Source: Olivibacter sitiensis DSM 17696 (GTDB lineage Bacteria; Bacteroidota; Bacteroidia; Sphingobacteriales; Sphingobacteriaceae). Taken from it: a stretch of DNA of 64,000 bases. A program made the position numbers and the translations under genes. The DNA lies in contig NZ_ATZA01000003.1 in assembly GCF_000427965.1 (NCBI RefSeq), positions 62,001 through 126,000 of the forward strand, given 5' to 3'. The notes beneath the pieces were generated by a model. That model searched no databases and was not told the DNA's origin. It saw only the letters and a program-made list of their open reading frames with translations. Every line of letters begins with the position of its first letter. The stretch's first letter is position 1. Below, piece after piece: positions 1 to 64,000 of the stretch.

Positions 1-1159
1 TGCCCTGTTCCTTTAGACGAACAAGGGCATTCTTCAGGCGAATGATATCGTGCGGATGCAGGCCCGAGCTCGGCTCATCCAGCACATAGACAATGTCCGT
101 AAGCGAACCATTGATATACTTTGCGATCTTAACGCGTTGCGCCTCTCCGCCAGAAAGTGTCCCCGATGCCCTACTAAGGGTAAGGTAGCCAAGACCAATA
201 TCAAGCAATGCCTTCAACCTCTTGCTTAGCTCCCGCTTAATGTCAACGGCCAAGGGAGCGTCTATCTCATCCACAAAGCCCAAAACTTCGTCCAAAGGCA
301 TTAAACATATATCCGAGATATTCTTGCCCATAATCTTGCATGAGCGGACGCGATCATTTACACGCGTTCCATTACAGGCAGGACATTCCTCCAGCGTCAT
401 CAACTCGGCCAAGCGCTTAGCGTGCCGCTTCCCTTCATCTTTGTTAATTATACTGCGTTGCATACGTGGAATCAATCCCTCATAAAGCGCAGTATGCGGC
501 CATTCGGATGGAGGATTCTTCAGCTTTTGTTGCGGAGCGTAGAGGAACAATTCCAGCTCTTGAGGTGAGTAGTCTTTTATCTTTTTATCAAGATCAAATA
601 GCCCGCTGTTGGCATAGCGTTTCCACCTCCAAAAACCAGCATGAAAGGTGGGGAAATCGATAGCCCCTTCATTTAGGCTTTTGTCAAAATCCACCAGCTT
701 CTTTACATGGATCTCGCTACGGAAACCCAGCCCATCACAAACGGGGCACTTACCATCTGGGTGATTAAAGGAAAATGTGTCCGAATAACCAATAAACGGC
801 TTACCTATCCTAGAGAAAAGCAGGCGCACGAAGGTGTAGATATCGGTATAGGTACCTACTGTAGAACGTACGTTGTCCCCTAATTTCTTTTGGTCTATGA
901 TAATGGTGACAGGTAGATTTTTGATGACGTCTACATGTGGACGACCATATTTGGGCAAGTAATGCTGTACAAAACTAGGGAAGGTCTCGTTTAGCTCGCG
1001 ACGGGACTCCGCAGCGATGGTATCAAATACCAGTGAAGATTTTCCAGAACCAGAAACCCCAGTTACTACCGTGAGTTTCGATTTGGGAATCGACACGCTA
1101 ACGTGTTTCAGGTTATTTTCTACCGCATTGATTACGATAATATCGTTATTTTCAGACAT
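1..1159 (-). CDS. UvrA-like ABC ATPase (class II, UvrA2 type), 3' part cut by window edge
   Basis: The reading frame opens at ATG 1159 and runs off the left edge (about 386 residues seen). It has a Walker A motif GVSGSGKSS at residues 34-42, a CPVC/CxGLG zinc-binding segment, an ABC signature LSGGEAQR and a DEPSSGLHP Walker B region. Canonical UvrA carries a long insert (UvrB-binding domain plus the start of the first zinc module) after the LRLLFxR segment. Here that segment joins almost directly to the FSFNxPxGxCPxCDGLG segment, so the UvrB-binding domain is absent. This is the class II UvrA layout, linked in some bacteria to drug resistance or accessory damage tolerance and not to core excision repair. 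The exact role is unknown. Confidence 0.9.
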   Translation of the reverse strand, partial: MSENNDIIVINAVENNLKHVSVSIPKSKLTVVTGVSGSGKSSLVFDTIAAESRRELNETFPSFVQHYLPKYGRPHVDVIKNLPVTIIIDQKKLGDNVRSTVGTYTDIYTFVRLLFSRIGKPFIGYSDTFSFNHPDGKCPVCDGLGFRSEIHVKKLVDFDKSLNEGAIDFPTFHAGFWRWKRYANSGLFDLDKKIKDYSPQELELFLYAPQQKLKNPPSEWPHTALYEGLIPRMQRSIINKDEGKRHAKRLAELMTLEECPACNGTRVNDRVRSCKIMGKNISDICLMPLDEVLGFVDEIDAPLAVDIKRELSKRLKALLDIGLGYLTLSRASGTLSGGEAQRVKIAKYINGSLTDIVYVLDEPSSGLHPHDIIRLKNALVRLKEQG

Positions 1160-1267
1160 GAAAGTGAACTTGTTAATTTGCGCGCTTACTAAGGCAACAA
1201 ATGTACCAATTCGACACAGAAAGCATCACTACAGACATAAAAACACACCTTAGGTATAAGTTATAAA

Positions 1268-1310
1268 CGAAAAATGGATGCCATTTTGTGGCATCCATTA
1301 CATTTTTAAC
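1268..1310 (-). terminator. Rho-independent terminator after the XRE regulator
   Basis: A perfect 10-bp inverted repeat (1273-1282 with 1290-1299) encloses a 7-nt loop. On the minus strand it is followed by a run of five T. It lies just downstream of the XRE regulator stop at 1323 and upstream of the UvrA-like start, so it separates the two genes. A T-rich stretch at 1302-1307 could let it act weakly on the plus strand too. Confidence 0.8.
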
Positions 1311-1322
1311 GAAGATGCAAAA

Positions 1323-1667
1323 TTAACTGGGCTTTGAATAAGTCTTACGCAACTCTTCATAAAGCTCAATAACCTTTTTCTGCAACTCGATCACCTCTTC
1401 ATTGCGCTCGTTCAATTTCTTAATAGCATCCTCCAAAGCGGTATTATACTGCTTTTGCTCTTCAGAGTCATTAAATGTCAACAGCTGTACAACGCTCATG
1501 TCAAAAAGCTTGGAAATCTGCTGTAAACGAGACAGATTGACATCCGTAATACCTGTCTCAATCTTTGAGAACGCAGGAATAGAAATATCAAGCTTCTTTG
1601 CTACATCTTCCTGACTCCATCCATTCTGGTGTCTTAACAACCTTATTTTTTTTCCTAAAGATTTCAT
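1323..1667 (-). CDS. XRE-family helix-turn-helix regulator with C-terminal coiled coil
   Basis: A 114-residue protein. Residues about 5-60 form a Cro/CI-type helix-turn-helix (G-W-S-Q-E-D-V-A-K-K-L recognition region, SKIETG motif). Residues about 75-110 are a charged heptad-like helix rich in Glu/Lys, probably a dimerisation coiled coil. Small solo XRE proteins of this shape are common in Bacteroidota and usually have unknown targets. It is monocistronic: a terminator follows, and 146 bp separates it from mpl. A possible promoter box (TATATTTG on the minus strand, 1797-1804) lies at the 3' edge of mpl. Confidence 0.85.
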   Translation of the reverse strand: MKSLGKKIRLLRHQNGWSQEDVAKKLDISIPAFSKIETGITDVNLSRLQQISKLFDMSVVQLLTFNDSEEQKQYNTALEDAIKKLNERNEEVIELQKKVIELYEELRKTYSKPS

Positions 1668-1813
1668 TAGAACAATAATTTGATTTGTGGGAATCGGTTA
1701 AAAGCTGCATAAGTCATGTAGGCAGCAATCAAAGATCCTAAGCGAAATAGTTTCTTAAAAGCCTTTCCTCGAATCCCGTCATTCTATTTCTTGAATCAAA
1801 TATAGTAATTATA

Positions 1814-3175
1814 TTAATTTTCAAAAAAATTATCTATATACTTAACAAAATTGACGCCACCAAAGTTACCTGAACTCATAAATAAGAGATTTTTATTGTG
1901 ATAATCAAGATTTCTTAGATATATCAACAAATCTTCTGCTGAGTTGAAAAACAACAAATCTTCTCTGTTAAAAGATTGCTTTAATATTAACGGATCTATA
2001 GGTTTTTTATTTTTTTGCTTAAGTGATTTTTCATCAATAAAAACGGCAGCCGTTTCGGCAGCAGCCATTGCATCTTTATATTGCGCCAAAAACTGATCGT
2101 CAAGGCTACTAAAAGTATGCAATTCCACCACGGCTATCAGTTCTTTATCTGGATACTGCTCGCTCAAGGCTTCTACGGATGCCCGCACTTTTGATGGCGA
2201 ATGCGCGAAATCCTTATAAACAATGCTGCCATCTTTATCCGCTACATATTCCAGGCGTCTAACTGCCCCATTGAAGGTTTTGATGGCATCGTAAAAATCG
2301 TCTCTGGTTATACCGAGCCATTCGCAAACCGTATAGGCCCCAGCTAAGTTCGACAAGTTGTGCCGACCGAATACCTGCAAGGGGATATCCCCCTGATTGG
2401 TCTGGAGATAGGTAACCCCCTTGTTGATGGTATAACTAGGCAAACGATAACCATGCGTATTGATCTTTGCGTTATTTTCGTTGACCAACTTCTGCACTTC
2501 TTTATCATCTTTGTTATATACCAATGTCCCTTTGGGAGATATACTTTGTATGAACAACCTGAACTGCTCCACGTAGTCGTCATAGGTAGGAAAAACATTG
2601 ATGTGGTCCCACGCTATACCGCTTATGAGTGCAATGTTTGCATGATAGAGCAAGAATTTGGGTCTTTTGTCTATCGGAGATGCCAAATACTCATCCCCTT
2701 CAACAATAATCAATGGCGCATCCTTCGTCAAGCGCACCATGGTATCAAACCCCTCCAGCTTGGCACCTACTAAGTAATCAAATTCCCTATTGAGCTTTTT
2801 GAGCACATGCATGATCATGGAAGTAATAGTTGTCTTACCATGACTTCCCGCTACGACTACCCTCAACTTATCTTGTGTTTGTTCATACACAAATTCAGGA
2901 TAGGAATAAATGCGCAAGTCCAATTCTTGGGCTTTCAACAATTCTGGATTATCTGCCTTGGCGTGCATCCCCAATACCACCGCATCGATGCTTTGGTCTA
3001 TAAGTTCCGGATGCCAACCTATTTCCTTTGGAAGAAGACCATACGCCTCCAGATTTGACTTGGAAGGTTCATAGATAAAGTCATCGGATCCTGTGACAAT
3101 GTAGCCTTTTTGAGCGAGGGCGATGGCTAAATTGTGCATAACAGCACCTCCTATGGCAATAAAGTGAACACGCAT
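1814..3175 (-). CDS. mpl: UDP-N-acetylmuramate:L-alanyl-gamma-D-glutamyl-meso-diaminopimelate ligase
   Basis: A 453-residue Mur-ligase family protein. It has an N-terminal Rossmann-like UDP-binding domain (IAIGGAVMHNLA), the ATP-binding loop GSHGKTT at residues 110-116, and the Mur signature regions EGDEY and HxxNLSNxxGA. Mpl joins recycled murein tripeptide to UDP-MurNAc, saving peptidoglycan fragments in the cytosol. The GGAxxHNxA N-terminus and the tripeptide-ligase-like length fit Mpl better than MurC. It lies 35 bp after prmA in a same-strand run (GlmU-like, tpiA, prmA, mpl) that is probably co-transcribed. Confidence 0.92.
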   Translation of the reverse strand: MRVHFIAIGGAVMHNLAIALAQKGYIVTGSDDFIYEPSKSNLEAYGLLPKEIGWHPELIDQSIDAVVLGMHAKADNPELLKAQELDLRIYSYPEFVYEQTQDKLRVVVAGSHGKTTITSMIMHVLKKLNREFDYLVGAKLEGFDTMVRLTKDAPLIIVEGDEYLASPIDKRPKFLLYHANIALISGIAWDHINVFPTYDDYVEQFRLFIQSISPKGTLVYNKDDKEVQKLVNENNAKINTHGYRLPSYTINKGVTYLQTNQGDIPLQVFGRHNLSNLAGAYTVCEWLGITRDDFYDAIKTFNGAVRRLEYVADKDGSIVYKDFAHSPSKVRASVEALSEQYPDKELIAVVELHTFSSLDDQFLAQYKDAMAAAETAAVFIDEKSLKQKNKKPIDPLILKQSFNREDLLFFNSAEDLLIYLRNLDYHNKNLLFMSSGNFGGVNFVKYIDNFFEN

Positions 3176-3210
3176 ATGCTATTCTTATATTATATAATTT
3201 GCTGTTTTGT

Positions 3211-4047
3211 TCAATATTTCACAAACTTTGCTGCCACCCAATTATCCTGCTCGCGATGTTCTTCATAAATCAAGTGCAGTGTCTCGGCTCTCTCTTTCAA
3301 TAAGTCCAGGTCTTCGCCAGCATAGAAACCGCTAAGGAACAGCCTTCCACCTGTTTTCAACACCTCAGAATACCTGTCCATTTGATCCAACAATATGTTT
3401 CGATTAATATTAGCCAAAACAACACCGAACTCCTCATATGGAATAGCTTCTTTGGACCCCTGTATCACTTCAATGCCAGAAACCCCGTTGAGCACTATAT
3501 TCTCCCTGGCGCTGGAAGTACATAATTCGTCATAGTCTATGGCCACTACCCTAAGAGCGCCCAATTTGGAGGCCAGAATAGCCAAAATACCTGTCCCACA
3601 TCCCATATCCAGCACGTTTTTACCCACTAAATCTTCCTCAAGCAGGTACCTCATCATCAATGAAGTAGTCTGATGGTGTCCTGTGCCAAAGGCCATCTTT
3701 GGATCTATCACAATCTCATAAGCATACTGAGGCTTTGGATCGTGAAAGGTAGCCCTCACATAGCAATCGCCAATCGCAAGTGGCTTAAAATTCCTTTCCC
3801 ACTCCTCGTTCCAGTTTTTGGGCGCAAGATCATGTACCTCGTACAGTACATGGAAGCCAGGATCTTGGTATAGTAAGAGTCCTTCCAACGAGGCAAGATC
3901 TAGATTATTCGAGGGGATATAGGCCTTGAAGCCTTCGGATGTATCTTCAAAGGTATCAAAACCCAATTGAGCTAAATCGTCTATTAATATATCCTTTTGC
4001 CACTCTTCCCCTCCCTGACATGTGAATACTACCTCGCTGTATTGCAT
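3211..4047 (-). CDS. prmA: Ribosomal protein L11 methyltransferase PrmA
   Basis: A 278-residue class I SAM-dependent methyltransferase. The PrmA-specific GTGHHQTT motif is at residues 121-128 and the SAM-binding DMGCGTG motif at 147-153, followed by an acidic residue for ribose binding (VAIDYDE). An NINR motif, the PrmA/HemK-type active-site loop, lies at about residue 215. The N-terminal about 100 residues match the L11-recognition domain. The enzyme trimethylates L11 of the 50S subunit. It sits between tpiA (26 bp upstream) and mpl (35 bp downstream), consistent with an operon. Confidence 0.93.
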   Translation of the reverse strand: MQYSEVVFTCQGGEEWQKDILIDDLAQLGFDTFEDTSEGFKAYIPSNNLDLASLEGLLLYQDPGFHVLYEVHDLAPKNWNEEWERNFKPLAIGDCYVRATFHDPKPQYAYEIVIDPKMAFGTGHHQTTSLMMRYLLEEDLVGKNVLDMGCGTGILAILASKLGALRVVAIDYDELCTSSARENIVLNGVSGIEVIQGSKEAIPYEEFGVVLANINRNILLDQMDRYSEVLKTGGRLFLSGFYAGEDLDLLKERAETLHLIYEEHREQDNWVAAKFVKY

Positions 4048-4073
4048 GCTTATAAAGATTTTCTCATTTATTT

Positions 4074-4838
4074 TTAGTTGAATACCTTTACGATATCAGT
4101 AAAATCCCTCGATTTCAACGAAGCCCCACCTATCAAACCGCCGTCAATATCGGCTTGGGAGAAAAGATCAGGCGCATTTTTTGGGTTGCAGCTGCCTCCA
4201 TACAATATAGTGGTATCATTTGCCAATGTCTCGTCGTATTTTTCTGCGACGCACTTACGGATATACGCGTGTACCTCTTGAGCCTGCTCAGGACTAGCAG
4301 TAAGCCCTGTACCTATAGCCCAAACCGGTTCGTAGGCCAAGACCACCTGAGCAAAAGCTTCGGCAGACAGATGAAAAACACCCTTTTGCAATTGCTCCCT
4401 AATTACCTCAAAATATTGCTCGGATTCTCTTTCTTCTTTCGTTTCGCCAACGCAATAGATCGGCTTCAATTGGAATTTTAAAGCCACGTCAATCTTTTGC
4501 GCCAGCACCTCATTAGTTTCACCGAAATAAGCCCTACGCTCGGAATGGCCTACTATGACATAACTGGCTCCAGTAGATTTGATCTGCTTGGCGGAGATCT
4601 CTCCTGTGTACGCTCCAGCTTCTTCTTGGTATAAGTTCTCTGCACCTACAGAAATCCTGTCAATACCTTTTGAAAGTTCTGCTAGTGCATAAAGGTGAAT
4701 GTAAGGACTGCAAACCACTACTTCTTGCTGACCATAAACTTCATCTTTTACCATATGGGCTATCTCGGAAAACAAACTAACACCTTCTTGGTAATCCAAG
4801 TTCATTTTCCAATTGCCTGCTACGATTTTTTTACGCAT
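4074..4838 (-). CDS. tpiA: Triosephosphate isomerase
   Basis: A 254-residue TIM-barrel enzyme of usual length. Catalytic residues are in place: Lys11 in GNWKMN, His98 in GHSERR, and Glu170 in AYEPVWAIGTG, which also begins the flexible loop 6. The phosphate-binding GGSxxPxN and GGLIGGASL segments are near the C-terminus. It interconverts dihydroxyacetone phosphate and glyceraldehyde 3-phosphate. It is 26 bp upstream of prmA and 118 bp downstream of the GlmU-like gene. Confidence 0.97.
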   Translation of the reverse strand: MRKKIVAGNWKMNLDYQEGVSLFSEIAHMVKDEVYGQQEVVVCSPYIHLYALAELSKGIDRISVGAENLYQEEAGAYTGEISAKQIKSTGASYVIVGHSERRAYFGETNEVLAQKIDVALKFQLKPIYCVGETKEERESEQYFEVIREQLQKGVFHLSAEAFAQVVLAYEPVWAIGTGLTASPEQAQEVHAYIRKCVAEKYDETLANDTTILYGGSCNPKNAPDLFSQADIDGGLIGGASLKSRDFTDIVKVFN

Positions 4839-4956
4839 CTTATAAAGTTAAAAGTTAAAAATAAAATCCTATAAAGTTCCAAGCCTGAAAGCCCCTGGCC
4901 ATGATTGTTCTTTCCTGAACGAACGGTAATTTACTGGCCAACAAACAAAGTCCCGA

Positions 4957-6147
4957 TCATCCTCTATACTTAACAGTAAGCCCAAAGACATACCGCAGTA
5001 TATTTTCCTCCGAAGTGTCAAATGTACGATTACGTCGTGCAAAAACCAATTTTGCCGTATCAATCATTTTCTCCAACTCATAGGTGGCACTATTCTCCTC
5101 ACCACCCCAAGTAAAATCGGGTACAAATTTGAGCGGAGTGCTCTGATTAAAAATACTTGCACCGACTCCCACTACGGTACCGGTATTGAATGCGGTATTG
5201 ATAGCACATTTGGCATGGTCCCCCATCAGCATCCCACAAAACTGCAGACCCGTGTTCCTATATCCCTCATCGTGGTAATCATACAACCTCACTTGCCTAT
5301 AATTGTTCTTTAGATTGGAATTGCTGGTGCCCGCACCCCAGTTGCACCATTCGCCAATGACTGCATTTCCCATATAACCTTCGTGCCCCTTGGAAGAGTT
5401 GCCCCATATCACGGAAGTATTCAGTTCGCCTCCCACCCTGCTTCCGGGGCCTACGGTCACGTTACTATAGATCTTCGCCCCCATCTTCACCTGTGAGCCT
5501 TCGCCTAACGCAAATGGCCCACGGATATACGCTCCTTCCCAGACCTCGCTGTTACGACCAAGATAGATGGGGCCCGTCTTGGTATTGAAGGTGGCACATT
5601 CGGCTACGGCCCCCTCTTCAACAAAAATTCTGTCACCTATTACCGTGTTACTACTACTTAGGCTCGCAGATGTTCTACCTCGAGTAAGTAGTTCAAAATC
5701 TTTCGCAATTTCTGCTCCATTTTGCAAAAATATAAATTCGGGAAAATGAATAATAGATAGCGGTTTTTTATAATGCTTGGCTTCAGTCCCTTTGGCTAGG
5801 TCCTCTACCACCTGATGGGCATTAACACCCTCCTCCGTATGTACCGCAATAAGAAGATCATGGTAATAGAGCGATTGGCCAGGACCTAATTCACGAACGG
5901 TATCACACAAGGCTGCATCGGGCAGCACATTGCCCCTAATGCAAATCGATTCGCCTCCATTTTGATGAAAAGGATATTTTCCTTGCAGGTATTCTGAAGT
6001 AACGACGAACACTTGCTCCCCCATCCATTTCACCCATTTTTCACGGATGGTAAGCGCTCCTATCCTCAAATCAGAAACTGGTCTGGTAAGTGCCAAAGGA
6101 TACAGGTGATTTCGCCAAGAGGCATTGTCATATAAGTAAATATGCAT
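4957..6147 (-). CDS. GlmU-like putative sugar nucleotidyltransferase with left-handed beta-helix
   Basis: 396 residues from ATG 6147; a GTG nine bases upstream would add three residues, but the family normally begins MHI. The N-terminal region resembles a nucleotidyltransferase fold (LTRPVSDLRIGALTIREKW), as in the Bacteroidota GlmU-like family. The C-terminal half (from about residue 190) has hexapeptide repeats of a left-handed beta-helix acyl- or nucleotidyltransferase (IYLGRNSEVWEGAYIRGPF region, VGPGSRVGGE). The classical GlmU pyrophosphorylase motif GxGTRM is absent, so the true reaction is uncertain. A role in sugar-nucleotide or cell-wall precursor supply is an inference from family and from the neighbouring mpl. 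Confidence 0.82.
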   Translation of the reverse strand: MHIYLYDNASWRNHLYPLALTRPVSDLRIGALTIREKWVKWMGEQVFVVTSEYLQGKYPFHQNGGESICIRGNVLPDAALCDTVRELGPGQSLYYHDLLIAVHTEEGVNAHQVVEDLAKGTEAKHYKKPLSIIHFPEFIFLQNGAEIAKDFELLTRGRTSASLSSSNTVIGDRIFVEEGAVAECATFNTKTGPIYLGRNSEVWEGAYIRGPFALGEGSQVKMGAKIYSNVTVGPGSRVGGELNTSVIWGNSSKGHEGYMGNAVIGEWCNWGAGTSNSNLKNNYRQVRLYDYHDEGYRNTGLQFCGMLMGDHAKCAINTAFNTGTVVGVGASIFNQSTPLKFVPDFTWGGEENSATYELEKMIDTAKLVFARRNRTFDTSEENILRYVFGLTVKYRG

Positions 6148-6163
6148 AGGATTCACTAATTTA

Positions 6164-6194
6164 CAAACTTAGATAAATTGCTTTTATATCCAAT
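6164..6194 (-). promoter_or_regulatory. Candidate Bacteroidota promoter for the GlmU-like/tpiA/prmA/mpl run
   Basis: On the minus strand a -7 box TAAGTTTG (6171-6164) fits TAnnTTTG exactly. ATTG at 6194-6191, one base off the TTTG -33 box, stands 19 bases upstream. The -7 box ends 16 bases before ATG 6147, so the leader would be very short. Confidence 0.45.
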
Positions 6195-6300
6195 TTAATT
6201 GAGTTGCAAAAAAGCAATTTATCGGTCTCTCCTGCCATGGAAAACTTTTTATAGAGGAAATTTATAGATTTCTCCTCTCCCGTTTCAACAGAATATCATA

Positions 6301-6334
6301 AAAATAAAAAAGTCTCGGCATATATGCCAAGACT
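6301..6334 (-). terminator. Rho-independent terminator of rpmE2
   Basis: A 10-bp stem with one mismatch (6311-6320 with 6325-6334) and a 4-nt loop. On the minus strand it is followed by an A/T tract with six consecutive T. It lies 27 bp after the rpmE2 stop. Confidence 0.85.
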
Positions 6335-6360
6335 CCACATTATCTTATAAAAATTTCCTC

Positions 6361-6606
6361 TTATTTGCTATAGCGGCTACGGAATTTGTCGATACGTCCT
6401 GCCGTATCTACCAATTTCATTTTACCTGTATAGAAAGGGTGTGAGGTATGTGAAATTTCCAATTTCACTAAGGGATATTCTTTACCATCTTCCCAAGTAA
6501 CTGTTTCTTTGGTATCAATGCATGATTTGGTTATGAAAGCATAGTCATTTGACATATCCTTAAACACTACTAACCTATAGTTTGATGGATGCAAATCTTT
6601 TTTCAT
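6361..6606 (-). CDS. rpmE2: 50S ribosomal protein L31, type B
   Basis: An 81-residue protein of typical type B L31 length. It starts [11 protein letters not shown] and carries the conserved [12 protein letters not shown] and [12 protein letters not shown] segments. The cysteine quartet of type A (zinc-binding) L31 is absent, so this is the zinc-independent form, which is the usual L31 in Bacteroidota. It stands alone between a consensus promoter at 6694-6724 and a terminator at 6301-6334. Confidence 0.97.
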
Positions 6607-6908
6607 TTCGTATTTCGTATTTTGTGTATTCTTATTTCATCAAAAAAGACACGTCATTTATTATAGAGAAAAACACGTCTTCATTTGAGGTCGCAAAGAT
6701 AAACTTTATATCTTTTTGTTCAAAATTATTTTGCTTTGTTTTTTTCATAAGTGGATATGCCCATGAATCTGAAAAACAGAGGCGCGCTAAGGATAATTGC
6801 TTCATTTTATTGAAAAACCTAGAGACGACATATAAGGATAAGGACATTCAGTTATAAAAGATAAAACCTGTGGAAATACTTCTTGAAAAGTGATAACTTT
6901 CCTTAAAA
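6607..6908. other. Non-coding interval with the rpmE2 leader and promoter
   Basis: About 300 bp of AT-rich sequence between rpmE2 and the lipoprotein gene. It contains the rpmE2 promoter and about 80 nt of its 5' leader. No coding sequence with family-like features was found in either strand. Confidence 0.6.
6694..6724 (-). promoter_or_regulatory. Bacteroidota sigma-A (RpoD-type) promoter of rpmE2
   Basis: On the minus strand a TTTG -33 box (6724-6721) is followed after exactly 19 bases by TATCTTTG (6701-6694), a perfect match to the TAnnTTTG -7 consensus. Transcription would begin near 6687, giving a leader of about 80 nt before the rpmE2 ATG at 6606. Confidence 0.8.
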
Positions 6909-7328
6909 TCAATCAACCACCAGTTCCCTCTCGCCAGATACGAGTTGGATATGGCAACAATCGAACGTGATGACGTATGGGCTTGTCACCACCTCGCGGC
7001 CGTCTATGTATCCAAAGAATATCAAGGAGGTATTACTATCCTTGGGAAAGCGCTGGTCATCGGCATCGGAAGCAACGGGATAGCTGCCAAATTGCCTAAA
7101 CATGCTCCATTCCTGCGCAACATATGCACGCGTTACATCCTCACCACCAGGCATTCTCACTACCTTGAAATCATCCAAGGCGACCGGTGAACCAGCGGCA
7201 TCAGTCAGCTTGACCGAAATAGTCCGAAACTCCATGGTGCACATTTTGCCGTCACAGTTTCTCTCTGCCTTGGTGCAACCTGCCATGGCCAAACCTAAGC
7301 ACAACCATAGAATTAATCTATTTCCCAT
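6909..7328 (-). CDS. Hypothetical lipoprotein
   Basis: 139 residues. The N-terminus is a lipoprotein signal with lipobox AMAGC (Cys at residue 18). The mature part has five further cysteines, including CDGKMC soon after the lipobox and a CC pair near the end, suggesting disulfides in the periplasm. The family is not recognised; small lipoproteins of this kind with a DGREVVTSPYVITFDCCH-like end occur in Bacteroidota with no known role. Confidence 0.75.
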   Translation of the reverse strand: MGNRLILWLCLGLAMAGCTKAERNCDGKMCTMEFRTISVKLTDAAGSPVALDDFKVVRMPGGEDVTRAYVAQEWSMFRQFGSYPVASDADDQRFPKDSNTSLIFFGYIDGREVVTSPYVITFDCCHIQLVSGERELVVD

Positions 7329-7427
7329 TATAAATCAGTGAGTTCCATTTAAAGGATAACGAGTGAAATACCCCGTTCGCTACATAGCGGCACGAATAAA
7401 GCATGGTGGCTATAGAACTAAACCATT

Positions 7428-7586
7428 CTATTTTGAGAAGCTGACCGGAATAGAGTCTATTACATATAAAATATTCCCTTCCTGTTGCCTAGCATATAAA
7501 CTAGAGAAAGTACCTAAAAGAAAAAGCAGCAATAAGCCGATTTTTAGATGATTCACTTGATGAGTGAAAAGGGATAAGCGGTTCAT
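7428..7586 (-). pseudogene. Possible truncated secreted-protein remnant
   Basis: A 52-codon frame starting MNRLSLF, with a hydrophobic signal-like segment (GLLLLFLLGTFSSLYA) followed by only about 20 mature residues containing ILYVIDSIPV. That last motif resembles the xxYVIDGxPV strand found near the start of Bacteroidota TonB-plug-like or related secreted proteins. The frame then stops at once; another frame stays open to the next gene but does not resemble the family. It may be a decayed gene or a chance frame. The 7329-7697 interval has no better candidate. Confidence 0.3.
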
Positions 7587-7697
7587 GTGGGTTTTCAAAT
7601 ATGACAAAAAGGATTTCTGCATAAAAATACGGATAATCCACTTAAAATCATATAACTTTAGCCTGAATAATATCAACTTTCTCCAACACAGCGACTA

Positions 7698-7880
7698 ATG
7701 ATGAAACTACTGATAGGTTTTATTTCGCTATGCCTAGGCACTTATTTAATGGGCTATGCGTACACCACACCAATGAAGGTTTACTATATGAATACGATTG
7801 TGTTCATAATAGGTTCCGTGCTTGCTATTGTGCCTATTGTTTATCTGTTTATCAAGGTAATGCGGAAGCTTTTTAATTAA
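7698..7880 (+). CDS. Small two-helix membrane protein
   Basis: 60 residues with two predicted transmembrane segments (about 4-22 and 32-53) and a basic tail (KVMRKLF). It has no recognisable family. Its short size leaves some doubt, but the composition is clearly that of a membrane peptide and it is not antisense to any other gene. Confidence 0.5.
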   Translation: MMKLLIGFISLCLGTYLMGYAYTTPMKVYYMNTIVFIIGSVLAIVPIVYLFIKVMRKLFN

Positions 7881-7967
7881 GACCCCTAATCACGATAAAA
7901 CAGCAAACAATAATGGGGCAGTATTTATCTGTAGGCTGTTAACAATCTTGCTACCAAAAAAAATCGC

Positions 7968-7975
7968 TACCTTTA
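7968..7975 (+). promoter_or_regulatory. Near-consensus -7 box five bases before the NUDIX gene ATG
   Basis: TACCTTTA differs from TAnnTTTG only in the last base. It ends exactly five bases before ATG 7981, which would give a leaderless or nearly leaderless transcript. A CTTG lies 17 bases upstream as a possible -33 element. Confidence 0.4.
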
Positions 7976-7980
7976 ATCGT

Positions 7981-8379
7981 ATGATACATGAGGTAACCTG
8001 CGCCATCATCCAAAAGGACGATAAGATATTGATCTGCCAGCGCTCTAAGCAGATGAAACTGCCACTCAAATGGGAATTTCCGGGAGGCAAGGTAGAGCCA
8101 AGCGAGTCGTACGAAGACTGCCTACTGCGCGAAATCTTCGAAGAGCTGGCCATCCGCGTCAGCGTACTGCGTCGGTTGACCGTGGTGGAACATCATTATG
8201 CCGGCTTTTCGATACGCCTCCACCCTTTCGTATGCCAATATGAGGATGGTGAGCTGCTCGCTGCCGAACACGCACAGACCGTCTGGGTACCCAAGGAAAA
8301 ACTGATGGACTATGACTGGGCCGAGGCCGACATACCCGTCGTGCGCGAACTGATCGTGGCAACGGACGCTTATTGGTAA
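7981..8379 (+). CDS. NUDIX hydrolase, MutT/8-oxo-dGTP diphosphatase-like
   Basis: 132 residues from ATG 7981. The Nudix box runs from Gly36 to Ile58 with the catalytic REIFEE core at residues 50-55. The usual glycine near the end of the box is alanine (Ala57). The N-terminal VTCAIIQKDDKILICQRS and WEFPGGK match MutT-like (8-oxo-dGTP or (d)CTP) hydrolases, and LKWEFPGG is typical of the 8-oxo-dGTP group. It would hydrolyse oxidised nucleotides in the cytosol. It converges on the AraC gene at 8476. Confidence 0.88.
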   Translation: MIHEVTCAIIQKDDKILICQRSKQMKLPLKWEFPGGKVEPSESYEDCLLREIFEELAIRVSVLRRLTVVEHHYAGFSIRLHPFVCQYEDGELLAAEHAQTVWVPKEKLMDYDWAEADIPVVRELIVATDAYW

Positions 8380-8475
8380 CATTGCAACAGAACATGCTGA
8401 ACATGCAATTGTTGAAGCTCCATGGCTATGAACTGAGATAGAAAAACGGATAGCCTAATAAAAAGCTATCAACTC

Positions 8476-9312
8476 TCAATTGTTCAATTTTCTGAATTCG
8501 GCGGGACTCACCTCTTTCATTTTCCTGAAAAAATGTGATAAATGACTTTCGTCCGTAAAGCCAAATTCGTACGCAATCTGTTTCATTGTAAGCGCTGGGA
8601 CCAACACGCGTTTTTCAATAAGCTTGAGGCGGTATTCGTTCACATAGTTGCGATAACTAATCTCGAATTTACGCTTGAAATAATCGCTAAAGTAAGAAGA
8701 AGCGATATTAAAGTGGGAAGCAATGCTTTTTATCTGTATAAGCGACGGATCATAAATATGCTGATGTATATAGGATATCAGTTCTTCTTTATCTGGCTGT
8801 CCGTTGTCGATACGGATATTCAGTTTTGCGGCGGCCTCTTTTATGAGACCAAAAATGGAGAGCATTTGGTAATAGACCAATGGTGAAGAGGCCACATCTT
8901 TACGGCAATTATAAGCAACGATGTTTTCCACGGTATTGCGCAAGATAGTGATACAAGGCTCGTCCATTTTCAACTTCACTTCTTTCAGGAGTTTATTCCT
9001 CATAATGGCCTCTGGAGTTGAAAGCATCAGCGCATCGGGCCGGTGCATTTTATGACCTGCAAAGTAACTGTCCGTAAATTTTATAAAAGTGAAATGGGTA
9101 CTTTTCCTGATTTCAAAGTAATGCTGGTCCTCTGGACTGATAATGAACAAATCTCCTGTCTTATACGTTAATCGATTGTTGTTCAATAGGTGCACGCCAC
9201 TCCCTTTTCGAATGTAGACAAGTTCGTAATAGGTATGGCTATGTACCGGCAGGTGAAAGATTTTCTCTTCGTAGTCGTGGATTACCAATTGTTCAAACTG
9301 GGTTTTCTTCAT
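8476..9312 (-). CDS. AraC-family transcriptional regulator with cupin sensor domain
   Basis: 278 residues. The N-terminal about 100 form a cupin-like ligand-binding domain (HLPVHSHTYYELVYIRKGSG; GDLFIISPEDQHYF). The C-terminal about 100 form the AraC double helix-turn-helix, including the conserved IAYEFGFTDESHLSHFFRKMKEVSPAEFR signature region near residues 240-272. It is transcribed divergently from the MFS transporter that starts a 12-gene run, with 88 bp between them. It is the obvious candidate regulator of that run; the ligand is unknown. Confidence 0.92.
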   Translation of the reverse strand: MKKTQFEQLVIHDYEEKIFHLPVHSHTYYELVYIRKGSGVHLLNNNRLTYKTGDLFIISPEDQHYFEIRKSTHFTFIKFTDSYFAGHKMHRPDALMLSTPEAIMRNKLLKEVKLKMDEPCITILRNTVENIVAYNCRKDVASSPLVYYQMLSIFGLIKEAAAKLNIRIDNGQPDKEELISYIHQHIYDPSLIQIKSIASHFNIASSYFSDYFKRKFEISYRNYVNEYRLKLIEKRVLVPALTMKQIAYEFGFTDESHLSHFFRKMKEVSPAEFRKLNN

Positions 9313-9387
9313 AGCAGCTTATATTCATTTACCATAAATGTACATCGATTTACTTAAATAATACAAACTAAAAAGTGAATTGATTCG

Positions 9388-9395
9388 GAACTTTG
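9388..9395 (+). promoter_or_regulatory. Near-consensus -7 box five bases before the MFS gene ATG
   Basis: GAACTTTG differs from TAnnTTTG in its first base and ends exactly five bases before ATG 9401. No TTTG -33 box stands at the expected distance, as would fit a promoter that needs the divergently encoded AraC activator. An 8-bp palindrome ATGTACAT (9338-9345) sits in the same divergent region. Confidence 0.4.
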
Positions 9396-9400
9396 TAAAT

Positions 9401-10591
9401 ATGGAAGGAGAAAAAGGACTCACGGCTTATCAAACAGGCATAATGGCTGTCAGTGCGGGGATTTGCGTTGCAAATATCTACTATATCCAGCCGTTATTGC
9501 ATGATATAGCCTCCGGTCTGCATGTTTCCGATAGCGCAATGGGAAGCGCGGCCGTACTGGCACAAGTAGGCTATGGCATTGGACTGCTTTTCATTACCCC
9601 ATTGGGAGATAAAGTAAACCGCAGAAAACTGATATTGCTATTGCAGCTTATCTTGGTATTTGCATTGCTTGGAATGACGTTTTCAAAGGGACTTTCTACC
9701 ATTTTGGCCATGAGCCTACTGATTGGGTTTCTATCGGTTGCAGCGCAGGTTATTCTTCCATTGGCCGCTTTTTTATCGGTCAAGAACAAAGGCAGAACCG
9801 TAGGTAATATCTTTACCGGCATACTGGCGGGGATATTGGCAGCAAGGGTTTTTAGCGGATTTGTCGCAGATTGGTTGGGTTGGCGCTATGTATATGGCTT
9901 AGCCGCAGGATTGGTTTTTGTTTCATCCGTCTTGCTGTATAGGGCCTTGCCCGACGTGCCGGTACTATTCAAGGGAACTTACAGCGGCTTGGTGAAATCT
10001 ACTTTACAACAAGTGACACGCTTCCCGCTCTTACGGCATACGGCCTTATTGGGAGGATTGATGTTTGGCGCTTTCTGTTCGTTTTGGACCAACCTTACCC
10101 TTCATCTTAGTGGCTCGCCCTTTTATTATAGTACCGATACTATAGGTTTATTCGGCATCCTTGCCATCGCCTCGGTCCTGTTGGCCCCCGTCTTCGGGAA
10201 ACTTGCCGATAAGGGAGTACCTCGGTTGTCCCAGTTGATGGGCATTATTATCGTGATAGCAGGAATAGTGTTTACGCTGATATTTCCAAATAGTTTATGG
10301 GCTATACTACTGGCAGTCCTACTGCTCGACATAGGCGTACAGGCCGTGCAGGTGACCAATGTCGCTGTAATCTATACACTTGACGAACATGCACATAGCC
10401 GAATCAATACCGTTTATATGACCTCCTATTTTCTGGGAGGTGCATTGGGCACATTTACAGGCCTTTTATGTTGGAAAGCAGGCGGCTGGCAAGCGGTATG
10501 CATACAGCTGCTCCTATTGGCTGTGTCGGGCGCTTTGCTTGCTATAGGCGGGTTCCGTAAAAGAAAATTGCAACAAGCAACTATTAAATAA
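9401..10591 (+). CDS. MFS transporter, first gene of the periplasmic-redox operon
   Basis: 396 residues from ATG 9401 (an upstream TTG at 9380 is less likely). About 12 hydrophobic segments. The loop 2-3 motif GDKVNRRKLI is the MFS signature (G-D-x-x-x-R-R-K). The N-terminal ANIYYIQPLL is typical of a drug:H+ antiporter-like MFS group in Bacteroidota and Proteobacteria. It probably moves a small organic substrate or product of the downstream enzymes across the inner membrane. It opens a run of 12 same-strand genes with gaps of 2-74 bp or short overlaps. Confidence 0.9.
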   Translation: MEGEKGLTAYQTGIMAVSAGICVANIYYIQPLLHDIASGLHVSDSAMGSAAVLAQVGYGIGLLFITPLGDKVNRRKLILLLQLILVFALLGMTFSKGLSTILAMSLLIGFLSVAAQVILPLAAFLSVKNKGRTVGNIFTGILAGILAARVFSGFVADWLGWRYVYGLAAGLVFVSSVLLYRALPDVPVLFKGTYSGLVKSTLQQVTRFPLLRHTALLGGLMFGAFCSFWTNLTLHLSGSPFYYSTDTIGLFGILAIASVLLAPVFGKLADKGVPRLSQLMGIIIVIAGIVFTLIFPNSLWAILLAVLLLDIGVQAVQVTNVAVIYTLDEHAHSRINTVYMTSYFLGGALGTFTGLLCWKAGGWQAVCIQLLLLAVSGALLAIGGFRKRKLQQATIK

Positions 10592-10608
10592 TTTTTAAAA
10601 CAAATCAT

Positions 10609-10893
10609 ATGCTTACCGTCATTGCAAAGATAACCGCTAAAAAAGCGCTGATAAAAGAGACAAAAGAAGTACTGCAGGCGCTCGTGCCACCTACTTTGGC
10701 AGAAGAAGGCTGCCTACAATATGACCTGCACCAGGGAACTACGGAAAACCATGTATTCTTCTTTTACGAAACATGGGAAAGCCGCCAGCATCTGGAAGAA
10801 CACCTGGCCAATAGCCATTTGATAGCATTCAAACAAAAAGCGGAAAACCTGCTACAGCGGCCAATGGAGGTGTTCATGTTGAATAAAATATAA
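10609..10893 (+). CDS. ABM-domain putative quinol monooxygenase
   Basis: 94 residues, the usual size of single-domain antibiotic-biosynthesis monooxygenase (ABM) proteins. It starts MLTVIAKITAKKA and has the hallmark GCLQYDLHQGTTENHVFFFYETWES core with His and Trp/Glu of the active-site face, and ends in a HLIAFKQKAENLL helix. YgiN-like relatives oxidise quinols without cofactor; other relatives act on polyketide phenols or haem. It is 17 bp after the MFS gene. A cytosolic role on a quinol or phenol is an inference. Confidence 0.85.
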   Translation: MLTVIAKITAKKALIKETKEVLQALVPPTLAEEGCLQYDLHQGTTENHVFFFYETWESRQHLEEHLANSHLIAFKQKAENLLQRPMEVFMLNKI

Positions 10894-10908
10894 CCATAAA
10901 ACGATGCG

Positions 10909-11499
10909 ATGGAAAGAAGGAAATTCATACAGGCAGGCAGCTTCATAGTTGCCGCATTTCTGCTTAAACATAATCTATATGCGATGCATTTAACGATAAC
11001 GCCCAAAACTTTTTATTTTAAGGATGACGGCCTTATCCCCAACAGCAAGTATCCTTTACTGGTGTACCAAAATGCCTTCACGCAGCGAGGAAGCAAAGGC
11101 GGCGATTGGCTTGAAGAAAAATTTGCGGTCAACCATTGGACAAACACCTGGCGCTGGGGAGTCTACCCTTTTCACCATTACCACAGCAATACCCACGAGG
11201 TGCTAGGCGTATTCAGTGGCACTGCCCTCTTGCACATGGGTGGCGAACAAGGAGAGAAAATGCAAGTACAAGCGGGAGACATCCTGGTCATACCCGCCGG
11301 GGTGGGACACAAATGTATCTCGCATAGCAATGACTTTACCGTATTGGGGGCTTATCCAAATGGCCTATCGCCAGATTTGAAGAAGGGCGAAAAAGGTGAA
11401 CGCCCTAAAACGGACCATAATATTGCCGCAGTAAAATTCCCTGCCACTGATCCTTTTTTGGGCAAGGGTGGTGGCTTAATCAAAATTTGGAAAACATGA
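10909..11499 (+). CDS. Cupin-domain protein with Tat-like signal (YjlB-type)
   Basis: 196 residues. The N-terminus has a twin-arginine motif (RRKFIQ, residues 3-8) followed by a hydrophobic stretch ending near LYA, pointing to Tat export of a folded metal-loaded protein. A single cupin fold follows: motif 1 HYHSNTHE (residues 90-97) and motif 2 GDILVIPAGVGHK (123-135), supplying the His/Glu metal ligands. The WxWGVYPFHHYHSNTHEVLG stretch resembles the YjlB-like cupins of unknown function. It overlaps the next gene by 4 bp (ATGA). Confidence 0.85.
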   Translation: MERRKFIQAGSFIVAAFLLKHNLYAMHLTITPKTFYFKDDGLIPNSKYPLLVYQNAFTQRGSKGGDWLEEKFAVNHWTNTWRWGVYPFHHYHSNTHEVLGVFSGTALLHMGGEQGEKMQVQAGDILVIPAGVGHKCISHSNDFTVLGAYPNGLSPDLKKGEKGERPKTDHNIAAVKFPATDPFLGKGGGLIKIWKT

Positions 11500-12647
11500 A
11501 AACAAAACTTGTAAAATATACCTCTATCCTCCTTCTTTCACTAATAGGTAGTATCATGCAAACACAAGCGCAAATGCCCCATACCTATCCACCCGGCATC
11601 ACTCTGGCACATAGTTTTGCGGATGTGGAACCCGCAGGAATTACACTTAGTGAAAACGGTCGCCTCTTTATGTGCTTGCCTCGTGGTGGCGTAAACCACA
11701 AGCATCCTTCGGTAGTGGAAATTATCGATGGCAAGGCGGTAGCCTTTCCCAATAAAGCGATAAACCAAAACGTCGATACCGACCTGCCCCATCATTTGGT
11801 ATCGGTATTGGGCATTACCCTATACAAAAACACCCTTTGGATTTTGGACCAAGGCAAACGAGCAGGCATCGATGGCATTCCAGATGGAAGCACCAAAATA
11901 GTGGCGGTAGATATCAATACCAAAGAGGTGATCAAGAACATCCCCATTCCACGGCCGTTTTTCCGCGAGACCATACAGCTCAACGATTTGCGCTTCGATC
12001 CCACCCACGGCAAGGAAGGTACTATCTATATTTCCAACAATGGATTTGCCAAACCGGACCAGTCCATTATCGTGGCCGACGTTGCAACGGGCAAATTGAG
12101 GGAACTGTTTAGAGACGCACCGGAAGTATCGCCGGTAAAAGGATTTATGACCTATGTGGAAGGCTTTCCGCATACGCTAAGCTATGAGAAGCCTACCATG
12201 CCACAGGGAGGCGTTAACGGTATCGAATTGAGCCCGGATTTCAAAACCTTATACTGGACGATACCCACCAATCCAAATTTCTACAGCATCCCCACCGAAA
12301 TCATCAGTGATGCCCATTTGTCGGAAAGTGACATAAAAAAAGCAATCAAATGGGAAGGACAGATTGTTTCTAACGGTGGTATTACCATCGACGAAGAAGG
12401 TACGCTCTATTTTGGCGATGCCTCGCGGTACAGTATCCTGAAGAAAGATACCGCCGGCAATGTGTCCTTAGCTGCTTACGATCCCCGCCTGATCTGGCCC
12501 GACGGCATGATTTATTGGAAAGGCAACTTGTACGTCACCATCGGCCAATGGCATCGGGCACCGGGCCTCAACGATGGCAAGGATTTAAGGCACGGGCCTT
12601 ATGAAGTATTGAAAATCCCTATTACGGAAAAAGCAAAAAATCAATAG
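11496..12647 (+). CDS. Secreted royal-jelly/Yellow-family beta-propeller protein (paralogue A)
   Basis: 383 residues from ATG 11496, which overlaps the upstream stop (ATGA). A Sec signal ends near TQAQ. The rest matches the major royal jelly protein/Yellow family (six-bladed propeller; insect relatives are linked to dopachrome chemistry): LSENGRLFMCLPRGG, LWILDQGKR, LNDLRFDPTHGKEGTIYISNNGF, GVNGIELSPDFKTLYWT. Bacterial members are often labelled L-dopachrome tautomerase-related, but their substrate is not known. It is one of three paralogues in this operon (also 15999 and 17130). Confidence 0.87.
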   Translation: MKTKLVKYTSILLLSLIGSIMQTQAQMPHTYPPGITLAHSFADVEPAGITLSENGRLFMCLPRGGVNHKHPSVVEIIDGKAVAFPNKAINQNVDTDLPHHLVSVLGITLYKNTLWILDQGKRAGIDGIPDGSTKIVAVDINTKEVIKNIPIPRPFFRETIQLNDLRFDPTHGKEGTIYISNNGFAKPDQSIIVADVATGKLRELFRDAPEVSPVKGFMTYVEGFPHTLSYEKPTMPQGGVNGIELSPDFKTLYWTIPTNPNFYSIPTEIISDAHLSESDIKKAIKWEGQIVSNGGITIDEEGTLYFGDASRYSILKKDTAGNVSLAAYDPRLIWPDGMIYWKGNLYVTIGQWHRAPGLNDGKDLRHGPYEVLKIPITEKAKNQ

Positions 12648-12649
12648 AT

Positions 12650-13198
12650 ATGAACTATCAGAAAACAGAAGTAAGGGCTATTGACCATATCGGCATTACC
12701 GTGCCCGACATAGCCGAAGCAGCTGAATTTTTGGAAAAAGCATTTGGCGCAACGGCCATTTACGACAATATCGTCCCCGCGGACGAGCCTACACAAGGCC
12801 CAGATGCGGAAGCCAAACTGGGCATTGCGAAAGGGACGGCCGTGGTACACATGCGCATGATGCGCATTGGCGACGGCGCCTGCATAGAACTATTTGAAAT
12901 GAAAGTCCCCGGCCAGCGCCAGCAGAACATCATTCCGTCCGACATCGGCTTGCAGCACTTTGCGGTGTACACGGATGATATCGAAAAAACCAAGGAGAAA
13001 TTCCTGAAAGCCGGAGGTAGGCTCTTAAAAGGCCCCAATGACATGTTGGGCCGTGAGGGCGGCGAAGGCAACCAATTTATGTACGCAGTGACGCCTTGGG
13101 GCACCTTTGTGGAATTGATCACCTATCCATCCGAGTTGGAAATAGAAAAAACAACCGTTTTGCGCAGGTGGAAACCACAACCTGGCAAAGAGGAATAA
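12650..13198 (+). CDS. VOC-superfamily (glyoxalase/epimerase-like) metalloenzyme
   Basis: 182 residues with two beta-alpha-beta-beta-beta modules. A full set of metal ligands can be seen: His13 (IDHIGI), Glu80 (CIELFE), His103 (LQHFAVY) and Glu155 (TFVELITY), the H-E-H-E arrangement of glyoxalase I and methylmalonyl-CoA epimerase. The sequence is closer to generic VOC proteins than to either named enzyme. There is no signal peptide, so it is probably cytosolic. It starts 2 bp after the propeller gene. The substrate is unknown. Confidence 0.85.
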   Translation: MNYQKTEVRAIDHIGITVPDIAEAAEFLEKAFGATAIYDNIVPADEPTQGPDAEAKLGIAKGTAVVHMRMMRIGDGACIELFEMKVPGQRQQNIIPSDIGLQHFAVYTDDIEKTKEKFLKAGGRLLKGPNDMLGREGGEGNQFMYAVTPWGTFVELITYPSELEIEKTTVLRRWKPQPGKEE

Positions 13199-13223
13199 AT
13201 TCGTTCACTTAAAAGCTATAGCA

Positions 13224-13748
13224 ATGAATACGCGCACGAAAGATATCGTAAAGGGAATAGCCGTAGGACTGATAGCATCGTGGATCAAGTCTTTGGCAGA
13301 GCCTCCCCTACAGGATTTGGGCGAAAGGTATTTCCCTCCCAAACCCAACCAGCTGAAGCTGAAAGGAGCAGACGTGAACAGGCAACCGGAAAACATGCCG
13401 CCATCGGTACTGGCAAAAAAAGTATACCATGCTTCTACGGGCAAAGAGCTGTCGAAAAAAGACACCCTCAAAGCCATGAAGTTTATTCATTACACCTTGG
13501 GAACCGTGATTGCCATCACCTACGTAAGCTTGGTCAATCGCCATAAACAACTAAAAATCGAGGAAGGCCTTACGGCGGGCGCAGCCGTCTGGGCAGCCAC
13601 GCACGGATCGGTGGTACCGGCACTTGGCCTACAGGGCAAGGTAAAAGCCATGCCCAAGTCCTGGTGGGTCTGGGAATTTGGTTCCCACCTGGTTTTTGGT
13701 GTGGCTATGGAACAAGGCAGGAAATTGGCAAACAAAATTATCAAGTGA
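13224..13748 (+). CDS. YagU-family (DUF1440) inner-membrane protein
   Basis: 174 residues with hydrophobic segments at about 8-20, 88-105, 118-135 and 148-162. The KGIAVGLIASWIKSLAEPPLQD start and the PPSVLAKKVYHA and WWVWEFGSHLVFG segments match the YagU/DUF1440 membrane family (in E. coli linked to acid resistance). Its role in this operon is not known. It begins 25 bp after the VOC gene. Confidence 0.78.
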   Translation: MNTRTKDIVKGIAVGLIASWIKSLAEPPLQDLGERYFPPKPNQLKLKGADVNRQPENMPPSVLAKKVYHASTGKELSKKDTLKAMKFIHYTLGTVIAITYVSLVNRHKQLKIEEGLTAGAAVWAATHGSVVPALGLQGKVKAMPKSWWVWEFGSHLVFGVAMEQGRKLANKIIK

Positions 13749-13778
13749 CAAACCGTACAATAAGCAAAAAACAAAAAG

Positions 13779-14285
13779 ATGAAAAAATTTATTTTGCTCG
13801 CGTTGATAGGCATCTCAATAAACAATACCATGAAAGCACAAGTTTTAAAGGGCAGCAATTGGTCTGCAAAAAAGGTAGACAGCACCTATATAGTAAGCGT
13901 TCAGGATAAATCCAGCATACTGGATGCCCTGACCGATTTTGTCGTGACCCAAAAGATACAGGCCGGCCAGATAACCGGCATTGGCGCCGTAAACGAAGCC
14001 ACGCTTCGTTTCTTCAACCCCGAAACAAAAAAATATGTAGACAAAACATTTCAGGAACAAATGGAGGTGAGCAACCTCTCTGGCAACATTTCGGAGGTGG
14101 AGGGCAAGCCCATGTTGCACCTGCACATTACCCTAGGCAAAAGCGATTATACCGCCCTGGCCGGGCATTTGTTGGACGCCAAAATACGGGGAGCCGGTGA
14201 GTTCTTTATCTACCCATTGGACAACCACGTAGTGAAAGTGAAAAACGAGGCAGTAGGATTGAATTTCTATGATTTCGACAAATAA
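13779..14285 (+). CDS. PPC/DUF296-domain protein with signal peptide
   Basis: 168 residues. An N-terminal signal-like segment (KKFILLALIGISI) is followed by one PPC/DUF296 domain: ITGIGAVNEATLRFFNPETK, GNISEVEGKPMLHLHITLGKSD, GHLLDAKIRGAGEFFI. The His-rich HLHI strand and GH pair are the putative metal-binding residues of bacterial PPC proteins. PPC domains occur in plant AT-hook proteins, but bacterial solo forms are not DNA binders by default. A second ATG at codon 18 would give a cytosolic form, so export is likely but not certain. Confidence 0.82.
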   Translation: MKKFILLALIGISINNTMKAQVLKGSNWSAKKVDSTYIVSVQDKSSILDALTDFVVTQKIQAGQITGIGAVNEATLRFFNPETKKYVDKTFQEQMEVSNLSGNISEVEGKPMLHLHITLGKSDYTALAGHLLDAKIRGAGEFFIYPLDNHVVKVKNEAVGLNFYDFDK

Positions 14286-14319
14286 TTGTATTCATCCGTA
14301 AAAGGAAATGTAATTCATT

Positions 14320-14994
14320 ATGAAGTACATATATGTATTGTTACTCAATATAACAATGGTCTTGGTTTCGCTCACCTCCTGTGGGCAAGCAAGGCAAGAG
14401 GACACAAAAACAGCTACAGTTATGCTACAGCAGAACACGGTCATCGGCATTATCGGTTCAGGTAATGTCGGTGGCACACTGGGAGAAAAATGGGCGAAAG
14501 CCGGATACAAAGTACTGTTCAGCAGCCGCCACCCGGAAGAATTAACCGATTTGGTGAAATCTGCCGGCAACGGTGCCGAGGCCGTTTCTGTGGAAGAGGC
14601 GGCAAAACGGGGCGAGATTATCGTGCTGGCCGTCCCATTTATGGCAGAAGCCACGGTAAGCAAGCAGATACAGCCTTTTGTGAAAGGCAAGATAGTGCTT
14701 CTTTGCGACAATGCTTATCCCGGAAGGGATGGCGCAATTGCAGAAGAGGCCAAACGGGTGGGCGTAGCTTACTATGCACAACAGCATTATTACCCGGAAG
14801 TAGCGTTGATAAGGGCTTTCAGCTCATTGCCCATAGCCACGGTAGCAAGGGCCACGGCCAGCAACCCCGTGAAGATCCCCTATGCGGCAGACAACGATCG
14901 GGCAAAAGCCATTGCGGAAGAACTCATCAGGGCGGCAAACGGAACAGCCGAATATGTCGGAAAGATCGCAGACAGTCGGCAGCTTGACTACTAA
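14320..14994 (+). CDS. NADP/F420-type oxidoreductase Rossmann protein, apparent lipoprotein
   Basis: 224 residues. As annotated, the N-terminus is a lipoprotein signal with lipobox LTSC (Cys21). It is followed by a Rossmann fold GIIGSGNVGG (residues 43-52) of the coenzyme F420-dependent NADP oxidoreductase family, with SSRHPEE after the second strand, suiting NADP(H) binding. The family works in the cytosol; a periplasmic lipoprotein form would be odd. An internal ATG at codon 35 (14422) lies just ahead of the Rossmann strand and could give a cytosolic enzyme of normal family size. Confidence 0.8.
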   Translation: MKYIYVLLLNITMVLVSLTSCGQARQEDTKTATVMLQQNTVIGIIGSGNVGGTLGEKWAKAGYKVLFSSRHPEELTDLVKSAGNGAEAVSVEEAAKRGEIIVLAVPFMAEATVSKQIQPFVKGKIVLLCDNAYPGRDGAIAEEAKRVGVAYYAQQHYYPEVALIRAFSSLPIATVARATASNPVKIPYAADNDRAKAIAEELIRAANGTAEYVGKIADSRQLDY

Positions 14995-15063
14995 CTTCGA
15001 GCAAAAAAACATAATTACGCAATCTCAAAAATTGAAAAACAGCTATATTTTACCGTTCCAACA

Positions 15064-15924
15064 ATGAAAAATGCCCCTGATTTTTTGCCGCAATTAACCG
15101 GCTCTTTTGCGCAGCCAGCTGCTGAAAACCCTACTGTCGCCATGGTAGAGGCGGCCTATCGGCATCATGGTTTGCACTTCCGCTATATCAATTGCGAGGT
15201 AAGCCCCGAAAATTTAAAAGCAGCCGTAGACGGTGCTCAAGCAATGGGATGGACCGGGTTTAACTGTTCCATACCGCACAAGGTGGCGGTAATACCATAT
15301 CTGGATGGTCTTGGTAAATCGGCCAGCTTGATTGGTGCAGTCAATACCATTGTAAAAAGAGACGGACAATGGATAGGCGAAAATACGGATGGCAAGGGCT
15401 TTGTACAGGCATTACGCGAAGCGATCGACCCTAATGAAAAACACATCACCCTGTTTGGCGCCGGTGGCGCTGCCAGGGCCGTTGCCGTAGAGCTGGCATT
15501 GGCGGGAGCGGCAAGCATTACCTTGGTCAACCGCAGTAAAGAACGCGCAGAAGCGGTCGTTGCCCTACTGAACGAACATACCAACGCCAGGGCGAGCTAC
15601 CATCCCTGGACGGACCGTTACGCCATCGACCTTTCCTCAGACATCGTCATCAATGCCACCAGCGTAGGTTTGTTCCCCAACGTGCAGGAGCAATTGAACA
15701 TCGATTTCGATAGCATTACACCAGATATGGTAGTAGCCGACGGCATTCACAATCCACCGGACACGCATTTTCTGAAAACCGCAGCGGCCAAAGGTTGCAA
15801 AACCGTAAACGGTTTGCAGATGTTAGTAAACCAAGGAGTAATTGGCATTAAGTACTGGACAGGTGTGGATGTGGACCCAACGGTGATGCACGCCGCATTA
15901 AAAAAAGTTTTGGACATACACTAG
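15064..15924 (+). CDS. Shikimate dehydrogenase-like (AroE family) enzyme with altered substrate site
   Basis: 286 residues. AroE family features: catalytic Lys73 in FNCSIPHK, Asp109 in ENTDGKGF, Rossmann loop FGAGGAARA (131-139), INATSVGL and the GLQMLVNQG C-terminal signature. The usual N-terminal SxSPxxHN loop, whose two serines hold the shikimate carboxylate, reads AENPTVAM at residues 20-27. Both serines are replaced, so shikimate is probably not the true substrate. Its position in a catabolic-looking operon also argues against the chorismate pathway. NADP- or NAD-linked oxidation of a related polyol or cyclic hydroxy acid is possible. Confidence 0.85.
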   Translation: MKNAPDFLPQLTGSFAQPAAENPTVAMVEAAYRHHGLHFRYINCEVSPENLKAAVDGAQAMGWTGFNCSIPHKVAVIPYLDGLGKSASLIGAVNTIVKRDGQWIGENTDGKGFVQALREAIDPNEKHITLFGAGGAARAVAVELALAGAASITLVNRSKERAEAVVALLNEHTNARASYHPWTDRYAIDLSSDIVINATSVGLFPNVQEQLNIDFDSITPDMVVADGIHNPPDTHFLKTAAAKGCKTVNGLQMLVNQGVIGIKYWTGVDVDPTVMHAALKKVLDIH

Positions 15925-15998
15925 TACTAGATTGTTGTTTTTCTTTAGAGGCACTTGGACAAACGTTTTGAGCTTATTGAATTTAAATAGTAAAAATC

Positions 15999-17114
15999 AT
16001 GAAATACTTTTTCAAACTGGCAATATTTTCACTGTTAACCATAAACATCCATACCGCCATGGCACAAAATGACTATGAGGTAATAGCCCGCATCGCTCCG
16101 CCAGACCCAGACATGTCTGGCATAGCCGTCAGCTCGGACAACCGCGTGTTCCTGGGCTTTCCGCGCCATGCTGATAATCATACGGCCTTTGCATTGGCAG
16201 AATTGGTAGACGGCAAGCCCATCCCCTTTCCCAACAAAGACTATGTGTACCCCTCCACAAAACCATACGCAGATTGGTTGGTATCGCCGCATGGCATGTA
16301 CATGGATACTCGGGATGTGTTGTGGGTATTGGACGACGGAAAGCGTTCCGGCATCAAGGAAATTCCCGAGGGCGCTGCCAAGGTGGTCGCCATAGACATC
16401 AAAACCGGCAAAATAGTACACTCCTTGGTAATCGGTAAACCAATATTGTCAGACGACGCACACTACAACGACTTACGGGTAGACTTGACCCACGGAGAAC
16501 AGGGAACCGTTTATATCGCCAACTCCGGCTTTGGCGAATACTTTTCACTGGTCGTCATCGACGTGGCCAGCGGCAAGGTAAGGCAGGTCCTGCTCAACCA
16601 TTACAGCACCTCGCCCGACATCGACTTTATGGGCTTTCTGGAAGGTCAGGCACATGTGTACAACTTCAAAAACCCAACATTCCCCATCGGGGGTGCCGAT
16701 GGCATTTCAATAAGTCCCGATAGTAAGACCTTATATTGGACCAGCATTACCGGCAGGAAACTATACAGCATAGCCACGGATGTACTGTGCGATGCCGAAG
16801 CCAGCAACCAGCAAGTCATCAAGGCCGTAAAAGACCTGGGCGAGCGCCCCGCCTGTGACGGGCTGGCAGAAGACGAACAGGGCAATATCTATTTCGGGGC
16901 CTTCGAGCAGCAATCCATCATCAAGCGCACCACCGACGGACAATACCACCTGCTTGCCCATGATAAGGACAATTTCGTGTGGCCCGATGGCCTAGCCTAT
17001 CGCAATGGCTACGTGTACGTCACCCTTGGCCAGTGGAACCGCCTTCCGGGATTCAATGGCGGAAAAGATTTGAGAAAACCGCCTTTTCTGGTAGTTAGAA
17101 TTAAAAGTGAATAA
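15999..17114 (+). CDS. Secreted royal-jelly/Yellow-family beta-propeller protein (paralogue B)
   Basis: 371 residues. A Sec signal ends near AMAQ. Propeller motifs run in parallel with paralogue A: SSDNRVFLGFPRHAD, LWVLDDGKRSGI, YNDLRVDLTHGEQGTVYIANSGF, GGADGISISPDSKTLYWTS, FVWPDGLAYRNGYVYVT. The substrate-side WPDG and LTHG motifs are well kept, so it is likely functional. It lies 74 bp after the AroE-like gene and 15 bp before paralogue C. Confidence 0.87.
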   Translation: MKYFFKLAIFSLLTINIHTAMAQNDYEVIARIAPPDPDMSGIAVSSDNRVFLGFPRHADNHTAFALAELVDGKPIPFPNKDYVYPSTKPYADWLVSPHGMYMDTRDVLWVLDDGKRSGIKEIPEGAAKVVAIDIKTGKIVHSLVIGKPILSDDAHYNDLRVDLTHGEQGTVYIANSGFGEYFSLVVIDVASGKVRQVLLNHYSTSPDIDFMGFLEGQAHVYNFKNPTFPIGGADGISISPDSKTLYWTSITGRKLYSIATDVLCDAEASNQQVIKAVKDLGERPACDGLAEDEQGNIYFGAFEQQSIIKRTTDGQYHLLAHDKDNFVWPDGLAYRNGYVYVTLGQWNRLPGFNGGKDLRKPPFLVVRIKSE

Positions 17115-17129
17115 TTAGAAATAAAAGCA

Positions 17130-18215
17130 ATGATAAAAATAGTCCGTTTAATACTCATTGGTAGCTTATTGGCTATCAATAGCATGGCACAGACAAAGGC
17201 CCCAGAACTGACGGTGGTTGCCACTACAACAGAACGCAACTGGAATGGATTGGCCGTATCTAACGACAAACGCATCTTTGCAGATTTCCCCCGCTGGGAA
17301 AAAGGAGACAATCCTTCGGTAGTAGAAATTAAAGAGGGCAAAGAAATACCGTTTCCGGGTGGTACATGGAACGAATGGCAATCTGGTAAAGACCCGAAAA
17401 CAGCCTTTGTTTCCGTCAATTCCTTGTATCTGAACAGAGCAGACAACCATCTTTGGGTGACGGACTCTGGCGATCCCTTTGGGGATAGCAATGTGCTAGG
17501 GGCGCCCAAATTGGTCGAAATAGACCTAGCAACCGATGAAGTGGTCAATGTCTTTTTATTCGATGAAACCTTTGCACCGACAGGAAGCCACTTGAATGAC
17601 ATTCGTATTTCAGGAGACCATGTCTTTGTCACAGAATCCGGAACTGGAGCAATTTTGGTATTGAACAGAAAAACGAAAACGATTAGAAGGCTCTTGGCCA
17701 TGTCGGTACTTACCAAGGCCGACCCGAAGGCGCAGCCAGTAGTAGATGGTTTCAGGCTGCAGGGAGAAGACGGAAAGACACCGGCCATCCATGCCGATCA
17801 GATAGAACTTTCGCCCGATGCAAAGACCTTGTATTTCATGAGCCCTTTTGGCCCTAATCTCTACAAAATTGCGGTTGCCGACTTGCTGAACGAAAAGCTT
17901 ACCGACGCAGATTTGGAAAAGCGCGTCACAGTAGACCGCAAAGTGAATCCGGTGGGGGGCATTATCATGGATGCCAATGGGAATTTGTACCTATCCGAGG
18001 TAGAAACCAAGAGTATTCGTTGCGAAGGCGCCGACAAAAAAACAAAATGGATACTACAGGACGACAGATTGGTATGGCCAGATGCCTATTCCATTACACC
18101 CGATGGCACCTTTTACATCGTGGTAGCACAGATCTCCAACATGTCATTCATGCGTAAAGGCGAAGATCTAAGGCAAGCACCGTATTACATATTTAGTTTC
18201 AAACCAACTGACTAA
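17130..18215 (+). CDS. Secreted royal-jelly/Yellow-family beta-propeller protein (paralogue C)
   Basis: 361 residues. A signal ends near SMAQ. It has the same family blades (SNDKRIFADFPRWEK, LWVTDSGDPFG, HLNDIRISGDHVFVTESG, HADQIELSPDAKTLYFMS, LVWPDAYSITPDGTFYIV). It is the most divergent of the three: the THG motif of A and B is missing and WPDG reads WPDA. A different substrate or a binding role is possible. It is 6 bp upstream of the aldo/keto reductase. Confidence 0.85.
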   Translation: MIKIVRLILIGSLLAINSMAQTKAPELTVVATTTERNWNGLAVSNDKRIFADFPRWEKGDNPSVVEIKEGKEIPFPGGTWNEWQSGKDPKTAFVSVNSLYLNRADNHLWVTDSGDPFGDSNVLGAPKLVEIDLATDEVVNVFLFDETFAPTGSHLNDIRISGDHVFVTESGTGAILVLNRKTKTIRRLLAMSVLTKADPKAQPVVDGFRLQGEDGKTPAIHADQIELSPDAKTLYFMSPFGPNLYKIAVADLLNEKLTDADLEKRVTVDRKVNPVGGIIMDANGNLYLSEVETKSIRCEGADKKTKWILQDDRLVWPDAYSITPDGTFYIVVAQISNMSFMRKGEDLRQAPYYIFSFKPTD

Positions 18216-18221
18216 TTTACT

Positions 18222-19349
18222 ATGGACAGAAGAAAATTTATTAAGCAAAGCTCAGTGGCCACGGCTGGACTGGTAGCCAGTACTTCCATCCCAGCATATG
18301 CTTCCACATTTGTAAAATCAAGTAATATGACATCACCATTTGAAAATTCAGGACAGCACAGAAGATTTCGCCCCAAGTACAAAGCTGGCTTCGGCGGCGT
18401 GGCCCTGGGCAACGGATTTCAGCAGAATCCAGATATAGAATGCATCCAATCGGTAGAGGCCGCCTGGGATGCAGGTATACGCTATTTCGATACCTCACCT
18501 TGGTATGGCCTGGGTATCAGTGAGCGCCGCATGGGGATGTACTTAAAGGACAAACCCAGGGAAGAATTCGTTCTTTCTACCAAAGTAGGCCGCCTCTTGC
18601 CCCCGCATGAAAATTTCAAACTGGAACGTGGCCTGTGGAAGAGCAAGCTCAATTTTGAATACAAATACGATTATACTGCCGCAGGCGTACGTCGCAGCGT
18701 GGAGGACAGCCTCCAACGCCTCGGCCTGTCATCGCTGGATATCGTTTTTATTCACGACCTATCTCCGGACAATGGCGACATGAAGGAAAATTGGGTGAAG
18801 TATTTTGATGAAGCCGCCACAGGAGCCATGCCCGAGCTGACCAAAATGCGCGAAGAAGGACTCATCAAGGCTTGGGGATTTGGGGTTAACACCATCGAGC
18901 CCATATTGAAGGCCATCGAAGTTGCCGACCCGGACATTTTCCTTTCTGCCTGTCAGTACTCGCTCATCAAGCACGAGGACGACCTGAACAAGGTATTTCC
19001 CAAAGCAGCAGAAAGAGATATTTCCATCGTGGTGGGCGCTCCCCTGTGTGCGGGCTTTTTGGCAGGAAAAGACCGTTATTTATACGATGGTAAGTTTCCA
19101 GATGGCGTCAAGGAAAAATTGGCAGCGCTGAAACGAGTGGCCGCCAACCACCAAGTAGATTTGAGAACGGCAGCCTTACAGTTTGCGGCCGCTCCCGACG
19201 TAGTTTCTGGCGTTATACCGGGAGCACATACCGCGCAGCAGGCACAGGAAAATGCCGCGTCTTTCAAGGCGAAAATCCCGACTGGTTTCTGGGCAGAGTT
19301 AAAAAGCGAAAAGCTAATAGCAGAAAATGCGCCTACGCCTAACGTTTAG
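18222..19349 (+). CDS. Aldo/keto reductase with Tat-like signal, last gene of the operon
   Basis: 375 residues. The N-terminus has the twin-arginine motif RRKFIK (residues 3-8) and a hydrophobic stretch ending PAYA, suggesting Tat export with the cofactor bound. The catalytic tetrad of aldo/keto reductases is present: Asp90 and Tyr95 (YFDTSPWYG), Lys121 (STKVG) and His178 (FIHD). Late motifs (VVSGVIPGAHTAQQAQEN) match L-fucose/galactose dehydrogenase-like AKRs. It starts 6 bp after paralogue C and ends the 12-gene run; a repeat array and terminator follow. Confidence 0.9.
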   Translation: MDRRKFIKQSSVATAGLVASTSIPAYASTFVKSSNMTSPFENSGQHRRFRPKYKAGFGGVALGNGFQQNPDIECIQSVEAAWDAGIRYFDTSPWYGLGISERRMGMYLKDKPREEFVLSTKVGRLLPPHENFKLERGLWKSKLNFEYKYDYTAAGVRRSVEDSLQRLGLSSLDIVFIHDLSPDNGDMKENWVKYFDEAATGAMPELTKMREEGLIKAWGFGVNTIEPILKAIEVADPDIFLSACQYSLIKHEDDLNKVFPKAAERDISIVVGAPLCAGFLAGKDRYLYDGKFPDGVKEKLAALKRVAANHQVDLRTAALQFAAAPDVVSGVIPGAHTAQQAQENAASFKAKIPTGFWAELKSEKLIAENAPTPNV

Positions 19350-19371
19350 TCTTTAGGATTTTTAGTAGAAG

Positions 19372-19691
19372 CAGTCTCACAAGACGGGCCGTCATTGCAA
19401 ACGGGATTGCTTCACTCCTGGCACAACCCCACCCTTCCGGTTCGCAATGACACCTGTACGAAACGTCACTGCGAGGAACGAAGCAGTCTCACACAGACGG
19501 GCCGTCATTACAAACGGGATTGCTTCACTCCTGGCACAACCCCACCCTTCCGGTTCGCAATGACACCTGTACGAAACGTCACTGCGAGGAACGAAGCAGT
19601 CTCACACAGACGGGCCGTCATTGCAAACGGGATTGCTTCACTCCTGGCACAACCCCACCCTTCCGGCTCGCAATGGCGCCTGCACAACACC
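19372..19691. repeat. Tandem repeat array, about 113-bp unit, nearly three copies
   Basis: Copies begin at 19372 (112 bp), 19484 (113 bp) and 19597 (partial, to about 19691) and differ by only a few bases. Each unit holds a GCGAGGAACGAAGCAGTCTC-like segment and its near inverse (GGGATTGCTTC), so it can fold. It closely resembles widespread GCGAGGCACGAAGCAATC-type intergenic repeats, one of which also occurs at 41007-41032. The array lies between the AKR stop and the operon terminator. Frames that stay open through it are repeat artefacts. Confidence 0.9.
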
Positions 19692-19692
19692 T

Positions 19693-19723
19693 AGGTGACT
19701 CTGATTAATAGGGTCACCTTTTT
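19693..19723 (+). terminator. Rho-independent terminator of the 12-gene operon
   Basis: AGGTGAC (19693-19699) pairs with GTCACCT (19713-19719), directly followed by five T. The first arm, lengthened to 10 bp (19693-19702), can instead pair perfectly with 19736-19745. A second, mutually exclusive hairpin without a T tract is therefore possible. Confidence 0.7.
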
Positions 19724-19774
19724 CAGTCATGAACCAGAGTCACCTGAAAATTAGCGCTTTGCAGCAAACCCTAA

Positions 19775-21910
19775 CTACCTGCCTTCTTTTACCGCCTTAA
19801 ACGTGCCATTGGGCTGGATAAAGTGCAAAGCCGAAATCTTGCCCTCTTTGTCTGCCTCAAACCGGAACAAATAACCATCCAATGCAAGTGGTTTGAATGC
19901 GTGGTCACCAAGCGGCTGCGTTTCATAATCGGGCTGACCAGGCACGGAAACGACCAATACACTTTTTTTCAGGAATACCTTGACAAACATGGAAGAAATC
20001 TCATAGGTACCTACATATGCCTGCAATTCTTCGGCCGAAAGAGATACCGCAGATGGCCTAAAGGTAAATGTTACGGGTTCTTTTGCACCGGGATCCAAAC
20101 GTGCCTGTATCCTGTCTATTTTTCCTATCTCATCCGTCAAAAAATTAAATTTCAGACCGCCGGCCGTCGTGTCTACCCCGGTTTTGGGATCTATACTCTT
20201 AGCTTCAAACACATCGTAGTGATAGTGCTTGAGGTAAAAGGAATCTCGCGGCAGGTAAGCAAAAAGCGAATCTTGGCGTATTTTAACTTTAAAGCTGCCA
20301 TAGGCAGGATTGTGCGCCTCCCCTACATAGTCTTTCAAGGGATGACCTGGCTTGGTGCCCGCTACCCTGCCCAGATCCTGCTTGTCACTTTCCTCTCCTG
20401 TATCTCCACCTGCTTTCCCGGGCTTGCTCCAGGCGTAATAAGACTGTCCAAAGAGCCTATCGGCAATGAGGTTCCGCACGGCCGCAGGTACACCAGAAGC
20501 ATTTTGATTGCTCAACACGATGATAGCCAGACCATCCGTGGGAAACAGGCACACATTGGCACTGAATCCGTCTATATTGCCCCCATGCTCTACCCTATAG
20601 TGGCCGTGATAGGAACTCAACATCCACCCCAGGCCATAAGTAGAAAAATGGAGGTCCGGATGCACCGCACCGGGAATTCCCGTTCCCATGACCATTTGTG
20701 AACTGATGGCGTCATTGACATAGGCAGCCGGAATCACCTCTTTCCCCTCAAACTTTCCCTTGTCCAGCCAGGTCATTACCCAAGCGGACAATTCGTTCAC
20801 ACTGCTATTGATACTCCCCGCCGGCCCCATGGCCTTAATGGGATAGTATTCCAATTTATTGATAATTGAATCGTCCTTTAGCGAATACCCAAGGGCAATA
20901 TCGCTATGTTTCTGCAATGCCGCAATGCTGGTATTGGAACGAATCATGCGCAAAGGGGCAAAGAACCGCTCCATAATGAGCTGTTCCCATGTTTTTCCCG
21001 TCAAATGCTCGGCCACCATCCCCTGTGCCAGGTACATGAAATTATTGTACTGCCAAGTTTCCCTGAATCCTGCCGTTGCTTTCATATGGCGTACCCGCTG
21101 CAAGAGGCTATCTCTCGAATCGGTAGGAAAAAAATACCAGGAATAATCGTATCGAGGCAAGCCCGTGCGGTGTGTCATCATATCGCGTAAGGTGACGTTT
21201 GCAGAAAGGTATTCATCTGCAAACTCCAGCTTGGGAAAGTAGCGCCTCACCGGCTCGTCAAGCGATAGCTTGCGATCTTCTGCCAGTTTGCCGATCAGCG
21301 CAGCCGTAAAAGCCTTGGTAGTGGACCCTATGGGCATGAGCGTGTTGGCGGTCATGGGCTTCTTGTTTTCCCAATCGCGGTAGCCAAAGCCCCTGCTATA
21401 GATGATACTATCCTTGTTGACCACCGCAACGGCATAGCCCGCAGCCAAATGATTTCGGAGTACTTGCTCCAGCAAGGGTTCTAGCGATTGCAGCTTTTGC
21501 AAGTAGGTGCTGTCGGCTTTTGTCGTTGCTCCTTGTCTCTCTGCCGGCGATGAGGCCTCGCTGTGCTCCCTCTTGAGTCCCATCGCAAATTTTCCCTGCC
21601 CTTGGGCAAAAGTGCCCGCAATGGAATCTGCATTGACCAGCTGGCCTTCATAACGAATCTGCGCCGTGCTGACAACGAAACGAAAACGGGGATCGTCAAA
21701 AAACACACTATCTACGGGCACACCAAAGGCATTTTGCTTGGGACTATCGAAGGTAGCTTTGAGGCTTCCACCGTCCTCATCAATGTGCAATACCAAGGGA
21801 AGCTCGCCCTGCGGCAACTTAAGACTTCCGTGCCAAGCACCCACGATGGATTGGGCCTCCAGGGCCAAAGAAGAAAAAGCAAAAAAAAGAAAAGTAAAAA
21901 AACGACCCAT
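19775..21910 (-). CDS. Serine hydrolase (beta-lactamase/class C PBP family), secreted
   Basis: 711 residues from ATG 21910; the open frame extends upstream but a signal peptide (RFFTFLFFAFSSLALEAQ) starts here. Residues about 140-500 are a beta-lactamase/D-aminopeptidase-type domain with SxxK at Ser196-Lys199 (GSTTK) and a YNN motif (WQYNNFMYLAQG). The C-terminal about 200 residues are a DUF3471-like beta domain seen in this family. Such proteins act on peptides or esters in the periplasm; the substrate is unknown. It begins a few bases after a small membrane protein, and DUF2089 precedes that, so the three form a unit. Confidence 0.9.
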   Translation of the reverse strand: MGRFFTFLFFAFSSLALEAQSIVGAWHGSLKLPQGELPLVLHIDEDGGSLKATFDSPKQNAFGVPVDSVFFDDPRFRFVVSTAQIRYEGQLVNADSIAGTFAQGQGKFAMGLKREHSEASSPAERQGATTKADSTYLQKLQSLEPLLEQVLRNHLAAGYAVAVVNKDSIIYSRGFGYRDWENKKPMTANTLMPIGSTTKAFTAALIGKLAEDRKLSLDEPVRRYFPKLEFADEYLSANVTLRDMMTHRTGLPRYDYSWYFFPTDSRDSLLQRVRHMKATAGFRETWQYNNFMYLAQGMVAEHLTGKTWEQLIMERFFAPLRMIRSNTSIAALQKHSDIALGYSLKDDSIINKLEYYPIKAMGPAGSINSSVNELSAWVMTWLDKGKFEGKEVIPAAYVNDAISSQMVMGTGIPGAVHPDLHFSTYGLGWMLSSYHGHYRVEHGGNIDGFSANVCLFPTDGLAIIVLSNQNASGVPAAVRNLIADRLFGQSYYAWSKPGKAGGDTGEESDKQDLGRVAGTKPGHPLKDYVGEAHNPAYGSFKVKIRQDSLFAYLPRDSFYLKHYHYDVFEAKSIDPKTGVDTTAGGLKFNFLTDEIGKIDRIQARLDPGAKEPVTFTFRPSAVSLSAEELQAYVGTYEISSMFVKVFLKKSVLVVSVPGQPDYETQPLGDHAFKPLALDGYLFRFEADKEGKISALHFIQPNGTFKAVKEGR

Positions 21911-21914
21911 AAAA

Positions 21915-22511
21915 TCAATAATTAAACGGATAATAGATATATCTCGCAAACAACTGCGGTACAAAAGATATAACAACAAGAACCGCGATAAACACAACAA
22001 CAAGCTTGGTTCCTTTGCCATTTGTTGCGGTCTTAAACCCGGCAAAGAGCATCCAAAGCGAAACAATCAAAAATACCAGCGAAATCAGGGCTAAGATCAA
22101 CATAGGTATCATCGATTGATTATCTATTTCTAGGGCACCTTGCTGTACTTGCTCCAAGACCTTTTCCGAATACGACACAAAAAAACCATTGATGTTCAGC
22201 AGACAGCCCAGATAGAGCACCGCCCTGGAAAGCATCGCTACGTTCAGTATATCCAAAAACCGGGTCTTCGCATTTAGAAATAATCCAGCAAGAAAGAGCG
22301 CTATGGAAAGCAAAAGCACATTCGTGATGTTGTCCAGCAAAGGTGTGTAGAAAGGCAGCCTTGGCGAAAGGATATTGATATTGAGTAAACCTACATAACG
22401 CATATTCACCATATAAGCCAAAGTAGACCCCAGTATAGTCGCTACCCCACCAATGCCAAACTGCTTCCGCTCATTCCAATTTTCAAAGATATAATATATC
22501 CATTTATTCAT
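21915..22511 (-). CDS. YIP1-like membrane protein
   Basis: 198 residues with about five hydrophobic segments. The N-terminus reads KWIYYIFENWNERKQFG, the usual WxxPRxxxR-like region being absent. The overall layout resembles bacterial YIP1-type proteins. It overlaps the upstream DUF2089 gene by 8 bp and ends 4 bp before the serine hydrolase start, so all three are probably translated together. The function is unknown. Confidence 0.7.
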   Translation of the reverse strand: MNKWIYYIFENWNERKQFGIGGVATILGSTLAYMVNMRYVGLLNINILSPRLPFYTPLLDNITNVLLLSIALFLAGLFLNAKTRFLDILNVAMLSRAVLYLGCLLNINGFFVSYSEKVLEQVQQGALEIDNQSMIPMLILALISLVFLIVSLWMLFAGFKTATNGKGTKLVVVFIAVLVVISFVPQLFARYIYYPFNY

Positions 22512-22788
22512 CTGTCTCTACCGTTAAAGATTTCACCTTAGCAATTACATCATCCAGTTTGTTGCGCACCGTGGGATAGCTCTTTCCCATTTGGCTGGCC
22601 ATCTCTTTCAGGCTTCCGCTATTTACCAAAAACTGCAGCACAAAATGCTGCTCTTCCTCGGTCAGGCGCAACAGAGCCGGCAGTGGGAAATGGCCCGAAA
22701 CCTGCGTATGGCACTGCTCACAGCTTAGCTGCGAGGCCGAAAGTGCGCTATGGCAGCTAGGACAATATAAGGGCAATTTTGCTTTCAT
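22504..22788 (-). CDS. DUF2089 zinc-ribbon/HTH protein
   Basis: 94 residues. A zinc ribbon with CPSC (residues 9-12) and CEQC (23-26) is followed by a helix-turn-helix region (LRLTEEEQHFVLQFLVNSGSLKEMASQMGKSYPTVRNKLDDVI). This is the DUF2089 family layout, thought to be transcription regulators. It leads the membrane protein/serine hydrolase cluster and may regulate it. Confidence 0.85.
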   Translation of the reverse strand: MKAKLPLYCPSCHSALSASQLSCEQCHTQVSGHFPLPALLRLTEEEQHFVLQFLVNSGSLKEMASQMGKSYPTVRNKLDDVIAKVKSLTVETDE

Positions 22789-23224
22789 AAATCAAACCAC
22801 AATTCAACAATTCAAATATACTATTTAATTTTTTTAATATAAAAATCAATAATATTTATTTATAATTTTCAAGATCAAAGTTCACTTTTTTGAGAACTCT
22901 TATCTATCTTTTCTTTGAGTATATGATAAAAAAGATAGTTACTTAATTCACCTACCAAGATGAACCATTAAGGCATTGAGATAAATTAAGAAAAGGCTTA
23001 ATTCCCTTGACTTTCCTACCTACCGCAGGCAGGTTAATGGTTTGGACGGAAACTTTTGCTATTCTTAATTTTGTCATGTACTTAGATTTTTTCTCTATTA
23101 AATTTAACTCCTCTTGACACTGTCCGAGTTTGAGCGTATGGCCATAGGCTGCAGGGAAATGGTTTGAAAAAATGGGCAGCGCAGTCTCTAGACTATGAAT
23201 CCATTGGTCAGCTCTGGAAAGATC
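22789..23224. other. AT-rich intergenic interval with an inverted-repeat element
   Basis: 436 bp with no convincing gene. It holds an imperfect palindromic element at 22963-23042 with perfect 9-bp ends (AACCATTAA and TTAATGGTT) and a CTACCGCAGGCAGG core. It resembles small intergenic repeats of Bacteroidota. Nothing else was recognised. Confidence 0.55.
22963..23042. repeat. Small palindromic intergenic element
   Basis: Inverted 9-bp ends (22963-22971 and 23034-23042) enclose an AATTAAG-rich segment and the CTACCGCAGGCAGG core. Only one copy is in this window, so calling it a repeat family member rests on resemblance. Confidence 0.4.
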
Positions 23225-24379
23225 TCAATAGTCCTCTATAAAATCCTCTTCGTACAAACGCTTCAACTGCGAGGCCGCCAAGCTATTGGGCAGCAGACGG
23301 AACAAGTTATTCCGGACGGATACAAGTATAGGATTTGATAGCTGAGCTAGCCAGCCAGCCCTACGGGAAGTTTCGATGATGTATTGCGTGCGTTTTAACC
23401 TACGCCCTTCAAATGCAATGAAAGCTTCTTCAAAAGTGGCCCGTTTCCGTAATTCGGATTTCAGGATGGCCGCATCCTCTATAGCCTGGCAGGCCCCCTG
23501 CCCCATGTTGGGCGTAGTGGCATGCGCGGCATCGCCCAAGAGCAAAGCGCGACCATAGGCAAAGCGCCTCAGCGGGCGGATGTCCATGATGTCGTTCCAC
23601 AACAAATCTTCATCCTTCGTAATGGATAAGGCGCGAACAACCGGTTCGTGATAATGCGAGAAATGCGCCTGCAGATCGGCAACTCGATAGGCCGCGTAAT
23701 GCGCATCGCGAGCAGGAGCATTGACACATGCGTACCAATACAGCCTATCGCCGATGAGTGGCGTGAGGCCAAAACGTCCCTTGGCACCCCAAGTCTCCAC
23801 GCCTTCCTCCACGCCCACCAGCCGATTGTCTACCACTGCACGCCAACAGGTATAGCCGGCATAGCGAGGCCTTGCACTGGGCACCAACTGTTGCCGGATG
23901 GCCGAATGTACGCCATCTGCCACCAAGAGGTAGTCACCACGAAGGTTTTCTCCATTGGCAAAGCTTAGATCCACGCCATCATCATCCTGTTTAAAGGAAA
24001 CTGCACGGTGCGATAGCACCAAGGCCTCCGAAGGCAAATAAGCCATTAACAATTTATGAAGGTCAGCACGATGAAATGCATAATTTTCAGCCTGATATCT
24101 AGCCTGTAAGCGAGCTGGATCGGTCTCTATCAAGGCCCTTCCCAGCTCATCGCAGATGCGAAAACTATCAACAGGATAGCCCAACTGCGCCACTTCGCTT
24201 TCCAAGCCCAGCAATTCAAATGCTTTCATCGCATTGCTTGCAAGCCCAAAGCCTGCACCTATTCCTTTCAGTTCCCGAGCACTTTCATATACCACAGGCT
24301 CGTATCCCAATTGCCTCAAGGCTATGGCAGCGGTCAATCCCGCTATGCCCCCTCCCAAAATGATTATGCGTTCCTTCAT
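23225..24379 (-). CDS. FAD-dependent aromatic-type monooxygenase
   Basis: 384 residues from ATG 24379; the frame is open further upstream but the Rossmann strand starts right after this ATG. FAD motifs: GGGIAG near residue 9, a DG motif (LLVADGVHSAIR) and GDAAHATTPNMGQG. This is the UbiH/salicylate hydroxylase-like (PHBH-fold) family; close relatives include TetX-like and zeaxanthin epoxidase-like enzymes. It is divergent from a WYL regulator 82 bp away, so it is probably controlled by it. The substrate is unknown. Confidence 0.88.
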   Translation of the reverse strand: MKERIIILGGGIAGLTAAIALRQLGYEPVVYESARELKGIGAGFGLASNAMKAFELLGLESEVAQLGYPVDSFRICDELGRALIETDPARLQARYQAENYAFHRADLHKLLMAYLPSEALVLSHRAVSFKQDDDGVDLSFANGENLRGDYLLVADGVHSAIRQQLVPSARPRYAGYTCWRAVVDNRLVGVEEGVETWGAKGRFGLTPLIGDRLYWYACVNAPARDAHYAAYRVADLQAHFSHYHEPVVRALSITKDEDLLWNDIMDIRPLRRFAYGRALLLGDAAHATTPNMGQGACQAIEDAAILKSELRKRATFEEAFIAFEGRRLKRTQYIIETSRRAGWLAQLSNPILVSVRNNLFRLLPNSLAASQLKRLYEEDFIEDY

Positions 24380-24444
24380 CGATTGTTTTGCTGCCGTAAA
24401 TATAGCTATTTTCAGGAGCCGCTCATTTTCGATAATATTGTTAA

Positions 24445-24461
24445 ATTCGTCCACAACGAAT
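24445..24461. promoter_or_regulatory. Candidate operator between FAD monooxygenase and WYL regulator
   Basis: ATTCGT-CCACA-ACGAAT is a perfect 6-bp inverted repeat with a 5-nt spacer. It touches the ATG of the WYL regulator at 24462 in the divergent 82-bp region. Its position suits autoregulation; binding is an inference. Confidence 0.35.
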
Positions 24462-25439
24462 ATGACACAACAGGACACGATAAAACGATTTGACAGGATT
24501 GTAGCCATTTTCGTCCAGTTGCAATCCAAACGCATTGTGAAGGCACAGGAGCTGGCCGATCGCTTTGATGTAAGCATCAGGACCATATACCGCGACATCA
24601 AGACCCTGGAAAGCTCGGGCATCCCGATCTATGGCGAAGCGGGATCGGGCTACTCCTTGGTGGATGACTACCGCTTGCCTCCCATGCGCTTCTCTCAGGA
24701 AGAGGTAGCCAGCTTCATAGCCGCCGATAAACTCATGCAAAAATATGCCGACGGCAACATGCAGGAACATTTCGCTTCGTCCATGTTCAAGATCAGGGCC
24801 CTGCTCCGATCGCAGGAAAAGGAACAGGTAACGAACCTGGAATCAAAGGTGATCATGAAGCCCCGAATTCAAGAAAAAGAGCAAGGAACACCCAACGCAT
24901 TGACCACCCTGTTTGAAAGCATTGCCCGAAAAACACAGGTACTGCTTCTATACCAAGCCCTCAATGCCGACACCCCATCTGAGCGTCTAGTGGAACCAGT
25001 GGGCATTTTCCATCAGGACAGCAACTGGCACATGATTGCCTATTGCCTTCTTAGGCAAGACTATCGGCAGTTCAGGACAGACCGTATCCATGACATCAAG
25101 CTAACCGAACAGTCGTTCCAGCACCAACATCAACCACTTTCCTTTTACCTCAACAACAAGGAAAAGAAACCGACCATCACCACTAAAATAGTGGTACCAA
25201 ACGATGTAGCGCGGCATCTGTCATGGGAACGCTCCTATTTCGGTTTTGTAGAAGAAGAACTAGTAGACGAAAAATGGTTGATGACCTTTGAGGTCACCAA
25301 CCTGGAGGGCTTTGCCCGATGGTTTGTTTCTTTTGGCGACAGGGCTTCAATTATTGAACCCGATGAGCTAATAATACATGTAAGGGATTTAATCGATCGT
25401 ATCGGTCAAAATCTAAAGAACAACGTATCATCGCTTTAA
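24462..25439 (+). CDS. HTH/WYL-domain transcriptional regulator (YafY family)
   Basis: 325 residues from ATG 24462; an upstream in-frame extension overlaps the divergent gene and lacks family features. The N-terminal winged HTH (RFDRIVAIFVQLQSKRIVKAQELADRFDVSIRTIYRDIKTLESSGIPI) is followed by a WYL ligand-sensing domain (about residues 140-230, FHQDSNWHMIAYCLLRQDYRQFRTDRI) and a WCX-type C-terminus. YafY-like regulators usually control an adjacent gene, here the divergent FAD monooxygenase. Confidence 0.9.
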   Translation: MTQQDTIKRFDRIVAIFVQLQSKRIVKAQELADRFDVSIRTIYRDIKTLESSGIPIYGEAGSGYSLVDDYRLPPMRFSQEEVASFIAADKLMQKYADGNMQEHFASSMFKIRALLRSQEKEQVTNLESKVIMKPRIQEKEQGTPNALTTLFESIARKTQVLLLYQALNADTPSERLVEPVGIFHQDSNWHMIAYCLLRQDYRQFRTDRIHDIKLTEQSFQHQHQPLSFYLNNKEKKPTITTKIVVPNDVARHLSWERSYFGFVEEELVDEKWLMTFEVTNLEGFARWFVSFGDRASIIEPDELIIHVRDLIDRIGQNLKNNVSSL

Positions 25440-25507
25440 GTTATGAACGGTAAGTTTTAAATATCCCAGCGGCCTAGTACAAAGGCTTGGGAGTAAAATA
25501 AAAATCG

Positions 25508-25566
25508 CTCACAGATAACACTGATTTGCACGGAAAAAATCTGTGGGAATCCGTGAAATCTGTGAG
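25508..25566. repeat. Palindromic CACAGAT-type element between convergent genes
   Basis: CTCACAGA (25508-25515) and TCTGTGAG (25559-25566) form perfect 8-bp ends, and inner CACGG/CCGTG arms continue the fold. It resembles ACAGATTT-type intergenic repeats common in bacteria. It lies between the convergent WYL and DinB genes and could act as a bidirectional transcription stop, although there is no long T tract. Confidence 0.5.
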
Positions 25567-25578
25567 AAATAAAATTGA

Positions 25579-26061
25579 CTAGCCTCTCTCCCAGAAAAAA
25601 GGCGGCTCTATACCCAAGGCCCGCAGATAAACATATCCCTGACCACGGTGGTGAATCTCATTGTCAATGAAATAAAAGATATTGTCTACGATGGGGAAAT
25701 TATATTCTCCAAAGAGATTAAATGTTTCACCAAAGCGCTCTTCCGGTATCTGTGCATAATAGGCCTTAATCACTTCGGTTTCCTCATCCCACTTTTTCAG
25801 GATATCTTCTTTTGAGCGCGGCACGAAAGCCTCTTCGCTATAGGTTTTCTCTTCATCGGAAACGATTGCCTGAAGTGCAGGTCCGCCAATGGAAATCAAT
25901 TCGGTAGCCAGCTGCGCAAAGGTACGCATGCCACCAATGGAAAATTCAAAGAGTTCCTTTTCGGGAAAAGCCTCTATTACCCTACGGGTAAGATTGCGGT
26001 GTCCTAGCCAGTGCTTCAAAAGATCTTCTTTGCTCAGTACTGCAGAAATTGTCGTAGTCAT
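25579..26061 (-). CDS. DinB-family protein
   Basis: 160 residues forming a four-helix DinB/YfiT-like fold. Probable metal-binding histidines are His17 or His21 in LLKHWLGHRNLT and the pair in DNEIHHRGQGYVYLRALGIEPP near residue 137, the latter being the strong family signature. DinB-like proteins are thiol- or DNA-damage-linked metal enzymes, mostly of unknown reaction. It is monocistronic and convergent with the WYL gene. Confidence 0.88.
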   Translation of the reverse strand: MTTTISAVLSKEDLLKHWLGHRNLTRRVIEAFPEKELFEFSIGGMRTFAQLATELISIGGPALQAIVSDEEKTYSEEAFVPRSKEDILKKWDEETEVIKAYYAQIPEERFGETFNLFGEYNFPIVDNIFYFIDNEIHHRGQGYVYLRALGIEPPFFWERG

Positions 26062-26278
26062 ATTATTCTATTTTTTGGTTTACGATACAAAACTAAGCTC
26101 GCCGTTGACAAGGGAGTGTCAACAGCAAAACAGAGGCGACATTGTCAGGAAAAAAACCAGTAAATTACGCCGTAAACGATCGTCAAAATACCAAAAAACA
26201 GGTACATAAAACTCACATATATTTCACTACATTTGACCAGTTAACATTTAATTTTTCACCTTTTTAAACTTTAAATCA

Positions 26279-26824
26279 ATGAAAAAAAGCTATTTTCTAG
26301 GTCTCGTTATGGCTTGTGCCATTTCTTTTGGTCTCACAGAGCGCCTAGCGGCTCAATCGCCCGTCAAGCTGTCTATAGGCCTCGAAGGCGGTATCCCCAC
26401 GGGAGATGCAAGTGACATATATTCTGCAGCTGGCGGAGTGAGCCTGAACGTTCGCGTTCCTCTCCCCCTGACCAATCTCGATGTCATAGGTTCCGTCGGC
26501 TACCAGCAATGGTTTGTTAAGGGCGACTTCAAGGACACATTTGAGAATTTAGGATTCAATATCAGCAATTTTGGCTTTCTGCCCATAAAGGCGGGACTTC
26601 GCTATGGCTTTGGCTTCACACCCTTGTATGTCAAATTTGACCTTGGTCCGGCCATCACGATCAAGGAAGCCATTGAAGGTGGCGATAGCGGCACCGCTAT
26701 GACCTATTCTCCTGGCCTCGGTGCCAAACTAGGGCCTTTGGAAGCCGAACTGAAATATGACATATATAGCAAGGACGGCACGCAGTCCTTCGTTGGCCTC
26801 AAGCTATCCTATTATTTGTTCTAA
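26279..26824 (+). CDS. Outer-membrane beta-barrel protein
   Basis: 181 residues. A Sec signal ends near RLAAQ. The mature part is a small barrel of alternating strands with Gly/aromatic-rich turns and ends in ...LKLSYYLF, with the terminal Phe typical of Bam substrates. It fits the OmpA/PorT-like outer membrane beta-barrel group of Bacteroidota. The function is unknown. A terminator follows at 26836. Confidence 0.82.
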   Translation: MKKSYFLGLVMACAISFGLTERLAAQSPVKLSIGLEGGIPTGDASDIYSAAGGVSLNVRVPLPLTNLDVIGSVGYQQWFVKGDFKDTFENLGFNISNFGFLPIKAGLRYGFGFTPLYVKFDLGPAITIKEAIEGGDSGTAMTYSPGLGAKLGPLEAELKYDIYSKDGTQSFVGLKLSYYLF

Positions 26825-26835
26825 TCATAGCAAAA

Positions 26836-26878
26836 GCAAGTCCGCTGCTCCATCCAAAAGCGGCAGACTTGCCTTTTC
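26836..26878 (+). terminator. Terminator after the outer-membrane protein
   Basis: GCAAGTC (26836-26842) pairs with GACTTGC (26866-26872), with further CGC/GCG pairing inside, and is followed by CTTTTCTTTC. Confidence 0.6.
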
Positions 26879-26947
26879 TTTCTTCCTTTAGTAAAATATT
26901 CTGCCAATAATCCCTTCCGTCTATCACGAGACTTTACGTTATTTATG

Positions 26948-26955
26948 TAACTTTG
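26948..26955 (+). promoter_or_regulatory. Consensus -7 box five bases before engB
   Basis: TAACTTTG matches TAnnTTTG exactly and ends five bases before ATG 26961. No TTTG -33 box stands at the usual distance. The geometry predicts a leaderless transcript. Confidence 0.5.
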
Positions 26956-26960
26956 CCCAC

Positions 26961-27584
26961 ATGATAAAAACGGCAAGTTTTGTATGCAGCAATTCCAGGG
27001 TAGATAAACTTCCGGCAGCCGATAAGCCCGAATACGCGTTCATTGGCCGCTCCAATGTAGGCAAATCGTCGCTCATCAATGCCATCACCAATCATAAGGG
27101 CTTGGCAAAGACCTCCCAAACACCTGGTAAAACGCAGCTCATCAATCACTTCATTATCAATAATGAATGGTACATTGTGGATCTTCCAGGCTATGGATAT
27201 GCCAAGGCTTCCAAGACAAACAGGGCACAGTGGGAGAAATTCATTCGGAGATATCTTAATCTAAGGGAAAATCTGCAATGCGTATTTGTACTGGTAGACA
27301 GCAGGCTATCTCCACAAAAAATAGACCTGGACTTTTGCTATAACCTGGGCGAATGGGCCATTCCATTTGTTTTGGTCTTTACAAAGGCCGACAAGCAATC
27401 GCAAGCCAAGTCGAAAAAAAACATGGAAGATTTTTTCACGGCCCTTTCCGAATGGTTCGAGGAAATACCTCCCCATTTTCTTACTTCTTCAGAAAGCAGG
27501 TCGGGCTGCGACGAGATAACCGCCTTCATAGAGGATATCAATACGCGTTTCAATAGCGCCGCTGCACCTGACACCAACGATTAA
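26961..27584 (+). CDS. engB: Ribosome biogenesis GTP-binding protein YihA/YsxC/EngB
   Basis: 207 residues with all GTPase motifs: G1 GRSNVGKSS (residues 29-37), G2 TSQTPGKT, G3 DLPGYG and G4 TKADK. EngB helps late assembly of the 50S subunit. The ATG is preceded by a -7 promoter box with a 5-nt gap. It is 6 bp upstream of the UbiA prenyltransferase, so the two are probably one operon. Confidence 0.95.
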   Translation: MIKTASFVCSNSRVDKLPAADKPEYAFIGRSNVGKSSLINAITNHKGLAKTSQTPGKTQLINHFIINNEWYIVDLPGYGYAKASKTNRAQWEKFIRRYLNLRENLQCVFVLVDSRLSPQKIDLDFCYNLGEWAIPFVLVFTKADKQSQAKSKKNMEDFFTALSEWFEEIPPHFLTSSESRSGCDEITAFIEDINTRFNSAAAPDTND

Positions 27585-27590
27585 CCTTAA

Positions 27591-28445
27591 ATGAAGAAGT
27601 ATTTTTCCCTAGTGCTCTTTGCGCACAGCATATTTGCTCTACCCTTTGCTATCATTGGTTTCTTCCTTGGCCTGTCTACCACCGAGCATACTTTCAGCTA
27701 CAAGCTTTTTTTGCTCATGCTCCTCTGCATGGTGACCGCTAGAAATGCCGCCATGGCTTTTAATAGGTATCTCGATAGGGATATCGATGCGCTCAATCCC
27801 CGAACGGCACAGCGCGATATTCCGGCAGGGCGCATCAGTGCCAAGGGTGCGCTGACCTTCACCATCGTCAACTGCCTGTTGTTCATCACGGCCACTTACT
27901 TCATCAACACCCTGTGTTTCTACCTTTCCCCAGTAGCCTTGTTCGTGGTATTGTTTTATAGCTATACCAAACGTTTTACGCCACTGTGCCATTTGGTATT
28001 AGGGGCTGGCCTTGGGCTTGCACCCATTGGAGCCTATATGGTCATTACCGGTCAGTTTGCATTGGTACCTGTGCTGTATGGTTTTTCGGTGCTTTTCTGG
28101 GTGGGTGGCTTCGACATCATATACGCCCTGCAAGACGAAGAGTTTGACCGCCAACATGGGCTCAATTCCATACCCGCCTATTTCGGCAAGAAAGGTGCAC
28201 TCCGCATTTCCGAGATCATGCATGTACTCTCGGCCATATGTGTCATTGCCCCTTATTTCATTTTGCAATTGGGCTACTTGTACATGGTAGGTCTTGCGCT
28301 ATACTGTGGCTTGCTGATCTATCAGCACCGCATAGTAAGCCCCAAAGATCTCAGCAAGGTGGATAGGGCCTTTATGACTACCAATGGCATTGCCTCCGTG
28401 GTATTTGCCTCTTTCTTTCTTCTGGATATTTACTTTTTAAAATGA
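27591..28445 (+). CDS. UbiA-family prenyltransferase (4-hydroxybenzoate/menaquinone-type)
   Basis: 284 residues with about eight transmembrane helices. First Asp-rich motif NRYLDRDID (residues about 60-68) and second motif DEEFDRQHG near residue 182, the Mg2+/diphosphate sites of UbiA enzymes. The AFNRYLDRDIDALNPRTAQRDIPAG stretch fits the UbiA-like/MqnP group, which attaches the isoprenoid tail in menaquinone biosynthesis. Which quinone step it serves cannot be told from sequence alone. It lies 6 bp after engB. Confidence 0.9.
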   Translation: MKKYFSLVLFAHSIFALPFAIIGFFLGLSTTEHTFSYKLFLLMLLCMVTARNAAMAFNRYLDRDIDALNPRTAQRDIPAGRISAKGALTFTIVNCLLFITATYFINTLCFYLSPVALFVVLFYSYTKRFTPLCHLVLGAGLGLAPIGAYMVITGQFALVPVLYGFSVLFWVGGFDIIYALQDEEFDRQHGLNSIPAYFGKKGALRISEIMHVLSAICVIAPYFILQLGYLYMVGLALYCGLLIYQHRIVSPKDLSKVDRAFMTTNGIASVVFASFFLLDIYFLK

Positions 28446-28474
28446 GACGCGCAACTTTCGTTACCCGACTTTCT

Positions 28475-29002
28475 TTACTCCAGTTTTTTCAATAGGTCCA
28501 GTCCTTGTGGCCATTTACCATAGCCGGCGTCCCCATTGATATGGCCAGCCTCTCCTATCCGTTTTAGTGTACTTCCCCAAGAACGAGCAAACAACTCGGA
28601 CTTTTCCACCGACAGCCAAGGATCATTGTCACTCGCCACCAAGAGGGAAGGGAAAGGCAATTTTTGTAGGGGAATGGGGGTAAATCCCGTGCCTGGAAAG
28701 TTTTGCGCAGTGCCTGCTATATCAGCTGGAGCAACCAGCATAGCCCCTTTCACGATAGGATGATATTTGGCTGCCCAATGCACTATCGTAATACAACCTA
28801 AGCTGTGCCCAATCAAGATCGTTTGCGAAAGGTCCAACCCAGAGACCGTTTCCTCTAAACCTTGCACCCATTTGTCGCCATCCGGTCTGTCCCAATCCCC
28901 TTGTATTACACGCCTCACCGGAGAGAGCATTTCTTCCCATAAGCTCTGCCAATGCTGTGAGCCGGAGTTGCCGAGTCCCGGAACAATAACATATTGAATC
29001 AT
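28475..29002 (-). CDS. RBBP9/YdeN-type alpha/beta hydrolase
   Basis: 175 residues, the usual size of RBBP9/YdeN serine hydrolases. Nucleophile Ser67 in GHSLG, the family start VPGLGNSGSQHWQSLWE, an acid in SDNDPWL and a late His in EAGHINGD complete the triad. These small esterases have poorly known substrates. It converges on the UbiA gene, 29 bp apart. Confidence 0.9.
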   Translation of the reverse strand: MIQYVIVPGLGNSGSQHWQSLWEEMLSPVRRVIQGDWDRPDGDKWVQGLEETVSGLDLSQTILIGHSLGCITIVHWAAKYHPIVKGAMLVAPADIAGTAQNFPGTGFTPIPLQKLPFPSLLVASDNDPWLSVEKSELFARSWGSTLKRIGEAGHINGDAGYGKWPQGLDLLKKLE

Positions 29003-29114
29003 ATATGAATGGAGCTAAATTTATCTGTAAAGATAGCAAGATTTACGATTTCCTTTCTGGCTCTCAAGCTGAGCCACGGCTTTTACTTTCTTTGCAAACG
29101 CTGCACGAAGATCT

Positions 29115-29142
29115 TGTACAGACGTAATATGTTACGTCTCTA
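29115..29142. repeat. GTAnAGACGTAA-type palindrome
   Basis: A 28-bp near-perfect palindrome with arms GTACAGACGTAA and TTACGTCTCTAC (one mismatch) and a 4-nt centre. It looks like the GTAGAGACGxAA palindromes scattered in many bacterial genomes. It lies upstream of the sigma-factor operon. No other copy was noticed in the window. Confidence 0.5.
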
Positions 29143-29276
29143 CAGACAAATCACACCCCACAACTGAAAACTCACAACTATCTTGGTACTTAGCAAAAAA
29201 TAGTAGATTAGATGCAACATTATACTTCCAAAAGCGACTTACTAATAGAAACGGATAAAAAAATATAGAGAGCCCT

Positions 29277-29837
29277 TTGCGATCGATAGGTAAAATAGAT
29301 GACAACGAACTGATAGCCATGTGCCTGGCGGGCAATGACCTGGGCTATACGGAGCTGTACCACAAATATGCCAAGAGCGTGTACAATTCCATATGCCGTG
29401 TCATCTCCCATACGGGCGAAGCAGAAGACATTCTGCAGGAGGCTTTTCTACTGGCGTTCGAAGATATGGAACGCCTGCAAAATGTAGCCAGCTTCGGAGC
29501 TTGGATCAAGCGGATTGCCATCAATCGTTCCATCTCGCATTTGAGAAAGCGGAAAATACAATTTTCCGATGTGGAGCAGGTAGACAAGGCGGATGAAGAA
29601 GTATATGACATGGAAGAAAACATCTTGTTCGATTGCAAGGTGGAGGACATAAAAAAAGCGATAGCACTATTGCCAGATGGCTATAGGACCATTGTGAGTT
29701 TATACCTCTTTGAGGAGATACCTCAAGAGGAAATAGGTAGGATGCTGGGCATCTCGCACAACACGGTGAGGACACAGTACCATAGGGCCAAGAAAAAAAT
29801 AGTGCAAGCACTGAAGGAGAAAACATATCATGAATGA
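29277..29837 (+). CDS. ECF RNA polymerase sigma factor
   Basis: 186 residues from a TTG start at 29277. A purine-rich AGAGAG lies about five bases upstream, an in-frame stop lies at 29256, and no ATG precedes the conserved region. Sigma region 2 (ELYHKYAKSVYNSICRV, DILQEAFLLAFEDM) and region 4 (PDGYRTIVSLYLFEEIPQEEIGRMLGISHNTVRTQYHRAKKKI) are complete. It overlaps the next gene by 8 bp, a membrane protein that is the likely anti-sigma factor. Confidence 0.9.
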   Translation: MRSIGKIDDNELIAMCLAGNDLGYTELYHKYAKSVYNSICRVISHTGEAEDILQEAFLLAFEDMERLQNVASFGAWIKRIAINRSISHLRKRKIQFSDVEQVDKADEEVYDMEENILFDCKVEDIKKAIALLPDGYRTIVSLYLFEEIPQEEIGRMLGISHNTVRTQYHRAKKKIVQALKEKTYHE

Positions 29838-30639
29838 TCCATTAAAAAAAATTATAAAGGAAAACAGGGAGGTATTTGACCATTTGGAAGCCCCAACAGG
29901 AGCCTTGCAACAAATACTGGCCAAGCGAAAACAAGCAAGCACAGAGCCAAAACGCCGCTTGTTGTCTAGCGGGATAGGTAAATGGCTGATAGCGGCCTCT
30001 GTCCTACTGGCTTTGGCACTGACCTATATCTTGTACGACAAAGGTGTATCACGAGGAGAACTGGATAATCTGCAAAATGGCATAGCCCAAAAGGAAACTC
30101 CCGCTATTACAGGCAGCCCGGCAATAGAGTCCCCCAGTGCAGAACTGAAAGAGGTGCCCCAGATAGTCCATGCCGCAAGTAAGGTACCGGTAACGAAAAA
30201 GCCCAAGAAGCAGGCAAGTCCTCAACCAACAGCGGATGAATTGGAGGAAGCAGGACGCTTTGCCCAACTGACCGATAGCAGTTCAGCCAGTATACGCTTG
30301 GCCGCCATTCTGGATATAGAGAAGTCCGGCCGTATGAACGATCAGACCCTCGAGATGCTCTCCAAGACCATGAACGAAGATGCCAACAGCAATGTACGTC
30401 TGGCCGCTTTTGATCTATTGAGCCAGTATGCCTACGAACCAAGCGTGGCCGACGTGTTCATCAAATCGTTGGCCACGCAGGACGATCCACTGGTACAACT
30501 GAGCCTCATCAATCTCTTGGGCAATGTGGACAATCAGGAGGTAGATGAAACACTCTTTGCGCTGGCCAACGACCCAGAAACATTTACCGCGGTGAAGGAC
30601 GAAGCCTATGCCGTACTATTAAGTCAAAACAAATTATAG
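29830..30639 (+). CDS. Membrane-anchored HEAT-repeat protein, probable anti-sigma factor
   Basis: 269 residues. N-terminal about 50 residues are cytosolic, one transmembrane segment spans about 54-70 (WLIAASVLLALALTYILY), then a Lys/Pro/Ser-rich linker and a periplasmic domain of HEAT-like helices (residues about 135-265: SASIRLAAILDIEKSG, NSNVRLAAFDLLSQYA, LVQLSLINLLGNV). It overlaps the ECF sigma gene by 8 bp. The layout is that of a sensor/anti-sigma protein with a HEAT domain as sensor. There is no ZAS zinc-binding motif, so this remains inference from context. Confidence 0.78.
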   Translation: MNDPLKKIIKENREVFDHLEAPTGALQQILAKRKQASTEPKRRLLSSGIGKWLIAASVLLALALTYILYDKGVSRGELDNLQNGIAQKETPAITGSPAIESPSAELKEVPQIVHAASKVPVTKKPKKQASPQPTADELEEAGRFAQLTDSSSASIRLAAILDIEKSGRMNDQTLEMLSKTMNEDANSNVRLAAFDLLSQYAYEPSVADVFIKSLATQDDPLVQLSLINLLGNVDNQEVDETLFALANDPETFTAVKDEAYAVLLSQNKL

Positions 30640-30667
30640 AAAAGAACAATAAAAAACAAAAAGCGAT

Positions 30668-31636
30668 ATGAAAAAGCAACTCATCACATTGGCCATTCTC
30701 CTATGTACCAGTCTGTCCGTTTGGGCACAGAAAGAATATAAGCTAGCAAAAAATACAGGGAAACTCATACTCAACCTCAACGGTGCTACCATAGAGGGCT
30801 ATGATGGGAAAGAAATCGTTTTTATAGACGAAAAGGCAAAAAACGAAGTAGAAGATGAACGAGCAAGAGGATTGCGTGCCATAAGCGGTTCTGGTATCAT
30901 TGACAACACGGGGCTAGGCATCAATGTCACGGAGAGCGGACAAGATGTCAAGGTCAATCTGGTAGGAAACGGAAGAGAAGACAACATCTTTAAAATACTA
31001 GTTCCTAGTCAAATGGACATTTCATTTGCTTATGAGAATGCCATGTTCGGTAGACCCATAACTATCCAAGACATGAAAGGCGAAATAGAGGTGTCCGTGC
31101 GTTACAACGAAATAAAACTTGTCAATAACAGTGGTCCCATGAATATCAAGTCTATGCATGGCGGTATCGATGCTTCTTTTGAGGAACCTATAAAAGGCCC
31201 CATCTCCATGATTTCCGTCTACAATCATGTAGACGTTTCTTTACCTACTACTACAAAAGCGAATGTAGAACTGGGCACTAGCTACGGCAAACTATATGCA
31301 GCAGACGACTTTAAGATAGCTGTCCTTCCAGAAGATAAAGCCGCCAAGGAGAAAAATGCGACCAATGCCGTGGCGATAAGTGGCAGTGGTACTTATTCTA
31401 ACACGTCGAGAGCACTCACGGTGATTAATAGAAAAGTAAACAACTCGGATTCTACAAACACAGCCAGTGCACCTATTACCGTGGTTAACGGAGAGATCGT
31501 CAATCTCAAAGACAATCCCTATTTTACAATAATAAAAACTGGGGACAACATCAAGGGCACGATCAACGGAGGCGGTCTCGATTTAATTCTCAAGTCAAAC
31601 CACAACAACGTTTACCTCCGCACCCCGAAAAATTAG
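30668..31636 (+). CDS. DUF4097-like secreted beta-helix protein, likely regulon member
   Basis: 322 residues. A signal peptide ends near SVWAQ. The mature part has many short beta strands with N/D/G turns typical of DUF4097 (FKILVPSQMDISFAYENAMFGRP, GEIEVSVRYNEIKLVNNSGPMNIKSMHGGID). It ends with IYGGGLDLILKSNHNNVYLR-like repeats (GTINGGGLDLIL). Proteins of this type commonly follow ECF sigma/anti-sigma pairs in Sphingobacteriaceae. It begins 28 bp after the HEAT protein. Confidence 0.82.
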   Translation: MKKQLITLAILLCTSLSVWAQKEYKLAKNTGKLILNLNGATIEGYDGKEIVFIDEKAKNEVEDERARGLRAISGSGIIDNTGLGINVTESGQDVKVNLVGNGREDNIFKILVPSQMDISFAYENAMFGRPITIQDMKGEIEVSVRYNEIKLVNNSGPMNIKSMHGGIDASFEEPIKGPISMISVYNHVDVSLPTTTKANVELGTSYGKLYAADDFKIAVLPEDKAAKEKNATNAVAISGSGTYSNTSRALTVINRKVNNSDSTNTASAPITVVNGEIVNLKDNPYFTIIKTGDNIKGTINGGGLDLILKSNHNNVYLRTPKN

Positions 31637-31706
31637 GCATTGCAAAAAATAACTATATGAATTTGAAATATATAAGGGCTTAGTAAGCAAAAAAAGCATA
31701 TAGTCA

Positions 31707-31737
31707 TTTGAAAAAACCATTTTTTGTATTAGGTTTG
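31707..31737 (+). promoter_or_regulatory. Consensus promoter of tRNA-Ser
   Basis: TTTG (31707-31710), then exactly 19 bases, then TAGGTTTG (31730-31737): a perfect Bacteroidota housekeeping promoter. Transcription would start near 31744, about nine bases before the tRNA. Confidence 0.85.
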
Positions 31738-31752
31738 CAGTCCCAAATGAGG

Positions 31753-31842
31753 GGTGAGGTGCCTGAGAGGCCGAAAGGAACAGTTTGCTAAACTGTCGTA
31801 CTGGAAACGGTACCGCGGGTTCGAATCCCGCCCTCACCGCCA
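31753..31842 (+). tRNA. tRNA-Ser (anticodon GCT)
   Basis: 90 nt including an encoded CCA end. The acceptor stem GGTGAGG pairs with CCTCACC, with discriminator G. The anticodon stem ACAGT/ACTGT holds loop TTGCTAA with anticodon GCT at 31787-31789. A long variable arm (CTGGAAACGGTAC region) and the TTCGAATC T-loop fit a class II serine tRNA reading AGC/AGT codons. Confidence 0.97.
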
Positions 31843-31968
31843 ACGCAAATGAATGATGCCCCGACTATTTGTCGGGGTATTTTTGTTTGTGGCCTTGCCA
31901 AACTTGTTTGAGCAAAAGCATCAAACAAAAATATACAAGAGCGAAGCGAACAGCATTCATTTGCGTTG
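31841..31968. repeat. Large imperfect palindrome at the tRNA-Ser 3' end
   Basis: Outer arms are 15 bp and perfectly inverted (31841-31855 and 31954-31968). Inner arms are 12 bp (31878-31889 and 31922-31933). Both share nearly the same centre, near 31905, so the whole 128 bp can fold into one long hairpin or cruciform. The left arm starts within the tRNA CCA. The inner terminator at 31856-31887 sits inside it. Confidence 0.65.
31856..31887 (+). terminator. Rho-independent terminator of tRNA-Ser
   Basis: A 10-bp stem with one G.T pair (31856-31865 with 31871-31880) and loop TATTT, followed by TTTTGTTT. The GC-rich core CCCCGAC/GTCGGGG is perfect. Confidence 0.85.
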
Positions 31969-32094
31969 AAGCCACCCCCCTCACGGGATGGCTGCGGCCA
32001 AGCGTGCGGGGTTGTGCGACGCAGCCAATCCCCCTCCTCCCAACACTCATATTCCACCGCGCCCCCCTCCAAAGGGGGATAGGTGCCTGTCTCG

Positions 32095-34143
32095 CTATTC
32101 GGCATTTTCTGTCAAGGAATCCGCTATGAGGCCAGCCCGCTTCAACAACGCCTCCACATGCGGCTTTCTCCCCCTAAAATCCACATATAGCGTCATCGGA
32201 TCCTCCGTGCCGCCCTTGGACAACAAGGTCTTGAACTTGTCAGCCACATCTTTGTTAAATATCCCCTTTTCCTTGAACAACTCAAAAGCATCGGCATCGA
32301 GCACTTCCGCCCATTTGTAGCTGTAATAACCAGAAGAATATCCACCGGGAAATATATGCGAGAAGGAGGCGCTGAGGGCGGTATCGGGCAGGTGCGGGTA
32401 TAACCGTGTATCCTGCAAGGTAGCCAGCTCAAATTGCTCCATGTCGACCTCTTTGGTCCATTGATTGGTATGGTAGGCCATGTCCAGCAGACCAAAGCTT
32501 AGCTGCCGCAAGGTTTGATAGCCCTCCATAAAATTGGCTGCGGCGATAATCTTGTCTATCTTATCCCCATCCAATGGCTCGCCAGTTTGATAATGCTTGG
32601 CAAAGGACCGCAAAAATTCCTTCTCATAGCAGAAGTTCTCCATAAACTGCGAGGGTAGTTCCACAAAGTCCCAATACACATTGGGGCTAGCTAAACTTTC
32701 ATAGGTGGTATCGGCCAATATGCCGTGTAGCGCATGGCCAAACTCATGAAACAGGGTAGTCACCTCGGTGAAGGTAAGCAAAGAGGGCGCCTCACCCGTA
32801 GGGCGCGAAAAATTGCAGACAATAGAAACATGGGGCCTTAGGTTTTTGCCTTCAATACGGCACTGCCCCTGAAAGCTGGTCATCCACGCCCCTGGTCGTT
32901 TCCCTTTTCTCGGATGAAAATCGGCATACAATAGTGCCTTATGCTCCCCAGCTTCAAGCACCTCATATACCTGCACCTCGGGGTGATAAACAGCAATATC
33001 ATTCCGCAAGCTAAAGGTTAGACCATACAGTTTATTGGCAGCGTCAAACGCGGCATTCAGCACATTTTCAAGAGAAAAATAGGGTTTCAATTCCTCTTCG
33101 GAAAAGCTAAAGCGCTGTTCGCGCTGCTGCTCGGCATAATAGGCATGATCATAAGGCATCATTGCTTCGATGCCCTCCTTTCTGGCCATTTCCTGTAGCC
33201 CTTGCACTTCCTTAATGGCAAAAGGCTTAGCCTTTAGCAAAAGCTCGCTCAAAAAGTCAAGTACCGCATTTGGATTGGCTGCCATGCGCTCTTCGAGTAC
33301 AAAGGAAGCATGGTTTGCATAACCAAGCAGCTGTGCCCGCCTATGCCGCAAATCCACCAGCTTGCGCACGACACCGGCGTTGTTGAAGTCATTGTCTTTG
33401 TAGGCACGTTTGCCTGCCGCCAGGCTGATCTGCCTACGCAGGTCCCTATTCTTGGCATACTTCAAAAGAGGAGTCATGCTAGGGAACTGCAGGGTGAATA
33501 CCCAGCCCGGCAGCTCGCGTTCTGCGGCCTCGGCTGCTGCCATAGCTTTGATAGAGGGCGGCAAACCTTCCAGATCGCGCTCGTCTTCCACATGAAGGAA
33601 ATAGGCGTTTGTCTCTTGCAGCACATTCTTGCTGAACTGAACCTTCAATTCGGCCAACTGACGGTCTATCTCGCGCAAGATTTCCTTATCGCTATCGTTC
33701 AGTAAGGCACCATTTCTTGCAAATCCCTTGTAGGTCTTATCCAAAAGACGCCATTCTTCCGTGCTGAGATTATCATTATTCGCCTGTTCATAGACTTGCT
33801 TTACGCGCTCAAACAGGGCTTCATTCAGCTGTATGTCATTGGAGAAAGCCGCCAGCATGGGCGATAGCTTTTGTGCAAGGTCCTGCATGGCATCGCTGGT
33901 TTCGGCCGAGTCCAAGTTGAAGAAAATCTCGGCTATTCGTCCAAGCTTCCTGCCCGATTGCTCCAGGCGGGCAATAGTATTGGCAAAACCGGGGGCCTCT
34001 TTGGAAGCTGTAATGGAATCAATTTCGGCTTTAGCCTCGTCCATTGCCTGCTCTATCGCAGGCAAATAGTCCGATAGCTGGATCTTATCAAAAGGCACAC
34101 TGTCAAAAGGTGTCCCATAAACGTTCAATAAAGGATTGTTCAT
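32095..34143 (-). CDS. M3-family oligopeptidase (Dcp/oligopeptidase A-like zinc metallopeptidase)
   Basis: 682 residues, the usual length of Dcp/OpdA. The zinc site HEFGH lies at residues 466-470 (TLFHEFGHALHGIL) and the downstream Glu ligand and GxxWDFVELPSQFMENF region follow. There is no signal peptide, so it is cytosolic. These enzymes degrade short peptides, including signal-peptide fragments. A TATCTTTG promoter box ends five bases before the ATG. Confidence 0.95.
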   Translation of the reverse strand: MNNPLLNVYGTPFDSVPFDKIQLSDYLPAIEQAMDEAKAEIDSITASKEAPGFANTIARLEQSGRKLGRIAEIFFNLDSAETSDAMQDLAQKLSPMLAAFSNDIQLNEALFERVKQVYEQANNDNLSTEEWRLLDKTYKGFARNGALLNDSDKEILREIDRQLAELKVQFSKNVLQETNAYFLHVEDERDLEGLPPSIKAMAAAEAAERELPGWVFTLQFPSMTPLLKYAKNRDLRRQISLAAGKRAYKDNDFNNAGVVRKLVDLRHRRAQLLGYANHASFVLEERMAANPNAVLDFLSELLLKAKPFAIKEVQGLQEMARKEGIEAMMPYDHAYYAEQQREQRFSFSEEELKPYFSLENVLNAAFDAANKLYGLTFSLRNDIAVYHPEVQVYEVLEAGEHKALLYADFHPRKGKRPGAWMTSFQGQCRIEGKNLRPHVSIVCNFSRPTGEAPSLLTFTEVTTLFHEFGHALHGILADTTYESLASPNVYWDFVELPSQFMENFCYEKEFLRSFAKHYQTGEPLDGDKIDKIIAAANFMEGYQTLRQLSFGLLDMAYHTNQWTKEVDMEQFELATLQDTRLYPHLPDTALSASFSHIFPGGYSSGYYSYKWAEVLDADAFELFKEKGIFNKDVADKFKTLLSKGGTEDPMTLYVDFRGRKPHVEALLKRAGLIADSLTENAE

Positions 34144-34148
34144 GGAAA

Positions 34149-34156
34149 CAAAGATA
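34149..34156 (-). promoter_or_regulatory. Consensus -7 box five bases before the M3 peptidase ATG
   Basis: On the minus strand TATCTTTG, a perfect TAnnTTTG, ends exactly five bases before ATG 34143. No clear -33 TTTG is at the right distance. A leaderless transcript is predicted. Confidence 0.5.
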
Positions 34157-34307
34157 GGAGTTAGATGTGAGATATGAGACTCAAACTAATTTGCCAATGG
34201 ATTAAAAAACCGTCCCAGTCAGATGAGTTAAGAAATAAAACCACGGGGGTATGGTAAGGATTATAATAAAGAAGGTTTATAATTGGCCAAGCAGCCATTA
34301 TATCATA

Positions 34308-34961
34308 TTAATAAACGATTCTGTAGTGGATACCTACATTAGCATTGAGACCTATCAAAAATTTCTTGCCAGCGCTGGTCCATTGATCATACAGCATATC
34401 GTAGTGGTACAAACGATCCTCCGCTATTTGGTTAAACGGTGTAATCTCCACTTTCTTCAAAGGAATAAAAAATCCGAAGTTGGTCGTTATAGTAAATTTG
34501 TCGTTGATGTCCAGCGACTTCAAACCTATACCTATATAAGGAGCCAAATCCGTAAACTTCAAATTATAATATTCGCTATCATCATCGTAATAACGATCGA
34601 TATTATTGGAGAAATAATAGCTCAGGCCGACCGACACATATCCTTTTTTAGCCAAGAAGCCTTCTTTGTCGTAAAGCGGTCGCCAATCTACGAAGGCATT
34701 TACATTGGAACGATGTATCTCGGCCCTATTATTTCTATAGCCCGTACTTATCGAACTTATCGGAAAAAAATTAAAGCCCAGCTTGGCATCTATGTCACCC
34801 CGCACAGAATATATACCTTCCACGCCAATGCCATGGCTTCCCAAGACAATACCCACGGACGGGGTAGGATTCAAATCGTTGAAATTCCTTATAATCTGTG
34901 CTTGCAAGCGTATTGTCCCCACTATCAGGCTAATCGCCGTAACAAGAAATAGTCTCTTCAT
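34308..34961 (-). CDS. Outer-membrane beta-barrel protein
   Basis: 217 residues. A Sec signal ends near RLQAQ. The mature part alternates polar and aromatic residues as in beta-barrels (VGIVLGSHGIGVEGIY, GYVSVGLSYYFSNN, PYIGIGLKS, NANVGIHYRIVY end). It belongs to the loosely defined outer-membrane beta-barrel group of Bacteroidota; no specific role. It is separated from gldN by 121 bp. Confidence 0.78.
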   Translation of the reverse strand: MKRLFLVTAISLIVGTIRLQAQIIRNFNDLNPTPSVGIVLGSHGIGVEGIYSVRGDIDAKLGFNFFPISSISTGYRNNRAEIHRSNVNAFVDWRPLYDKEGFLAKKGYVSVGLSYYFSNNIDRYYDDDSEYYNLKFTDLAPYIGIGLKSLDINDKFTITTNFGFFIPLKKVEITPFNQIAEDRLYHYDMLYDQWTSAGKKFLIGLNANVGIHYRIVY

Positions 34962-35082
34962 AACTTGATATAATGAATTGAAATAATCTATTAAAAACAG
35001 TTAGCCGGCCATGCCCCATCGATAATGCTCCTAAACACCTAGCAACACACAGCAGCAGCTATTTACAGCTTAGTAAACTCGC

Positions 35083-36090
35083 TTATGAATCCGTCTCCAC
35101 TTCTTTTTCAGTGGTTTCCTTTACTTTTTCTTCTTTTACTTTCTTGGCCTTGGGTGCTTTTGACTTGGGTACTTTTTGCTTAGGATCTTCACTTGGCAAT
35201 ACCAAATTATCCGCATTGATACCTCTTGGATTTTTCCAGGTACTTTCTTTCAAAGCATCGATTTTCGCCTGTATCTTTTCAGATTCGGCTTCCCTGTCTA
35301 CCACTTCGCCGGGCAGGGCCACTTGTTGTTGCCCACGAGGAGACGATTCACGTATGATTGTGCTAACAAACTTACGTTGCACCAATACATCATCCATGGT
35401 TACGTCGAAGAGTCCCACATCAGGATCCGAAACGTCTACCTGCGCTAGCGTATAGCGCAATTGAGGATAGTATAGCCAAAACGCTGGTGTAGAACCAATT
35501 GACTCCGCCAATTCTGCCGAGGAATTGATATCCATCAAGGGAGCAACACCTATAATACGTGTTTCTATGGTACCACGCACTTTATCAAGAAAAATATCTT
35601 CCTTGAGCCTAAATTTAGTTACCCTGTTTGGGTCAAATTCATTAACGGCCATCTGTGCATCAATCTGATTCCCCTCGTCATCAAAGATAGGCACCAGTAC
35701 GGAATCCGCAAATTTTGCTTCCCCAGCCCTAGCGGTGAGCTTGGTTTTGAAGGCATCGTCTTCATAAGGAGTGAGCTTACCTTCCTGAATACCCTTCATA
35801 ATGGCTCCCATCATCGTATAATCCTGCATGGCAAAGATATAATTGACGGTATCCTTTAAATCGATGTCCCTATAAATCCTTTTATAGAAACGAATATTTT
35901 TGGTATCTACCTTAGGAAACGGGATAGGCTTATTGTCCGAAAGATCAATAGCATGGTAATAACCGTCCATTTCCGGGATGGTATCTGTATCGAAACCATT
36001 CACTGAAGGAATGGAATCCAAGATCAACTCCTGAGCGCGAACAGCCATCGCGCTTAAGCCAAGAAGTCCTAATAATACTAATTTTTTCAT
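35083..36090 (-). CDS. gldN: Gliding motility/type IX secretion protein GldN
   Basis: 335 residues. A signal peptide ends near AVRAQ. The GldN core IRFYKRIYRDIDLKDTVNYIF, MMGAIMKGIQEGKLTPYEDDAF and LAESIGSTPAFWLYYPQLRY segments are clear. The tail (about 290-335) is a low-complexity Lys/Glu/Val stretch ending ETDS. GldN forms the periplasmic ring with GldK in the type IX secretion system. It is 64 bp after gldK, with no gldL or gldM between. Confidence 0.9.
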   Translation of the reverse strand: MKKLVLLGLLGLSAMAVRAQELILDSIPSVNGFDTDTIPEMDGYYHAIDLSDNKPIPFPKVDTKNIRFYKRIYRDIDLKDTVNYIFAMQDYTMMGAIMKGIQEGKLTPYEDDAFKTKLTARAGEAKFADSVLVPIFDDEGNQIDAQMAVNEFDPNRVTKFRLKEDIFLDKVRGTIETRIIGVAPLMDINSSAELAESIGSTPAFWLYYPQLRYTLAQVDVSDPDVGLFDVTMDDVLVQRKFVSTIIRESSPRGQQQVALPGEVVDREAESEKIQAKIDALKESTWKNPRGINADNLVLPSEDPKQKVPKSKAPKAKKVKEEKVKETTEKEVETDS

Positions 36091-36154
36091 CTTATTGATT
36101 CTCTTTATCTTTGTACGAAATACCTTCTGTACGAATTAAACGAACGATTGTTTA

Positions 36155-37486
36155 TTATTCCAGTTTATATTTTCTAGTTTTCACTTGTTCCGTTGGCAGC
36201 TCAATGGCCGACATGACGCAACGGAAACCGATATAAGAACGCGGCATATCCTGTTCTTCATAGGTTCTGGCATCGCTATTCAACATGTTTCCATTATCTT
36301 TCCAAGAACCTCCACGTACCACCTTTCGTTTCATCAAGGGATTGGCATCATCGGGAACGTCATATAACAATACCGGGTTCAAGTCGTTCACAAAAGCCGA
36401 AGCAGAAGGGCTATAGGCGTCCATGGTCCATTCGGACACGTTTCCTGCCGTATTATATAGGCCAAAAGCATTTGGAGTGTACGATTTGACCGGCAAGGTG
36501 AAGGTGGAACCATCGCGGGAATAAGTACCTTCTCCCTGCTTGAAGTTGAGCGCCAATTTCTCTTTGCCCGTTTTCTTATCTTCAATGGTCTTCTTGGTCC
36601 TATCAATCGTATCCGCTGGGTCGATTTTACCTTCCGCCGCATACTGCCACTGCACTTCGGTAGGCAAACTAAAGACAAGGTCAAAATCGCGCAAAACGGG
36701 ATTTTTCTTCATTTCCTTAGCCAGCTGAATTCCTCTCCAATCGGCATAGGCCCTAGCCTGCTTCCAAGTTACCCCTACCACGGGATTATAATCGTAGATT
36801 TTATTGGTGAAATAATTTTGATCCATCACCTGCATCTGTGAATTCGGGAAATCGGAAGACCATACCGTTTCTTTTGGCCATACGCTAATGGTATCCATCA
36901 CGTATTCACCCGTATTGCCGCCAGCCATTCGAATATAGTACAAGCGGTACTTCGCCTTTTCGGGATCCAAAACCCTTCTAGTACCTTTCATCATGGTCAT
37001 TGGCAACAGTTTATCACGTTCTTCTGCTGTTCCCTTTTCCCAAAGTGGGGATTTACTGCCCACCTTGCTCCAATTGATAAAGCGGCGCCCAGAATCGGCC
37101 GCAACCGTATTGCCCTTGGGCTGTATGAAATAAGAATCATCTTGGAGGTAATCCGTTATGGCCACCGAATCGGCCACCCAGTTTACAAACGTACGGTATT
37201 GCAAGTTGTTTACTTCCGTTTCGTCAATGAAAAACGCACTGACACTGACGTTGCGGTGCACCGCACTGCTGTCGTCAATCCCCTTATACAAAATAGTACC
37301 AGAAGGAACGTAAACCATGCCTGGAGGCGCTGGCAAGGCCGTTCCTCTATAAGCCACGGTATTAGGCACCTCTGTGAACTTATTGGTCTTACAGGCCCCC
37401 GCGGCTAACAAGGCAGCTACGATGAGCAAACCGCCCCATCTCTTCAGTTTAGAACTACCTAAGGAAGTAGTATAACGTCTATTCAT
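36155..37486 (-). CDS. gldK: GldK-like lipoprotein (SUMF1/FGE-sulfatase fold), T9SS ring
   Basis: 443 residues. A lipobox ends at Cys32 (LLAAGAC). A formylglycine-generating-enzyme-like domain follows: PPGMVYVPSGTILYKG, SAFFIDETEVNNLQYRTFVNWVADS, VTWKQARAYADWRG, LPTEVQWQYAAEG, NAFGLYNTAGNVSEWTMDAY and VVRGGSWKDN. The FxxWVxDSxxIT feature and adjacent gldN identify GldK over GldJ. GldK and GldN build the T9SS outer-membrane-attached ring. The usual gldL and gldM are absent between this gene and gldN. Confidence 0.87.
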   Translation of the reverse strand: MNRRYTTSLGSSKLKRWGGLLIVAALLAAGACKTNKFTEVPNTVAYRGTALPAPPGMVYVPSGTILYKGIDDSSAVHRNVSVSAFFIDETEVNNLQYRTFVNWVADSVAITDYLQDDSYFIQPKGNTVAADSGRRFINWSKVGSKSPLWEKGTAEERDKLLPMTMMKGTRRVLDPEKAKYRLYYIRMAGGNTGEYVMDTISVWPKETVWSSDFPNSQMQVMDQNYFTNKIYDYNPVVGVTWKQARAYADWRGIQLAKEMKKNPVLRDFDLVFSLPTEVQWQYAAEGKIDPADTIDRTKKTIEDKKTGKEKLALNFKQGEGTYSRDGSTFTLPVKSYTPNAFGLYNTAGNVSEWTMDAYSPSASAFVNDLNPVLLYDVPDDANPLMKRKVVRGGSWKDNGNMLNSDARTYEEQDMPRSYIGFRCVMSAIELPTEQVKTRKYKLE

Positions 37487-37537
37487 ATTATTTTAACATT
37501 AAAGCAAAATCCAAGTCAAATTATTAAAAATCAACAG

Positions 37538-37568
37538 CAAAGATAATCAAATCACTACAAAACACAAG
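37538..37568 (-). promoter_or_regulatory. Candidate gldK promoter
   Basis: On the minus strand TATCTTTG (37545-37538) fits the -7 consensus. CTTG (37568-37565), one base off TTTG, lies 19 bases upstream. A second TATCTTTG is at 37668-37661. The leader would be about 45 nt. Confidence 0.55.
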
Positions 37569-37759
37569 CCAAAAACGGATTTGCCTTTTTAATTTTTAAA
37601 AAAAAAGCCAAAATCCCTCATTTATAGCTCCTCACACAATTACCACCCAATTTTGCGAGGCAAAGATAAACAAAAGATTGTTTCAAATACACGACATTAA
37701 AAAAATACCCATTATCTGGTATCATGGCGAAATGATTCAGCTAGTCCTTACAAAATATT

Positions 37760-40111
37760 TCATCCCTGATTTTTCTTAAACCAGGATTTTTTTCGCTTTT
37801 TTTCAGTCTCTCCATAATAGCCATAGCCATAGCCATAATAACCATAGTAGCCGCCATCTTCCTGCTTCACGTCATTGAATACCAAGGCCATATTTCTCAA
37901 TTTGCCCGATTGATAAAGTTCATCGATCAGCTTCAATAGATCGAGCGGCGAGTGATTGGCACGTACCATATAGAGGGTAGCATCCGCATAATGGTTGAGC
38001 AGCTGGGCATCCGTTACCAACCCAATGGGCGGCGTATCGATGACAACCATATCGTAATTGGCCTTAGCCTCTTCCATCAATTGCCTCGTTCGGTCGTTTA
38101 CAATGAGCTCCGAGGGATTGGGAGGAACGGGGCCACTACCGATATAATCCAGGCCGTCCATATGGGGCACCGGATAGGCCAATTGCGCCAAGTTCAGTGA
38201 ACGGTCTACGATGTAGTTGGTAATACCCTGCTGCTGTTTGCGTTGATTGAAGTGCTCGCTCAGCTTGGGCCTGCGCAAGTCGAACTCCATCAGTAGCACT
38301 TTTTTGCCCGCATAGGCCAATATATGGGCCAGATTGAGCGCGGTGAAGGATTTTCCCTCACCGGGCATGCCCGAGGTAAGCATCACCACCTTGGCTCCTT
38401 CGGCCGTGAGCATAAAAGCTAGGTCGGTCCTTAAGCTCCGAAACTGCTCGGCCAAGGCAGAACGCTTTCCCGCGAAATCGATCAGCGTATAGTCTTCCTC
38501 CTTATGGCTGATTTCGGCTATGACGGGGGCCGTGGTACGCTTCGTAATGTCCTTGCGTGTACGTACCTTATTGTTCAAAAGCTCTTCCGCCGCTATTTTT
38601 CCCGCCGGTATTAAAAATGCGATAATAAAGGCCATGGTCCAAAAGCTGTCTGGCTTTTTTGAGATGTTTGCTCCTCCCCTTGCTGGTTCAATGATGCGGA
38701 TGGAGGTACCCCGAGCACTATTGGCCACGGCCACCTCTTCCCGCCTCTGCAATAAAAAAAGGTACATCTCCTGTGCCAATTGCTGCCTTCGCTCCATATT
38801 GAGCAATTCGCTACGTTCTTTTGGCACCTGCCGCACATCGCCGGCAAGGCGGTTTACCGTAGCCTGTATATCCCGGCGATTGACGATCAATCGATTTTCG
38901 GTATTATTCAGGTATTCCAGTATGTTTTGCCGCACTTCTTCCAATTGCTTATCGATGTTGAGTATATTCGGATGATCGGGCTTATAAGCCAAGAGCGAAC
39001 GCTCGCGTTGCAGCAAGAGGTCATTGTATTGGTGTGATAGATTGGCAAAGCCTCCATCCTCTTCCAATAGTACCCCAGGCACAAAGCGTTGCACCTGGCC
39101 GCTGCTTAAATTGCTCTTCAGTTCCTTTATCAGACTGAGGCGATTTTCCAGTGATATCAGTTGCTGCGTATAAACATTTTGGTTTGACAAGAGCATACCC
39201 GACTGAGCTTGTAAATTGGCTAAGCCTCTTTCCTGCATATAGCCTTGAATGGTGCCTTCCAACTCCGTCAATTCTTCATTCACCTTGAGGATGCGGTTGT
39301 CAATAAATTTGATGGTACTGTCCGCTATACGACCTTTATCCCTACTGTCCTGATAGATGTATTCCTCAATCAACTGGTTCAGAATATATGCCCCCTTTTC
39401 GGGAACGGGGCTATTAATGAACAATTGCATAGTAGAAGTCCCTTTGGGTACCAAGGCGGAAAAATTGTTGCCAAATTGGCCAGCAGTGGCCCATACCGAG
39501 TTAATAGCAATTTTGTACTTCAATCCAGCAGATAATGACTCTTTGGGCGTCAGCACATAATGATCTCCTCTAGGAAGGCTAAAGGAATCGCCAAAACGAA
39601 TCTGCCTTACAATTTCTTCCTCCCCTTCCAGATATTCCAGTTCAAAGGCTTCATTACTTAAAGGCACGACCGTAAAAGACACCGACTTCATGGAATCGGC
39701 CGGCTTATCCACAAACAATTGCATGGGCGCATTGAATATTTCCTCTTCCTTGAGCCGCCCTTTCAGGTACCAAAAAATATTCAGGCGCTTTTTGATCACC
39801 AATTGCTGCATTAGGTAACTGCTACGAAAAATTTCCTCCTCCGTAGCCATTTTTGTACCAGACTCAGACAAAAAACCCATAGAAGCCGTCCCTCCGGCAT
39901 AGTTTTCATTGCTTAGGCGTACCTTAGCCAAGGATTTATAGAGTGGCTTCAATTCATAGCTGACGTAGTAGTAAGTATAGGATAAACAGATGACAAGTCC
40001 AATCGTCAATAAGGGCCATAATTTCAAATACCTTCTGCCATAATACTTAAAATCAAAGCCCGAACCATTCTCTTCCACCCAAGCACTATTTTCCATTATA
40101 TTATCCGCCAT
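37760..40111 (-). CDS. Wzc-type polysaccharide co-polymerase/tyrosine autokinase
   Basis: 783 residues. N-terminal Wzz domain with a transmembrane segment near 33-50 (LKLWPLLTIGLVICLSYTYYYVS), a long coiled-coil region (about 260-430), a second membrane segment near 495 (FWTMAFIIAFLIP), then a BY-kinase domain. Kinase motifs: Walker A GMPGEGKS (about 575-585), Walker A' VLLMEFDLRRP and Walker B MVVIDTPP. The tail (about 755-775) carries a run of Tyr/Gly (YYGYYGYGYGYYG), the autophosphorylation cluster. It works with the Wza-like protein 21 bp upstream to control polymer length and export. Confidence 0.93.
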   Translation of the reverse strand: MADNIMENSAWVEENGSGFDFKYYGRRYLKLWPLLTIGLVICLSYTYYYVSYELKPLYKSLAKVRLSNENYAGGTASMGFLSESGTKMATEEEIFRSSYLMQQLVIKKRLNIFWYLKGRLKEEEIFNAPMQLFVDKPADSMKSVSFTVVPLSNEAFELEYLEGEEEIVRQIRFGDSFSLPRGDHYVLTPKESLSAGLKYKIAINSVWATAGQFGNNFSALVPKGTSTMQLFINSPVPEKGAYILNQLIEEYIYQDSRDKGRIADSTIKFIDNRILKVNEELTELEGTIQGYMQERGLANLQAQSGMLLSNQNVYTQQLISLENRLSLIKELKSNLSSGQVQRFVPGVLLEEDGGFANLSHQYNDLLLQRERSLLAYKPDHPNILNIDKQLEEVRQNILEYLNNTENRLIVNRRDIQATVNRLAGDVRQVPKERSELLNMERRQQLAQEMYLFLLQRREEVAVANSARGTSIRIIEPARGGANISKKPDSFWTMAFIIAFLIPAGKIAAEELLNNKVRTRKDITKRTTAPVIAEISHKEEDYTLIDFAGKRSALAEQFRSLRTDLAFMLTAEGAKVVMLTSGMPGEGKSFTALNLAHILAYAGKKVLLMEFDLRRPKLSEHFNQRKQQQGITNYIVDRSLNLAQLAYPVPHMDGLDYIGSGPVPPNPSELIVNDRTRQLMEEAKANYDMVVIDTPPIGLVTDAQLLNHYADATLYMVRANHSPLDLLKLIDELYQSGKLRNMALVFNDVKQEDGGYYGYYGYGYGYYGETEKKRKKSWFKKNQG

Positions 40112-40132
40112 TTAATTTCCTCCAAATAATGT

Positions 40133-40927
40133 TTAAAGTACATTTGTTCTAGTGAGCAGTACCAATAATGTTGAAAGAACCCCCAAACAAGCCGTAATGA
40201 TGGTAATTTTCTGCCTTTCCGTATTGGCGATCATGGCCTTGCTAGGTTCCACATAGATAATATCGTTTTGCTTCAGGTAATAATAAGGCGAACTAAATAT
40301 CTTGGCATCATTGAGGTTAAAACGTACCATTTCCTTATCGCCCCCATCCGTTTCCCGGATCAGTAGCACGTTTTCCCTTTTGCCATAAGGGGTCAAATCG
40401 CCTGCCATGGCAATGGCATCCAATACATTGATCTTTTCGTCGGCCACATTGTAATTATTTGGTTTACTTACTTCTCCTATGATGGATATCTTAAAGTTGA
40501 CAAAGCGCACCTGTACGGTGGGGTCATTGTAGAGGGTATTGGCTTTTTGCCGCACCAAATCGCGCACCTCGGAAGTGGTAAGCCCTTCCACCTTGAAGTT
40601 TCCCAGAATGGGTATTTCAATCTCTCCTTGTTTATCCACCTTATAGCCTATCACATCCCTACCTGCGGCACCCGTACCTTCCTGATTGGCCCCCGAATTG
40701 ATGGCCGCAACGGAAGCGGGGTCGGCGGTTTTGATGTACACGGAGATAATATCGCCTTTCAGTATCTTGGGTTCAACGAATTTTGCTTGTGCTATTTGGC
40801 TGTATTCCGATTCCGGGATGTTCTTGAAATAAGGAATGGTTTTGTTGCTGCGGCAGCCCGATAAAGCCAAGCCACTTATTATTAACAACTTAACAAGCCA
40901 TTTGGTAGAAAATCTGCTTATTCTCAT
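40133..40927 (-). CDS. Wza-type polysaccharide export lipoprotein
   Basis: 264 residues. Lipobox LSGC with Cys25, a polysaccharide export domain (LKGDIISVYIKTADPASVAAIN), an SLBB-like region (VRFVNFKISIIGEVSKPNNYNV, LDAIAMAGDLTPYGKRENVLLIRE) and a C-terminal membrane segment (TIITACLGVLSTLLVLL). It would form the outer-membrane exit of the polymer. It is 21 bp upstream of the Wzc-like gene. A 937-bp repeat-filled interval precedes it. Confidence 0.92.
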   Translation of the reverse strand: MRISRFSTKWLVKLLIISGLALSGCRSNKTIPYFKNIPESEYSQIAQAKFVEPKILKGDIISVYIKTADPASVAAINSGANQEGTGAAGRDVIGYKVDKQGEIEIPILGNFKVEGLTTSEVRDLVRQKANTLYNDPTVQVRFVNFKISIIGEVSKPNNYNVADEKINVLDAIAMAGDLTPYGKRENVLLIRETDGGDKEMVRFNLNDAKIFSSPYYYLKQNDIIYVEPSKAMIANTERQKITIITACLGVLSTLLVLLTRTNVL

Positions 40928-41864
40928 AGTTTAGACAAAGAAAATGATTATTTTTCAATATTTTATATTTGTTTTCACATTTTTATCACTCTTAAAAAAG
41001 CGTCTTTGCGAGGCACGAAGCAATCTGCTTTTTTTCCGCAACTAGCACAAGCTTTGGCATACTAGGGCCAGGAAGCTACAAGCTTCCTTCTATACTCCAG
41101 TCCAAGTTAACCCACACCCCTCTCCCCCCCCTAAACTTGAACCAGTGCAGGACAAAAATTCCCCAAACTGGCGCAAGCTTTGGCGTAATGGGCCAGGAAG
41201 CTACAAGCTTCCATCTATAGTCCAGTCCAAGTTAACCCACCGCCCTTTCCCATTACTAAACTTGAACCAGTGCAGGACAAAAATTCCCCAAACCGGCGCA
41301 AGCTTTGGCATAATGGGCCAGGAAGCTGCAAGCTTCCATCTATAGTCTGTTCCAAGTTAGCCCGCCGCCCTCTACCGCACCTAAACTTGAACCAGTGCCG
41401 GGACAAAAATTCCCCAAACTGGCGCAAGCTGTGGCGTAATAGACCAGGAAGCTGCAAGCTTCCTTCTATAGTCTGTTCCAAGTTAGCCCGCCGCCCTCTA
41501 CCGCCCTTAAACTTGAACCAGTGCAGGACAAAAATCCCCCAAAACTGGCGCAAGCTTTGGCGTAATGGGCCAGGAAACTACAAGCTTCCATCTATAATCC
41601 GGTCCAAGTTAGCCCGCCGCCCTCTACCGCACCTAAACTTGAACCAGTGCCGGGACAAAAACTCCCCAAACTGGCGCAAGCTTTGGCGTAATGGGCCATG
41701 TGCGGATGGCCTAGCTTGTGCCCATAAATACAACCAAGCGTGCAGCTTGGTAACGGTCAGGAAGCTGCAAGCTTCCATCTATAGTCTGGTCCAAGTTAGC
41801 CCACAAGCCTCTACCGCCCCTAAACTTGAACCAGTGCGCCCTTAAACTTGAACCAGTGCCGGGA
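40928..41864. repeat. Array of about 125-bp imperfect palindromic repeats
   Basis: The interval is almost entirely repeat. The AAACTTGAACCAGTGC segment starts at 41133, 41258, 41383, 41509, 41635, 41822 and (short copy) 41844, so units are 125-126 bp apart; the 41635 copy is 187 bp long because of a roughly 61-bp insert. A partial copy precedes 41133. Each unit holds a GGAAGCTxCAAGCTTCC hairpin (7-bp stem, 3-nt loop). At 41007-41032 a separate GCGAGGCACGAAGCAATC-type element occurs. No gene was found here. Confidence 0.92.
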
Positions 41865-43091
41865 CTACAAAATCTCCTTCAATCTTTCCTCAAAATCATG
41901 CAAAATCTGTTCTTTATCCAAGTACTTCAGCGCATAACGCCTGGCGGCCTCCTGCATGGTAGACCTATCCATTGCCAGCGCCTGTTCAATCCCTGCATTT
42001 AGCGCCGCAACAGATTCCGGTTCCACCAGGATGCCCAACTGGTATTTGTCCATCACCTGGTAAAGCGTGGTACCGGGCACCGCATTGACCAGGGCAAAAC
42101 CACCTGCGGCCAGAATGGCAGTCAGCTTGGAAGGCATTACCAGGTCGGAGGCCGACTTTTTCTGCAAAACCAAGTGAATATCGGCCGTGGCCAATAAAGC
42201 GGACAATTTATCATAAGGTTGCAAGGCATAGAAATGTACATTTCCCAATTGCTCGCACTTGGCCCTGGCCATCAATTCCTCCTTCATGCCGCCCGAGCCC
42301 ACAATGACAAAATGCAAGTGTTTGTTGTCCCGAAAATGCGCAGCGCAGGAAAGAATCAGTTCCAGCCCCTGTTTTTTTCCCAAATTGCCCGAATACAACA
42401 CGACCTGATCGCTCAGTGGAATGCCCCAGTCCTTCCGCAAGGAATCTTGTACCGGAAGGGGCTGCACATTCTTCCCATCTACCCAATTGGGAAACAGCAG
42501 GCATTTTTCGGGCTTAATTCCCTTGGCATAGATCTTTTTCAACATGCCCAAGCTAATGCTTGACACCAAATCGCTTTTCTTTAATAGATAGCGTTCAAAA
42601 GCAAACATGAAACCGATCAGCTTTTTGCTGCGAATCATTCCCAGTTCGTGGGCCGCATCTACCTGTAAGTCCTGAATATGGGTAATGAGTTTAGCCCCCT
42701 TCAGCTTGGCATACATCAAAGCATAAAAGCCCAAATGAAAGGGCGGCGTCACATTGATCACCACGTCGAATTTTTGCTTTAGCAAAAGGCGAAACCAAAC
42801 GGGAAAAATAGCCAGTTCGAATGAAAATTCATGAATCATGCGGTTCCGCGCACGCACCACTTTGGGCACATACAGCGGCACGCGGTATACAGTGGCTCCG
42901 TCCAGCTCTTCCCTCATCCAGCGCTTTCCTTTATAGGCAGGGTGTACCTCCCATTCGGGGTAATAAGGCAGTGCGGTCACCACGCTCACCTCGTGGCCTT
43001 GCGCCGCCAGCCAAGCCCCCATTTCGCCCGTATATTTACCTATGCCGGTTAGCTCTGGGGCATAATTAATGCCAAAAATCAATATCCGCAT
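41865..43091 (-). CDS. WcaI-like GT4 glycosyltransferase
   Basis: 408 residues with a GT-B fold. N-terminal GINYAPELTGIGKYTGEM and the acceptor-side start match WcaI-type enzymes of colanic-acid-like clusters. The nucleotide-sugar site reads SDLVMPSKLTAILAAGG near residue 330, with VMPSKL in place of the usual E-x7-E. It is 13 bp after a GT2 gene and the last sugar-transfer gene before the repeat array. Confidence 0.88.
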   Translation of the reverse strand: MRILIFGINYAPELTGIGKYTGEMGAWLAAQGHEVSVVTALPYYPEWEVHPAYKGKRWMREELDGATVYRVPLYVPKVVRARNRMIHEFSFELAIFPVWFRLLLKQKFDVVINVTPPFHLGFYALMYAKLKGAKLITHIQDLQVDAAHELGMIRSKKLIGFMFAFERYLLKKSDLVSSISLGMLKKIYAKGIKPEKCLLFPNWVDGKNVQPLPVQDSLRKDWGIPLSDQVVLYSGNLGKKQGLELILSCAAHFRDNKHLHFVIVGSGGMKEELMARAKCEQLGNVHFYALQPYDKLSALLATADIHLVLQKKSASDLVMPSKLTAILAAGGFALVNAVPGTTLYQVMDKYQLGILVEPESVAALNAGIEQALAMDRSTMQEAARRYALKYLDKEQILHDFEERLKEIL

Positions 43092-43104
43092 GTCGGTCTA
43101 GGTA

Positions 43105-43932
43105 TTAAGTTATTTCATGATTTTGAAGATTGCTTTTATACTCTTTCATTTTTATTTTAATCAAAAATTCATAGTACGCCATATTCACACAGTAGACAAA
43201 ACCCTGTCTTCCTTCCAGAAATCCTAGCTTTAAGACATATGCCTGAAAAAACCTCAATAATGGCCAGCCAGGCAGATTGCTCAACCAGGATTTCAAAGCA
43301 GGATTTCTAATGGAAGTATTGCTATTAAATATATCCTTAAAAGGACGCTTTTCGTACAATCTAGCTTTTGCCTCTTGAGAAGAATAACGATTATGTCTTT
43401 CTATCCAAAAAGTCCATCCTTTACTAAACCCGTAATGCAAGTAAGGCTCTTTGATGTACGCTAATTTTCCATTTATCGATCCTTCTTTCTGTCCATGGCC
43501 AAAATCGATAAAGTTGGCTTCTCCTAATTTCAATAATCTAAACTGCCATTTTGGAAAATTATCACAACGTTTCAGCCATCTTCCTTCTAAAATCATCTTC
43601 CAGCAACAGTAATAACCCACAGTATCCCCTCCAGCATTTGATATGGCAACCTCCAGAGCATTACGAAAAGCAGGCGTTGATCGCTCATCGGCGTCCAAAA
43701 ATAAAACCCAATCATACTTGACATTTAAGTGCTCCAGAGCATAATTTCTTTGTTTGCCAAAAGATTCAAAAGGATGAAAAGCAATTTTCGCACCGTATTT
43801 TTCAGCGATTTCTATTGTTTTATCCACACTGCCCGAATCAAGCACATGAATATCATCGCACCATGCAATAGATTTCAAACATAAATCAATGTCTTGCTCC
43901 TCATTTTTTGTCAAGATTATAATAGAGACCAT
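43105..43932 (-). CDS. GT2 glycosyltransferase, WaaE/KdtX-like
   Basis: 275 residues from ATG 43932, where the GT2 start VSIIILTKNEEQDI begins; a longer frame starts ten codons upstream. DXD-type motif LDADERS lies near residue 90. FESFGKQRNYALEHL and the FIDFGHGQKEG, HNRYSSQEAKARLYEKRPF segments fit the WaaE/KdtX-like lipopolysaccharide-core group. The sequence is AT-richer than the flanking genes. A 147-bp gap separates it from the acetyltransferase upstream. Confidence 0.87.
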   Translation of the reverse strand: MVSIIILTKNEEQDIDLCLKSIAWCDDIHVLDSGSVDKTIEIAEKYGAKIAFHPFESFGKQRNYALEHLNVKYDWVLFLDADERSTPAFRNALEVAISNAGGDTVGYYCCWKMILEGRWLKRCDNFPKWQFRLLKLGEANFIDFGHGQKEGSINGKLAYIKEPYLHYGFSKGWTFWIERHNRYSSQEAKARLYEKRPFKDIFNSNTSIRNPALKSWLSNLPGWPLLRFFQAYVLKLGFLEGRQGFVYCVNMAYYEFLIKIKMKEYKSNLQNHEIT

Positions 43933-44079
43933 ATATTTTTTTACTAATTGGGCAATTACCAACTTATAGACAAAAGCAACGCAAATTACATTTTTACTAC
44001 ATTATTTACGAGAAAAAACGACCACTTGCATGAATTTGTCAGTGAACATACCCATGCGATTTGGCCGTATTTCTTTCCG

Positions 44080-44625
44080 TCAATCTTCCAGCACCCTTTC
44101 TTTGAGTGGTTTGCAAGGGAAACCAGCACATACCATCCATGCCGGCATGTCCTTCGTCACCACCGATCGAGCTCCGATAACTGTTCCCTCGCCAATAGTT
44201 ACTCCTGGGTGCACAAAAACATCGGCGGCCAACCAAGCTTCCGCACCAATATGTATGGGCAAAGTATAGAGCGGGAAACCTTTTTTTGTATAATCATGTG
44301 TGCCTGTACAAATATAGCTGCCTTGTGAGATTACGGCACGTTTACCAATATCAATCACAGCTTGTGAGTAAAGCTCTACTCCATTGGCAATGCCGCATTC
44401 GTCATCCAGCACCAAGTTCCAAGGCGCCCATATGGTAACGGCCGGATAAACGTGAACACCCTTACCCACCTTTGCGCCAAAACAACGCAATAGAAAAGAA
44501 CGCCAGCCATGCAAAGGCCTAGGAGAGTAACGGAACAATAGCCAGTATATTATTCCCCAAAGCAGCCGCATCAGGCGATTGCGCAAAGAAAATGATGCGC
44601 CTGTATGTGTATCTTGATTGACCAT
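44080..44625 (-). CDS. WcaF-type colanic-acid acetyltransferase
   Basis: 181 residues. N-terminal RLLWGIIYWLLFRYSPRPLHGWRSFLLRCFGAKVG is the WcaF hallmark, followed by left-handed beta-helix repeats (VGKGVHVYPAVTIW, CTGTHDY, VFVHPGVTIGEGTVIGARSVVTKDMP). It O-acetylates a sugar of the polymer using acetyl-CoA. It lies 17 bp after a GT4 gene. Confidence 0.9.
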   Translation of the reverse strand: MVNQDTHTGASFSLRNRLMRLLWGIIYWLLFRYSPRPLHGWRSFLLRCFGAKVGKGVHVYPAVTIWAPWNLVLDDECGIANGVELYSQAVIDIGKRAVISQGSYICTGTHDYTKKGFPLYTLPIHIGAEAWLAADVFVHPGVTIGEGTVIGARSVVTKDMPAWMVCAGFPCKPLKERVLED

Positions 44626-44642
44626 TACTATTTACAACTTAA

Positions 44643-45824
44643 TTACTTACTACTTACAGCTCCTTCCAAAGCCGCCTTCATCTTCAAAGCTGCTTGTTCT
44701 ACGGTAAAGCACCTTTCATAAACCAATTTAGCCTTTTGCCCCATTTCTTTTTGTTCTGCATCTGAGCACTGAGACCATTTTATTAATAAGTTTTTTATGC
44801 CTTCCAACTCATCAGGCTCAACCAATCCGCCTTTTCCCTCAGCAATTTCGCGCCAGATATTTACTTGATCGGAAATCAACACTGCTTTTCCGCAGGCCAT
44901 TGCCTCCACAACGGCGATGCCGAAATTCTCCTGATGGCTGGGTAAGATAAAAGCATCACAATTATAAAAAGCGCCCCATTTGGCATCGCCTTGCAACATA
45001 CCCGGAAAGTGAATCTGGGAATCATCCTTCGTCATCTCTTGAAGTTGCTCGCCAAAAGTGGTATTCAAGCCCGGCCCCGCTATCACCAAATCAGGTAAAT
45101 CCATTGTTTTACCTTTCAAGTCCAAATATGCGCTAATCAATAGATCTACTCCTTTCTTAGGATGAATACGACTTAGAAATAATAAAAAGCGCTTAGTTTT
45201 CACTGTTGGACAACGCTCCAAAAATGTTTGCCTAATACCTCCTGCATTCACAGGAGGAGCAGCTATGCCATAGCCAATATTTAATTCCTTTTTGGGATGA
45301 TATGGGCTAAATGCGTCCCTGGCCAACAACAATTCTTGTTCGCAGGTAAACAATAGGCCATCAGCATCATTGATTACTTTACTTTCAAAAAGCTTCCAGA
45401 AAATCCAATTCCGAATAGCCTTTAACCTTCTACCCTTCGCCCTTTGAAAATAAGGGTCCAGCATGCCATGAGGCATTATAAAAAGTTTGGTCTTCCCACC
45501 CCTACTTTTATGTTTCCTCCATGCCTTATACGTGCCATAACTATTGTAGAGCCAAAGGCCATGCACGATAACAACATCATAACTGTCCAAATGCGTTTCC
45601 AACCAGTTTGCGAGTTCCCGATTGTATGCATAAGGTGTTTTACCTTCACCTATTGCATAGATAGGGAAACGCTCGTGTTTAAGGAAATCACTTTTGGGGT
45701 TATCGAATGAAAGCACCTCGTTTTCTATCCCCAATTGCGATAAAGCTGGAATACTATTCCTAATTCCTTGGCTAGGCCCCCCATGGCTGGGATCCATGCT
45801 ATTTATTACCCTGAGTATTTTCAT
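44643..45824 (-). CDS. GT4 glycosyltransferase
   Basis: 393 residues, GT-B. N-terminal INSMDPSHGGPSQGIRNSIPALSQLG and late SHQENFGIAVVEAMACGKAVLIS (E-x7-E donor site) mark the GT4 family. The sugar is not known. It starts 9 bp after the acyltransferase at 45834. Confidence 0.88.
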   Translation of the reverse strand: MKILRVINSMDPSHGGPSQGIRNSIPALSQLGIENEVLSFDNPKSDFLKHERFPIYAIGEGKTPYAYNRELANWLETHLDSYDVVIVHGLWLYNSYGTYKAWRKHKSRGGKTKLFIMPHGMLDPYFQRAKGRRLKAIRNWIFWKLFESKVINDADGLLFTCEQELLLARDAFSPYHPKKELNIGYGIAAPPVNAGGIRQTFLERCPTVKTKRFLLFLSRIHPKKGVDLLISAYLDLKGKTMDLPDLVIAGPGLNTTFGEQLQEMTKDDSQIHFPGMLQGDAKWGAFYNCDAFILPSHQENFGIAVVEAMACGKAVLISDQVNIWREIAEGKGGLVEPDELEGIKNLLIKWSQCSDAEQKEMGQKAKLVYERCFTVEQAALKMKAALEGAVSSK

Positions 45825-45833
45825 ACCTAAATG

Positions 45834-46502
45834 CTAATAGACAAATCCTTTTTCGCGATGGAAATACTTGGCTTCCCTATTCAAGTCGGAAACGGGCTTG
45901 GCAGGTACTCCCGCATACAGCTTCCATTCATCCGAAAAAGCTTTATTAAGCAGCGATTTGGCCCCTAGGACAGAATAAGCAGGCAAAATGGCACCGCCCA
46001 AAATCGTTACGTTGGTTCCCACAAAGCAATAGTCGCCTATCTCTATGGGATGACTGTCCTGTCTATTCACGTAAATATCTATGGAATGTGTGAGCAATTG
46101 CGATTGATAGCCTGCAATGGTGACGTATTTCCCAATTCGGATGGGGCTGGTACAGTCGATATGATGATCTTTGGTGATGGCGCTGTGATCATCTACAAAA
46201 AGCAAGGACTGGCGACTTGGTTGGTGGCGGAAATGCTTTGAGTCCGTGCCGGAAGCAAAACCGGTGATCCAATTGCCACGGCCAATCGAAACCTGACTAC
46301 CCAGGTGAATTTCGTCCAAATGTACGGCCACATTGAAAGAAGCAATCTTGCTATGAGGCCCCATAATCAGTTTTCTAGGAAAAACCCAAGATAAGCCCAC
46401 ATGCGCCGTTGGATGTAGGTCATATTTAAAATAATGTCGCAGTAAAAGCCGTTTGAGCGGCATGGGTAAGATGACCGTGAGGCATTGCATCAGTTTTCGC
46501 AT
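45834..46502 (-). CDS. Hexapeptide-repeat acyltransferase (LbH family)
   Basis: 222 residues with LbH repeats (VSIGRGNWITGF, IRIGKYVTIAG, YCFVGTNVTILGGAILPAYSVLGAKSLLNK) and the catalytic-loop His in DHHIDC. It resembles WbbJ/NodL-like O-acetyltransferases. It lies 3 bp after the GT4 at 46506. Confidence 0.83.
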   Translation of the reverse strand: MRKLMQCLTVILPMPLKRLLLRHYFKYDLHPTAHVGLSWVFPRKLIMGPHSKIASFNVAVHLDEIHLGSQVSIGRGNWITGFASGTDSKHFRHQPSRQSLLFVDDHSAITKDHHIDCTSPIRIGKYVTIAGYQSQLLTHSIDIYVNRQDSHPIEIGDYCFVGTNVTILGGAILPAYSVLGAKSLLNKAFSDEWKLYAGVPAKPVSDLNREAKYFHREKGFVY

Positions 46503-46505
46503 GGG

Positions 46506-47639
46506 CTATTCGTTAAACAAATTTATGTATTTTGACACCATTTCCTCCGTTTTAAACCGCTTGATATTTTCAAATCCTTTTGCAAGCAAAGTCCTTTTTT
46601 TCCCTTCATCCTTTAATTCCAAGAAAGCTTCGGCAAAATCTTCCGGCTTGTTTGGATCGGCGTATAAGGCACCATCGCCTCCCACCTCTGGCATGGGTGC
46701 CAGGCTACTGGCAATAACCGGTGTACCGCAGGCCTGTGCTTCAATGACCGGCCAGCCAAATCCTTCAGAGTAGGAAGGAAAAACAAAAACCTCCGCCCCA
46801 TTTATTAGGGCTTCCAATAGTTCGTGCTTGGGTTTAACGATTTCCACTACACGACTACCCAATCCACTGTTATCGATGGCTTCTTGCAGCCTCTCATCAA
46901 TGGCCTGTCCCGAAAAGCAGATTATGCCTTCCCATCTGCTTTCCAAGCAAGCCAGCATCTTCACTAGCATAGTGCGGTTTTTTCTCGGCAGGGAAGATCC
47001 CAAATGAAGCAGATAGGGTTTGTGCAACAACGCTTGAAGTTGACTATCCTTTAATCGCCCTACCCGCTCCTTTTCGGAAAGTTGGTGAAATGGTGCATTG
47101 AATCCATTCAAGATGACCTTCCATCCCGATTTGGTTCTACCCCCATTTAGAGCTATCAGTTGATCCAGCGTAAATTGCGATACTGTAGCTATTTTCTTGG
47201 CCTTTGTTAGATGCTTTAGGATCCATTTTTGCAAGATGAGGCCCGTTCGGCTGGCCGGGCAATAAGCATCGGCATAGCCCAAAGCCCCGCGAATGGCCAA
47301 TACATCATGGCAGGTAATGGATGAACGATCCCTAGGCAAAGCACTTAAATAAGGTGCATTGGAATGATCGCAAATGTGGTAGTGTATGTCGTGGGAACCA
47401 AATAGGCTTTTACATTTCAATATTAAGGGAAACAGCAGCCATTTATCGATGTAGCCCAACCATTTGCCATAGCCTTTTAAGGTCGTACTTGCCATTCTGC
47501 CAAAAAAAACCAGCGGTTTGATAACCTGTACCTTCAGTTCATTTTTTGTCAGACCTTGCTGGAGCATAGTACAAAAACGGATCATACTTTCCTGCCTATC
47601 AGCTGGGTAATTTGCTATCAATATTAACCTTTTAACCAT
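46506..47639 (-). CDS. GT4 glycosyltransferase
   Basis: 377 residues, GT-B. The donor site FPSYSEGFGWPVIEAQACGTPVIAS contains the E-x7-E pair. HLGSSLPRKNRTMLVKML opens the second domain. It overlaps the polymerase gene by 8 bp. Confidence 0.88.
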   Translation of the reverse strand: MVKRLILIANYPADRQESMIRFCTMLQQGLTKNELKVQVIKPLVFFGRMASTTLKGYGKWLGYIDKWLLFPLILKCKSLFGSHDIHYHICDHSNAPYLSALPRDRSSITCHDVLAIRGALGYADAYCPASRTGLILQKWILKHLTKAKKIATVSQFTLDQLIALNGGRTKSGWKVILNGFNAPFHQLSEKERVGRLKDSQLQALLHKPYLLHLGSSLPRKNRTMLVKMLACLESRWEGIICFSGQAIDERLQEAIDNSGLGSRVVEIVKPKHELLEALINGAEVFVFPSYSEGFGWPVIEAQACGTPVIASSLAPMPEVGGDGALYADPNKPEDFAEAFLELKDEGKKRTLLAKGFENIKRFKTEEMVSKYINLFNE

Positions 47640-49011
47640 TATTACCTGCTCTTATAATCTTTCTCTTCCACTTAGGACGCTTTGTACAAGCCAATAATAA
47701 GCCTGTATATAGTACAAAAAAACCCAAGCTAGTCGGTTGTCCCCAGCCTCCTTGACTAATTACAATTAAACCTGTACTTAGCAAAAGCCACGGTAGCAAG
47801 TCTCCTTTAACCATATATTTATACGAGTTTAAGGCAATATTTCCGGCTAGAAGTAATCTAATAAATATAATCATTAACCCTAATATAGGACCTGCTTCTC
47901 CGATCATTCTTCCCCATTCCCCTTCGGCGATTAAAAAAGTAGCTCTGCCGCTTAACATAACTGCACCCGCGTTTGTTCCCATACCCAAGCCATATCCAAA
48001 AAAAGGTAATCCTTTTGATTTAAATATAGCGCTATACATACCGCCCAAAAAGCGATCCATAAACACGCCTTCCAGCCCTCCTTCGGCATCGTTAGCCTTA
48101 TCAAATCTTGTTGTGAATACCTCTAATGATTCATTAAAACTTCCTGATTTTACCACTACCAATAACACAATACCAAGCCCCAATGCTGCAAATAGAATAT
48201 TTTTCAAAAATTTCGGATTTCTAGATAGTGCCAATAACACAAATAAGCAAATTAAACACACATTAAAAAACAAAGAGCGGCTAATAGACAGGGGTATGGC
48301 TATTGCTAATGCCCCCGAAGCAGCCATTAATATAATCTTGTTCATTTTCTCTTTGGGATTAAGCCAAAAATAGAAAATAAAAGGAGCCACGAACGCATAA
48401 AAAGTACTCAATCCATTGGTAAAAGAAAAAGTGCCTGGAGGCCGCATAAAGCCCATGGCTCCTGAAAAACCTGCTCCTTCTTCATCCCCTCCTACTCCCC
48501 GATTTACCCAGGCCGACTGGGGCGAGTAAAACTGCAAAAAAACCAATATGGTCATGGGAATGGCAATCCATAGCAGGCATTTACCTACCTTGACCACATC
48601 CTCCCTTATAAAGACTTGCCCAATCAAAAAAGCCAAGGAAAAATGCAATAACAGGATCCGTGCACCAAAGAGTGCCACAAACAGATTTCTATGTCCCAGA
48701 AGCATCGTAAACAATAAGGAAAACAGACCAATGCCCCAAACCCATTTAACCATAGAAGGCGGCTTAAAAAAATCTTGATTGATAGCCGTAAAAATCAACC
48801 ATAATGCGATCGGATCTCGTACAACTAACAATGGAGATGCCAAAAAAGGTAAAAACCATTTGCGTAGCGCTCCCTCGAAAATAACCAAAAGAATATACAG
48901 CCAAATTCCTTTTTTTATTAATCCCAATTGCTTTTCCTTTGTTTTCGCTCTACGCTGAGCCATCAAACGGATGGGATCTGGCTTATTTGTCGTTATTGAT
49001 ATGGGTTCCAT
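47632..49011 (-). CDS. Wzy-type O-antigen polymerase/ligase-like membrane protein
   Basis: 459 residues with about 11 hydrophobic segments and a large periplasmic loop (about residues 145-180 and 290-340). The SISRSLFFNVCLICLFVLLALSR and PFFGYGLGMGTNAG segments match the O-antigen ligase/polymerase (Wzy_C) group. It would polymerise repeat units in the periplasm. The annotated ATG overlaps the upstream GT by 29 bp; a later ATG at 48963 avoids the overlap and may be the true start. Confidence 0.82.
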   Translation of the reverse strand: MEPISITTNKPDPIRLMAQRRAKTKEKQLGLIKKGIWLYILLVIFEGALRKWFLPFLASPLLVVRDPIALWLIFTAINQDFFKPPSMVKWVWGIGLFSLLFTMLLGHRNLFVALFGARILLLHFSLAFLIGQVFIREDVVKVGKCLLWIAIPMTILVFLQFYSPQSAWVNRGVGGDEEGAGFSGAMGFMRPPGTFSFTNGLSTFYAFVAPFIFYFWLNPKEKMNKIILMAASGALAIAIPLSISRSLFFNVCLICLFVLLALSRNPKFLKNILFAALGLGIVLLVVVKSGSFNESLEVFTTRFDKANDAEGGLEGVFMDRFLGGMYSAIFKSKGLPFFGYGLGMGTNAGAVMLSGRATFLIAEGEWGRMIGEAGPILGLMIIFIRLLLAGNIALNSYKYMVKGDLLPWLLLSTGLIVISQGGWGQPTSLGFFVLYTGLLLACTKRPKWKRKIIRAGNNG

Positions 49012-50251
49012 TTCCTTTCATTAAAGCTTCGACCATAACAGTCAACTCCGAACCATAGACGGTCCAGGGTCGCTGCAGCGCCTTCAATCTCGCAGCCTTT
49101 CCCGTCCTTTCAACCACTGCCGGATCCAACAATATCTCTTCTATCTTCTGAATCAGCGCATTTGTATTGCCCGCTTCCACCAGCCAACCGTCCTTTCCGT
49201 CTTCAATCAAATCCGCCCCTGCCGTACGGTCGGTAGTAATCACGGGAGTACCCTGAGACATGGCTTCGGTGATAACTAAGCCAAAGCCTTCAAACAAAGA
49301 AGGGAACAACAGTACATCGTGCTCACGCATGGCTTTCAAAATTTCTCCGTGAGCTAAACTAGGAATATAGCGGTGTTTTTTTAAACCCTCGTTTAAGGGA
49401 CGGCAATCTTCCGAAGTCTTACGACCTATAATAGTTAAATCGACCATGTCACCCAGCATCTCTACGGCTTCCAATACATTGGCAATGCCTTTACGTTGGG
49501 AGAGTCCTCCCACAAACAATAGTTTAAGTGGGCGCCCTACTATATATGTGTACTCCCTAGTCAAATTGGCTTCCGGAAAACCATAGGGGATGACATGCAC
49601 AGGGGCTAGATGTCCAGGATAAGATTCCAAGGTCTTCTTGGTAAAACTACTCGCCACAAAAACATGATCGGCTAAATTGAGCTCTTCATCCTTTCTTTTC
49701 AGTTTATTTTCCGAATCCTTAAAGCTCGTCAGAGTGGAAGCCCATTCAGGCCTTTTATCCAATTCTTCTTGCATCAATTGCCGTGCAGCGCGCCAATAAC
49801 CAATGGGTAAATCATATAGATTTAGCAGCCCCATTTGCTTTGCACGCTGAAAAACTTCCAATGCGGCGTCTTCATAAGCATAGACAGCTTTTAATAAATC
49901 ACCTTTTTGTCTGTTCAATTGCCTAGCACTATATCGCGAACTACGGCGTGATACCGCATCAATGCAGAAAACACCATCTTCGTGTTGTATCAAGGCTTTC
50001 CAGCTGATTTTGGAAGCCAATAGGCGCCCGGTTTCTATAAAAGGATCTACCCTAGTCAAGGCTCTTAAATCCTTATCAAAGGTTCTTTTTCTGATTTCTC
50101 CCAAGGCAGGCAATCCTCCTAAGCGATACATTAAATCATTGGGAAAAGCCGCTATGCTGGTATGAAATTCCGAAAGAATCCCTGCGTCTTTAAACCCCCG
50201 TAAAGCTGCACGTACATTTTGATTGCCAATGGGATGAGTCAACAATAACAT
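48983..50251 (-). CDS. GT4 glycosyltransferase
   Basis: 422 residues, GT-B. LKLLFVGGLSQRKGI opens the C-terminal domain and FPSLFEGFGLVITEAMSQGTPVITT carries the donor-binding E-x7-E. The N-terminal NQNVRAALRGFKDAGILSEFHTSI is unusual for the family. It lies 13 bp after the next upstream GT. Confidence 0.87.
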   Translation of the reverse strand: MLLLTHPIGNQNVRAALRGFKDAGILSEFHTSIAAFPNDLMYRLGGLPALGEIRKRTFDKDLRALTRVDPFIETGRLLASKISWKALIQHEDGVFCIDAVSRRSSRYSARQLNRQKGDLLKAVYAYEDAALEVFQRAKQMGLLNLYDLPIGYWRAARQLMQEELDKRPEWASTLTSFKDSENKLKRKDEELNLADHVFVASSFTKKTLESYPGHLAPVHVIPYGFPEANLTREYTYIVGRPLKLLFVGGLSQRKGIANVLEAVEMLGDMVDLTIIGRKTSEDCRPLNEGLKKHRYIPSLAHGEILKAMREHDVLLFPSLFEGFGLVITEAMSQGTPVITTDRTAGADLIEDGKDGWLVEAGNTNALIQKIEEILLDPAVVERTGKAARLKALQRPWTVYGSELTVMVEALMKGNGTHINNDK

Positions 50252-50264
50252 AATTATAAAAAAA

Positions 50265-51323
50265 TCAATTAAACAAGATACTTTCCCATTGGTTTATCAA
50301 TACATTTGGAGCAAACCGGGCCTGGTAGAGCGCCTTTTGTTTGTCCGCACTGACTTTTCCCATAGCAATATCATCGGCAAATCTTTTAACCTCCATTTTG
50401 ACCTGTTCATAATCACCCACATTTTCTAATAATCTGGTGCTCAACGGATCGCAGGCAATATCGGCTATCCCCCCCCTATTACTAGCTAACCAAGGCAGCC
50501 CTGCACTCATCACTTCCAACAAACTTATGGGCAAACCCTCCGGATGGGTGGACAGCAAAAGATATCCATTCAAAGAACTCAACACTTTTGACAATGCCCC
50601 TTTCCCATTAAATCTTCCATGGTATACCAAGTTGGGAAATTTCTCAAAAAAAATAGGGGGATAACGACTTCCCTCACCCCAGATGTGAAATTGGATATGG
50701 GTCAAATCAGGGTCATCACTCAATCGGCAAAGCAAATCTATTCCTTTTTCGGGTATCAATCGGCCATAGTAACCTAAACTTACCCTTTCACTTTTTAGAA
50801 TATCATTAACGGATACTTCCCTTGAAAAGCAAGGAACAGTGATAACCGTTCTATTCAACGCCTGCTGCATATCCTGTGCATTTCTTGTAGAACAGGCAAC
50901 TACTGTATGCGCATCACGCAAAGCCTTAATATAGTAAGAACTCCAGGTTTTCTGATCCTCTATATCTCCAGCAGTATGGTGATGATGAACCCAGTTTCTA
51001 GACCTAAAGAATTTGGAAACTAGGTATATACTATTACCCTGTCCGTTGGTATAAACTGCATCGTATTTTCTTTGAATAGCCTTCAAATAAAAAAAAATAA
51101 AAGTCAACACGTGAAATAACCCTTTTCTTCCTAGGAATACATCATTACAGACACTTCGATATCTGTCTGCTGTAGTTCTATCCATCCTAGAGTTTAAAAC
51201 AAACAGGTCAACGTTTGTGTTATTGCGCGACATATTTTCACAAAAACTTAATAAATGGCTTTCAATACCACCGGTTGGCATATGTTGTGTAGTAAATACC
51301 AAAATATGTTTACCCTTAGCCAT
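50265..51323 (-). CDS. GT4 glycosyltransferase
   Basis: 352 residues, GT-B. N-terminal FTTQHMPTGGIESHLLSFCENM, donor-domain start LGYYGRLIPEKGIDLL, and LLSTHPEGLPISLLEVMSAGLPWLAS with the E-x7-E-like region. It overlaps the upstream acyltransferase by 8 bp. It is AT-rich. Confidence 0.86.
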   Translation of the reverse strand: MAKGKHILVFTTQHMPTGGIESHLLSFCENMSRNNTNVDLFVLNSRMDRTTADRYRSVCNDVFLGRKGLFHVLTFIFFYLKAIQRKYDAVYTNGQGNSIYLVSKFFRSRNWVHHHHTAGDIEDQKTWSSYYIKALRDAHTVVACSTRNAQDMQQALNRTVITVPCFSREVSVNDILKSERVSLGYYGRLIPEKGIDLLCRLSDDPDLTHIQFHIWGEGSRYPPIFFEKFPNLVYHGRFNGKGALSKVLSSLNGYLLLSTHPEGLPISLLEVMSAGLPWLASNRGGIADIACDPLSTRLLENVGDYEQVKMEVKRFADDIAMGKVSADKQKALYQARFAPNVLINQWESILFN

Positions 51324-52422
51324 TGAATTTAACCCGTTTTTGAACCTTCATTCCAAAGATGCTCTTCCATAAATTAACCCAAACTATCCTTTGTTTTTCA
51401 ATCAACAAACCAAGTATACAAGCTACGCCGAGTACTACAGTAACACCAAAAATGTATTGTATCATATTATATTTCTCAAAAGGCACTATAGTCCTAAAAA
51501 GAAGCAACAATGGAAGGTGTAATACATATATGGGAAACGTTAAATCGGCTATTTTTCTAAAATTAGAAATAAACGATTTACTAATTTGGACCGAATTAAA
51601 TTCCTTGTTTGGTATCAACCAAATAGCAATAGCAATGATTAAGCCAACGATCCAATCCGTAATAAATTGGTTTGCAAAATAAAATGGCGAAGCTCCGATA
51701 CCTTTTGGTATGGGCTTTAGATAAAGCATTAACAAAATAGCAATAACTAATAATAAGACGAACAAAAACCAATTGAAACTAAACTTCAAATTCGGTTTTG
51801 GCAACCTATATGCCAAACATCCAAACACCCAAATGGGCATCATCGCTAAAATCTTTGGCCCTGCCAGCAAACAAACCAATATGAGTACTAACCACCCCAA
51901 TATTCCCTTTCCTTTATAAAACCAAAACCCAAAAATCAAATAATACCAAAACTCAAAACTTAAAGACCATAAGGGCCTATTGATAGGTGGAGCTGCAGAC
52001 AACAACCATATCTCATTGGAAAACAGAGCTGTTAACGGATACCTTATAATATCGTGCCCCCGATGGTAATTTTTAAACAAATCAGGATTAAATTCTTTTA
52101 AAATTAATTGAACAATGATGGACACGACCAAAGCCGGATAAACCACGGACGTAAGTTTGCTTAATCTAGCAACAGCATATTGCTTTACTCCTCTATTGTT
52201 ATTAGTAGTTGTATAACAAATCACATATCCAGATAAAACAAAGAAAACAACCACTGCAGCATGTGCAAATGTACCGTTATCTTCAATTGTATGTTGTGTA
52301 TCAGGAAACCATTGATCCATAGCATGACTAAAAAGCACAGTCAATGCCGCAATGATTCGTAGCGAATCAAGCATGAAACTTGTAATCGGATTAATTAGTT
52401 TGGGTTGACCAAGTAAAATCAT
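51316..52422 (-). CDS. OafA/YrhL-type membrane acyltransferase
   Basis: 368 residues with about 10 membrane segments. N-terminal LDSLRIIAALTVLFSHAMDQ with the catalytic His, then FFVLSGYVICY, as in acyltransferase family 3. It would add acetyl (or succinyl) groups to a sugar during assembly. It overlaps the pyruvyl transferase gene by 4 bp. It is AT-rich. Confidence 0.88.
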   Translation of the reverse strand: MILLGQPKLINPITSFMLDSLRIIAALTVLFSHAMDQWFPDTQHTIEDNGTFAHAAVVVFFVLSGYVICYTTTNNNRGVKQYAVARLSKLTSVVYPALVVSIIVQLILKEFNPDLFKNYHRGHDIIRYPLTALFSNEIWLLSAAPPINRPLWSLSFEFWYYLIFGFWFYKGKGILGWLVLILVCLLAGPKILAMMPIWVFGCLAYRLPKPNLKFSFNWFLFVLLLVIAILLMLYLKPIPKGIGASPFYFANQFITDWIVGLIIAIAIWLIPNKEFNSVQISKSFISNFRKIADLTFPIYVLHLPLLLLFRTIVPFEKYNMIQYIFGVTVVLGVACILGLLIEKQRIVWVNLWKSIFGMKVQKRVKFNG

Positions 52423-53516
52423 AGTTTTGATTTAATATAATTATCCAAAAGTTCAAAGTTGTTTGACGCTAAAGATTTAATTTCTTTTATAAGATCATCA
52501 TTCAAGTACCAAGCCTTATCATTTTCATCCTTAAGCCCTTCCATCCAGTCATCTATACAATTCATATCACCATCCCACATTTTTTGATAATTTCCCCTTC
52601 CTATCTGTTGAAAAAAACGTGCAGATTTTTCGTGAAAGGAAAAGCCAAAAACAGGAACACCAAATGTTGCACTTACAATGGATACATGTAGTTTTGTTGT
52701 AAGAATAGCATCACACTGGCGTAGAAAGTCTGCGGTTGTCCAATGATTCATTCTAGGCTGAATACAATAGGATAAATTTTCAATCTTAGAAAGTTGCTGC
52801 CCAACCCAACTAACATTTTGTGAGCTATAATCATAGAAAAAGATGATATGGAATTTTTTCAAAAAAACATTATCCTTAAAAAAATTAAGTGCACAAAACG
52901 CTTTAAATCGATCTTGGTCATCATATATTTTTTCTAAATGAAATCCTAAAATTTTTTTCTCGTGTCCTATCTTAGCTTTTAGGTCATGCATTGAATACCG
53001 ATGCGTATCAGGAATATCAGAATCGTTCAAAGTTAATGCAAGATCGGCCGTGATGTCAATAATTCTATTAACACCTACTTTCTTTAATAAATTAGCGGAA
53101 ACATCGTCCCTAATTGACAAGAAAGTGGCGTGTTGGCAAATATATTTTATGCGTTTACCTCCCGTTTTTGAGCCAATTGGGCCAGCTCCAGCGCCAACTA
53201 AAGCATAAGAAATCCCAAATAATCTCCATAGCCTAGCGGGCAATGTATATCTTAGTAATACCTTTTTGCCAATTTTGGTTCCATTATCATCTTCTAAGTA
53301 TCCACCTCCTCCAAATACTACAAATTTGGGGAATAACACGTTTCCTACCTTCCATTCAGCATCGCAATACTCTAATTGGATAGCACTTGGCAATCTTAAT
53401 GTTACACTTTCAATTAACCATTTTTCCTTCAAATACTTTGCTATTATTTCCAAAAGTAATAAATCTCCAAAATTGGTGGTATTATAACAACCATGAATAA
53501 CCGCTTTTTTATACAT
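52419..53516 (-). CDS. Polysaccharide pyruvyl transferase family protein
   Basis: 365 residues. The N-terminal YNTTNFGDLLLLEIIAKYL (G-D motif) and LRCQCDAILTTKLHVSIVSATFGVPVFGFSFHEKSARFF-like region (TTKLHVSI) match the CsaB/WcaK pyruvyl-transferase family, which ketal-links pyruvate from PEP to sugars. Pyruvylation would add a negative charge to the polymer. It is AT-rich. Confidence 0.87.
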   Translation of the reverse strand: MYKKAVIHGCYNTTNFGDLLLLEIIAKYLKEKWLIESVTLRLPSAIQLEYCDAEWKVGNVLFPKFVVFGGGGYLEDDNGTKIGKKVLLRYTLPARLWRLFGISYALVGAGAGPIGSKTGGKRIKYICQHATFLSIRDDVSANLLKKVGVNRIIDITADLALTLNDSDIPDTHRYSMHDLKAKIGHEKKILGFHLEKIYDDQDRFKAFCALNFFKDNVFLKKFHIIFFYDYSSQNVSWVGQQLSKIENLSYCIQPRMNHWTTADFLRQCDAILTTKLHVSIVSATFGVPVFGFSFHEKSARFFQQIGRGNYQKMWDGDMNCIDDWMEGLKDENDKAWYLNDDLIKEIKSLASNNFELLDNYIKSKL

Positions 53517-53562
53517 TTTAAGTAAATAACATTTGCTAAGGAATAAATAGTTTAATCGTACA

Positions 53563-54714
53563 TCATATTATAGCCTCATTTTGCTTCTCTGCATGCGCTG
53601 TCAATTCCTTTACAAAGCGTGATGAAATGGACAATAATCTGTTTTCTGGCACGAAATTCTTCTTTTGCAATTCTTGCAAATCATCAAGATCAAAAAAACA
53701 CAATTCTCTTCTATAATCAATAGGATACTGATTCTCCGTATTTTCAACAACAGGAAACCATACTGGAAGCCCATGCTCTAACATACTGATAGTCGATCCG
53801 CTTTTCCCCAACAATCTTGTTGGCACCCTTGAAATACCAAAATCTACTTTCCTAAAAACATCGGCTATCTTATATGAGGGAATCCTGCCTAAAACCTCTA
53901 TTTCCTGTATGCCTCTATTCAGCAAGCTGCTTTTCAAGGCCAATTCAAAATCTTTACCGTTTACTCCCAAATCTCCACACAAAATCATTCTTATGGCAAC
54001 TCCATACTTATTATGATATGCGTTAATTTTGGACATAAAAAAGTCAAAATGCCTAGGAGGCGGTGCAGACCCAAAATAAACACCTGTTTTCACTAAACTT
54101 GTTTTTTTTTTTAGCCTCGAAGAATGATTTTCAACATTTGATAAAGGGATATTGCCAAATAGCCCCATAATTTTAGTGTCTATATTCAATTCTCCATCTA
54201 TCATAGCTTTATAGTGAAATATGGATGTATGGAATATTGGATTCAAATTCCAGCCCAAAGATTTTAAGGAATAAATCTGCAATACACGTATTATTTGAGA
54301 TTTAACAGATTTTCCCAAACCTAGGAAAGGTTCATGTACCATGACGTGCCACCTAATATTATCAGAAATTGCCGACAGTTTATTTCCTAAAAAAATTGGA
54401 ATTCCTTTCTTACTGAAGGAATAAGGCACATACTGCAAACTCAGCCAATCTGGATCATATTCATTCAACCAATTTTCAACAAAAATCTTTTTTTTATTCC
54501 AAGATAGCCTAAATGGAAGTCTTAGAACGGGCACAGTAACTCCTTCCTGTTCTTGCTCAATAGATGTTTCAATGCGAACCTCTTTATCATATAGCGCAAT
54601 CACACTAGCTTGATGTCCTAGCTTGATTAAGGCTGCTGCCAAACGCCTGGTATAGTCGCCCACACCATCCTTGCCAGGTTGCATTGAACCACAGATAAAA
54701 GTGATTTTCATCAT
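53563..54714 (-). CDS. GT4-like glycosyltransferase
   Basis: 383 residues, GT-B N-terminus CGSMQPGKDGVGDYTRRLAAALIKLGH. A second ATG directly follows the first. It is a paralogue of the gene at 55727 (shared DPDWLSLQYVPYSFSKKGIP-like stretch and a G-K-S-G late motif), but the usual GT4 E-x7-E site is unclear (GKSGSTISMLEHGLPVWFPV). It is AT-rich and precedes the pyruvyl transferase by 46 bp. Confidence 0.78.
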   Translation of the reverse strand: MMKITFICGSMQPGKDGVGDYTRRLAAALIKLGHQASVIALYDKEVRIETSIEQEQEGVTVPVLRLPFRLSWNKKKIFVENWLNEYDPDWLSLQYVPYSFSKKGIPIFLGNKLSAISDNIRWHVMVHEPFLGLGKSVKSQIIRVLQIYSLKSLGWNLNPIFHTSIFHYKAMIDGELNIDTKIMGLFGNIPLSNVENHSSRLKKKTSLVKTGVYFGSAPPPRHFDFFMSKINAYHNKYGVAIRMILCGDLGVNGKDFELALKSSLLNRGIQEIEVLGRIPSYKIADVFRKVDFGISRVPTRLLGKSGSTISMLEHGLPVWFPVVENTENQYPIDYRRELCFFDLDDLQELQKKNFVPENRLLSISSRFVKELTAHAEKQNEAII

Positions 54715-54737
54715 TGCAATTGAAAAGTTATAAAGGG

Positions 54738-55730
54738 TCAGAACCTATATCCATTGAACACTGATTTTGATAATGCGTAAAAGCTTTTCATTAAGCTCAC
54801 CTTTTTATCCCATTTCCATATAAAGATTAAAGATAGAACTAATTCTGCAATATGCCTAAAAAAAAGTAAGAATGGCCATATAAACACCAAATAAACAGGC
54901 TGATACTTTTTAAAATAACAAAACCTACCCCTGTGAAAATATTGGGCACGCATTTTCGTCCAGGGAGACTCCAAGCCATGGTTGTCGTGCAAGATACCGT
55001 CCATGGCAAGTACTCCCAACTGCCAGCCTTCTATATGCAATCTTTTGGCAAAATCGACATCCACATCCGAAAAAGGAAAGCGTTCGGCATCAAAGCCACC
55101 TATTGCTTGCCAGGCAGTCGCCTTAACAAGTAAGGGACTGGTAAATACCACATCCAGGTAGGAAAAAAAATGTCCCGAAGCAGTTTGTTTGTAATGATAG
55201 CTGGGCTTTTCCAACTGAAACCTGTTGACCAAGTTCTTGCCGAGCAAAAAATGGTGGATTTTTGGGAAATCCATGCCTATGCCCACATAATTTCCTTCCC
55301 GGTTCTTTACCGTAAAACCGCAGGCAGCCAACTGCGGCCTGCTTTCCAGCTCCTGCATGGAGGCATAGAGCGGCTCCGGCCCCAATAGCTGATTGTCCGT
55401 TTCGTACAAAAATAGGTAAGGGATTGCGGGGTATTGCTCCAAGACTTGGCTGACCGTATAGTTGACGCCGGCCGCGAAAGAACTTTCCATCCCCGGCTGG
55501 GCCAGCAGTACCTGCAGGTGGAGCGCCTTGCTGTTCTCCAGGTCATGCAAATAGGCCCTAGACCCATCATCCGAACCTGCATCAAACACGGCAAAGAGCA
55601 CTTTATCACTTAAATCGGATGCCGGCAACCAAGATAGCCAGGCATCTATGCAGTTCTTCAACAAAGGCAAGCGGTTATAGGAACTGATGACAACCGCTAT
55701 TTGAGGCTGGGTGTTCGAAGTGAAATTCAC
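54738..55730 (-). CDS. GT2 glycosyltransferase with C-terminal membrane segment
   Basis: 330 residues from GTG 55730, whose first bases overlap the upstream TGA (GTGA). GT2 start AVVISSYNRLPLLKN, D-rich YETDNQ near residue 112, and FPFSDVDVDFAKRLHIEGW as acceptor-side region. The C-terminus has hydrophobic segments (VFIWPFLLFFRHIAELVLSLIF). It is unusual in using GTG with a 4-bp overlap, which supports this start. Confidence 0.85.
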   Translation of the reverse strand: MNFTSNTQPQIAVVISSYNRLPLLKNCIDAWLSWLPASDLSDKVLFAVFDAGSDDGSRAYLHDLENSKALHLQVLLAQPGMESSFAAGVNYTVSQVLEQYPAIPYLFLYETDNQLLGPEPLYASMQELESRPQLAACGFTVKNREGNYVGIGMDFPKIHHFLLGKNLVNRFQLEKPSYHYKQTASGHFFSYLDVVFTSPLLVKATAWQAIGGFDAERFPFSDVDVDFAKRLHIEGWQLGVLAMDGILHDNHGLESPWTKMRAQYFHRGRFCYFKKYQPVYLVFIWPFLLFFRHIAELVLSLIFIWKWDKKVSLMKSFYALSKSVFNGYRF

Positions 55731-56851
55731 GCAAGGTCCTCCATTTGTTCCAACAATTGCTGCACAATGGGCGCCACCCCCAGCTTACCCTGAATGTTTT
55801 GCGCCCGCTGTCTGGCAGGGCAATAATTTTCCCATGAAGCATCCTTAAGTACACAAGCCGTTAAGTTGCTATCAAAGAAGCCCAGATCGTCCACGCTATA
55901 ATGCTTCAATACATGAGGTGCGGCTATAGGCAGGCCATGGTGCAAGGCAGCTGCCACTTTTCCGCTTTTGCCCAGTGCATGTCTCGGTATATCGGTTAAC
56001 AGCAGGTCGCTACGCGACAACAAGTCAGACAATGCCCTTTCATCCAAATAAGGTTCTTGCTGCTCCGTGAGGTTGGCCAGAGCTGTAGGCCGTGGTACGC
56101 TATTTTTTCCCAAATAGTAAATGCTTAATTTTTGTTGTCTCTTTTTCAATTCCGCCGCAAAGCTAGTCAGAAAATGGCTTATTTCTTTATTCCATTTTAT
56201 CCCTCCCCATATTAAGATGGAAAATGGTACACCGTCTAGGCTTGAACTTGGTTCACCATGACATTGGCTGAACCCTTTCTTAGGGATGTCAAATGTTGCA
56301 ATATTTGAAAATAAAGGCAAGGGAAGAGCCTTCCAGCCAAGTTCTTTCAGTTCTTGGATATATTCGGGCAATTGCGTGTGCAACAGATTGGGCTTCAATT
56401 GATGCAAAAAGCGGGCGATCAGCCGCTTTTGCAGCATGGCATAGACCTGATTCCTAAGAGATGTCTTACCCACCCAAAGCTCGTGCACCATCAGCTGCAC
56501 CTTGCGCCCGAGGCACAGTTCAACAATCAATCGGAATAATTGATAAGGCAGTCCCTTCGCTTGGTAGGCATAGGGAGAAAGCTGCACGCTTACCCAATGT
56601 GGATCGAAATGGCGAACAAAATCCAATGCCTCCTTTCGCTTTCGCTCACTGGCATGGAACTTGGGTAAGCGCAGGCAGACGATATCATCTATGACAGGTG
56701 CTTGCGCTGTACAATCTTCGTCCTTATCGTACAGGCTCAGGCAGGCCAGCTGGTGCCCCGCCCGCTGCATTTGCCCTGCCAGCAATTCGCTATAGGAGGC
56801 TACACCATCGGCGTAGTTTTTCAAGGAAGGAGCTATAATCAAGATACGCAT
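55727..56851 (-). CDS. GT4-like glycosyltransferase
   Basis: 374 residues from ATG 56851, which shares one base with the upstream stop; an upstream TTG is less likely. N-terminus IIAPSLKNYADGVASYSELLAGQMQRAGH and middle DPHWVSVQLSPYAYQAKGLP. It is paralogous to the gene at 53563, with late LGKSGKVAAALHHGLPIAAP. It ends overlapping the GTG start of the GT2 gene by 4 bp. Confidence 0.8.
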   Translation of the reverse strand: MRILIIAPSLKNYADGVASYSELLAGQMQRAGHQLACLSLYDKDEDCTAQAPVIDDIVCLRLPKFHASERKRKEALDFVRHFDPHWVSVQLSPYAYQAKGLPYQLFRLIVELCLGRKVQLMVHELWVGKTSLRNQVYAMLQKRLIARFLHQLKPNLLHTQLPEYIQELKELGWKALPLPLFSNIATFDIPKKGFSQCHGEPSSSLDGVPFSILIWGGIKWNKEISHFLTSFAAELKKRQQKLSIYYLGKNSVPRPTALANLTEQQEPYLDERALSDLLSRSDLLLTDIPRHALGKSGKVAAALHHGLPIAAPHVLKHYSVDDLGFFDSNLTACVLKDASWENYCPARQRAQNIQGKLGVAPIVQQLLEQMEDLA

Positions 56852-57663
56852 TAGCGGAACCCTCTGAACCAAGTCTTAAGTTTCGTTTTCAGCTTGGCCC
56901 AGTAAGTGGACCAAACATTTCCCCGAAGATAGGCATGTCCGCCATATTTCCGTTTATCGAGGATCAAAATTTTCGCGTCCGACTCCTGCGGGTATGCCTC
57001 TGGATAGCCATAGCGAGCATCCAATATGTTCACATTTCTGCCCACAAGATATTGATTGAAATGAGATTCGTCGTGGCAGCGGGCCATGATGCCATTAGCC
57101 AGATCCATATCAATTTGCTTAGCCAAGGTCCTGCTCATCTTCATAAAAGCATCGCGCGTGCCCCCATTGATGCCGCCCAACACATAGTGTTCACCCTGGT
57201 GAGGATAGACATAGGCCGTAGACAAAGGGTTTTCCTCGTACATAAAGTATTGTCTTGCTTTCCTATCGAGCTCGAAATGGGATACAGCCATCAGATCGGC
57301 CGGTAAGTGCAAGCATTCGGAGGCATGGATGCGCTCCCTGAACCGGCAGTTGGCATTGAAGAAAAACAAATAGTCCATATCTTGCACCAAGGCCTCTTGC
57401 GCCACAAAAAAATGGTAGCGCATAAGCGTGTCATAGGGCCATCCCAACTTCTTTTGATAAATATAGGTTGCACTGGGAGGCAGTTCCTTGATGGGCCTGT
57501 CTGAAAAAATGAAATAGTACTTTTCGCATTCGGGCAAAAAGAAGCGCTCGCAAGAGGAAAAAAAAGCCTGCCAAAAGCGGCGATAGCGTCCCGTACAGAC
57601 ATACCAAATACCCACCTTGGCAATGCCCTCCTTCCTATCGTCCATATCCAGCCTATTGTTCAT
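56851..57663 (-). CDS. GT6-family glycosyltransferase (ABO/alpha-Gal-type) with NAN motif
   Basis: 270 residues. The GT6 signatures are clear: YVCTGRYRRFWQAFFSSCERFF near the N-terminus, GWPYDTLMRYHFF, the nucleotide-sugar site FFFNANCRF (Asn103-Ala-Asn105), GGINGG and CHDESHFNQYL. Vertebrate GT6 enzymes (blood group A/B, alpha-1,3-galactosyl) have a metal-binding DxD here; bacterial GT6 enzymes with NxN are known to work without metal. It probably transfers Gal or GalNAc. It overlaps the upstream GT2 by 4 bp (ATGA). Confidence 0.92.
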   Translation of the reverse strand: MNNRLDMDDRKEGIAKVGIWYVCTGRYRRFWQAFFSSCERFFLPECEKYYFIFSDRPIKELPPSATYIYQKKLGWPYDTLMRYHFFVAQEALVQDMDYLFFFNANCRFRERIHASECLHLPADLMAVSHFELDRKARQYFMYEENPLSTAYVYPHQGEHYVLGGINGGTRDAFMKMSRTLAKQIDMDLANGIMARCHDESHFNQYLVGRNVNILDARYGYPEAYPQESDAKILILDKRKYGGHAYLRGNVWSTYWAKLKTKLKTWFRGFR

Positions 57664-58607
57664 GTTTCATCCCCTTTCACACCCCATTTCCAAAATAAGA
57701 TCACTATTGCCTTCCACAATACTGGGCCAAAACGCAAGACCCTGCCGTTCAGCAAAAGCAGCTGCCGCCAGCTGTGGGCCTTCAAATAACGCTTGGAGGC
57801 CATCAAATAGCCCATAGCCACCTTTTGTAGCCATAGCTGCTTTTCTTCCTTTCGCAAAAGCTGGCCATACAATTGGTAAATCAGCCATTGGTCTTCAAAA
57901 AAAAGATAGCGTGCTATGTCCATTGTCACCCGCCCGTCGTATACATTATTTCCATCGGAATGCTTGTTCCACAGGGCTTCGAACAAGAAAGCCGCCCTAG
58001 TATCGTGGCGCAAAATCCAATCCAAGAGCATGCACCAGTCGTCGCCGATGTGGATCATCGGGTTCCATGAGCCAATGCAGTCCCTATGCAATAGCAAGGA
58101 AGAAGAAGGCGATGGGCAACCCTGAAGATAAGCAGCCCTTAGCTCCTCCCCTTGTAGCAACTGATAGGTGCGTTCGCCACGCTGCTCAAAATAAGTGCTG
58201 AATACAGGATAATGGGCCAAATAATCATACTGCCTTCCACTTGGTTCTACCTGCATCCAGTTGGCAAAGGCAAAATCCAGCTTCTCTTTTTGCAAAAGGC
58301 GGTACAGGTCTGCCAAGAACTCGGGCCGCCAAGTATCGTCCGAATCCAGGCAAGCGATATAGCTTCCACTGGCCACGCTCAAGCCGGCATTCCTGGCGGC
58401 AGCCTGCCCGCTATTCTGTTGACGCACATAGGTAATCCCCTCCATTGCCTCCAGCATTTCCCGCGTACCATCCGTAGAGCCGTCATCCACCACAATGATT
58501 TCCACAGGGCGGTAAACCTGATCCATCACACTTTGAATAGCCCTCCTAACCAGAGCGGCCCTATTGTAGGTAGGAATAATGACACTAATGAGTGGTAGAC
58601 ATTCCAT
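57660..58607 (-). CDS. GT2 glycosyltransferase
   Basis: 315 residues. GT2 start SVIIPTYNRAALVRRAIQSV, first Asp region VVDDGSTDGT, and CLDSDDTW (DXD) near residue 95. The acceptor half has W-rich elements (LQKVAMGYLMASKRYLKAHSW). It is cytosolic and membrane-associated in the assembly pathway. It is followed by GT6 with a 4-bp overlap. Confidence 0.9.
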   Translation of the reverse strand: MECLPLISVIIPTYNRAALVRRAIQSVMDQVYRPVEIIVVDDGSTDGTREMLEAMEGITYVRQQNSGQAAARNAGLSVASGSYIACLDSDDTWRPEFLADLYRLLQKEKLDFAFANWMQVEPSGRQYDYLAHYPVFSTYFEQRGERTYQLLQGEELRAAYLQGCPSPSSSLLLHRDCIGSWNPMIHIGDDWCMLLDWILRHDTRAAFLFEALWNKHSDGNNVYDGRVTMDIARYLFFEDQWLIYQLYGQLLRKEEKQLWLQKVAMGYLMASKRYLKAHSWRQLLLLNGRVLRFGPVLWKAIVILFWKWGVKGDET

Positions 58608-58655
58608 GGCACAATCTGCTGGGCATACCGCTTTCTCTCATTGTAATAATCATAA

Positions 58656-59915
58656 TTAAAATACATGCTCCAAATCAATCGGCACGCATTTCGTGGGTAT
58701 TGAGCTTAAACTATTATCCAACAAATCTATGATTTTATTTGCAAAATAACGTTCTGAAGAGATTTTGGGAAGATAAGATTCTAAATCCTGTCGAGCCGAA
58801 TCCACAATTTTGGACCATTGTGACATCTTTTTCCATGCCCTTTCCAGAGCGTCGTCTAAGCCCTTTACAGTAGGTGGACCTATAAATCCATTCCTGCCGT
58901 CCCGTAGCAGCTCCGCTATCCCACCCGCTTCGGTTGCGACAACCAATCGGCCAGCACACATTGCTTCCAACATGCTTAGGGGCATTCCCTCCTTACGCGA
59001 TGGCAGTACCAAAGCATGATAATGACGCCAAAGCTCTTCGACATCGTAGCGGTAGCCCAGAAAACCAACATTCTTGAGATGGAGAAAAGCCGCCAGCTCT
59101 TTAAGTGCCAGCTCATCTTGGCCCTCGCCCAGAAAGTCTACGCGAATATCCCTCTCCCGCCATTTGGGTAGCGCCAGTACCTGCAAGAGGAGATCTTGCC
59201 CCTTATCCGCGGTAAATAGCCGAGCTACGCATAAGAAACGAACAGTACCCTTCAGGGAAGGCATGGGATAATTTGCAGAAGTCCTTTTGACGGGATTAAA
59301 TACCCTTTCGCTATTTTCTAGTGATAAGGCAAGCTGCCGTTGTGTCCACTGCCTATTGTGCTCGGAAACGAAGAACACCTTCTTTGCACGAGTAAAGACC
59401 TGCTGAATACATGGACGTGCATCACTGGTAGGAAAGGTGTCATCGTCGGCCTTTTGGCAGATCAGCACATAAGGGATCCCTTGCCTGAGGCAAACGTCGG
59501 CATAAGGCCAGCCATCGTAGTTGATTCCCTGCGCTACGATAACCAAATGTGGCTTTTCCTTTTTCAACAGCCTGCCAAAAGAAGAGAAACGCTGGTCATA
59601 GGCATAAAGCGGCGACCAAGGCTTGCCTGGCTGAAGCCACCGCCGCATTAAGCTCAACAAACGCTTGTACCAGGGGCGCTCTGCCCCTCCCAAGGCGTAC
59701 AACCTTACCCCTTTTTCCTGAAGGGCCATTATCTTGGGGTGCCTATAAACAATGTGCGATTTGACAAACAGAAAGTGATAGGCTTCTGGAGGAAAGCAGC
59801 CAATGGCTTTGGCCCAAAGTTCTTCGCTTCCACCCCAAGTATCTGGGATAGGGCTTACTATAAGCACACGCTTTTTTTGAGGAAGAGGATTCGCTATTTT
59901 TGAATTAAAAGCCAT
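58656..59915 (-). CDS. GT4 glycosyltransferase of the GGSEELW group
   Basis: 419 residues from ATG 59915 (a TTG 15 bp upstream is possible). N-terminal SPIPDTWGGSEELWAKAI, donor-domain start RFLCVARLFTADKGQDLLL, and LPSRKEGMPLSMLEAMCAGRLVVAT. It is a clear paralogue of the gene at 60755. It is separated from that gene by an 839-bp interval with 89-bp repeats. Confidence 0.9.
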   Translation of the reverse strand: MAFNSKIANPLPQKKRVLIVSPIPDTWGGSEELWAKAIGCFPPEAYHFLFVKSHIVYRHPKIMALQEKGVRLYALGGAERPWYKRLLSLMRRWLQPGKPWSPLYAYDQRFSSFGRLLKKEKPHLVIVAQGINYDGWPYADVCLRQGIPYVLICQKADDDTFPTSDARPCIQQVFTRAKKVFFVSEHNRQWTQRQLALSLENSERVFNPVKRTSANYPMPSLKGTVRFLCVARLFTADKGQDLLLQVLALPKWRERDIRVDFLGEGQDELALKELAAFLHLKNVGFLGYRYDVEELWRHYHALVLPSRKEGMPLSMLEAMCAGRLVVATEAGGIAELLRDGRNGFIGPPTVKGLDDALERAWKKMSQWSKIVDSARQDLESYLPKISSERYFANKIIDLLDNSLSSIPTKCVPIDLEHVF

Positions 59916-60754
59916 TATATCGTCAAGCAAGCAAATGATGTTTTTCGATAGAAATATAAAGTCGTCCTAAAATCCACTCTCTACAAAGCCATATTTCCCT
60001 TGTATGCATTCCCCCTTAACCAACCTATATCCCTTCTTTGCATCATCTTGTCGCTCTAAGAATTTCAAACTCACTTTGTACTATTGAGCAATATTGTAAA
60101 ATAATAACTTAAAAAACAAACATCATTCAACTTTATTTATTTAAAACAAGAAACTATTTTCTTTATGCGATAATTATGTGATATAAAAACATAAGCATAC
60201 TATTTTCTAACTCTGAAAATTTTAGCGAAAACATCCATTCTAGCGTGAGTCAAACTATCGGCGTATCAGAAGAAGAATTTGACAAACTATTACAGTAATA
60301 ACAGGAAGCTTATCAGGATGTGTAGACATGGCTAACGCAAAGCAGACTACCGGCACAGATATGCAACAGCGTTACTAAGAATAAAGCATGATCATTAAAT
60401 GATTTTAAGGTGCCTTCAACCCATCGGGAATGGGACTAACGATGATAATTTTATTTTTTTTCATCAAAATAGTTTTCCTTAGAGACTTACTAAAGTTTTC
60501 CTAGGCGCTTCTTTCTAAAGACTTACTAAAGTATTCCTGCGCACTGCCCTGCGAACTTTAGTAAGTCGGGTTGTTTCTAGTTTTCCTGCGCGCTGCTCTC
60601 GTTTAGAGACTTACTAAAGTCTTTCCGGCGCACGGCCCTTTGAACTTTAGTAAGTCGGGTTGTTTCTAGTTTTCCTGCGCACTGCTCTCGTTTAGAGACT
60701 TACTAAAGTCTTTCCGGCGCACGGCCCTTTGAACTTTAGCAAGTCGGGTTGTTT
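59916..60754. other. Intergenic interval with gene-remnant-like frame and repeat array
   Basis: 839 bp. The part from about 60150 to 60300 has a plus-strand frame without a start that reads as a plausible protein end (...SQTIGVSEEEFDKLLQ, stop at 60298). A further short frame (MANAKQTTGTDMQQRY) follows at about 60329-60379. They could be debris of a lost gene. The part from 60484 is the 89-bp repeat array. No intact gene was found. Confidence 0.45.
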
Positions 60755-60840
60755 CTAGTTTTCCTGCGCGCTGCTCTCGTTTAGAGACTTACTAAAGTCT
60801 TTCCTGCGCACGGCCCCGCGAACTTTAGTAAGTCGGGTGT
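60484..60840. repeat. 89-bp palindromic tandem repeat array
   Basis: The GACTTACTAAAG segment starts at 60484 (short copy), 60520, 60608, 60697 and 60786; full units are 88-89 bp. Each full unit has 13-bp inverted arms (GACTTACTAAAGT with ACTTTAGTAAGTC) around about 23 bp. The copies differ by few bases. The last copies reach into the C-terminal codons of the GT4 gene ending at 60755. Confidence 0.92.
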
Positions 60841-61969
60841 CTGCCATCAATTGCAGCACATGCTGGGCAAATATTTTTTCGGGATGCGGCGGCACAAAAT
60901 CCTTAATACGTTGATGCGCCGCCCTGCCCATTTCCTCCCAATCCGCTTTTCTCGCCCAAGCGCGTTCCAACATTTGGTCTATTCCCGTTATATCTGCCGA
61001 GCCAACGAAGCCCTGTATTCCATCCTGTACCAGCTCGGCATTGCCCCCCACATTGGTGCATAGTACCGGGCGCCCCAGTGCCATGGCTTCCTGGGCCGAA
61101 AGTGGCATGCCCTCACTTCTGGACGGCAGGATGAGCGCATGGTAATTGGCCCACAGGGCCTCAATATCGTTATAAGACCCCAAAAAAGCCACCTGATCCG
61201 GGCAATATTCCGCGGCCATCTGCTTCAAAGGCAGTTCATCCGCCCCCTGCCCGACAAAATCTACCCTAAGCCCGCGTCTTCGCCATTTTTCCTTAGACAA
61301 TACCTGCAAGAGCATATCCTGCCCTTTGTCTAGCATAAAAAGCCGCGCCAAGCACAGGAGGCGCACCTCGCCATCTATGGCTGGATATGGCAGCACACGG
61401 CGTCCTACCTTGACGGGATTGTGTACCATCACCGCATGGGGAAGCACTGTAGCAAATTGCATTTCGGTCATCCTCCTATTGTGCTCGCTCACGAAAAAAA
61501 TCTTACGGGCCCCCAGCAGGCTCTTTTGCATGGTCTTCCTTTCCACATCCTTCGGCCAATGGAAATCGACCACTTTCTGGCATACTAAGATATAGGGGAT
61601 ACGCCTTTTAAGGCAAGCTTCGGCATAGGCCAGCCCATCGAAATTGATCCCTTGCGAAATGACAACCATATTGGGTTTCTTTCTTTTAAGCAACTTCTTA
61701 AAGTTCCAAAGATGGACCTGAAAGTCTTGCGCAAAACCGCATGCCTGCCGCGCCTGCCAAAACAGGTGGTAAAACGTTCCATATTTATCCTCCAGCTCAA
61801 CCAAGTCTATGCCGCTGTGGGCAAAGGCTTGCCATAATGGATGCGCGAGCGGTATGTGTTCCTTCACAATGGAAATAGGCCCTTGCTGCCCAAGATACGG
61901 CAGGGCCCTGGCCCATAGTTCCTCGCTACCACCCCAATCTTCCTCAATGCAGCTGACAATGCATACCAT
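60755..61969 (-). CDS. GT4 glycosyltransferase with repeat-derived C-terminus
   Basis: 404 residues. GT4 features: EDWGGSEELWARALPYLG, donor-domain start LLCLARLFMLDKGQDMLL, LPSRSEGMPLSAQEAMALGRPVLCT. The last about 28 residues (from DTRLTK to SAQEN) are encoded by the 89-bp repeat, whose own TAG gives the stop at 60755-60757. The family-like part ends near HVLQLMA. It is a paralogue of the gene at 58656 and starts 26 bp after the GT at 61996. Confidence 0.9.
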   Translation of the reverse strand: MVCIVSCIEEDWGGSEELWARALPYLGQQGPISIVKEHIPLAHPLWQAFAHSGIDLVELEDKYGTFYHLFWQARQACGFAQDFQVHLWNFKKLLKRKKPNMVVISQGINFDGLAYAEACLKRRIPYILVCQKVVDFHWPKDVERKTMQKSLLGARKIFFVSEHNRRMTEMQFATVLPHAVMVHNPVKVGRRVLPYPAIDGEVRLLCLARLFMLDKGQDMLLQVLSKEKWRRRGLRVDFVGQGADELPLKQMAAEYCPDQVAFLGSYNDIEALWANYHALILPSRSEGMPLSAQEAMALGRPVLCTNVGGNAELVQDGIQGFVGSADITGIDQMLERAWARKADWEEMGRAAHQRIKDFVPPHPEKIFAQHVLQLMADTRLTKVRGAVRRKDFSKSLNESSAQEN

Positions 61970-61995
61970 ATTTGATCTATTTCCTTATTTTCGTT

Positions 61996-63150
61996 TCACA
62001 GGGCTTCCATAGCCTGCTGAAAAGCACTGTCCTTATATTTATGTCGAAAGTGTTCATAGCCTTTTTGGGCCATGGTAGGCCACAATTCGCTTTGGCTCCA
62101 CGCCCGTTCCCAAGTGGCATCCAAGGATTCCAGGCTAGATTCGCCCAAAAAGCCCGTTATGCCATCGCTTACCCACTCGCGAATAAGGCCCACATCGGTA
62201 GCGATGACCATGCGGCATTTGGATATGGCTTCTATGGCTTCCATCGGATAGGCGCCTTCCCGGGCGGCCAATACGAGGGCATGGTGTCCTTCCAACGCCT
62301 TAAGCAGGCCGTAGGAAGGAGGCAAAAACGTCACCTTATCCAATCGGTAAAAGGCGCATAGCTCTTTTAAGCCCTCCCAATTGGGACCTTCGCCCAAGAA
62401 GCTGAGATACAATGGCCTATTGCGCCATTTCTCCAGCGCCATCAAATGGATAAGGAGATCGGGTCTGTTGTCAAATATATCCATTCTCCCCATACACAGC
62501 AAATGCAGTTCGCCATTCGTTTCCGGCATGGGCAAAGACCTGCTGGGACTTTGCAGGGGCGTGAAAAACACGGCAGGCTCCGTGGCACTATAGTCGAGTT
62601 GCGAGGCAGCGGCATGCTGCACGCTTGTAGAGGCAAAATAGATCTGCTGGGCGCCGTCAATGGCCTGCTGCATAAAAAAACGCTCCTGCGGCAATACCAT
62701 TTTCTGTTCGTTCACCTGGTGGCAGAACAAGCTATAGGAAATCTGTAACTGTCTGCATATATAGGCATAGTCGAGCCCCGTCAAGCTGCAGCCTTGTGCG
62801 ATGAGTACGCGCGCGGGGCGATGTGCCTTCAGCAAATGTGCCAGTGTCCACAATCGCTGGTTGTGCCGGTAGATCTCATGGCGATCGTATTCGGTGTCCA
62901 GGACATGCCAGTTCAGATAGCCCTTCAGCTTTTGTCGGAACAAGAAGAAAGGGCTATAGTGCTGCTCACCCAAATGGAAGAACAAAAGGCCTTTTTTTTG
63001 CAATGCAACCTGTTTTTTGTTTTTATGAACTTTGCCGGGGTGTATGAGCGCCACCTGCTGTCCGTGACCGATCAAGCTTGCTGCCAATTGATATGCATAT
63101 ACATCGCAGGCATCGTCCGGTGAATAGCATGTATTGAGAATAAAGACCAT
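61996..63150 (-). CDS. GT4-like glycosyltransferase
   Basis: 384 residues from ATG 63150 (a TTG two codons upstream is less likely). N-terminus LNTCYSPDDACDVYAYQLAASLIGHG, donor-domain start LHLLCMGRMDIFDNRPDLLIHLM, and LAAREGAYPMEAIEAISKCRMVIAT with an E-x7-E-like pair. It shares layout with the two GGSEELW enzymes but lacks that motif. It follows the UbiA-like gene by 74 bp. Confidence 0.84.
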   Translation of the reverse strand: MVFILNTCYSPDDACDVYAYQLAASLIGHGQQVALIHPGKVHKNKKQVALQKKGLLFFHLGEQHYSPFFLFRQKLKGYLNWHVLDTEYDRHEIYRHNQRLWTLAHLLKAHRPARVLIAQGCSLTGLDYAYICRQLQISYSLFCHQVNEQKMVLPQERFFMQQAIDGAQQIYFASTSVQHAAASQLDYSATEPAVFFTPLQSPSRSLPMPETNGELHLLCMGRMDIFDNRPDLLIHLMALEKWRNRPLYLSFLGEGPNWEGLKELCAFYRLDKVTFLPPSYGLLKALEGHHALVLAAREGAYPMEAIEAISKCRMVIATDVGLIREWVSDGITGFLGESSLESLDATWERAWSQSELWPTMAQKGYEHFRHKYKDSAFQQAMEAL

Positions 63151-63224
63151 ATGCAATCTGCCTAGGCGCTTCTATAACCAAACGCCACGCAAAGATAATA
63201 CATTAATCTTTTTGTATGTCCGGC

Positions 63225-64000
63225 TCATCCCCATAGATAGCGGAAATAATGCCAAAAATCCCTCCCTACTACCCAGAGTGGCCGGTGAAATAGAACGAGG
63301 TGTGCCAGCAAGAGAAGATAGCCATATTGCCCGGCAAAGGTCACGCTTAGTAATAAAGCGACGGGCAGGAAAAACTGATAAAAGTCGAAAAGTAATATGC
63401 TATGCGCACTTCCCTTAGCACTTATTGCGTATACCAAACTATGCTTATACCTGAACTTGCGGATGTAGAGAAAAAACAAGTAAAGTGCCAAGAAGCAATA
63501 AACGGCAACCAAATTCAGCCAACAAAGCAACAATAAACAGGAGATGCATTCCAAAACGAATAGTATATATTGCACCCGCTTCAAAGACCGATCCGAAAGT
63601 GCCAACACCAATGTGCCGGTATTAGCATATGCGTCAGAGGCCTTGTCCTGATATTGGTGCCATAGGATAGCGCGTATGCCATAGCACCAGGAACAAAGTG
63701 CGACCAATAAATAAAGCGGACCAATAACGTCCACTTGTAACATGACTCCCATAAAATACAGTGAAAAAACGCTGGGTAGCATGCTTTCTCCCAAGGCTAC
63801 TACCAAAACACCCCAAATACCCCTGTCTTTTAAGCGGAAAGGCCGAACGGAATATAGGACAAAAGCCAGGTAATTGGTCAAAGCCAAGAGTATCGCTGTG
63901 CCGGTAGGCAATATCCGATTGCAAAACAGGGCAGCAAGCACCGTGACCGCGAGCAACAGACCGAAACGCTGGGAAGTCGACAGTCTTGCCATCATATTGG
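63225..64000 (-). CDS. UbiA-family-like membrane protein, 5' part cut by window edge
   Basis: At least 258 residues visible; the frame stays open to the right edge and the N-terminus is missing. About eight hydrophobic segments. LAFVLYSVRPFRLKDRGIWGVLVVALGE resembles the region after the first Asp motif of UbiA enzymes, and ILWHQYQDKASDAYANTGTLV fits the second Asp motif (DxxSD). The first motif should lie beyond 64000. UbiA relatives include quinone, haem and phosphoribosyl-decaprenol enzymes; here it heads a polysaccharide locus, so a lipid-linked sugar step is possible but unproven. Confidence 0.7.
   Translation of the reverse strand, partial: NMMARLSTSQRFGLLLAVTVLAALFCNRILPTGTAILLALTNYLAFVLYSVRPFRLKDRGIWGVLVVALGESMLPSVFSLYFMGVMLQVDVIGPLYLLVALCSWCYGIRAILWHQYQDKASDAYANTGTLVLALSDRSLKRVQYILFVLECISCLLLLCWLNLVAVYCFLALYLFFLYIRKFRYKHSLVYAISAKGSAHSILLFDFYQFFLPVALLLSVTFAGQYGYLLLLAHLVLFHRPLWVVGRDFWHYFRYLWG

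Follow-up and report, generated by a model that had tools for sequence, protein, structure and literature searches.

What does a bacterium do with three secreted relatives of the insect Yellow and royal jelly proteins that stand in one run of genes with a transporter, a cupin and several oxidoreductases? The question is raised by the plus strand of our window, a 64,000-nucleotide stretch of the genome of Olivibacter sitiensis DSM 17696, where twelve complete ORFs occupy 9401-19349, separated in order by 17, 15, -4, 2, 25, 30, 34, 69, 74, 15 and 6 bp. The initial annotation knew no named pathway with this gene set, and no paper describing such a cluster was found in the literature searched, which took in few subscription papers.

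The operon and its divergent regulator

The layout proposed earlier, twelve same-strand genes with gaps of 2-74 bp or overlaps, agrees with the computed gaps, which include one overlap (-4). The divergent AraC gene was found on the minus strand (8476-9312), an AraC/XylS-type regulator with both the C-terminal double helix-turn-helix (HTH_18, 64.7 bits) and the N-terminal ligand domain (AraC_binding, 37.7 bits).

Pfam also bears out the family names given to the twelve genes. The run opens with an MFS transporter (9401-10591; MFS_1, 139 bits), weakly Bcr/CflA-like and with every NCBIfam score below its cut-off, and an ABM-domain protein (10609-10893; ABM, PF03992, 67 bits), which scores 25.5 bits against the LsrG-type isomerase model NF007791, below the cut-off of 135. 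A Tat-type cupin follows (10909-11499; Cupin_2), whose HxH...E...H metal site is invariant in all five sequences aligned and whose pairing with an aldo/keto reductase (AKR) gene recurs in other genera; a fold search with its model (pLDDT 74) scored acireductone dioxygenase (1vr3) and a sugar 3,4-ketoisomerase (4mzu) alike, near Z 8, and is not counted as evidence. The three putatively secreted MRJP/Yellow propellers are MRJ1 (11496-12647), MRJ2 (15999-17114) and MRJ3 (17130-18215), with 49.4, 95.5 and 58.4 bits against PF03022 (MRJP), all above its curated cut-off of 19.8 bits. Between the first and second of them lie a VOC-fold enzyme (12650-13198; Glyoxalase), a DUF1440 membrane protein (13224-13748; PF07274), a PCC (PPC) domain protein with a signal-like N-terminus (13779-14285; PF03479, 98 bits), a Rossmann lipoprotein (14320-14994; F420_oxidored, PF03807) and an AroE-fold reductase (15064-15924; Shikimate_dh_N/SDH_C). 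The last gene encodes a Tat-type AKR (18222-19349; Aldo_ket_red, PF00248) that resembles L-galactose dehydrogenase, its best PDB match (E 1.7e-23).

A lipobox (LTSC) at the N-terminus of the Rossmann protein and twin-arginine motifs (RRxF) at those of the cupin and the AKR were recognised by eye; RRxF stands in 24 of the 29 ORFs of loci L106-L134. With export taken as a prediction from such N-terminal motifs, the earlier view of one operon under one regulator, coding mostly for exported enzymes, is supported. The single terminator placed at the operon's end fared less well: a terminator-like hairpin is present on the plus strand (19693-19719, 11 pairs and then TTTT, a consensus match only), about 340 bp past the last stop codon, and such sites number 18 in the region against 14.5 in shuffles (sd 3.1), hardly above them. 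A 113-bp tandem repeat lies between that stop codon and the hairpin.

Two other kinds of locus were rejected, a polysaccharide utilisation locus because SusC/SusD are absent among the twelve genes, and anti-phage defence because seven of the operon proteins gave no match in PADLOC-DB.

A conserved unit, its predicted operator and a second site

Synteny looked negative at first, in 20 regions that surround other MRJPs of relatives or the genome's own second MRJP locus. Apart from an MRJP-cupin-AKR group (L043), an MRJP-AKR pair (L044) and two looser sets (MRJP, MFS, ABM and AraC in L035; two MRJPs and AraC in L034), these regions had the MRJP in common alone, or with a distant AraC or another weak match. 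Their MRJPs are of other subfamilies, 19 such entries falling outside the MRJ1, MRJ2 and MRJ3 groups. When 20 regions surrounding cupin homologues were then compared, four held two or more operon genes.

Eleven other genomes carry a close MRJ2 orthologue (66-75% identity), and their clusters are the ones compared below; of 296 Chryseobacterium-family genomes, 10 have one at E<=1e-80, and Pustulibacterium adds one more. In every one of the eleven, a divergent AraC orthologue (45-73% identity), an amidohydrolase and at least one AKR stand beside MRJ2, so that, judged by gene content, AraC, MRJ2, amidohydrolase and AKR are the conserved core. Around it the clusters vary: PCC genes occur in five (64-77%), MRJ1 in four, the MFS transporter (52-65%), cupin and VOC genes (the last at 70-81% in L204, L210 and L125) in three each, ABM-domain genes and MRJ3 in two each and the AroE-like gene in one. 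AKRs of the window's L-galactose-dehydrogenase-like type are found in seven, an HIBADH-like enzyme takes the place of the Rossmann lipoprotein in eight, and DUF1440 is in none. One cluster (L204) has seven orthologues collinear with the window, MFS-CUP-MRJ1-VOC-PCC-MRJ2-MRJ3, followed by an AKR of another subfamily. The co-occurrence search proposed earlier thus recovered a conserved unit with a common operator, while the exact set of MRJP, cupin, AroE-like and AKR genes beside AraC was met in only one of the eleven, Pustulibacterium.

That unrelated genes stand together here by chance is scarcely credible. The DUF1440, Rossmann lipoprotein and AroE-like genes are indeed missing from the relatives' clusters, entirely or almost so, as a chance run would have it, but the seven collinear genes, the AraC adjacency in all eleven and the common operator speak against this; by conservation, the run is more than chance, and a chance cluster was ruled out.

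The predicted operator and promoter (9341-9395, plus strand) is a sequence pattern, a TACA-N17-TACA direct repeat with a period of 21 bp and a TTTG 26 bp further on. The repeat is present in the gap between AraC and operon at all 15 loci examined, with TTTG 26-27 bp past it in 12 and missing from the usual place in three; of the other periods from 8 to 44, none is found in more than two of 12 regions. The shuffle product of 3e-18 (nine regions, single values 0.001-0.05) should not be read as a probability, since the motif was picked from the same regions, several of them related. AraC paralogues (about 30% identity) have the 21-bp repeat next to them too, among them the one at the genome's second MRJP locus.

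A scan of the whole genome with the operator pattern gave five matches (two in the reversed control), one of which ends 77 bp upstream of an amidohydrolase gene on contig 31. A separate homology search converged on the same amidohydrolase-AKR pair. Against seven cluster amidohydrolases, this one shows 60-65% identity in six comparisons and 51% in the remaining one. Of eight AKRs compared with the AKR behind it, four are 67-71% identical and the rest belong to other subfamilies. Because this pair is orthologous to cluster genes elsewhere and the window operon lacks an amidohydrolase, the regulon is, on this comparison, probably split in two in O. sitiensis, and the window operon probably covers only part of the pathway, with the amidohydrolase and a further AKR on another contig behind the same kind of operator. 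Since the repeat is also found at the second MRJP locus, the contig 31 unit could instead answer to the AraC paralogue there. All four congeners, which have no cluster, also carry amidohydrolase homologues (50-60%), in no case preceded by this site; that of G002 stands tail-to-tail with the gene of an AraC homologue (46%).

The regulon is probably mobile and inherited as one unit. All four congeners retain the block to the left of the operon (1323-6606), with the operon not nearby, and the beta-lactamase-like gene to the operon's right has one partial match among them; an insertion test at the locus gave no clean empty site in the four, the right border failing to align.

The AroE-like enzyme, the propellers and the substrate

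The closest solved structure to the AroE-like enzyme is 5-ketofructose (5-KF) reductase (7cok, E 6.3e-92), followed by 1nvt (1.2e-61), and its TIGR00507 (shikimate dehydrogenase) score of 213 exceeds the curated cut-off of 200.2 bits. The HSxS motif binds the shikimate carboxylate. It is absent here, ENPT standing where 1nvt has HSFS, and at this position the enzyme shares NPTVAM with 7cok. A housekeeping AroE was ruled out, as the genome has another, with HSFS, on contig C100. Because the enzyme is closer to 5-KF reductase and without HSxS, the substrate once guessed as an aromatic, quinone or cyclic polyol compound is better sought among keto-sugars than quinate-like compounds. In the work on the Tatumella enzyme, however, a shikimate-dehydrogenase-like Clostridium homologue was inactive on 5-KF, so that family membership is no proof of this activity, and two known 5-KF reductases belong to the 2,5-diketogluconate AKR class (PMC7954740). 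This class may be present in four clusters (L125, L208, L209 and L210) via an AKR recognised by eye.

The AroE-like gene is too rare to define the core: its homologue in Pustulibacterium (80%) is the only one in the eleven clusters, and among 395 genomes sampled from the phylum our own alone matched at E<=1e-55. Homologues of 66-68% lie on alphaproteobacterial plasmids; in all three annotated cases the partner gene is a GMC oxidoreductase and an AraC gene is divergent. The window locus suggests that some AraC-cluster genes labelled "shikimate dehydrogenase" encode ketofructose-reductase-like enzymes.

AraC regulators often sense sugars, and together with the ketofructose-reductase-like enzyme, the L-galactose-dehydrogenase-like AKR and the GMC oxidoreductase on the plasmids this would fit growth on a keto-sugar, cyclitol or sugar lactone, the MFS carrier taking it up after periplasmic steps. 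We consider such a route rather unlikely. A domain search of the twelve genes recognised no kinase, aldolase, CoA enzyme or SusC/SusD, and no enzyme that would join a product to central metabolism, which makes a complete catabolic route less likely; the gene set, moreover, differs among relatives while oxidoreductases persist.

The propellers each form one group with 100% support (100/100 for MRJ1 and MRJ3) and are, by their phylogeny, old and separate Yellow/MRJP-type paralogues. An AF2 model of MRJ2 alone (pLDDT 84.5) has the propeller fold, with matches to 2qe8 (Z 40.1, rmsd 2.7, 324 aligned), the dopachrome conversion enzyme 9w1k (Z 36.3, rmsd 2.8, 329 aligned), 5yyl (Z 35.8) and MRJP1, and also to Diels-Alderase propellers (7x36, Z 28.3) and the lactonase RPA3624 (Z 25.1). 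In MRJ2, PF08450 (SMP-30/gluconolactonase) reaches 32.6 bits (cut-off 26.3) over residues 230-315 only.

The likeness to 9w1k and MRJP1 could point to the detoxification of plant, fungal or insect compounds of a phenolic, quinone or dopachrome-like kind, a reading we regard as unlikely. It is in keeping with the ABM, EthD and several VOC proteins of the Pustulibacterium cluster, and with plasmid MRJPs, annotated as "L-dopachrome tautomerase-related" or "major royal jelly family" in public records, next to Zn-ADH and ABM genes or to glutamine-amidotransferase-type and NADH:flavin oxidoreductase genes; one genome paper places an "L-dopachrome tautomerase-related protein" in melanin synthesis in silico (PMC12654741). 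But a common fold is not a common activity, the best-matching structure (2qe8) is labelled a "putative hydrolase" and uncharacterised, and the ketofructose-reductase-like and L-galactose-dehydrogenase-like enzymes point to sugars. No measured activity for a bacterial MRJP/Yellow protein was found in the literature searched.

Tailoring enzymes can have ABM, EthD, cupin or VOC folds, and with the Diels-Alderase matches such folds might suggest that the cluster makes or modifies a small secreted metabolite. This is improbable, as the window operon has no scaffold-making enzyme and a variable, AraC-linked oxidoreductase set better fits inducible processing. Host-mimic MRJPs were proposed for Flavobacterium akiainvivens (PMC6801697). 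For our proteins, which look secreted and among which MRJ2 has a modelled Yellow fold, eukaryote-like mimicry is very improbable, since MRJ2 lies in an operon with metabolic enzymes at 12 loci, the window included.

A proposed pathway and its nearest known relatives

The gene set, its conservation, the common repeat and the second unit can be read from the DNA itself. Tentatively, and with rather less than even confidence, we propose that they form an inherited, probably mobile AraC regulon by which a carbonyl-rich small molecule is processed largely outside the cytosol. The AraC-type activator would sense this compound, most likely a diketose or keto-sugar, next a quinone, bind the TACA repeats, with their 21-bp spacing, immediately before a promoter of Bacteroidota type and switch on the window operon and the contig 31 unit. 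In the periplasm, the Tat AKR, the metal cupin, the three propellers, the PCC protein, the Rossmann lipoprotein and the amidohydrolase lipoprotein would reduce, isomerise or hydrolyse the compound; in the cytosol, the ketofructose-reductase-like enzyme, VOC and ABM proteins would handle what enters, and the MFS carrier would move substrate or product. The outcome would be detoxification or biotransformation, not full catabolism. That exported NAD(P) enzymes need a bound cofactor counts against this explanation.

A bolder version seems possible but doubtful: an undescribed, horizontally moving periplasmic redox pathway of Bacteroidota, in which three ancient, non-interchangeable propellers, the metal cupin, exported AKRs and the ketofructose-reductase-like enzyme work one after another on a single diketo- or quinone-like compound under an AraC with a 21-bp repeat operator. 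If true, it would set the bacterial relatives of insect Yellow proteins in a metabolic context. At this locus three bacterial MRJPs come with a defined regulator, partner enzymes, a predicted operator and a candidate class of substrate, which makes induction and deletion tests straightforward, and the repeat, which here led to a second, unlinked unit, makes such regulons searchable in other genomes.

Several known systems share parts of this arrangement. The 5-KF reductase (7cok; Tatumella KFR, PMC7954740) has the AroE fold and NPTVAM, whereas the window enzyme, its activity predicted from sequence, sits in a multi-enzyme AraC operon. The plasmid pairs of GMC oxidoreductase and "aroE" (L187-L189) share the divergent AraC and the AroE-like homologue, but are two-gene units with no MRJP among their annotated neighbours. 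Dopachrome conversion enzyme, MRJP1 and 2qe8 share PF03022 above cut-off and the fold; the window proteins, however, are bacterial, with three distinct paralogues in one operon and a metabolic context. An Azotobacter cluster (L101) joins the same enzyme classes, ABM, AKR (59.5%), NAD(P) oxidoreductase and cupin, but is proteobacterial, has a LacI-type regulator and lacks an MRJP.

YqhD of E. coli belongs to the iron-type alcohol dehydrogenase family, which is absent among the twelve genes. The YqhC-YqhD/YqhE reactive-aldehyde regulon is nevertheless alike in placing a divergent AraC/XylS regulator by carbonyl-reducing enzymes, an AKR among them (PMC5297802), and in a possible response to electrophiles. 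Unlike it, the window operon has twelve genes, mostly with predicted export, and the MRJP propellers, cupin, PCC protein and amidohydrolase of its regulon have no counterpart there. By this comparison, the window regulon resembles YqhC-YqhDE in its logic and is not a member of that system.

Layout of the operon and its occurrence in relatives

The twelve genes of the operon (9401-19349, + strand, from ORF calls) lie in a part of contig C23 of the 5.05-Mb host genome, which its closest relatives probably place in Bacteroidota, are spaced by 2-74 bp with one 4-bp overlap, and face away from a divergent AraC gene, called at 8476-9312 on the minus strand. Their Pfam order is MFS_1, ABM, Cupin_2, MRJP, Glyoxalase, DUF1440, PCC, F420_oxidored, Shikimate_dh, MRJP, MRJP and Aldo_ket_red, the profile scan of the MFS gene having begun at 9404, one codon after its likely start. 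Reading by eye revealed an RRxF motif at the N-terminus of the cupin and the aldo/keto reductase (AKR, 18222..19349), a lipobox in the Rossmann protein (14320..14994) and signal-like N-termini in the MRJPs and the PCC protein. Downstream lies a terminator-like hairpin (19693-19719), and a 113-bp tandem repeat (2.8 copies, 97% match) occupies 19368-19682, between it and the last operon gene. Elsewhere in the window, an ORF with repeated KNSPNxRKLW units (41270-41845) is probably no real gene.

MRJP genes in general are patchy (19 of 120 genomes, host included). A first pass over 20 MRJP regions showed little synteny; when 20 cupin regions were taken next, four had partial clusters. Named genomes were also scanned with an AKR alignment. 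Among the best 80 of 566 confirmed loci, the cluster was present in Pustulibacterium marinum (AroE-like enzyme 80%, VOC 81%) and in part in Chryseobacterium, Epilithonimonas and Gynurincola, while the majority had the AKR alone in common with the operon. Orthologues of the second propeller, MRJ2 (15999..17114), were found at E<=1e-80 in 10 of 296 Chryseobacterium-family genomes, which together with Pustulibacterium gives 11 relatives' clusters. All 11 carry a divergent AraC orthologue (45-73%; that of Pustulibacterium was read from its region L213), and all have an amidohydrolase and at least one AKR. With contig ends close to the cluster in some cases, the HIBADH-like Rossmann enzyme was counted in eight of the 11, the window-type AKR in seven, PCC in five, MRJ1 (11496..12647) in four, MFS, cupin and VOC in three each, ABM and MRJ3 (17130..18215) in two each, the AroE-like enzyme in one and DUF1440 in none.

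The relative's cluster L204 has MFS-cupin-MRJ1-VOC-PCC-MRJ2-MRJ3 in the same order as the window, with different insertions, and closes with an AKR from a different subfamily. A cupin gene broken into two ORFs, together with short MRJ1 and VOC genes, raises the possibility that L204 has decayed or was wrongly assembled. A tree of 39 rows recovers a single group for each of MRJ1, MRJ2 and MRJ3, all at 100% support; for MRJ2 as well as MRJ3, the window sequence pairs with that of L204 as its sister. The propellers are accordingly ancient paralogues, and all three have moved together. The Pustulibacterium cluster is flanked by two same-strand genes that are 99% identical (L212 9743-10813 and L213 8441-9646), and the one that was scanned is a tyrosine integrase, which suggests that this cluster is mobile, possibly a mobile element. 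A genome of the window's own family carries a six-gene run without an MRJP gene, cupin-PCC-VOC-AKR(74%)-HIBADH-like-ABM (L080, 9647-13471).

A predicted operator and a second unit on C31

A direct repeat, TACA-N17-TACA/C, with a period of 21 bp is present in the AraC/operon gap of all 15 loci compared, i.e., the window, the 11 clusters and three loci with AraC but lacking MRJ2 (L107, L112, L126); eight of the 15 are Chryseobacterium-like and non-independent. When repeat periods were counted in 12 regions, period 21 occurred in all 12, and none of the others between 8 and 44 exceeded two regions. TTTG follows 27 bp past the repeat in 12 of the 15 loci (26 bp in the window) and is absent from the usual position in the other three (L208, L209, L210). 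In the window (9341-9401) and in L204, TTTG lies only a few bases 5' of the MFS ATG, which leaves three options: a leaderless transcript, a start codon further downstream, or a -7 element other than TTTG. The 21-bp repeat is also found beside other AraC paralogues (29-33% identity), including at a second MRJP locus of the host genome, on contig C22, and the predicted operator is therefore a trait of an AraC subfamily. That locus (L038, C22:61000-79700) comprises a Tat-type gene, an MRJP gene and a small secreted gene at 8100-11950, accompanied by a divergent AraC gene (31%) and by two sites that have the 21-bp repeat.

Across the whole host genome, TACA-N17-TACAA-N23-27-TTTG has five matches, as compared to two for the reversed control. 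One is the window site, two lie within ORFs, one lies 85 bp upstream of a sigma-factor-like ORF, and the fifth, on contig C31, ends 77 bp upstream of an amidohydrolase gene that is followed by an AKR gene. The window operon has no amidohydrolase, and an independent homology search for one led to the same C31 gene (E 6e-182). Compared with seven cluster amidohydrolases, its product shares 60-65% identity with six and 51% with the remaining one; the C31 AKR, compared with eight AKRs, shares 67-71% with four, and the rest belong to different subfamilies. The C31 unit is probably served by the operon's AraC regulator. Counted against this are the repeat beside paralogues and the four congeners searched, which lack the cluster and all have an amidohydrolase homologue (50-60%) but no operator-type site upstream of it. 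In one of them, G002, this homologue stands tail-to-tail with an AraC homologue (46%), and a repeat-type site before AraC points away.

Propellers and enzymes

The predicted MRJ2 model (pLDDT 84.5) matches 2qe8 with Z 40.1 (rmsd 2.7, 324 aligned), dopachrome conversion enzyme with Z 36.3 and MRJP1 with Z 35.8, and an alignment of 22 MRJPs has 28 invariant columns. Redox neighbours accompany the MRJP gene in three of four annotated plasmid regions, which pair it with Zn-ADH and ABM or Zn-ADH and MFS (two Pantoea regions), with a glutamine-amidotransferase-type gene, an NADH:flavin oxidoreductase and a VOC gene (Sphingomonas), and with an alpha/beta hydrolase (Deinococcus). Three MRJPs were described in one Flavobacterium, with host mimicry as a guess at their role (PMC6801697); the operon context instead argues for a role in metabolism. 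An "L-dopachrome tautomerase-related protein" is placed in melanin synthesis by genome analysis alone in PMC12654741.

For the AroE-like enzyme (15064..15924), the closest solved structure is 5-ketofructose reductase 7cok (E 6.3e-92), with shikimate dehydrogenase 1nvt behind (1.2e-61). At the position of the HSFS serines of 1nvt, the enzyme and 7cok alike have NPT, and the host genome's other AroE has HSFS. At E<=1e-55, the host genome is alone among 395 sampled phylum genomes in having this enzyme. Plasmid matches reach 66-68% identity in four of 20 records and stay below 41% in the remainder. Three of these four (L187, L188, L189) are annotated alphaproteobacterial loci in which a GMC oxidoreductase-aroE pair lies beside a divergent AraC gene; in the fourth record, which lacks annotation, the gene is preceded by a long ORF of FAD type. 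The "shikimate dehydrogenase" genes of L187-L189 are probably keto-sugar enzymes labelled aroE. According to PMC7954740, one known 5-ketofructose reductase is akin to shikimate dehydrogenases, two others are AKRs that most resemble 2,5-diketogluconate enzymes, and a shikimate-type homologue from Clostridium had no such activity.

The nearest solved structure to the Tat-type AKR is L-galactose dehydrogenase (E 1.7e-23), and RRxF stands close to the start in 54 of 73 ORFs called in the best 80 of 566 AKR loci. The cupin's 3-His-1-Glu site is complete and does not vary among the five sequences aligned. Among the same best 80 loci, five genomes (L120, L126, L151, L162, L184) have a cupin gene immediately 5' of the gene for the Tat-type AKR, a pairing which suggests that the two form a minimal two-enzyme module. 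For the Pustulibacterium amidohydrolase, the nearest matches are arginine carboxypeptidase and enzymes of the prolidase type.

Proposed function and comparison with known systems

Carbonyl reductases, propellers and proteins of hydrolase type are the parts that recur, some clusters adding an isomerase-like cupin, and no enzyme feeding central metabolism was recognised among the operon's twelve genes. We read the unit as a biotransformation or detoxification regulon, a catabolic route and a phenolic-toxin route being the main rival readings. Such a regulon would be inducible and would act on a diketo or quinone-like compound, which would be processed mostly outside the cytosol and transported by the MFS carrier. 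No description of this cluster was found in the literature searched. The domains are known; within that literature, what appears new is their combination, together with the predicted operator and the probable splitting of the regulon.

A cluster on an Azotobacter plasmid, ABM-AKR-NAD(P) oxidoreductase-cupin-amidohydrolase-MBL behind a LacI gene (L101, 6485-12667), is a proteobacterial counterpart of the operon in that it has similar enzyme classes, with LacI in front. Membership of the operon in the YqhC-YqhDE system was ruled out, the iron-type dehydrogenase being absent from the operon. Nevertheless, that system, as presented in PMC5297802, joins an AraC/XylS activator to an aldehyde reductase and an AKR, and the operon follows the same logic.
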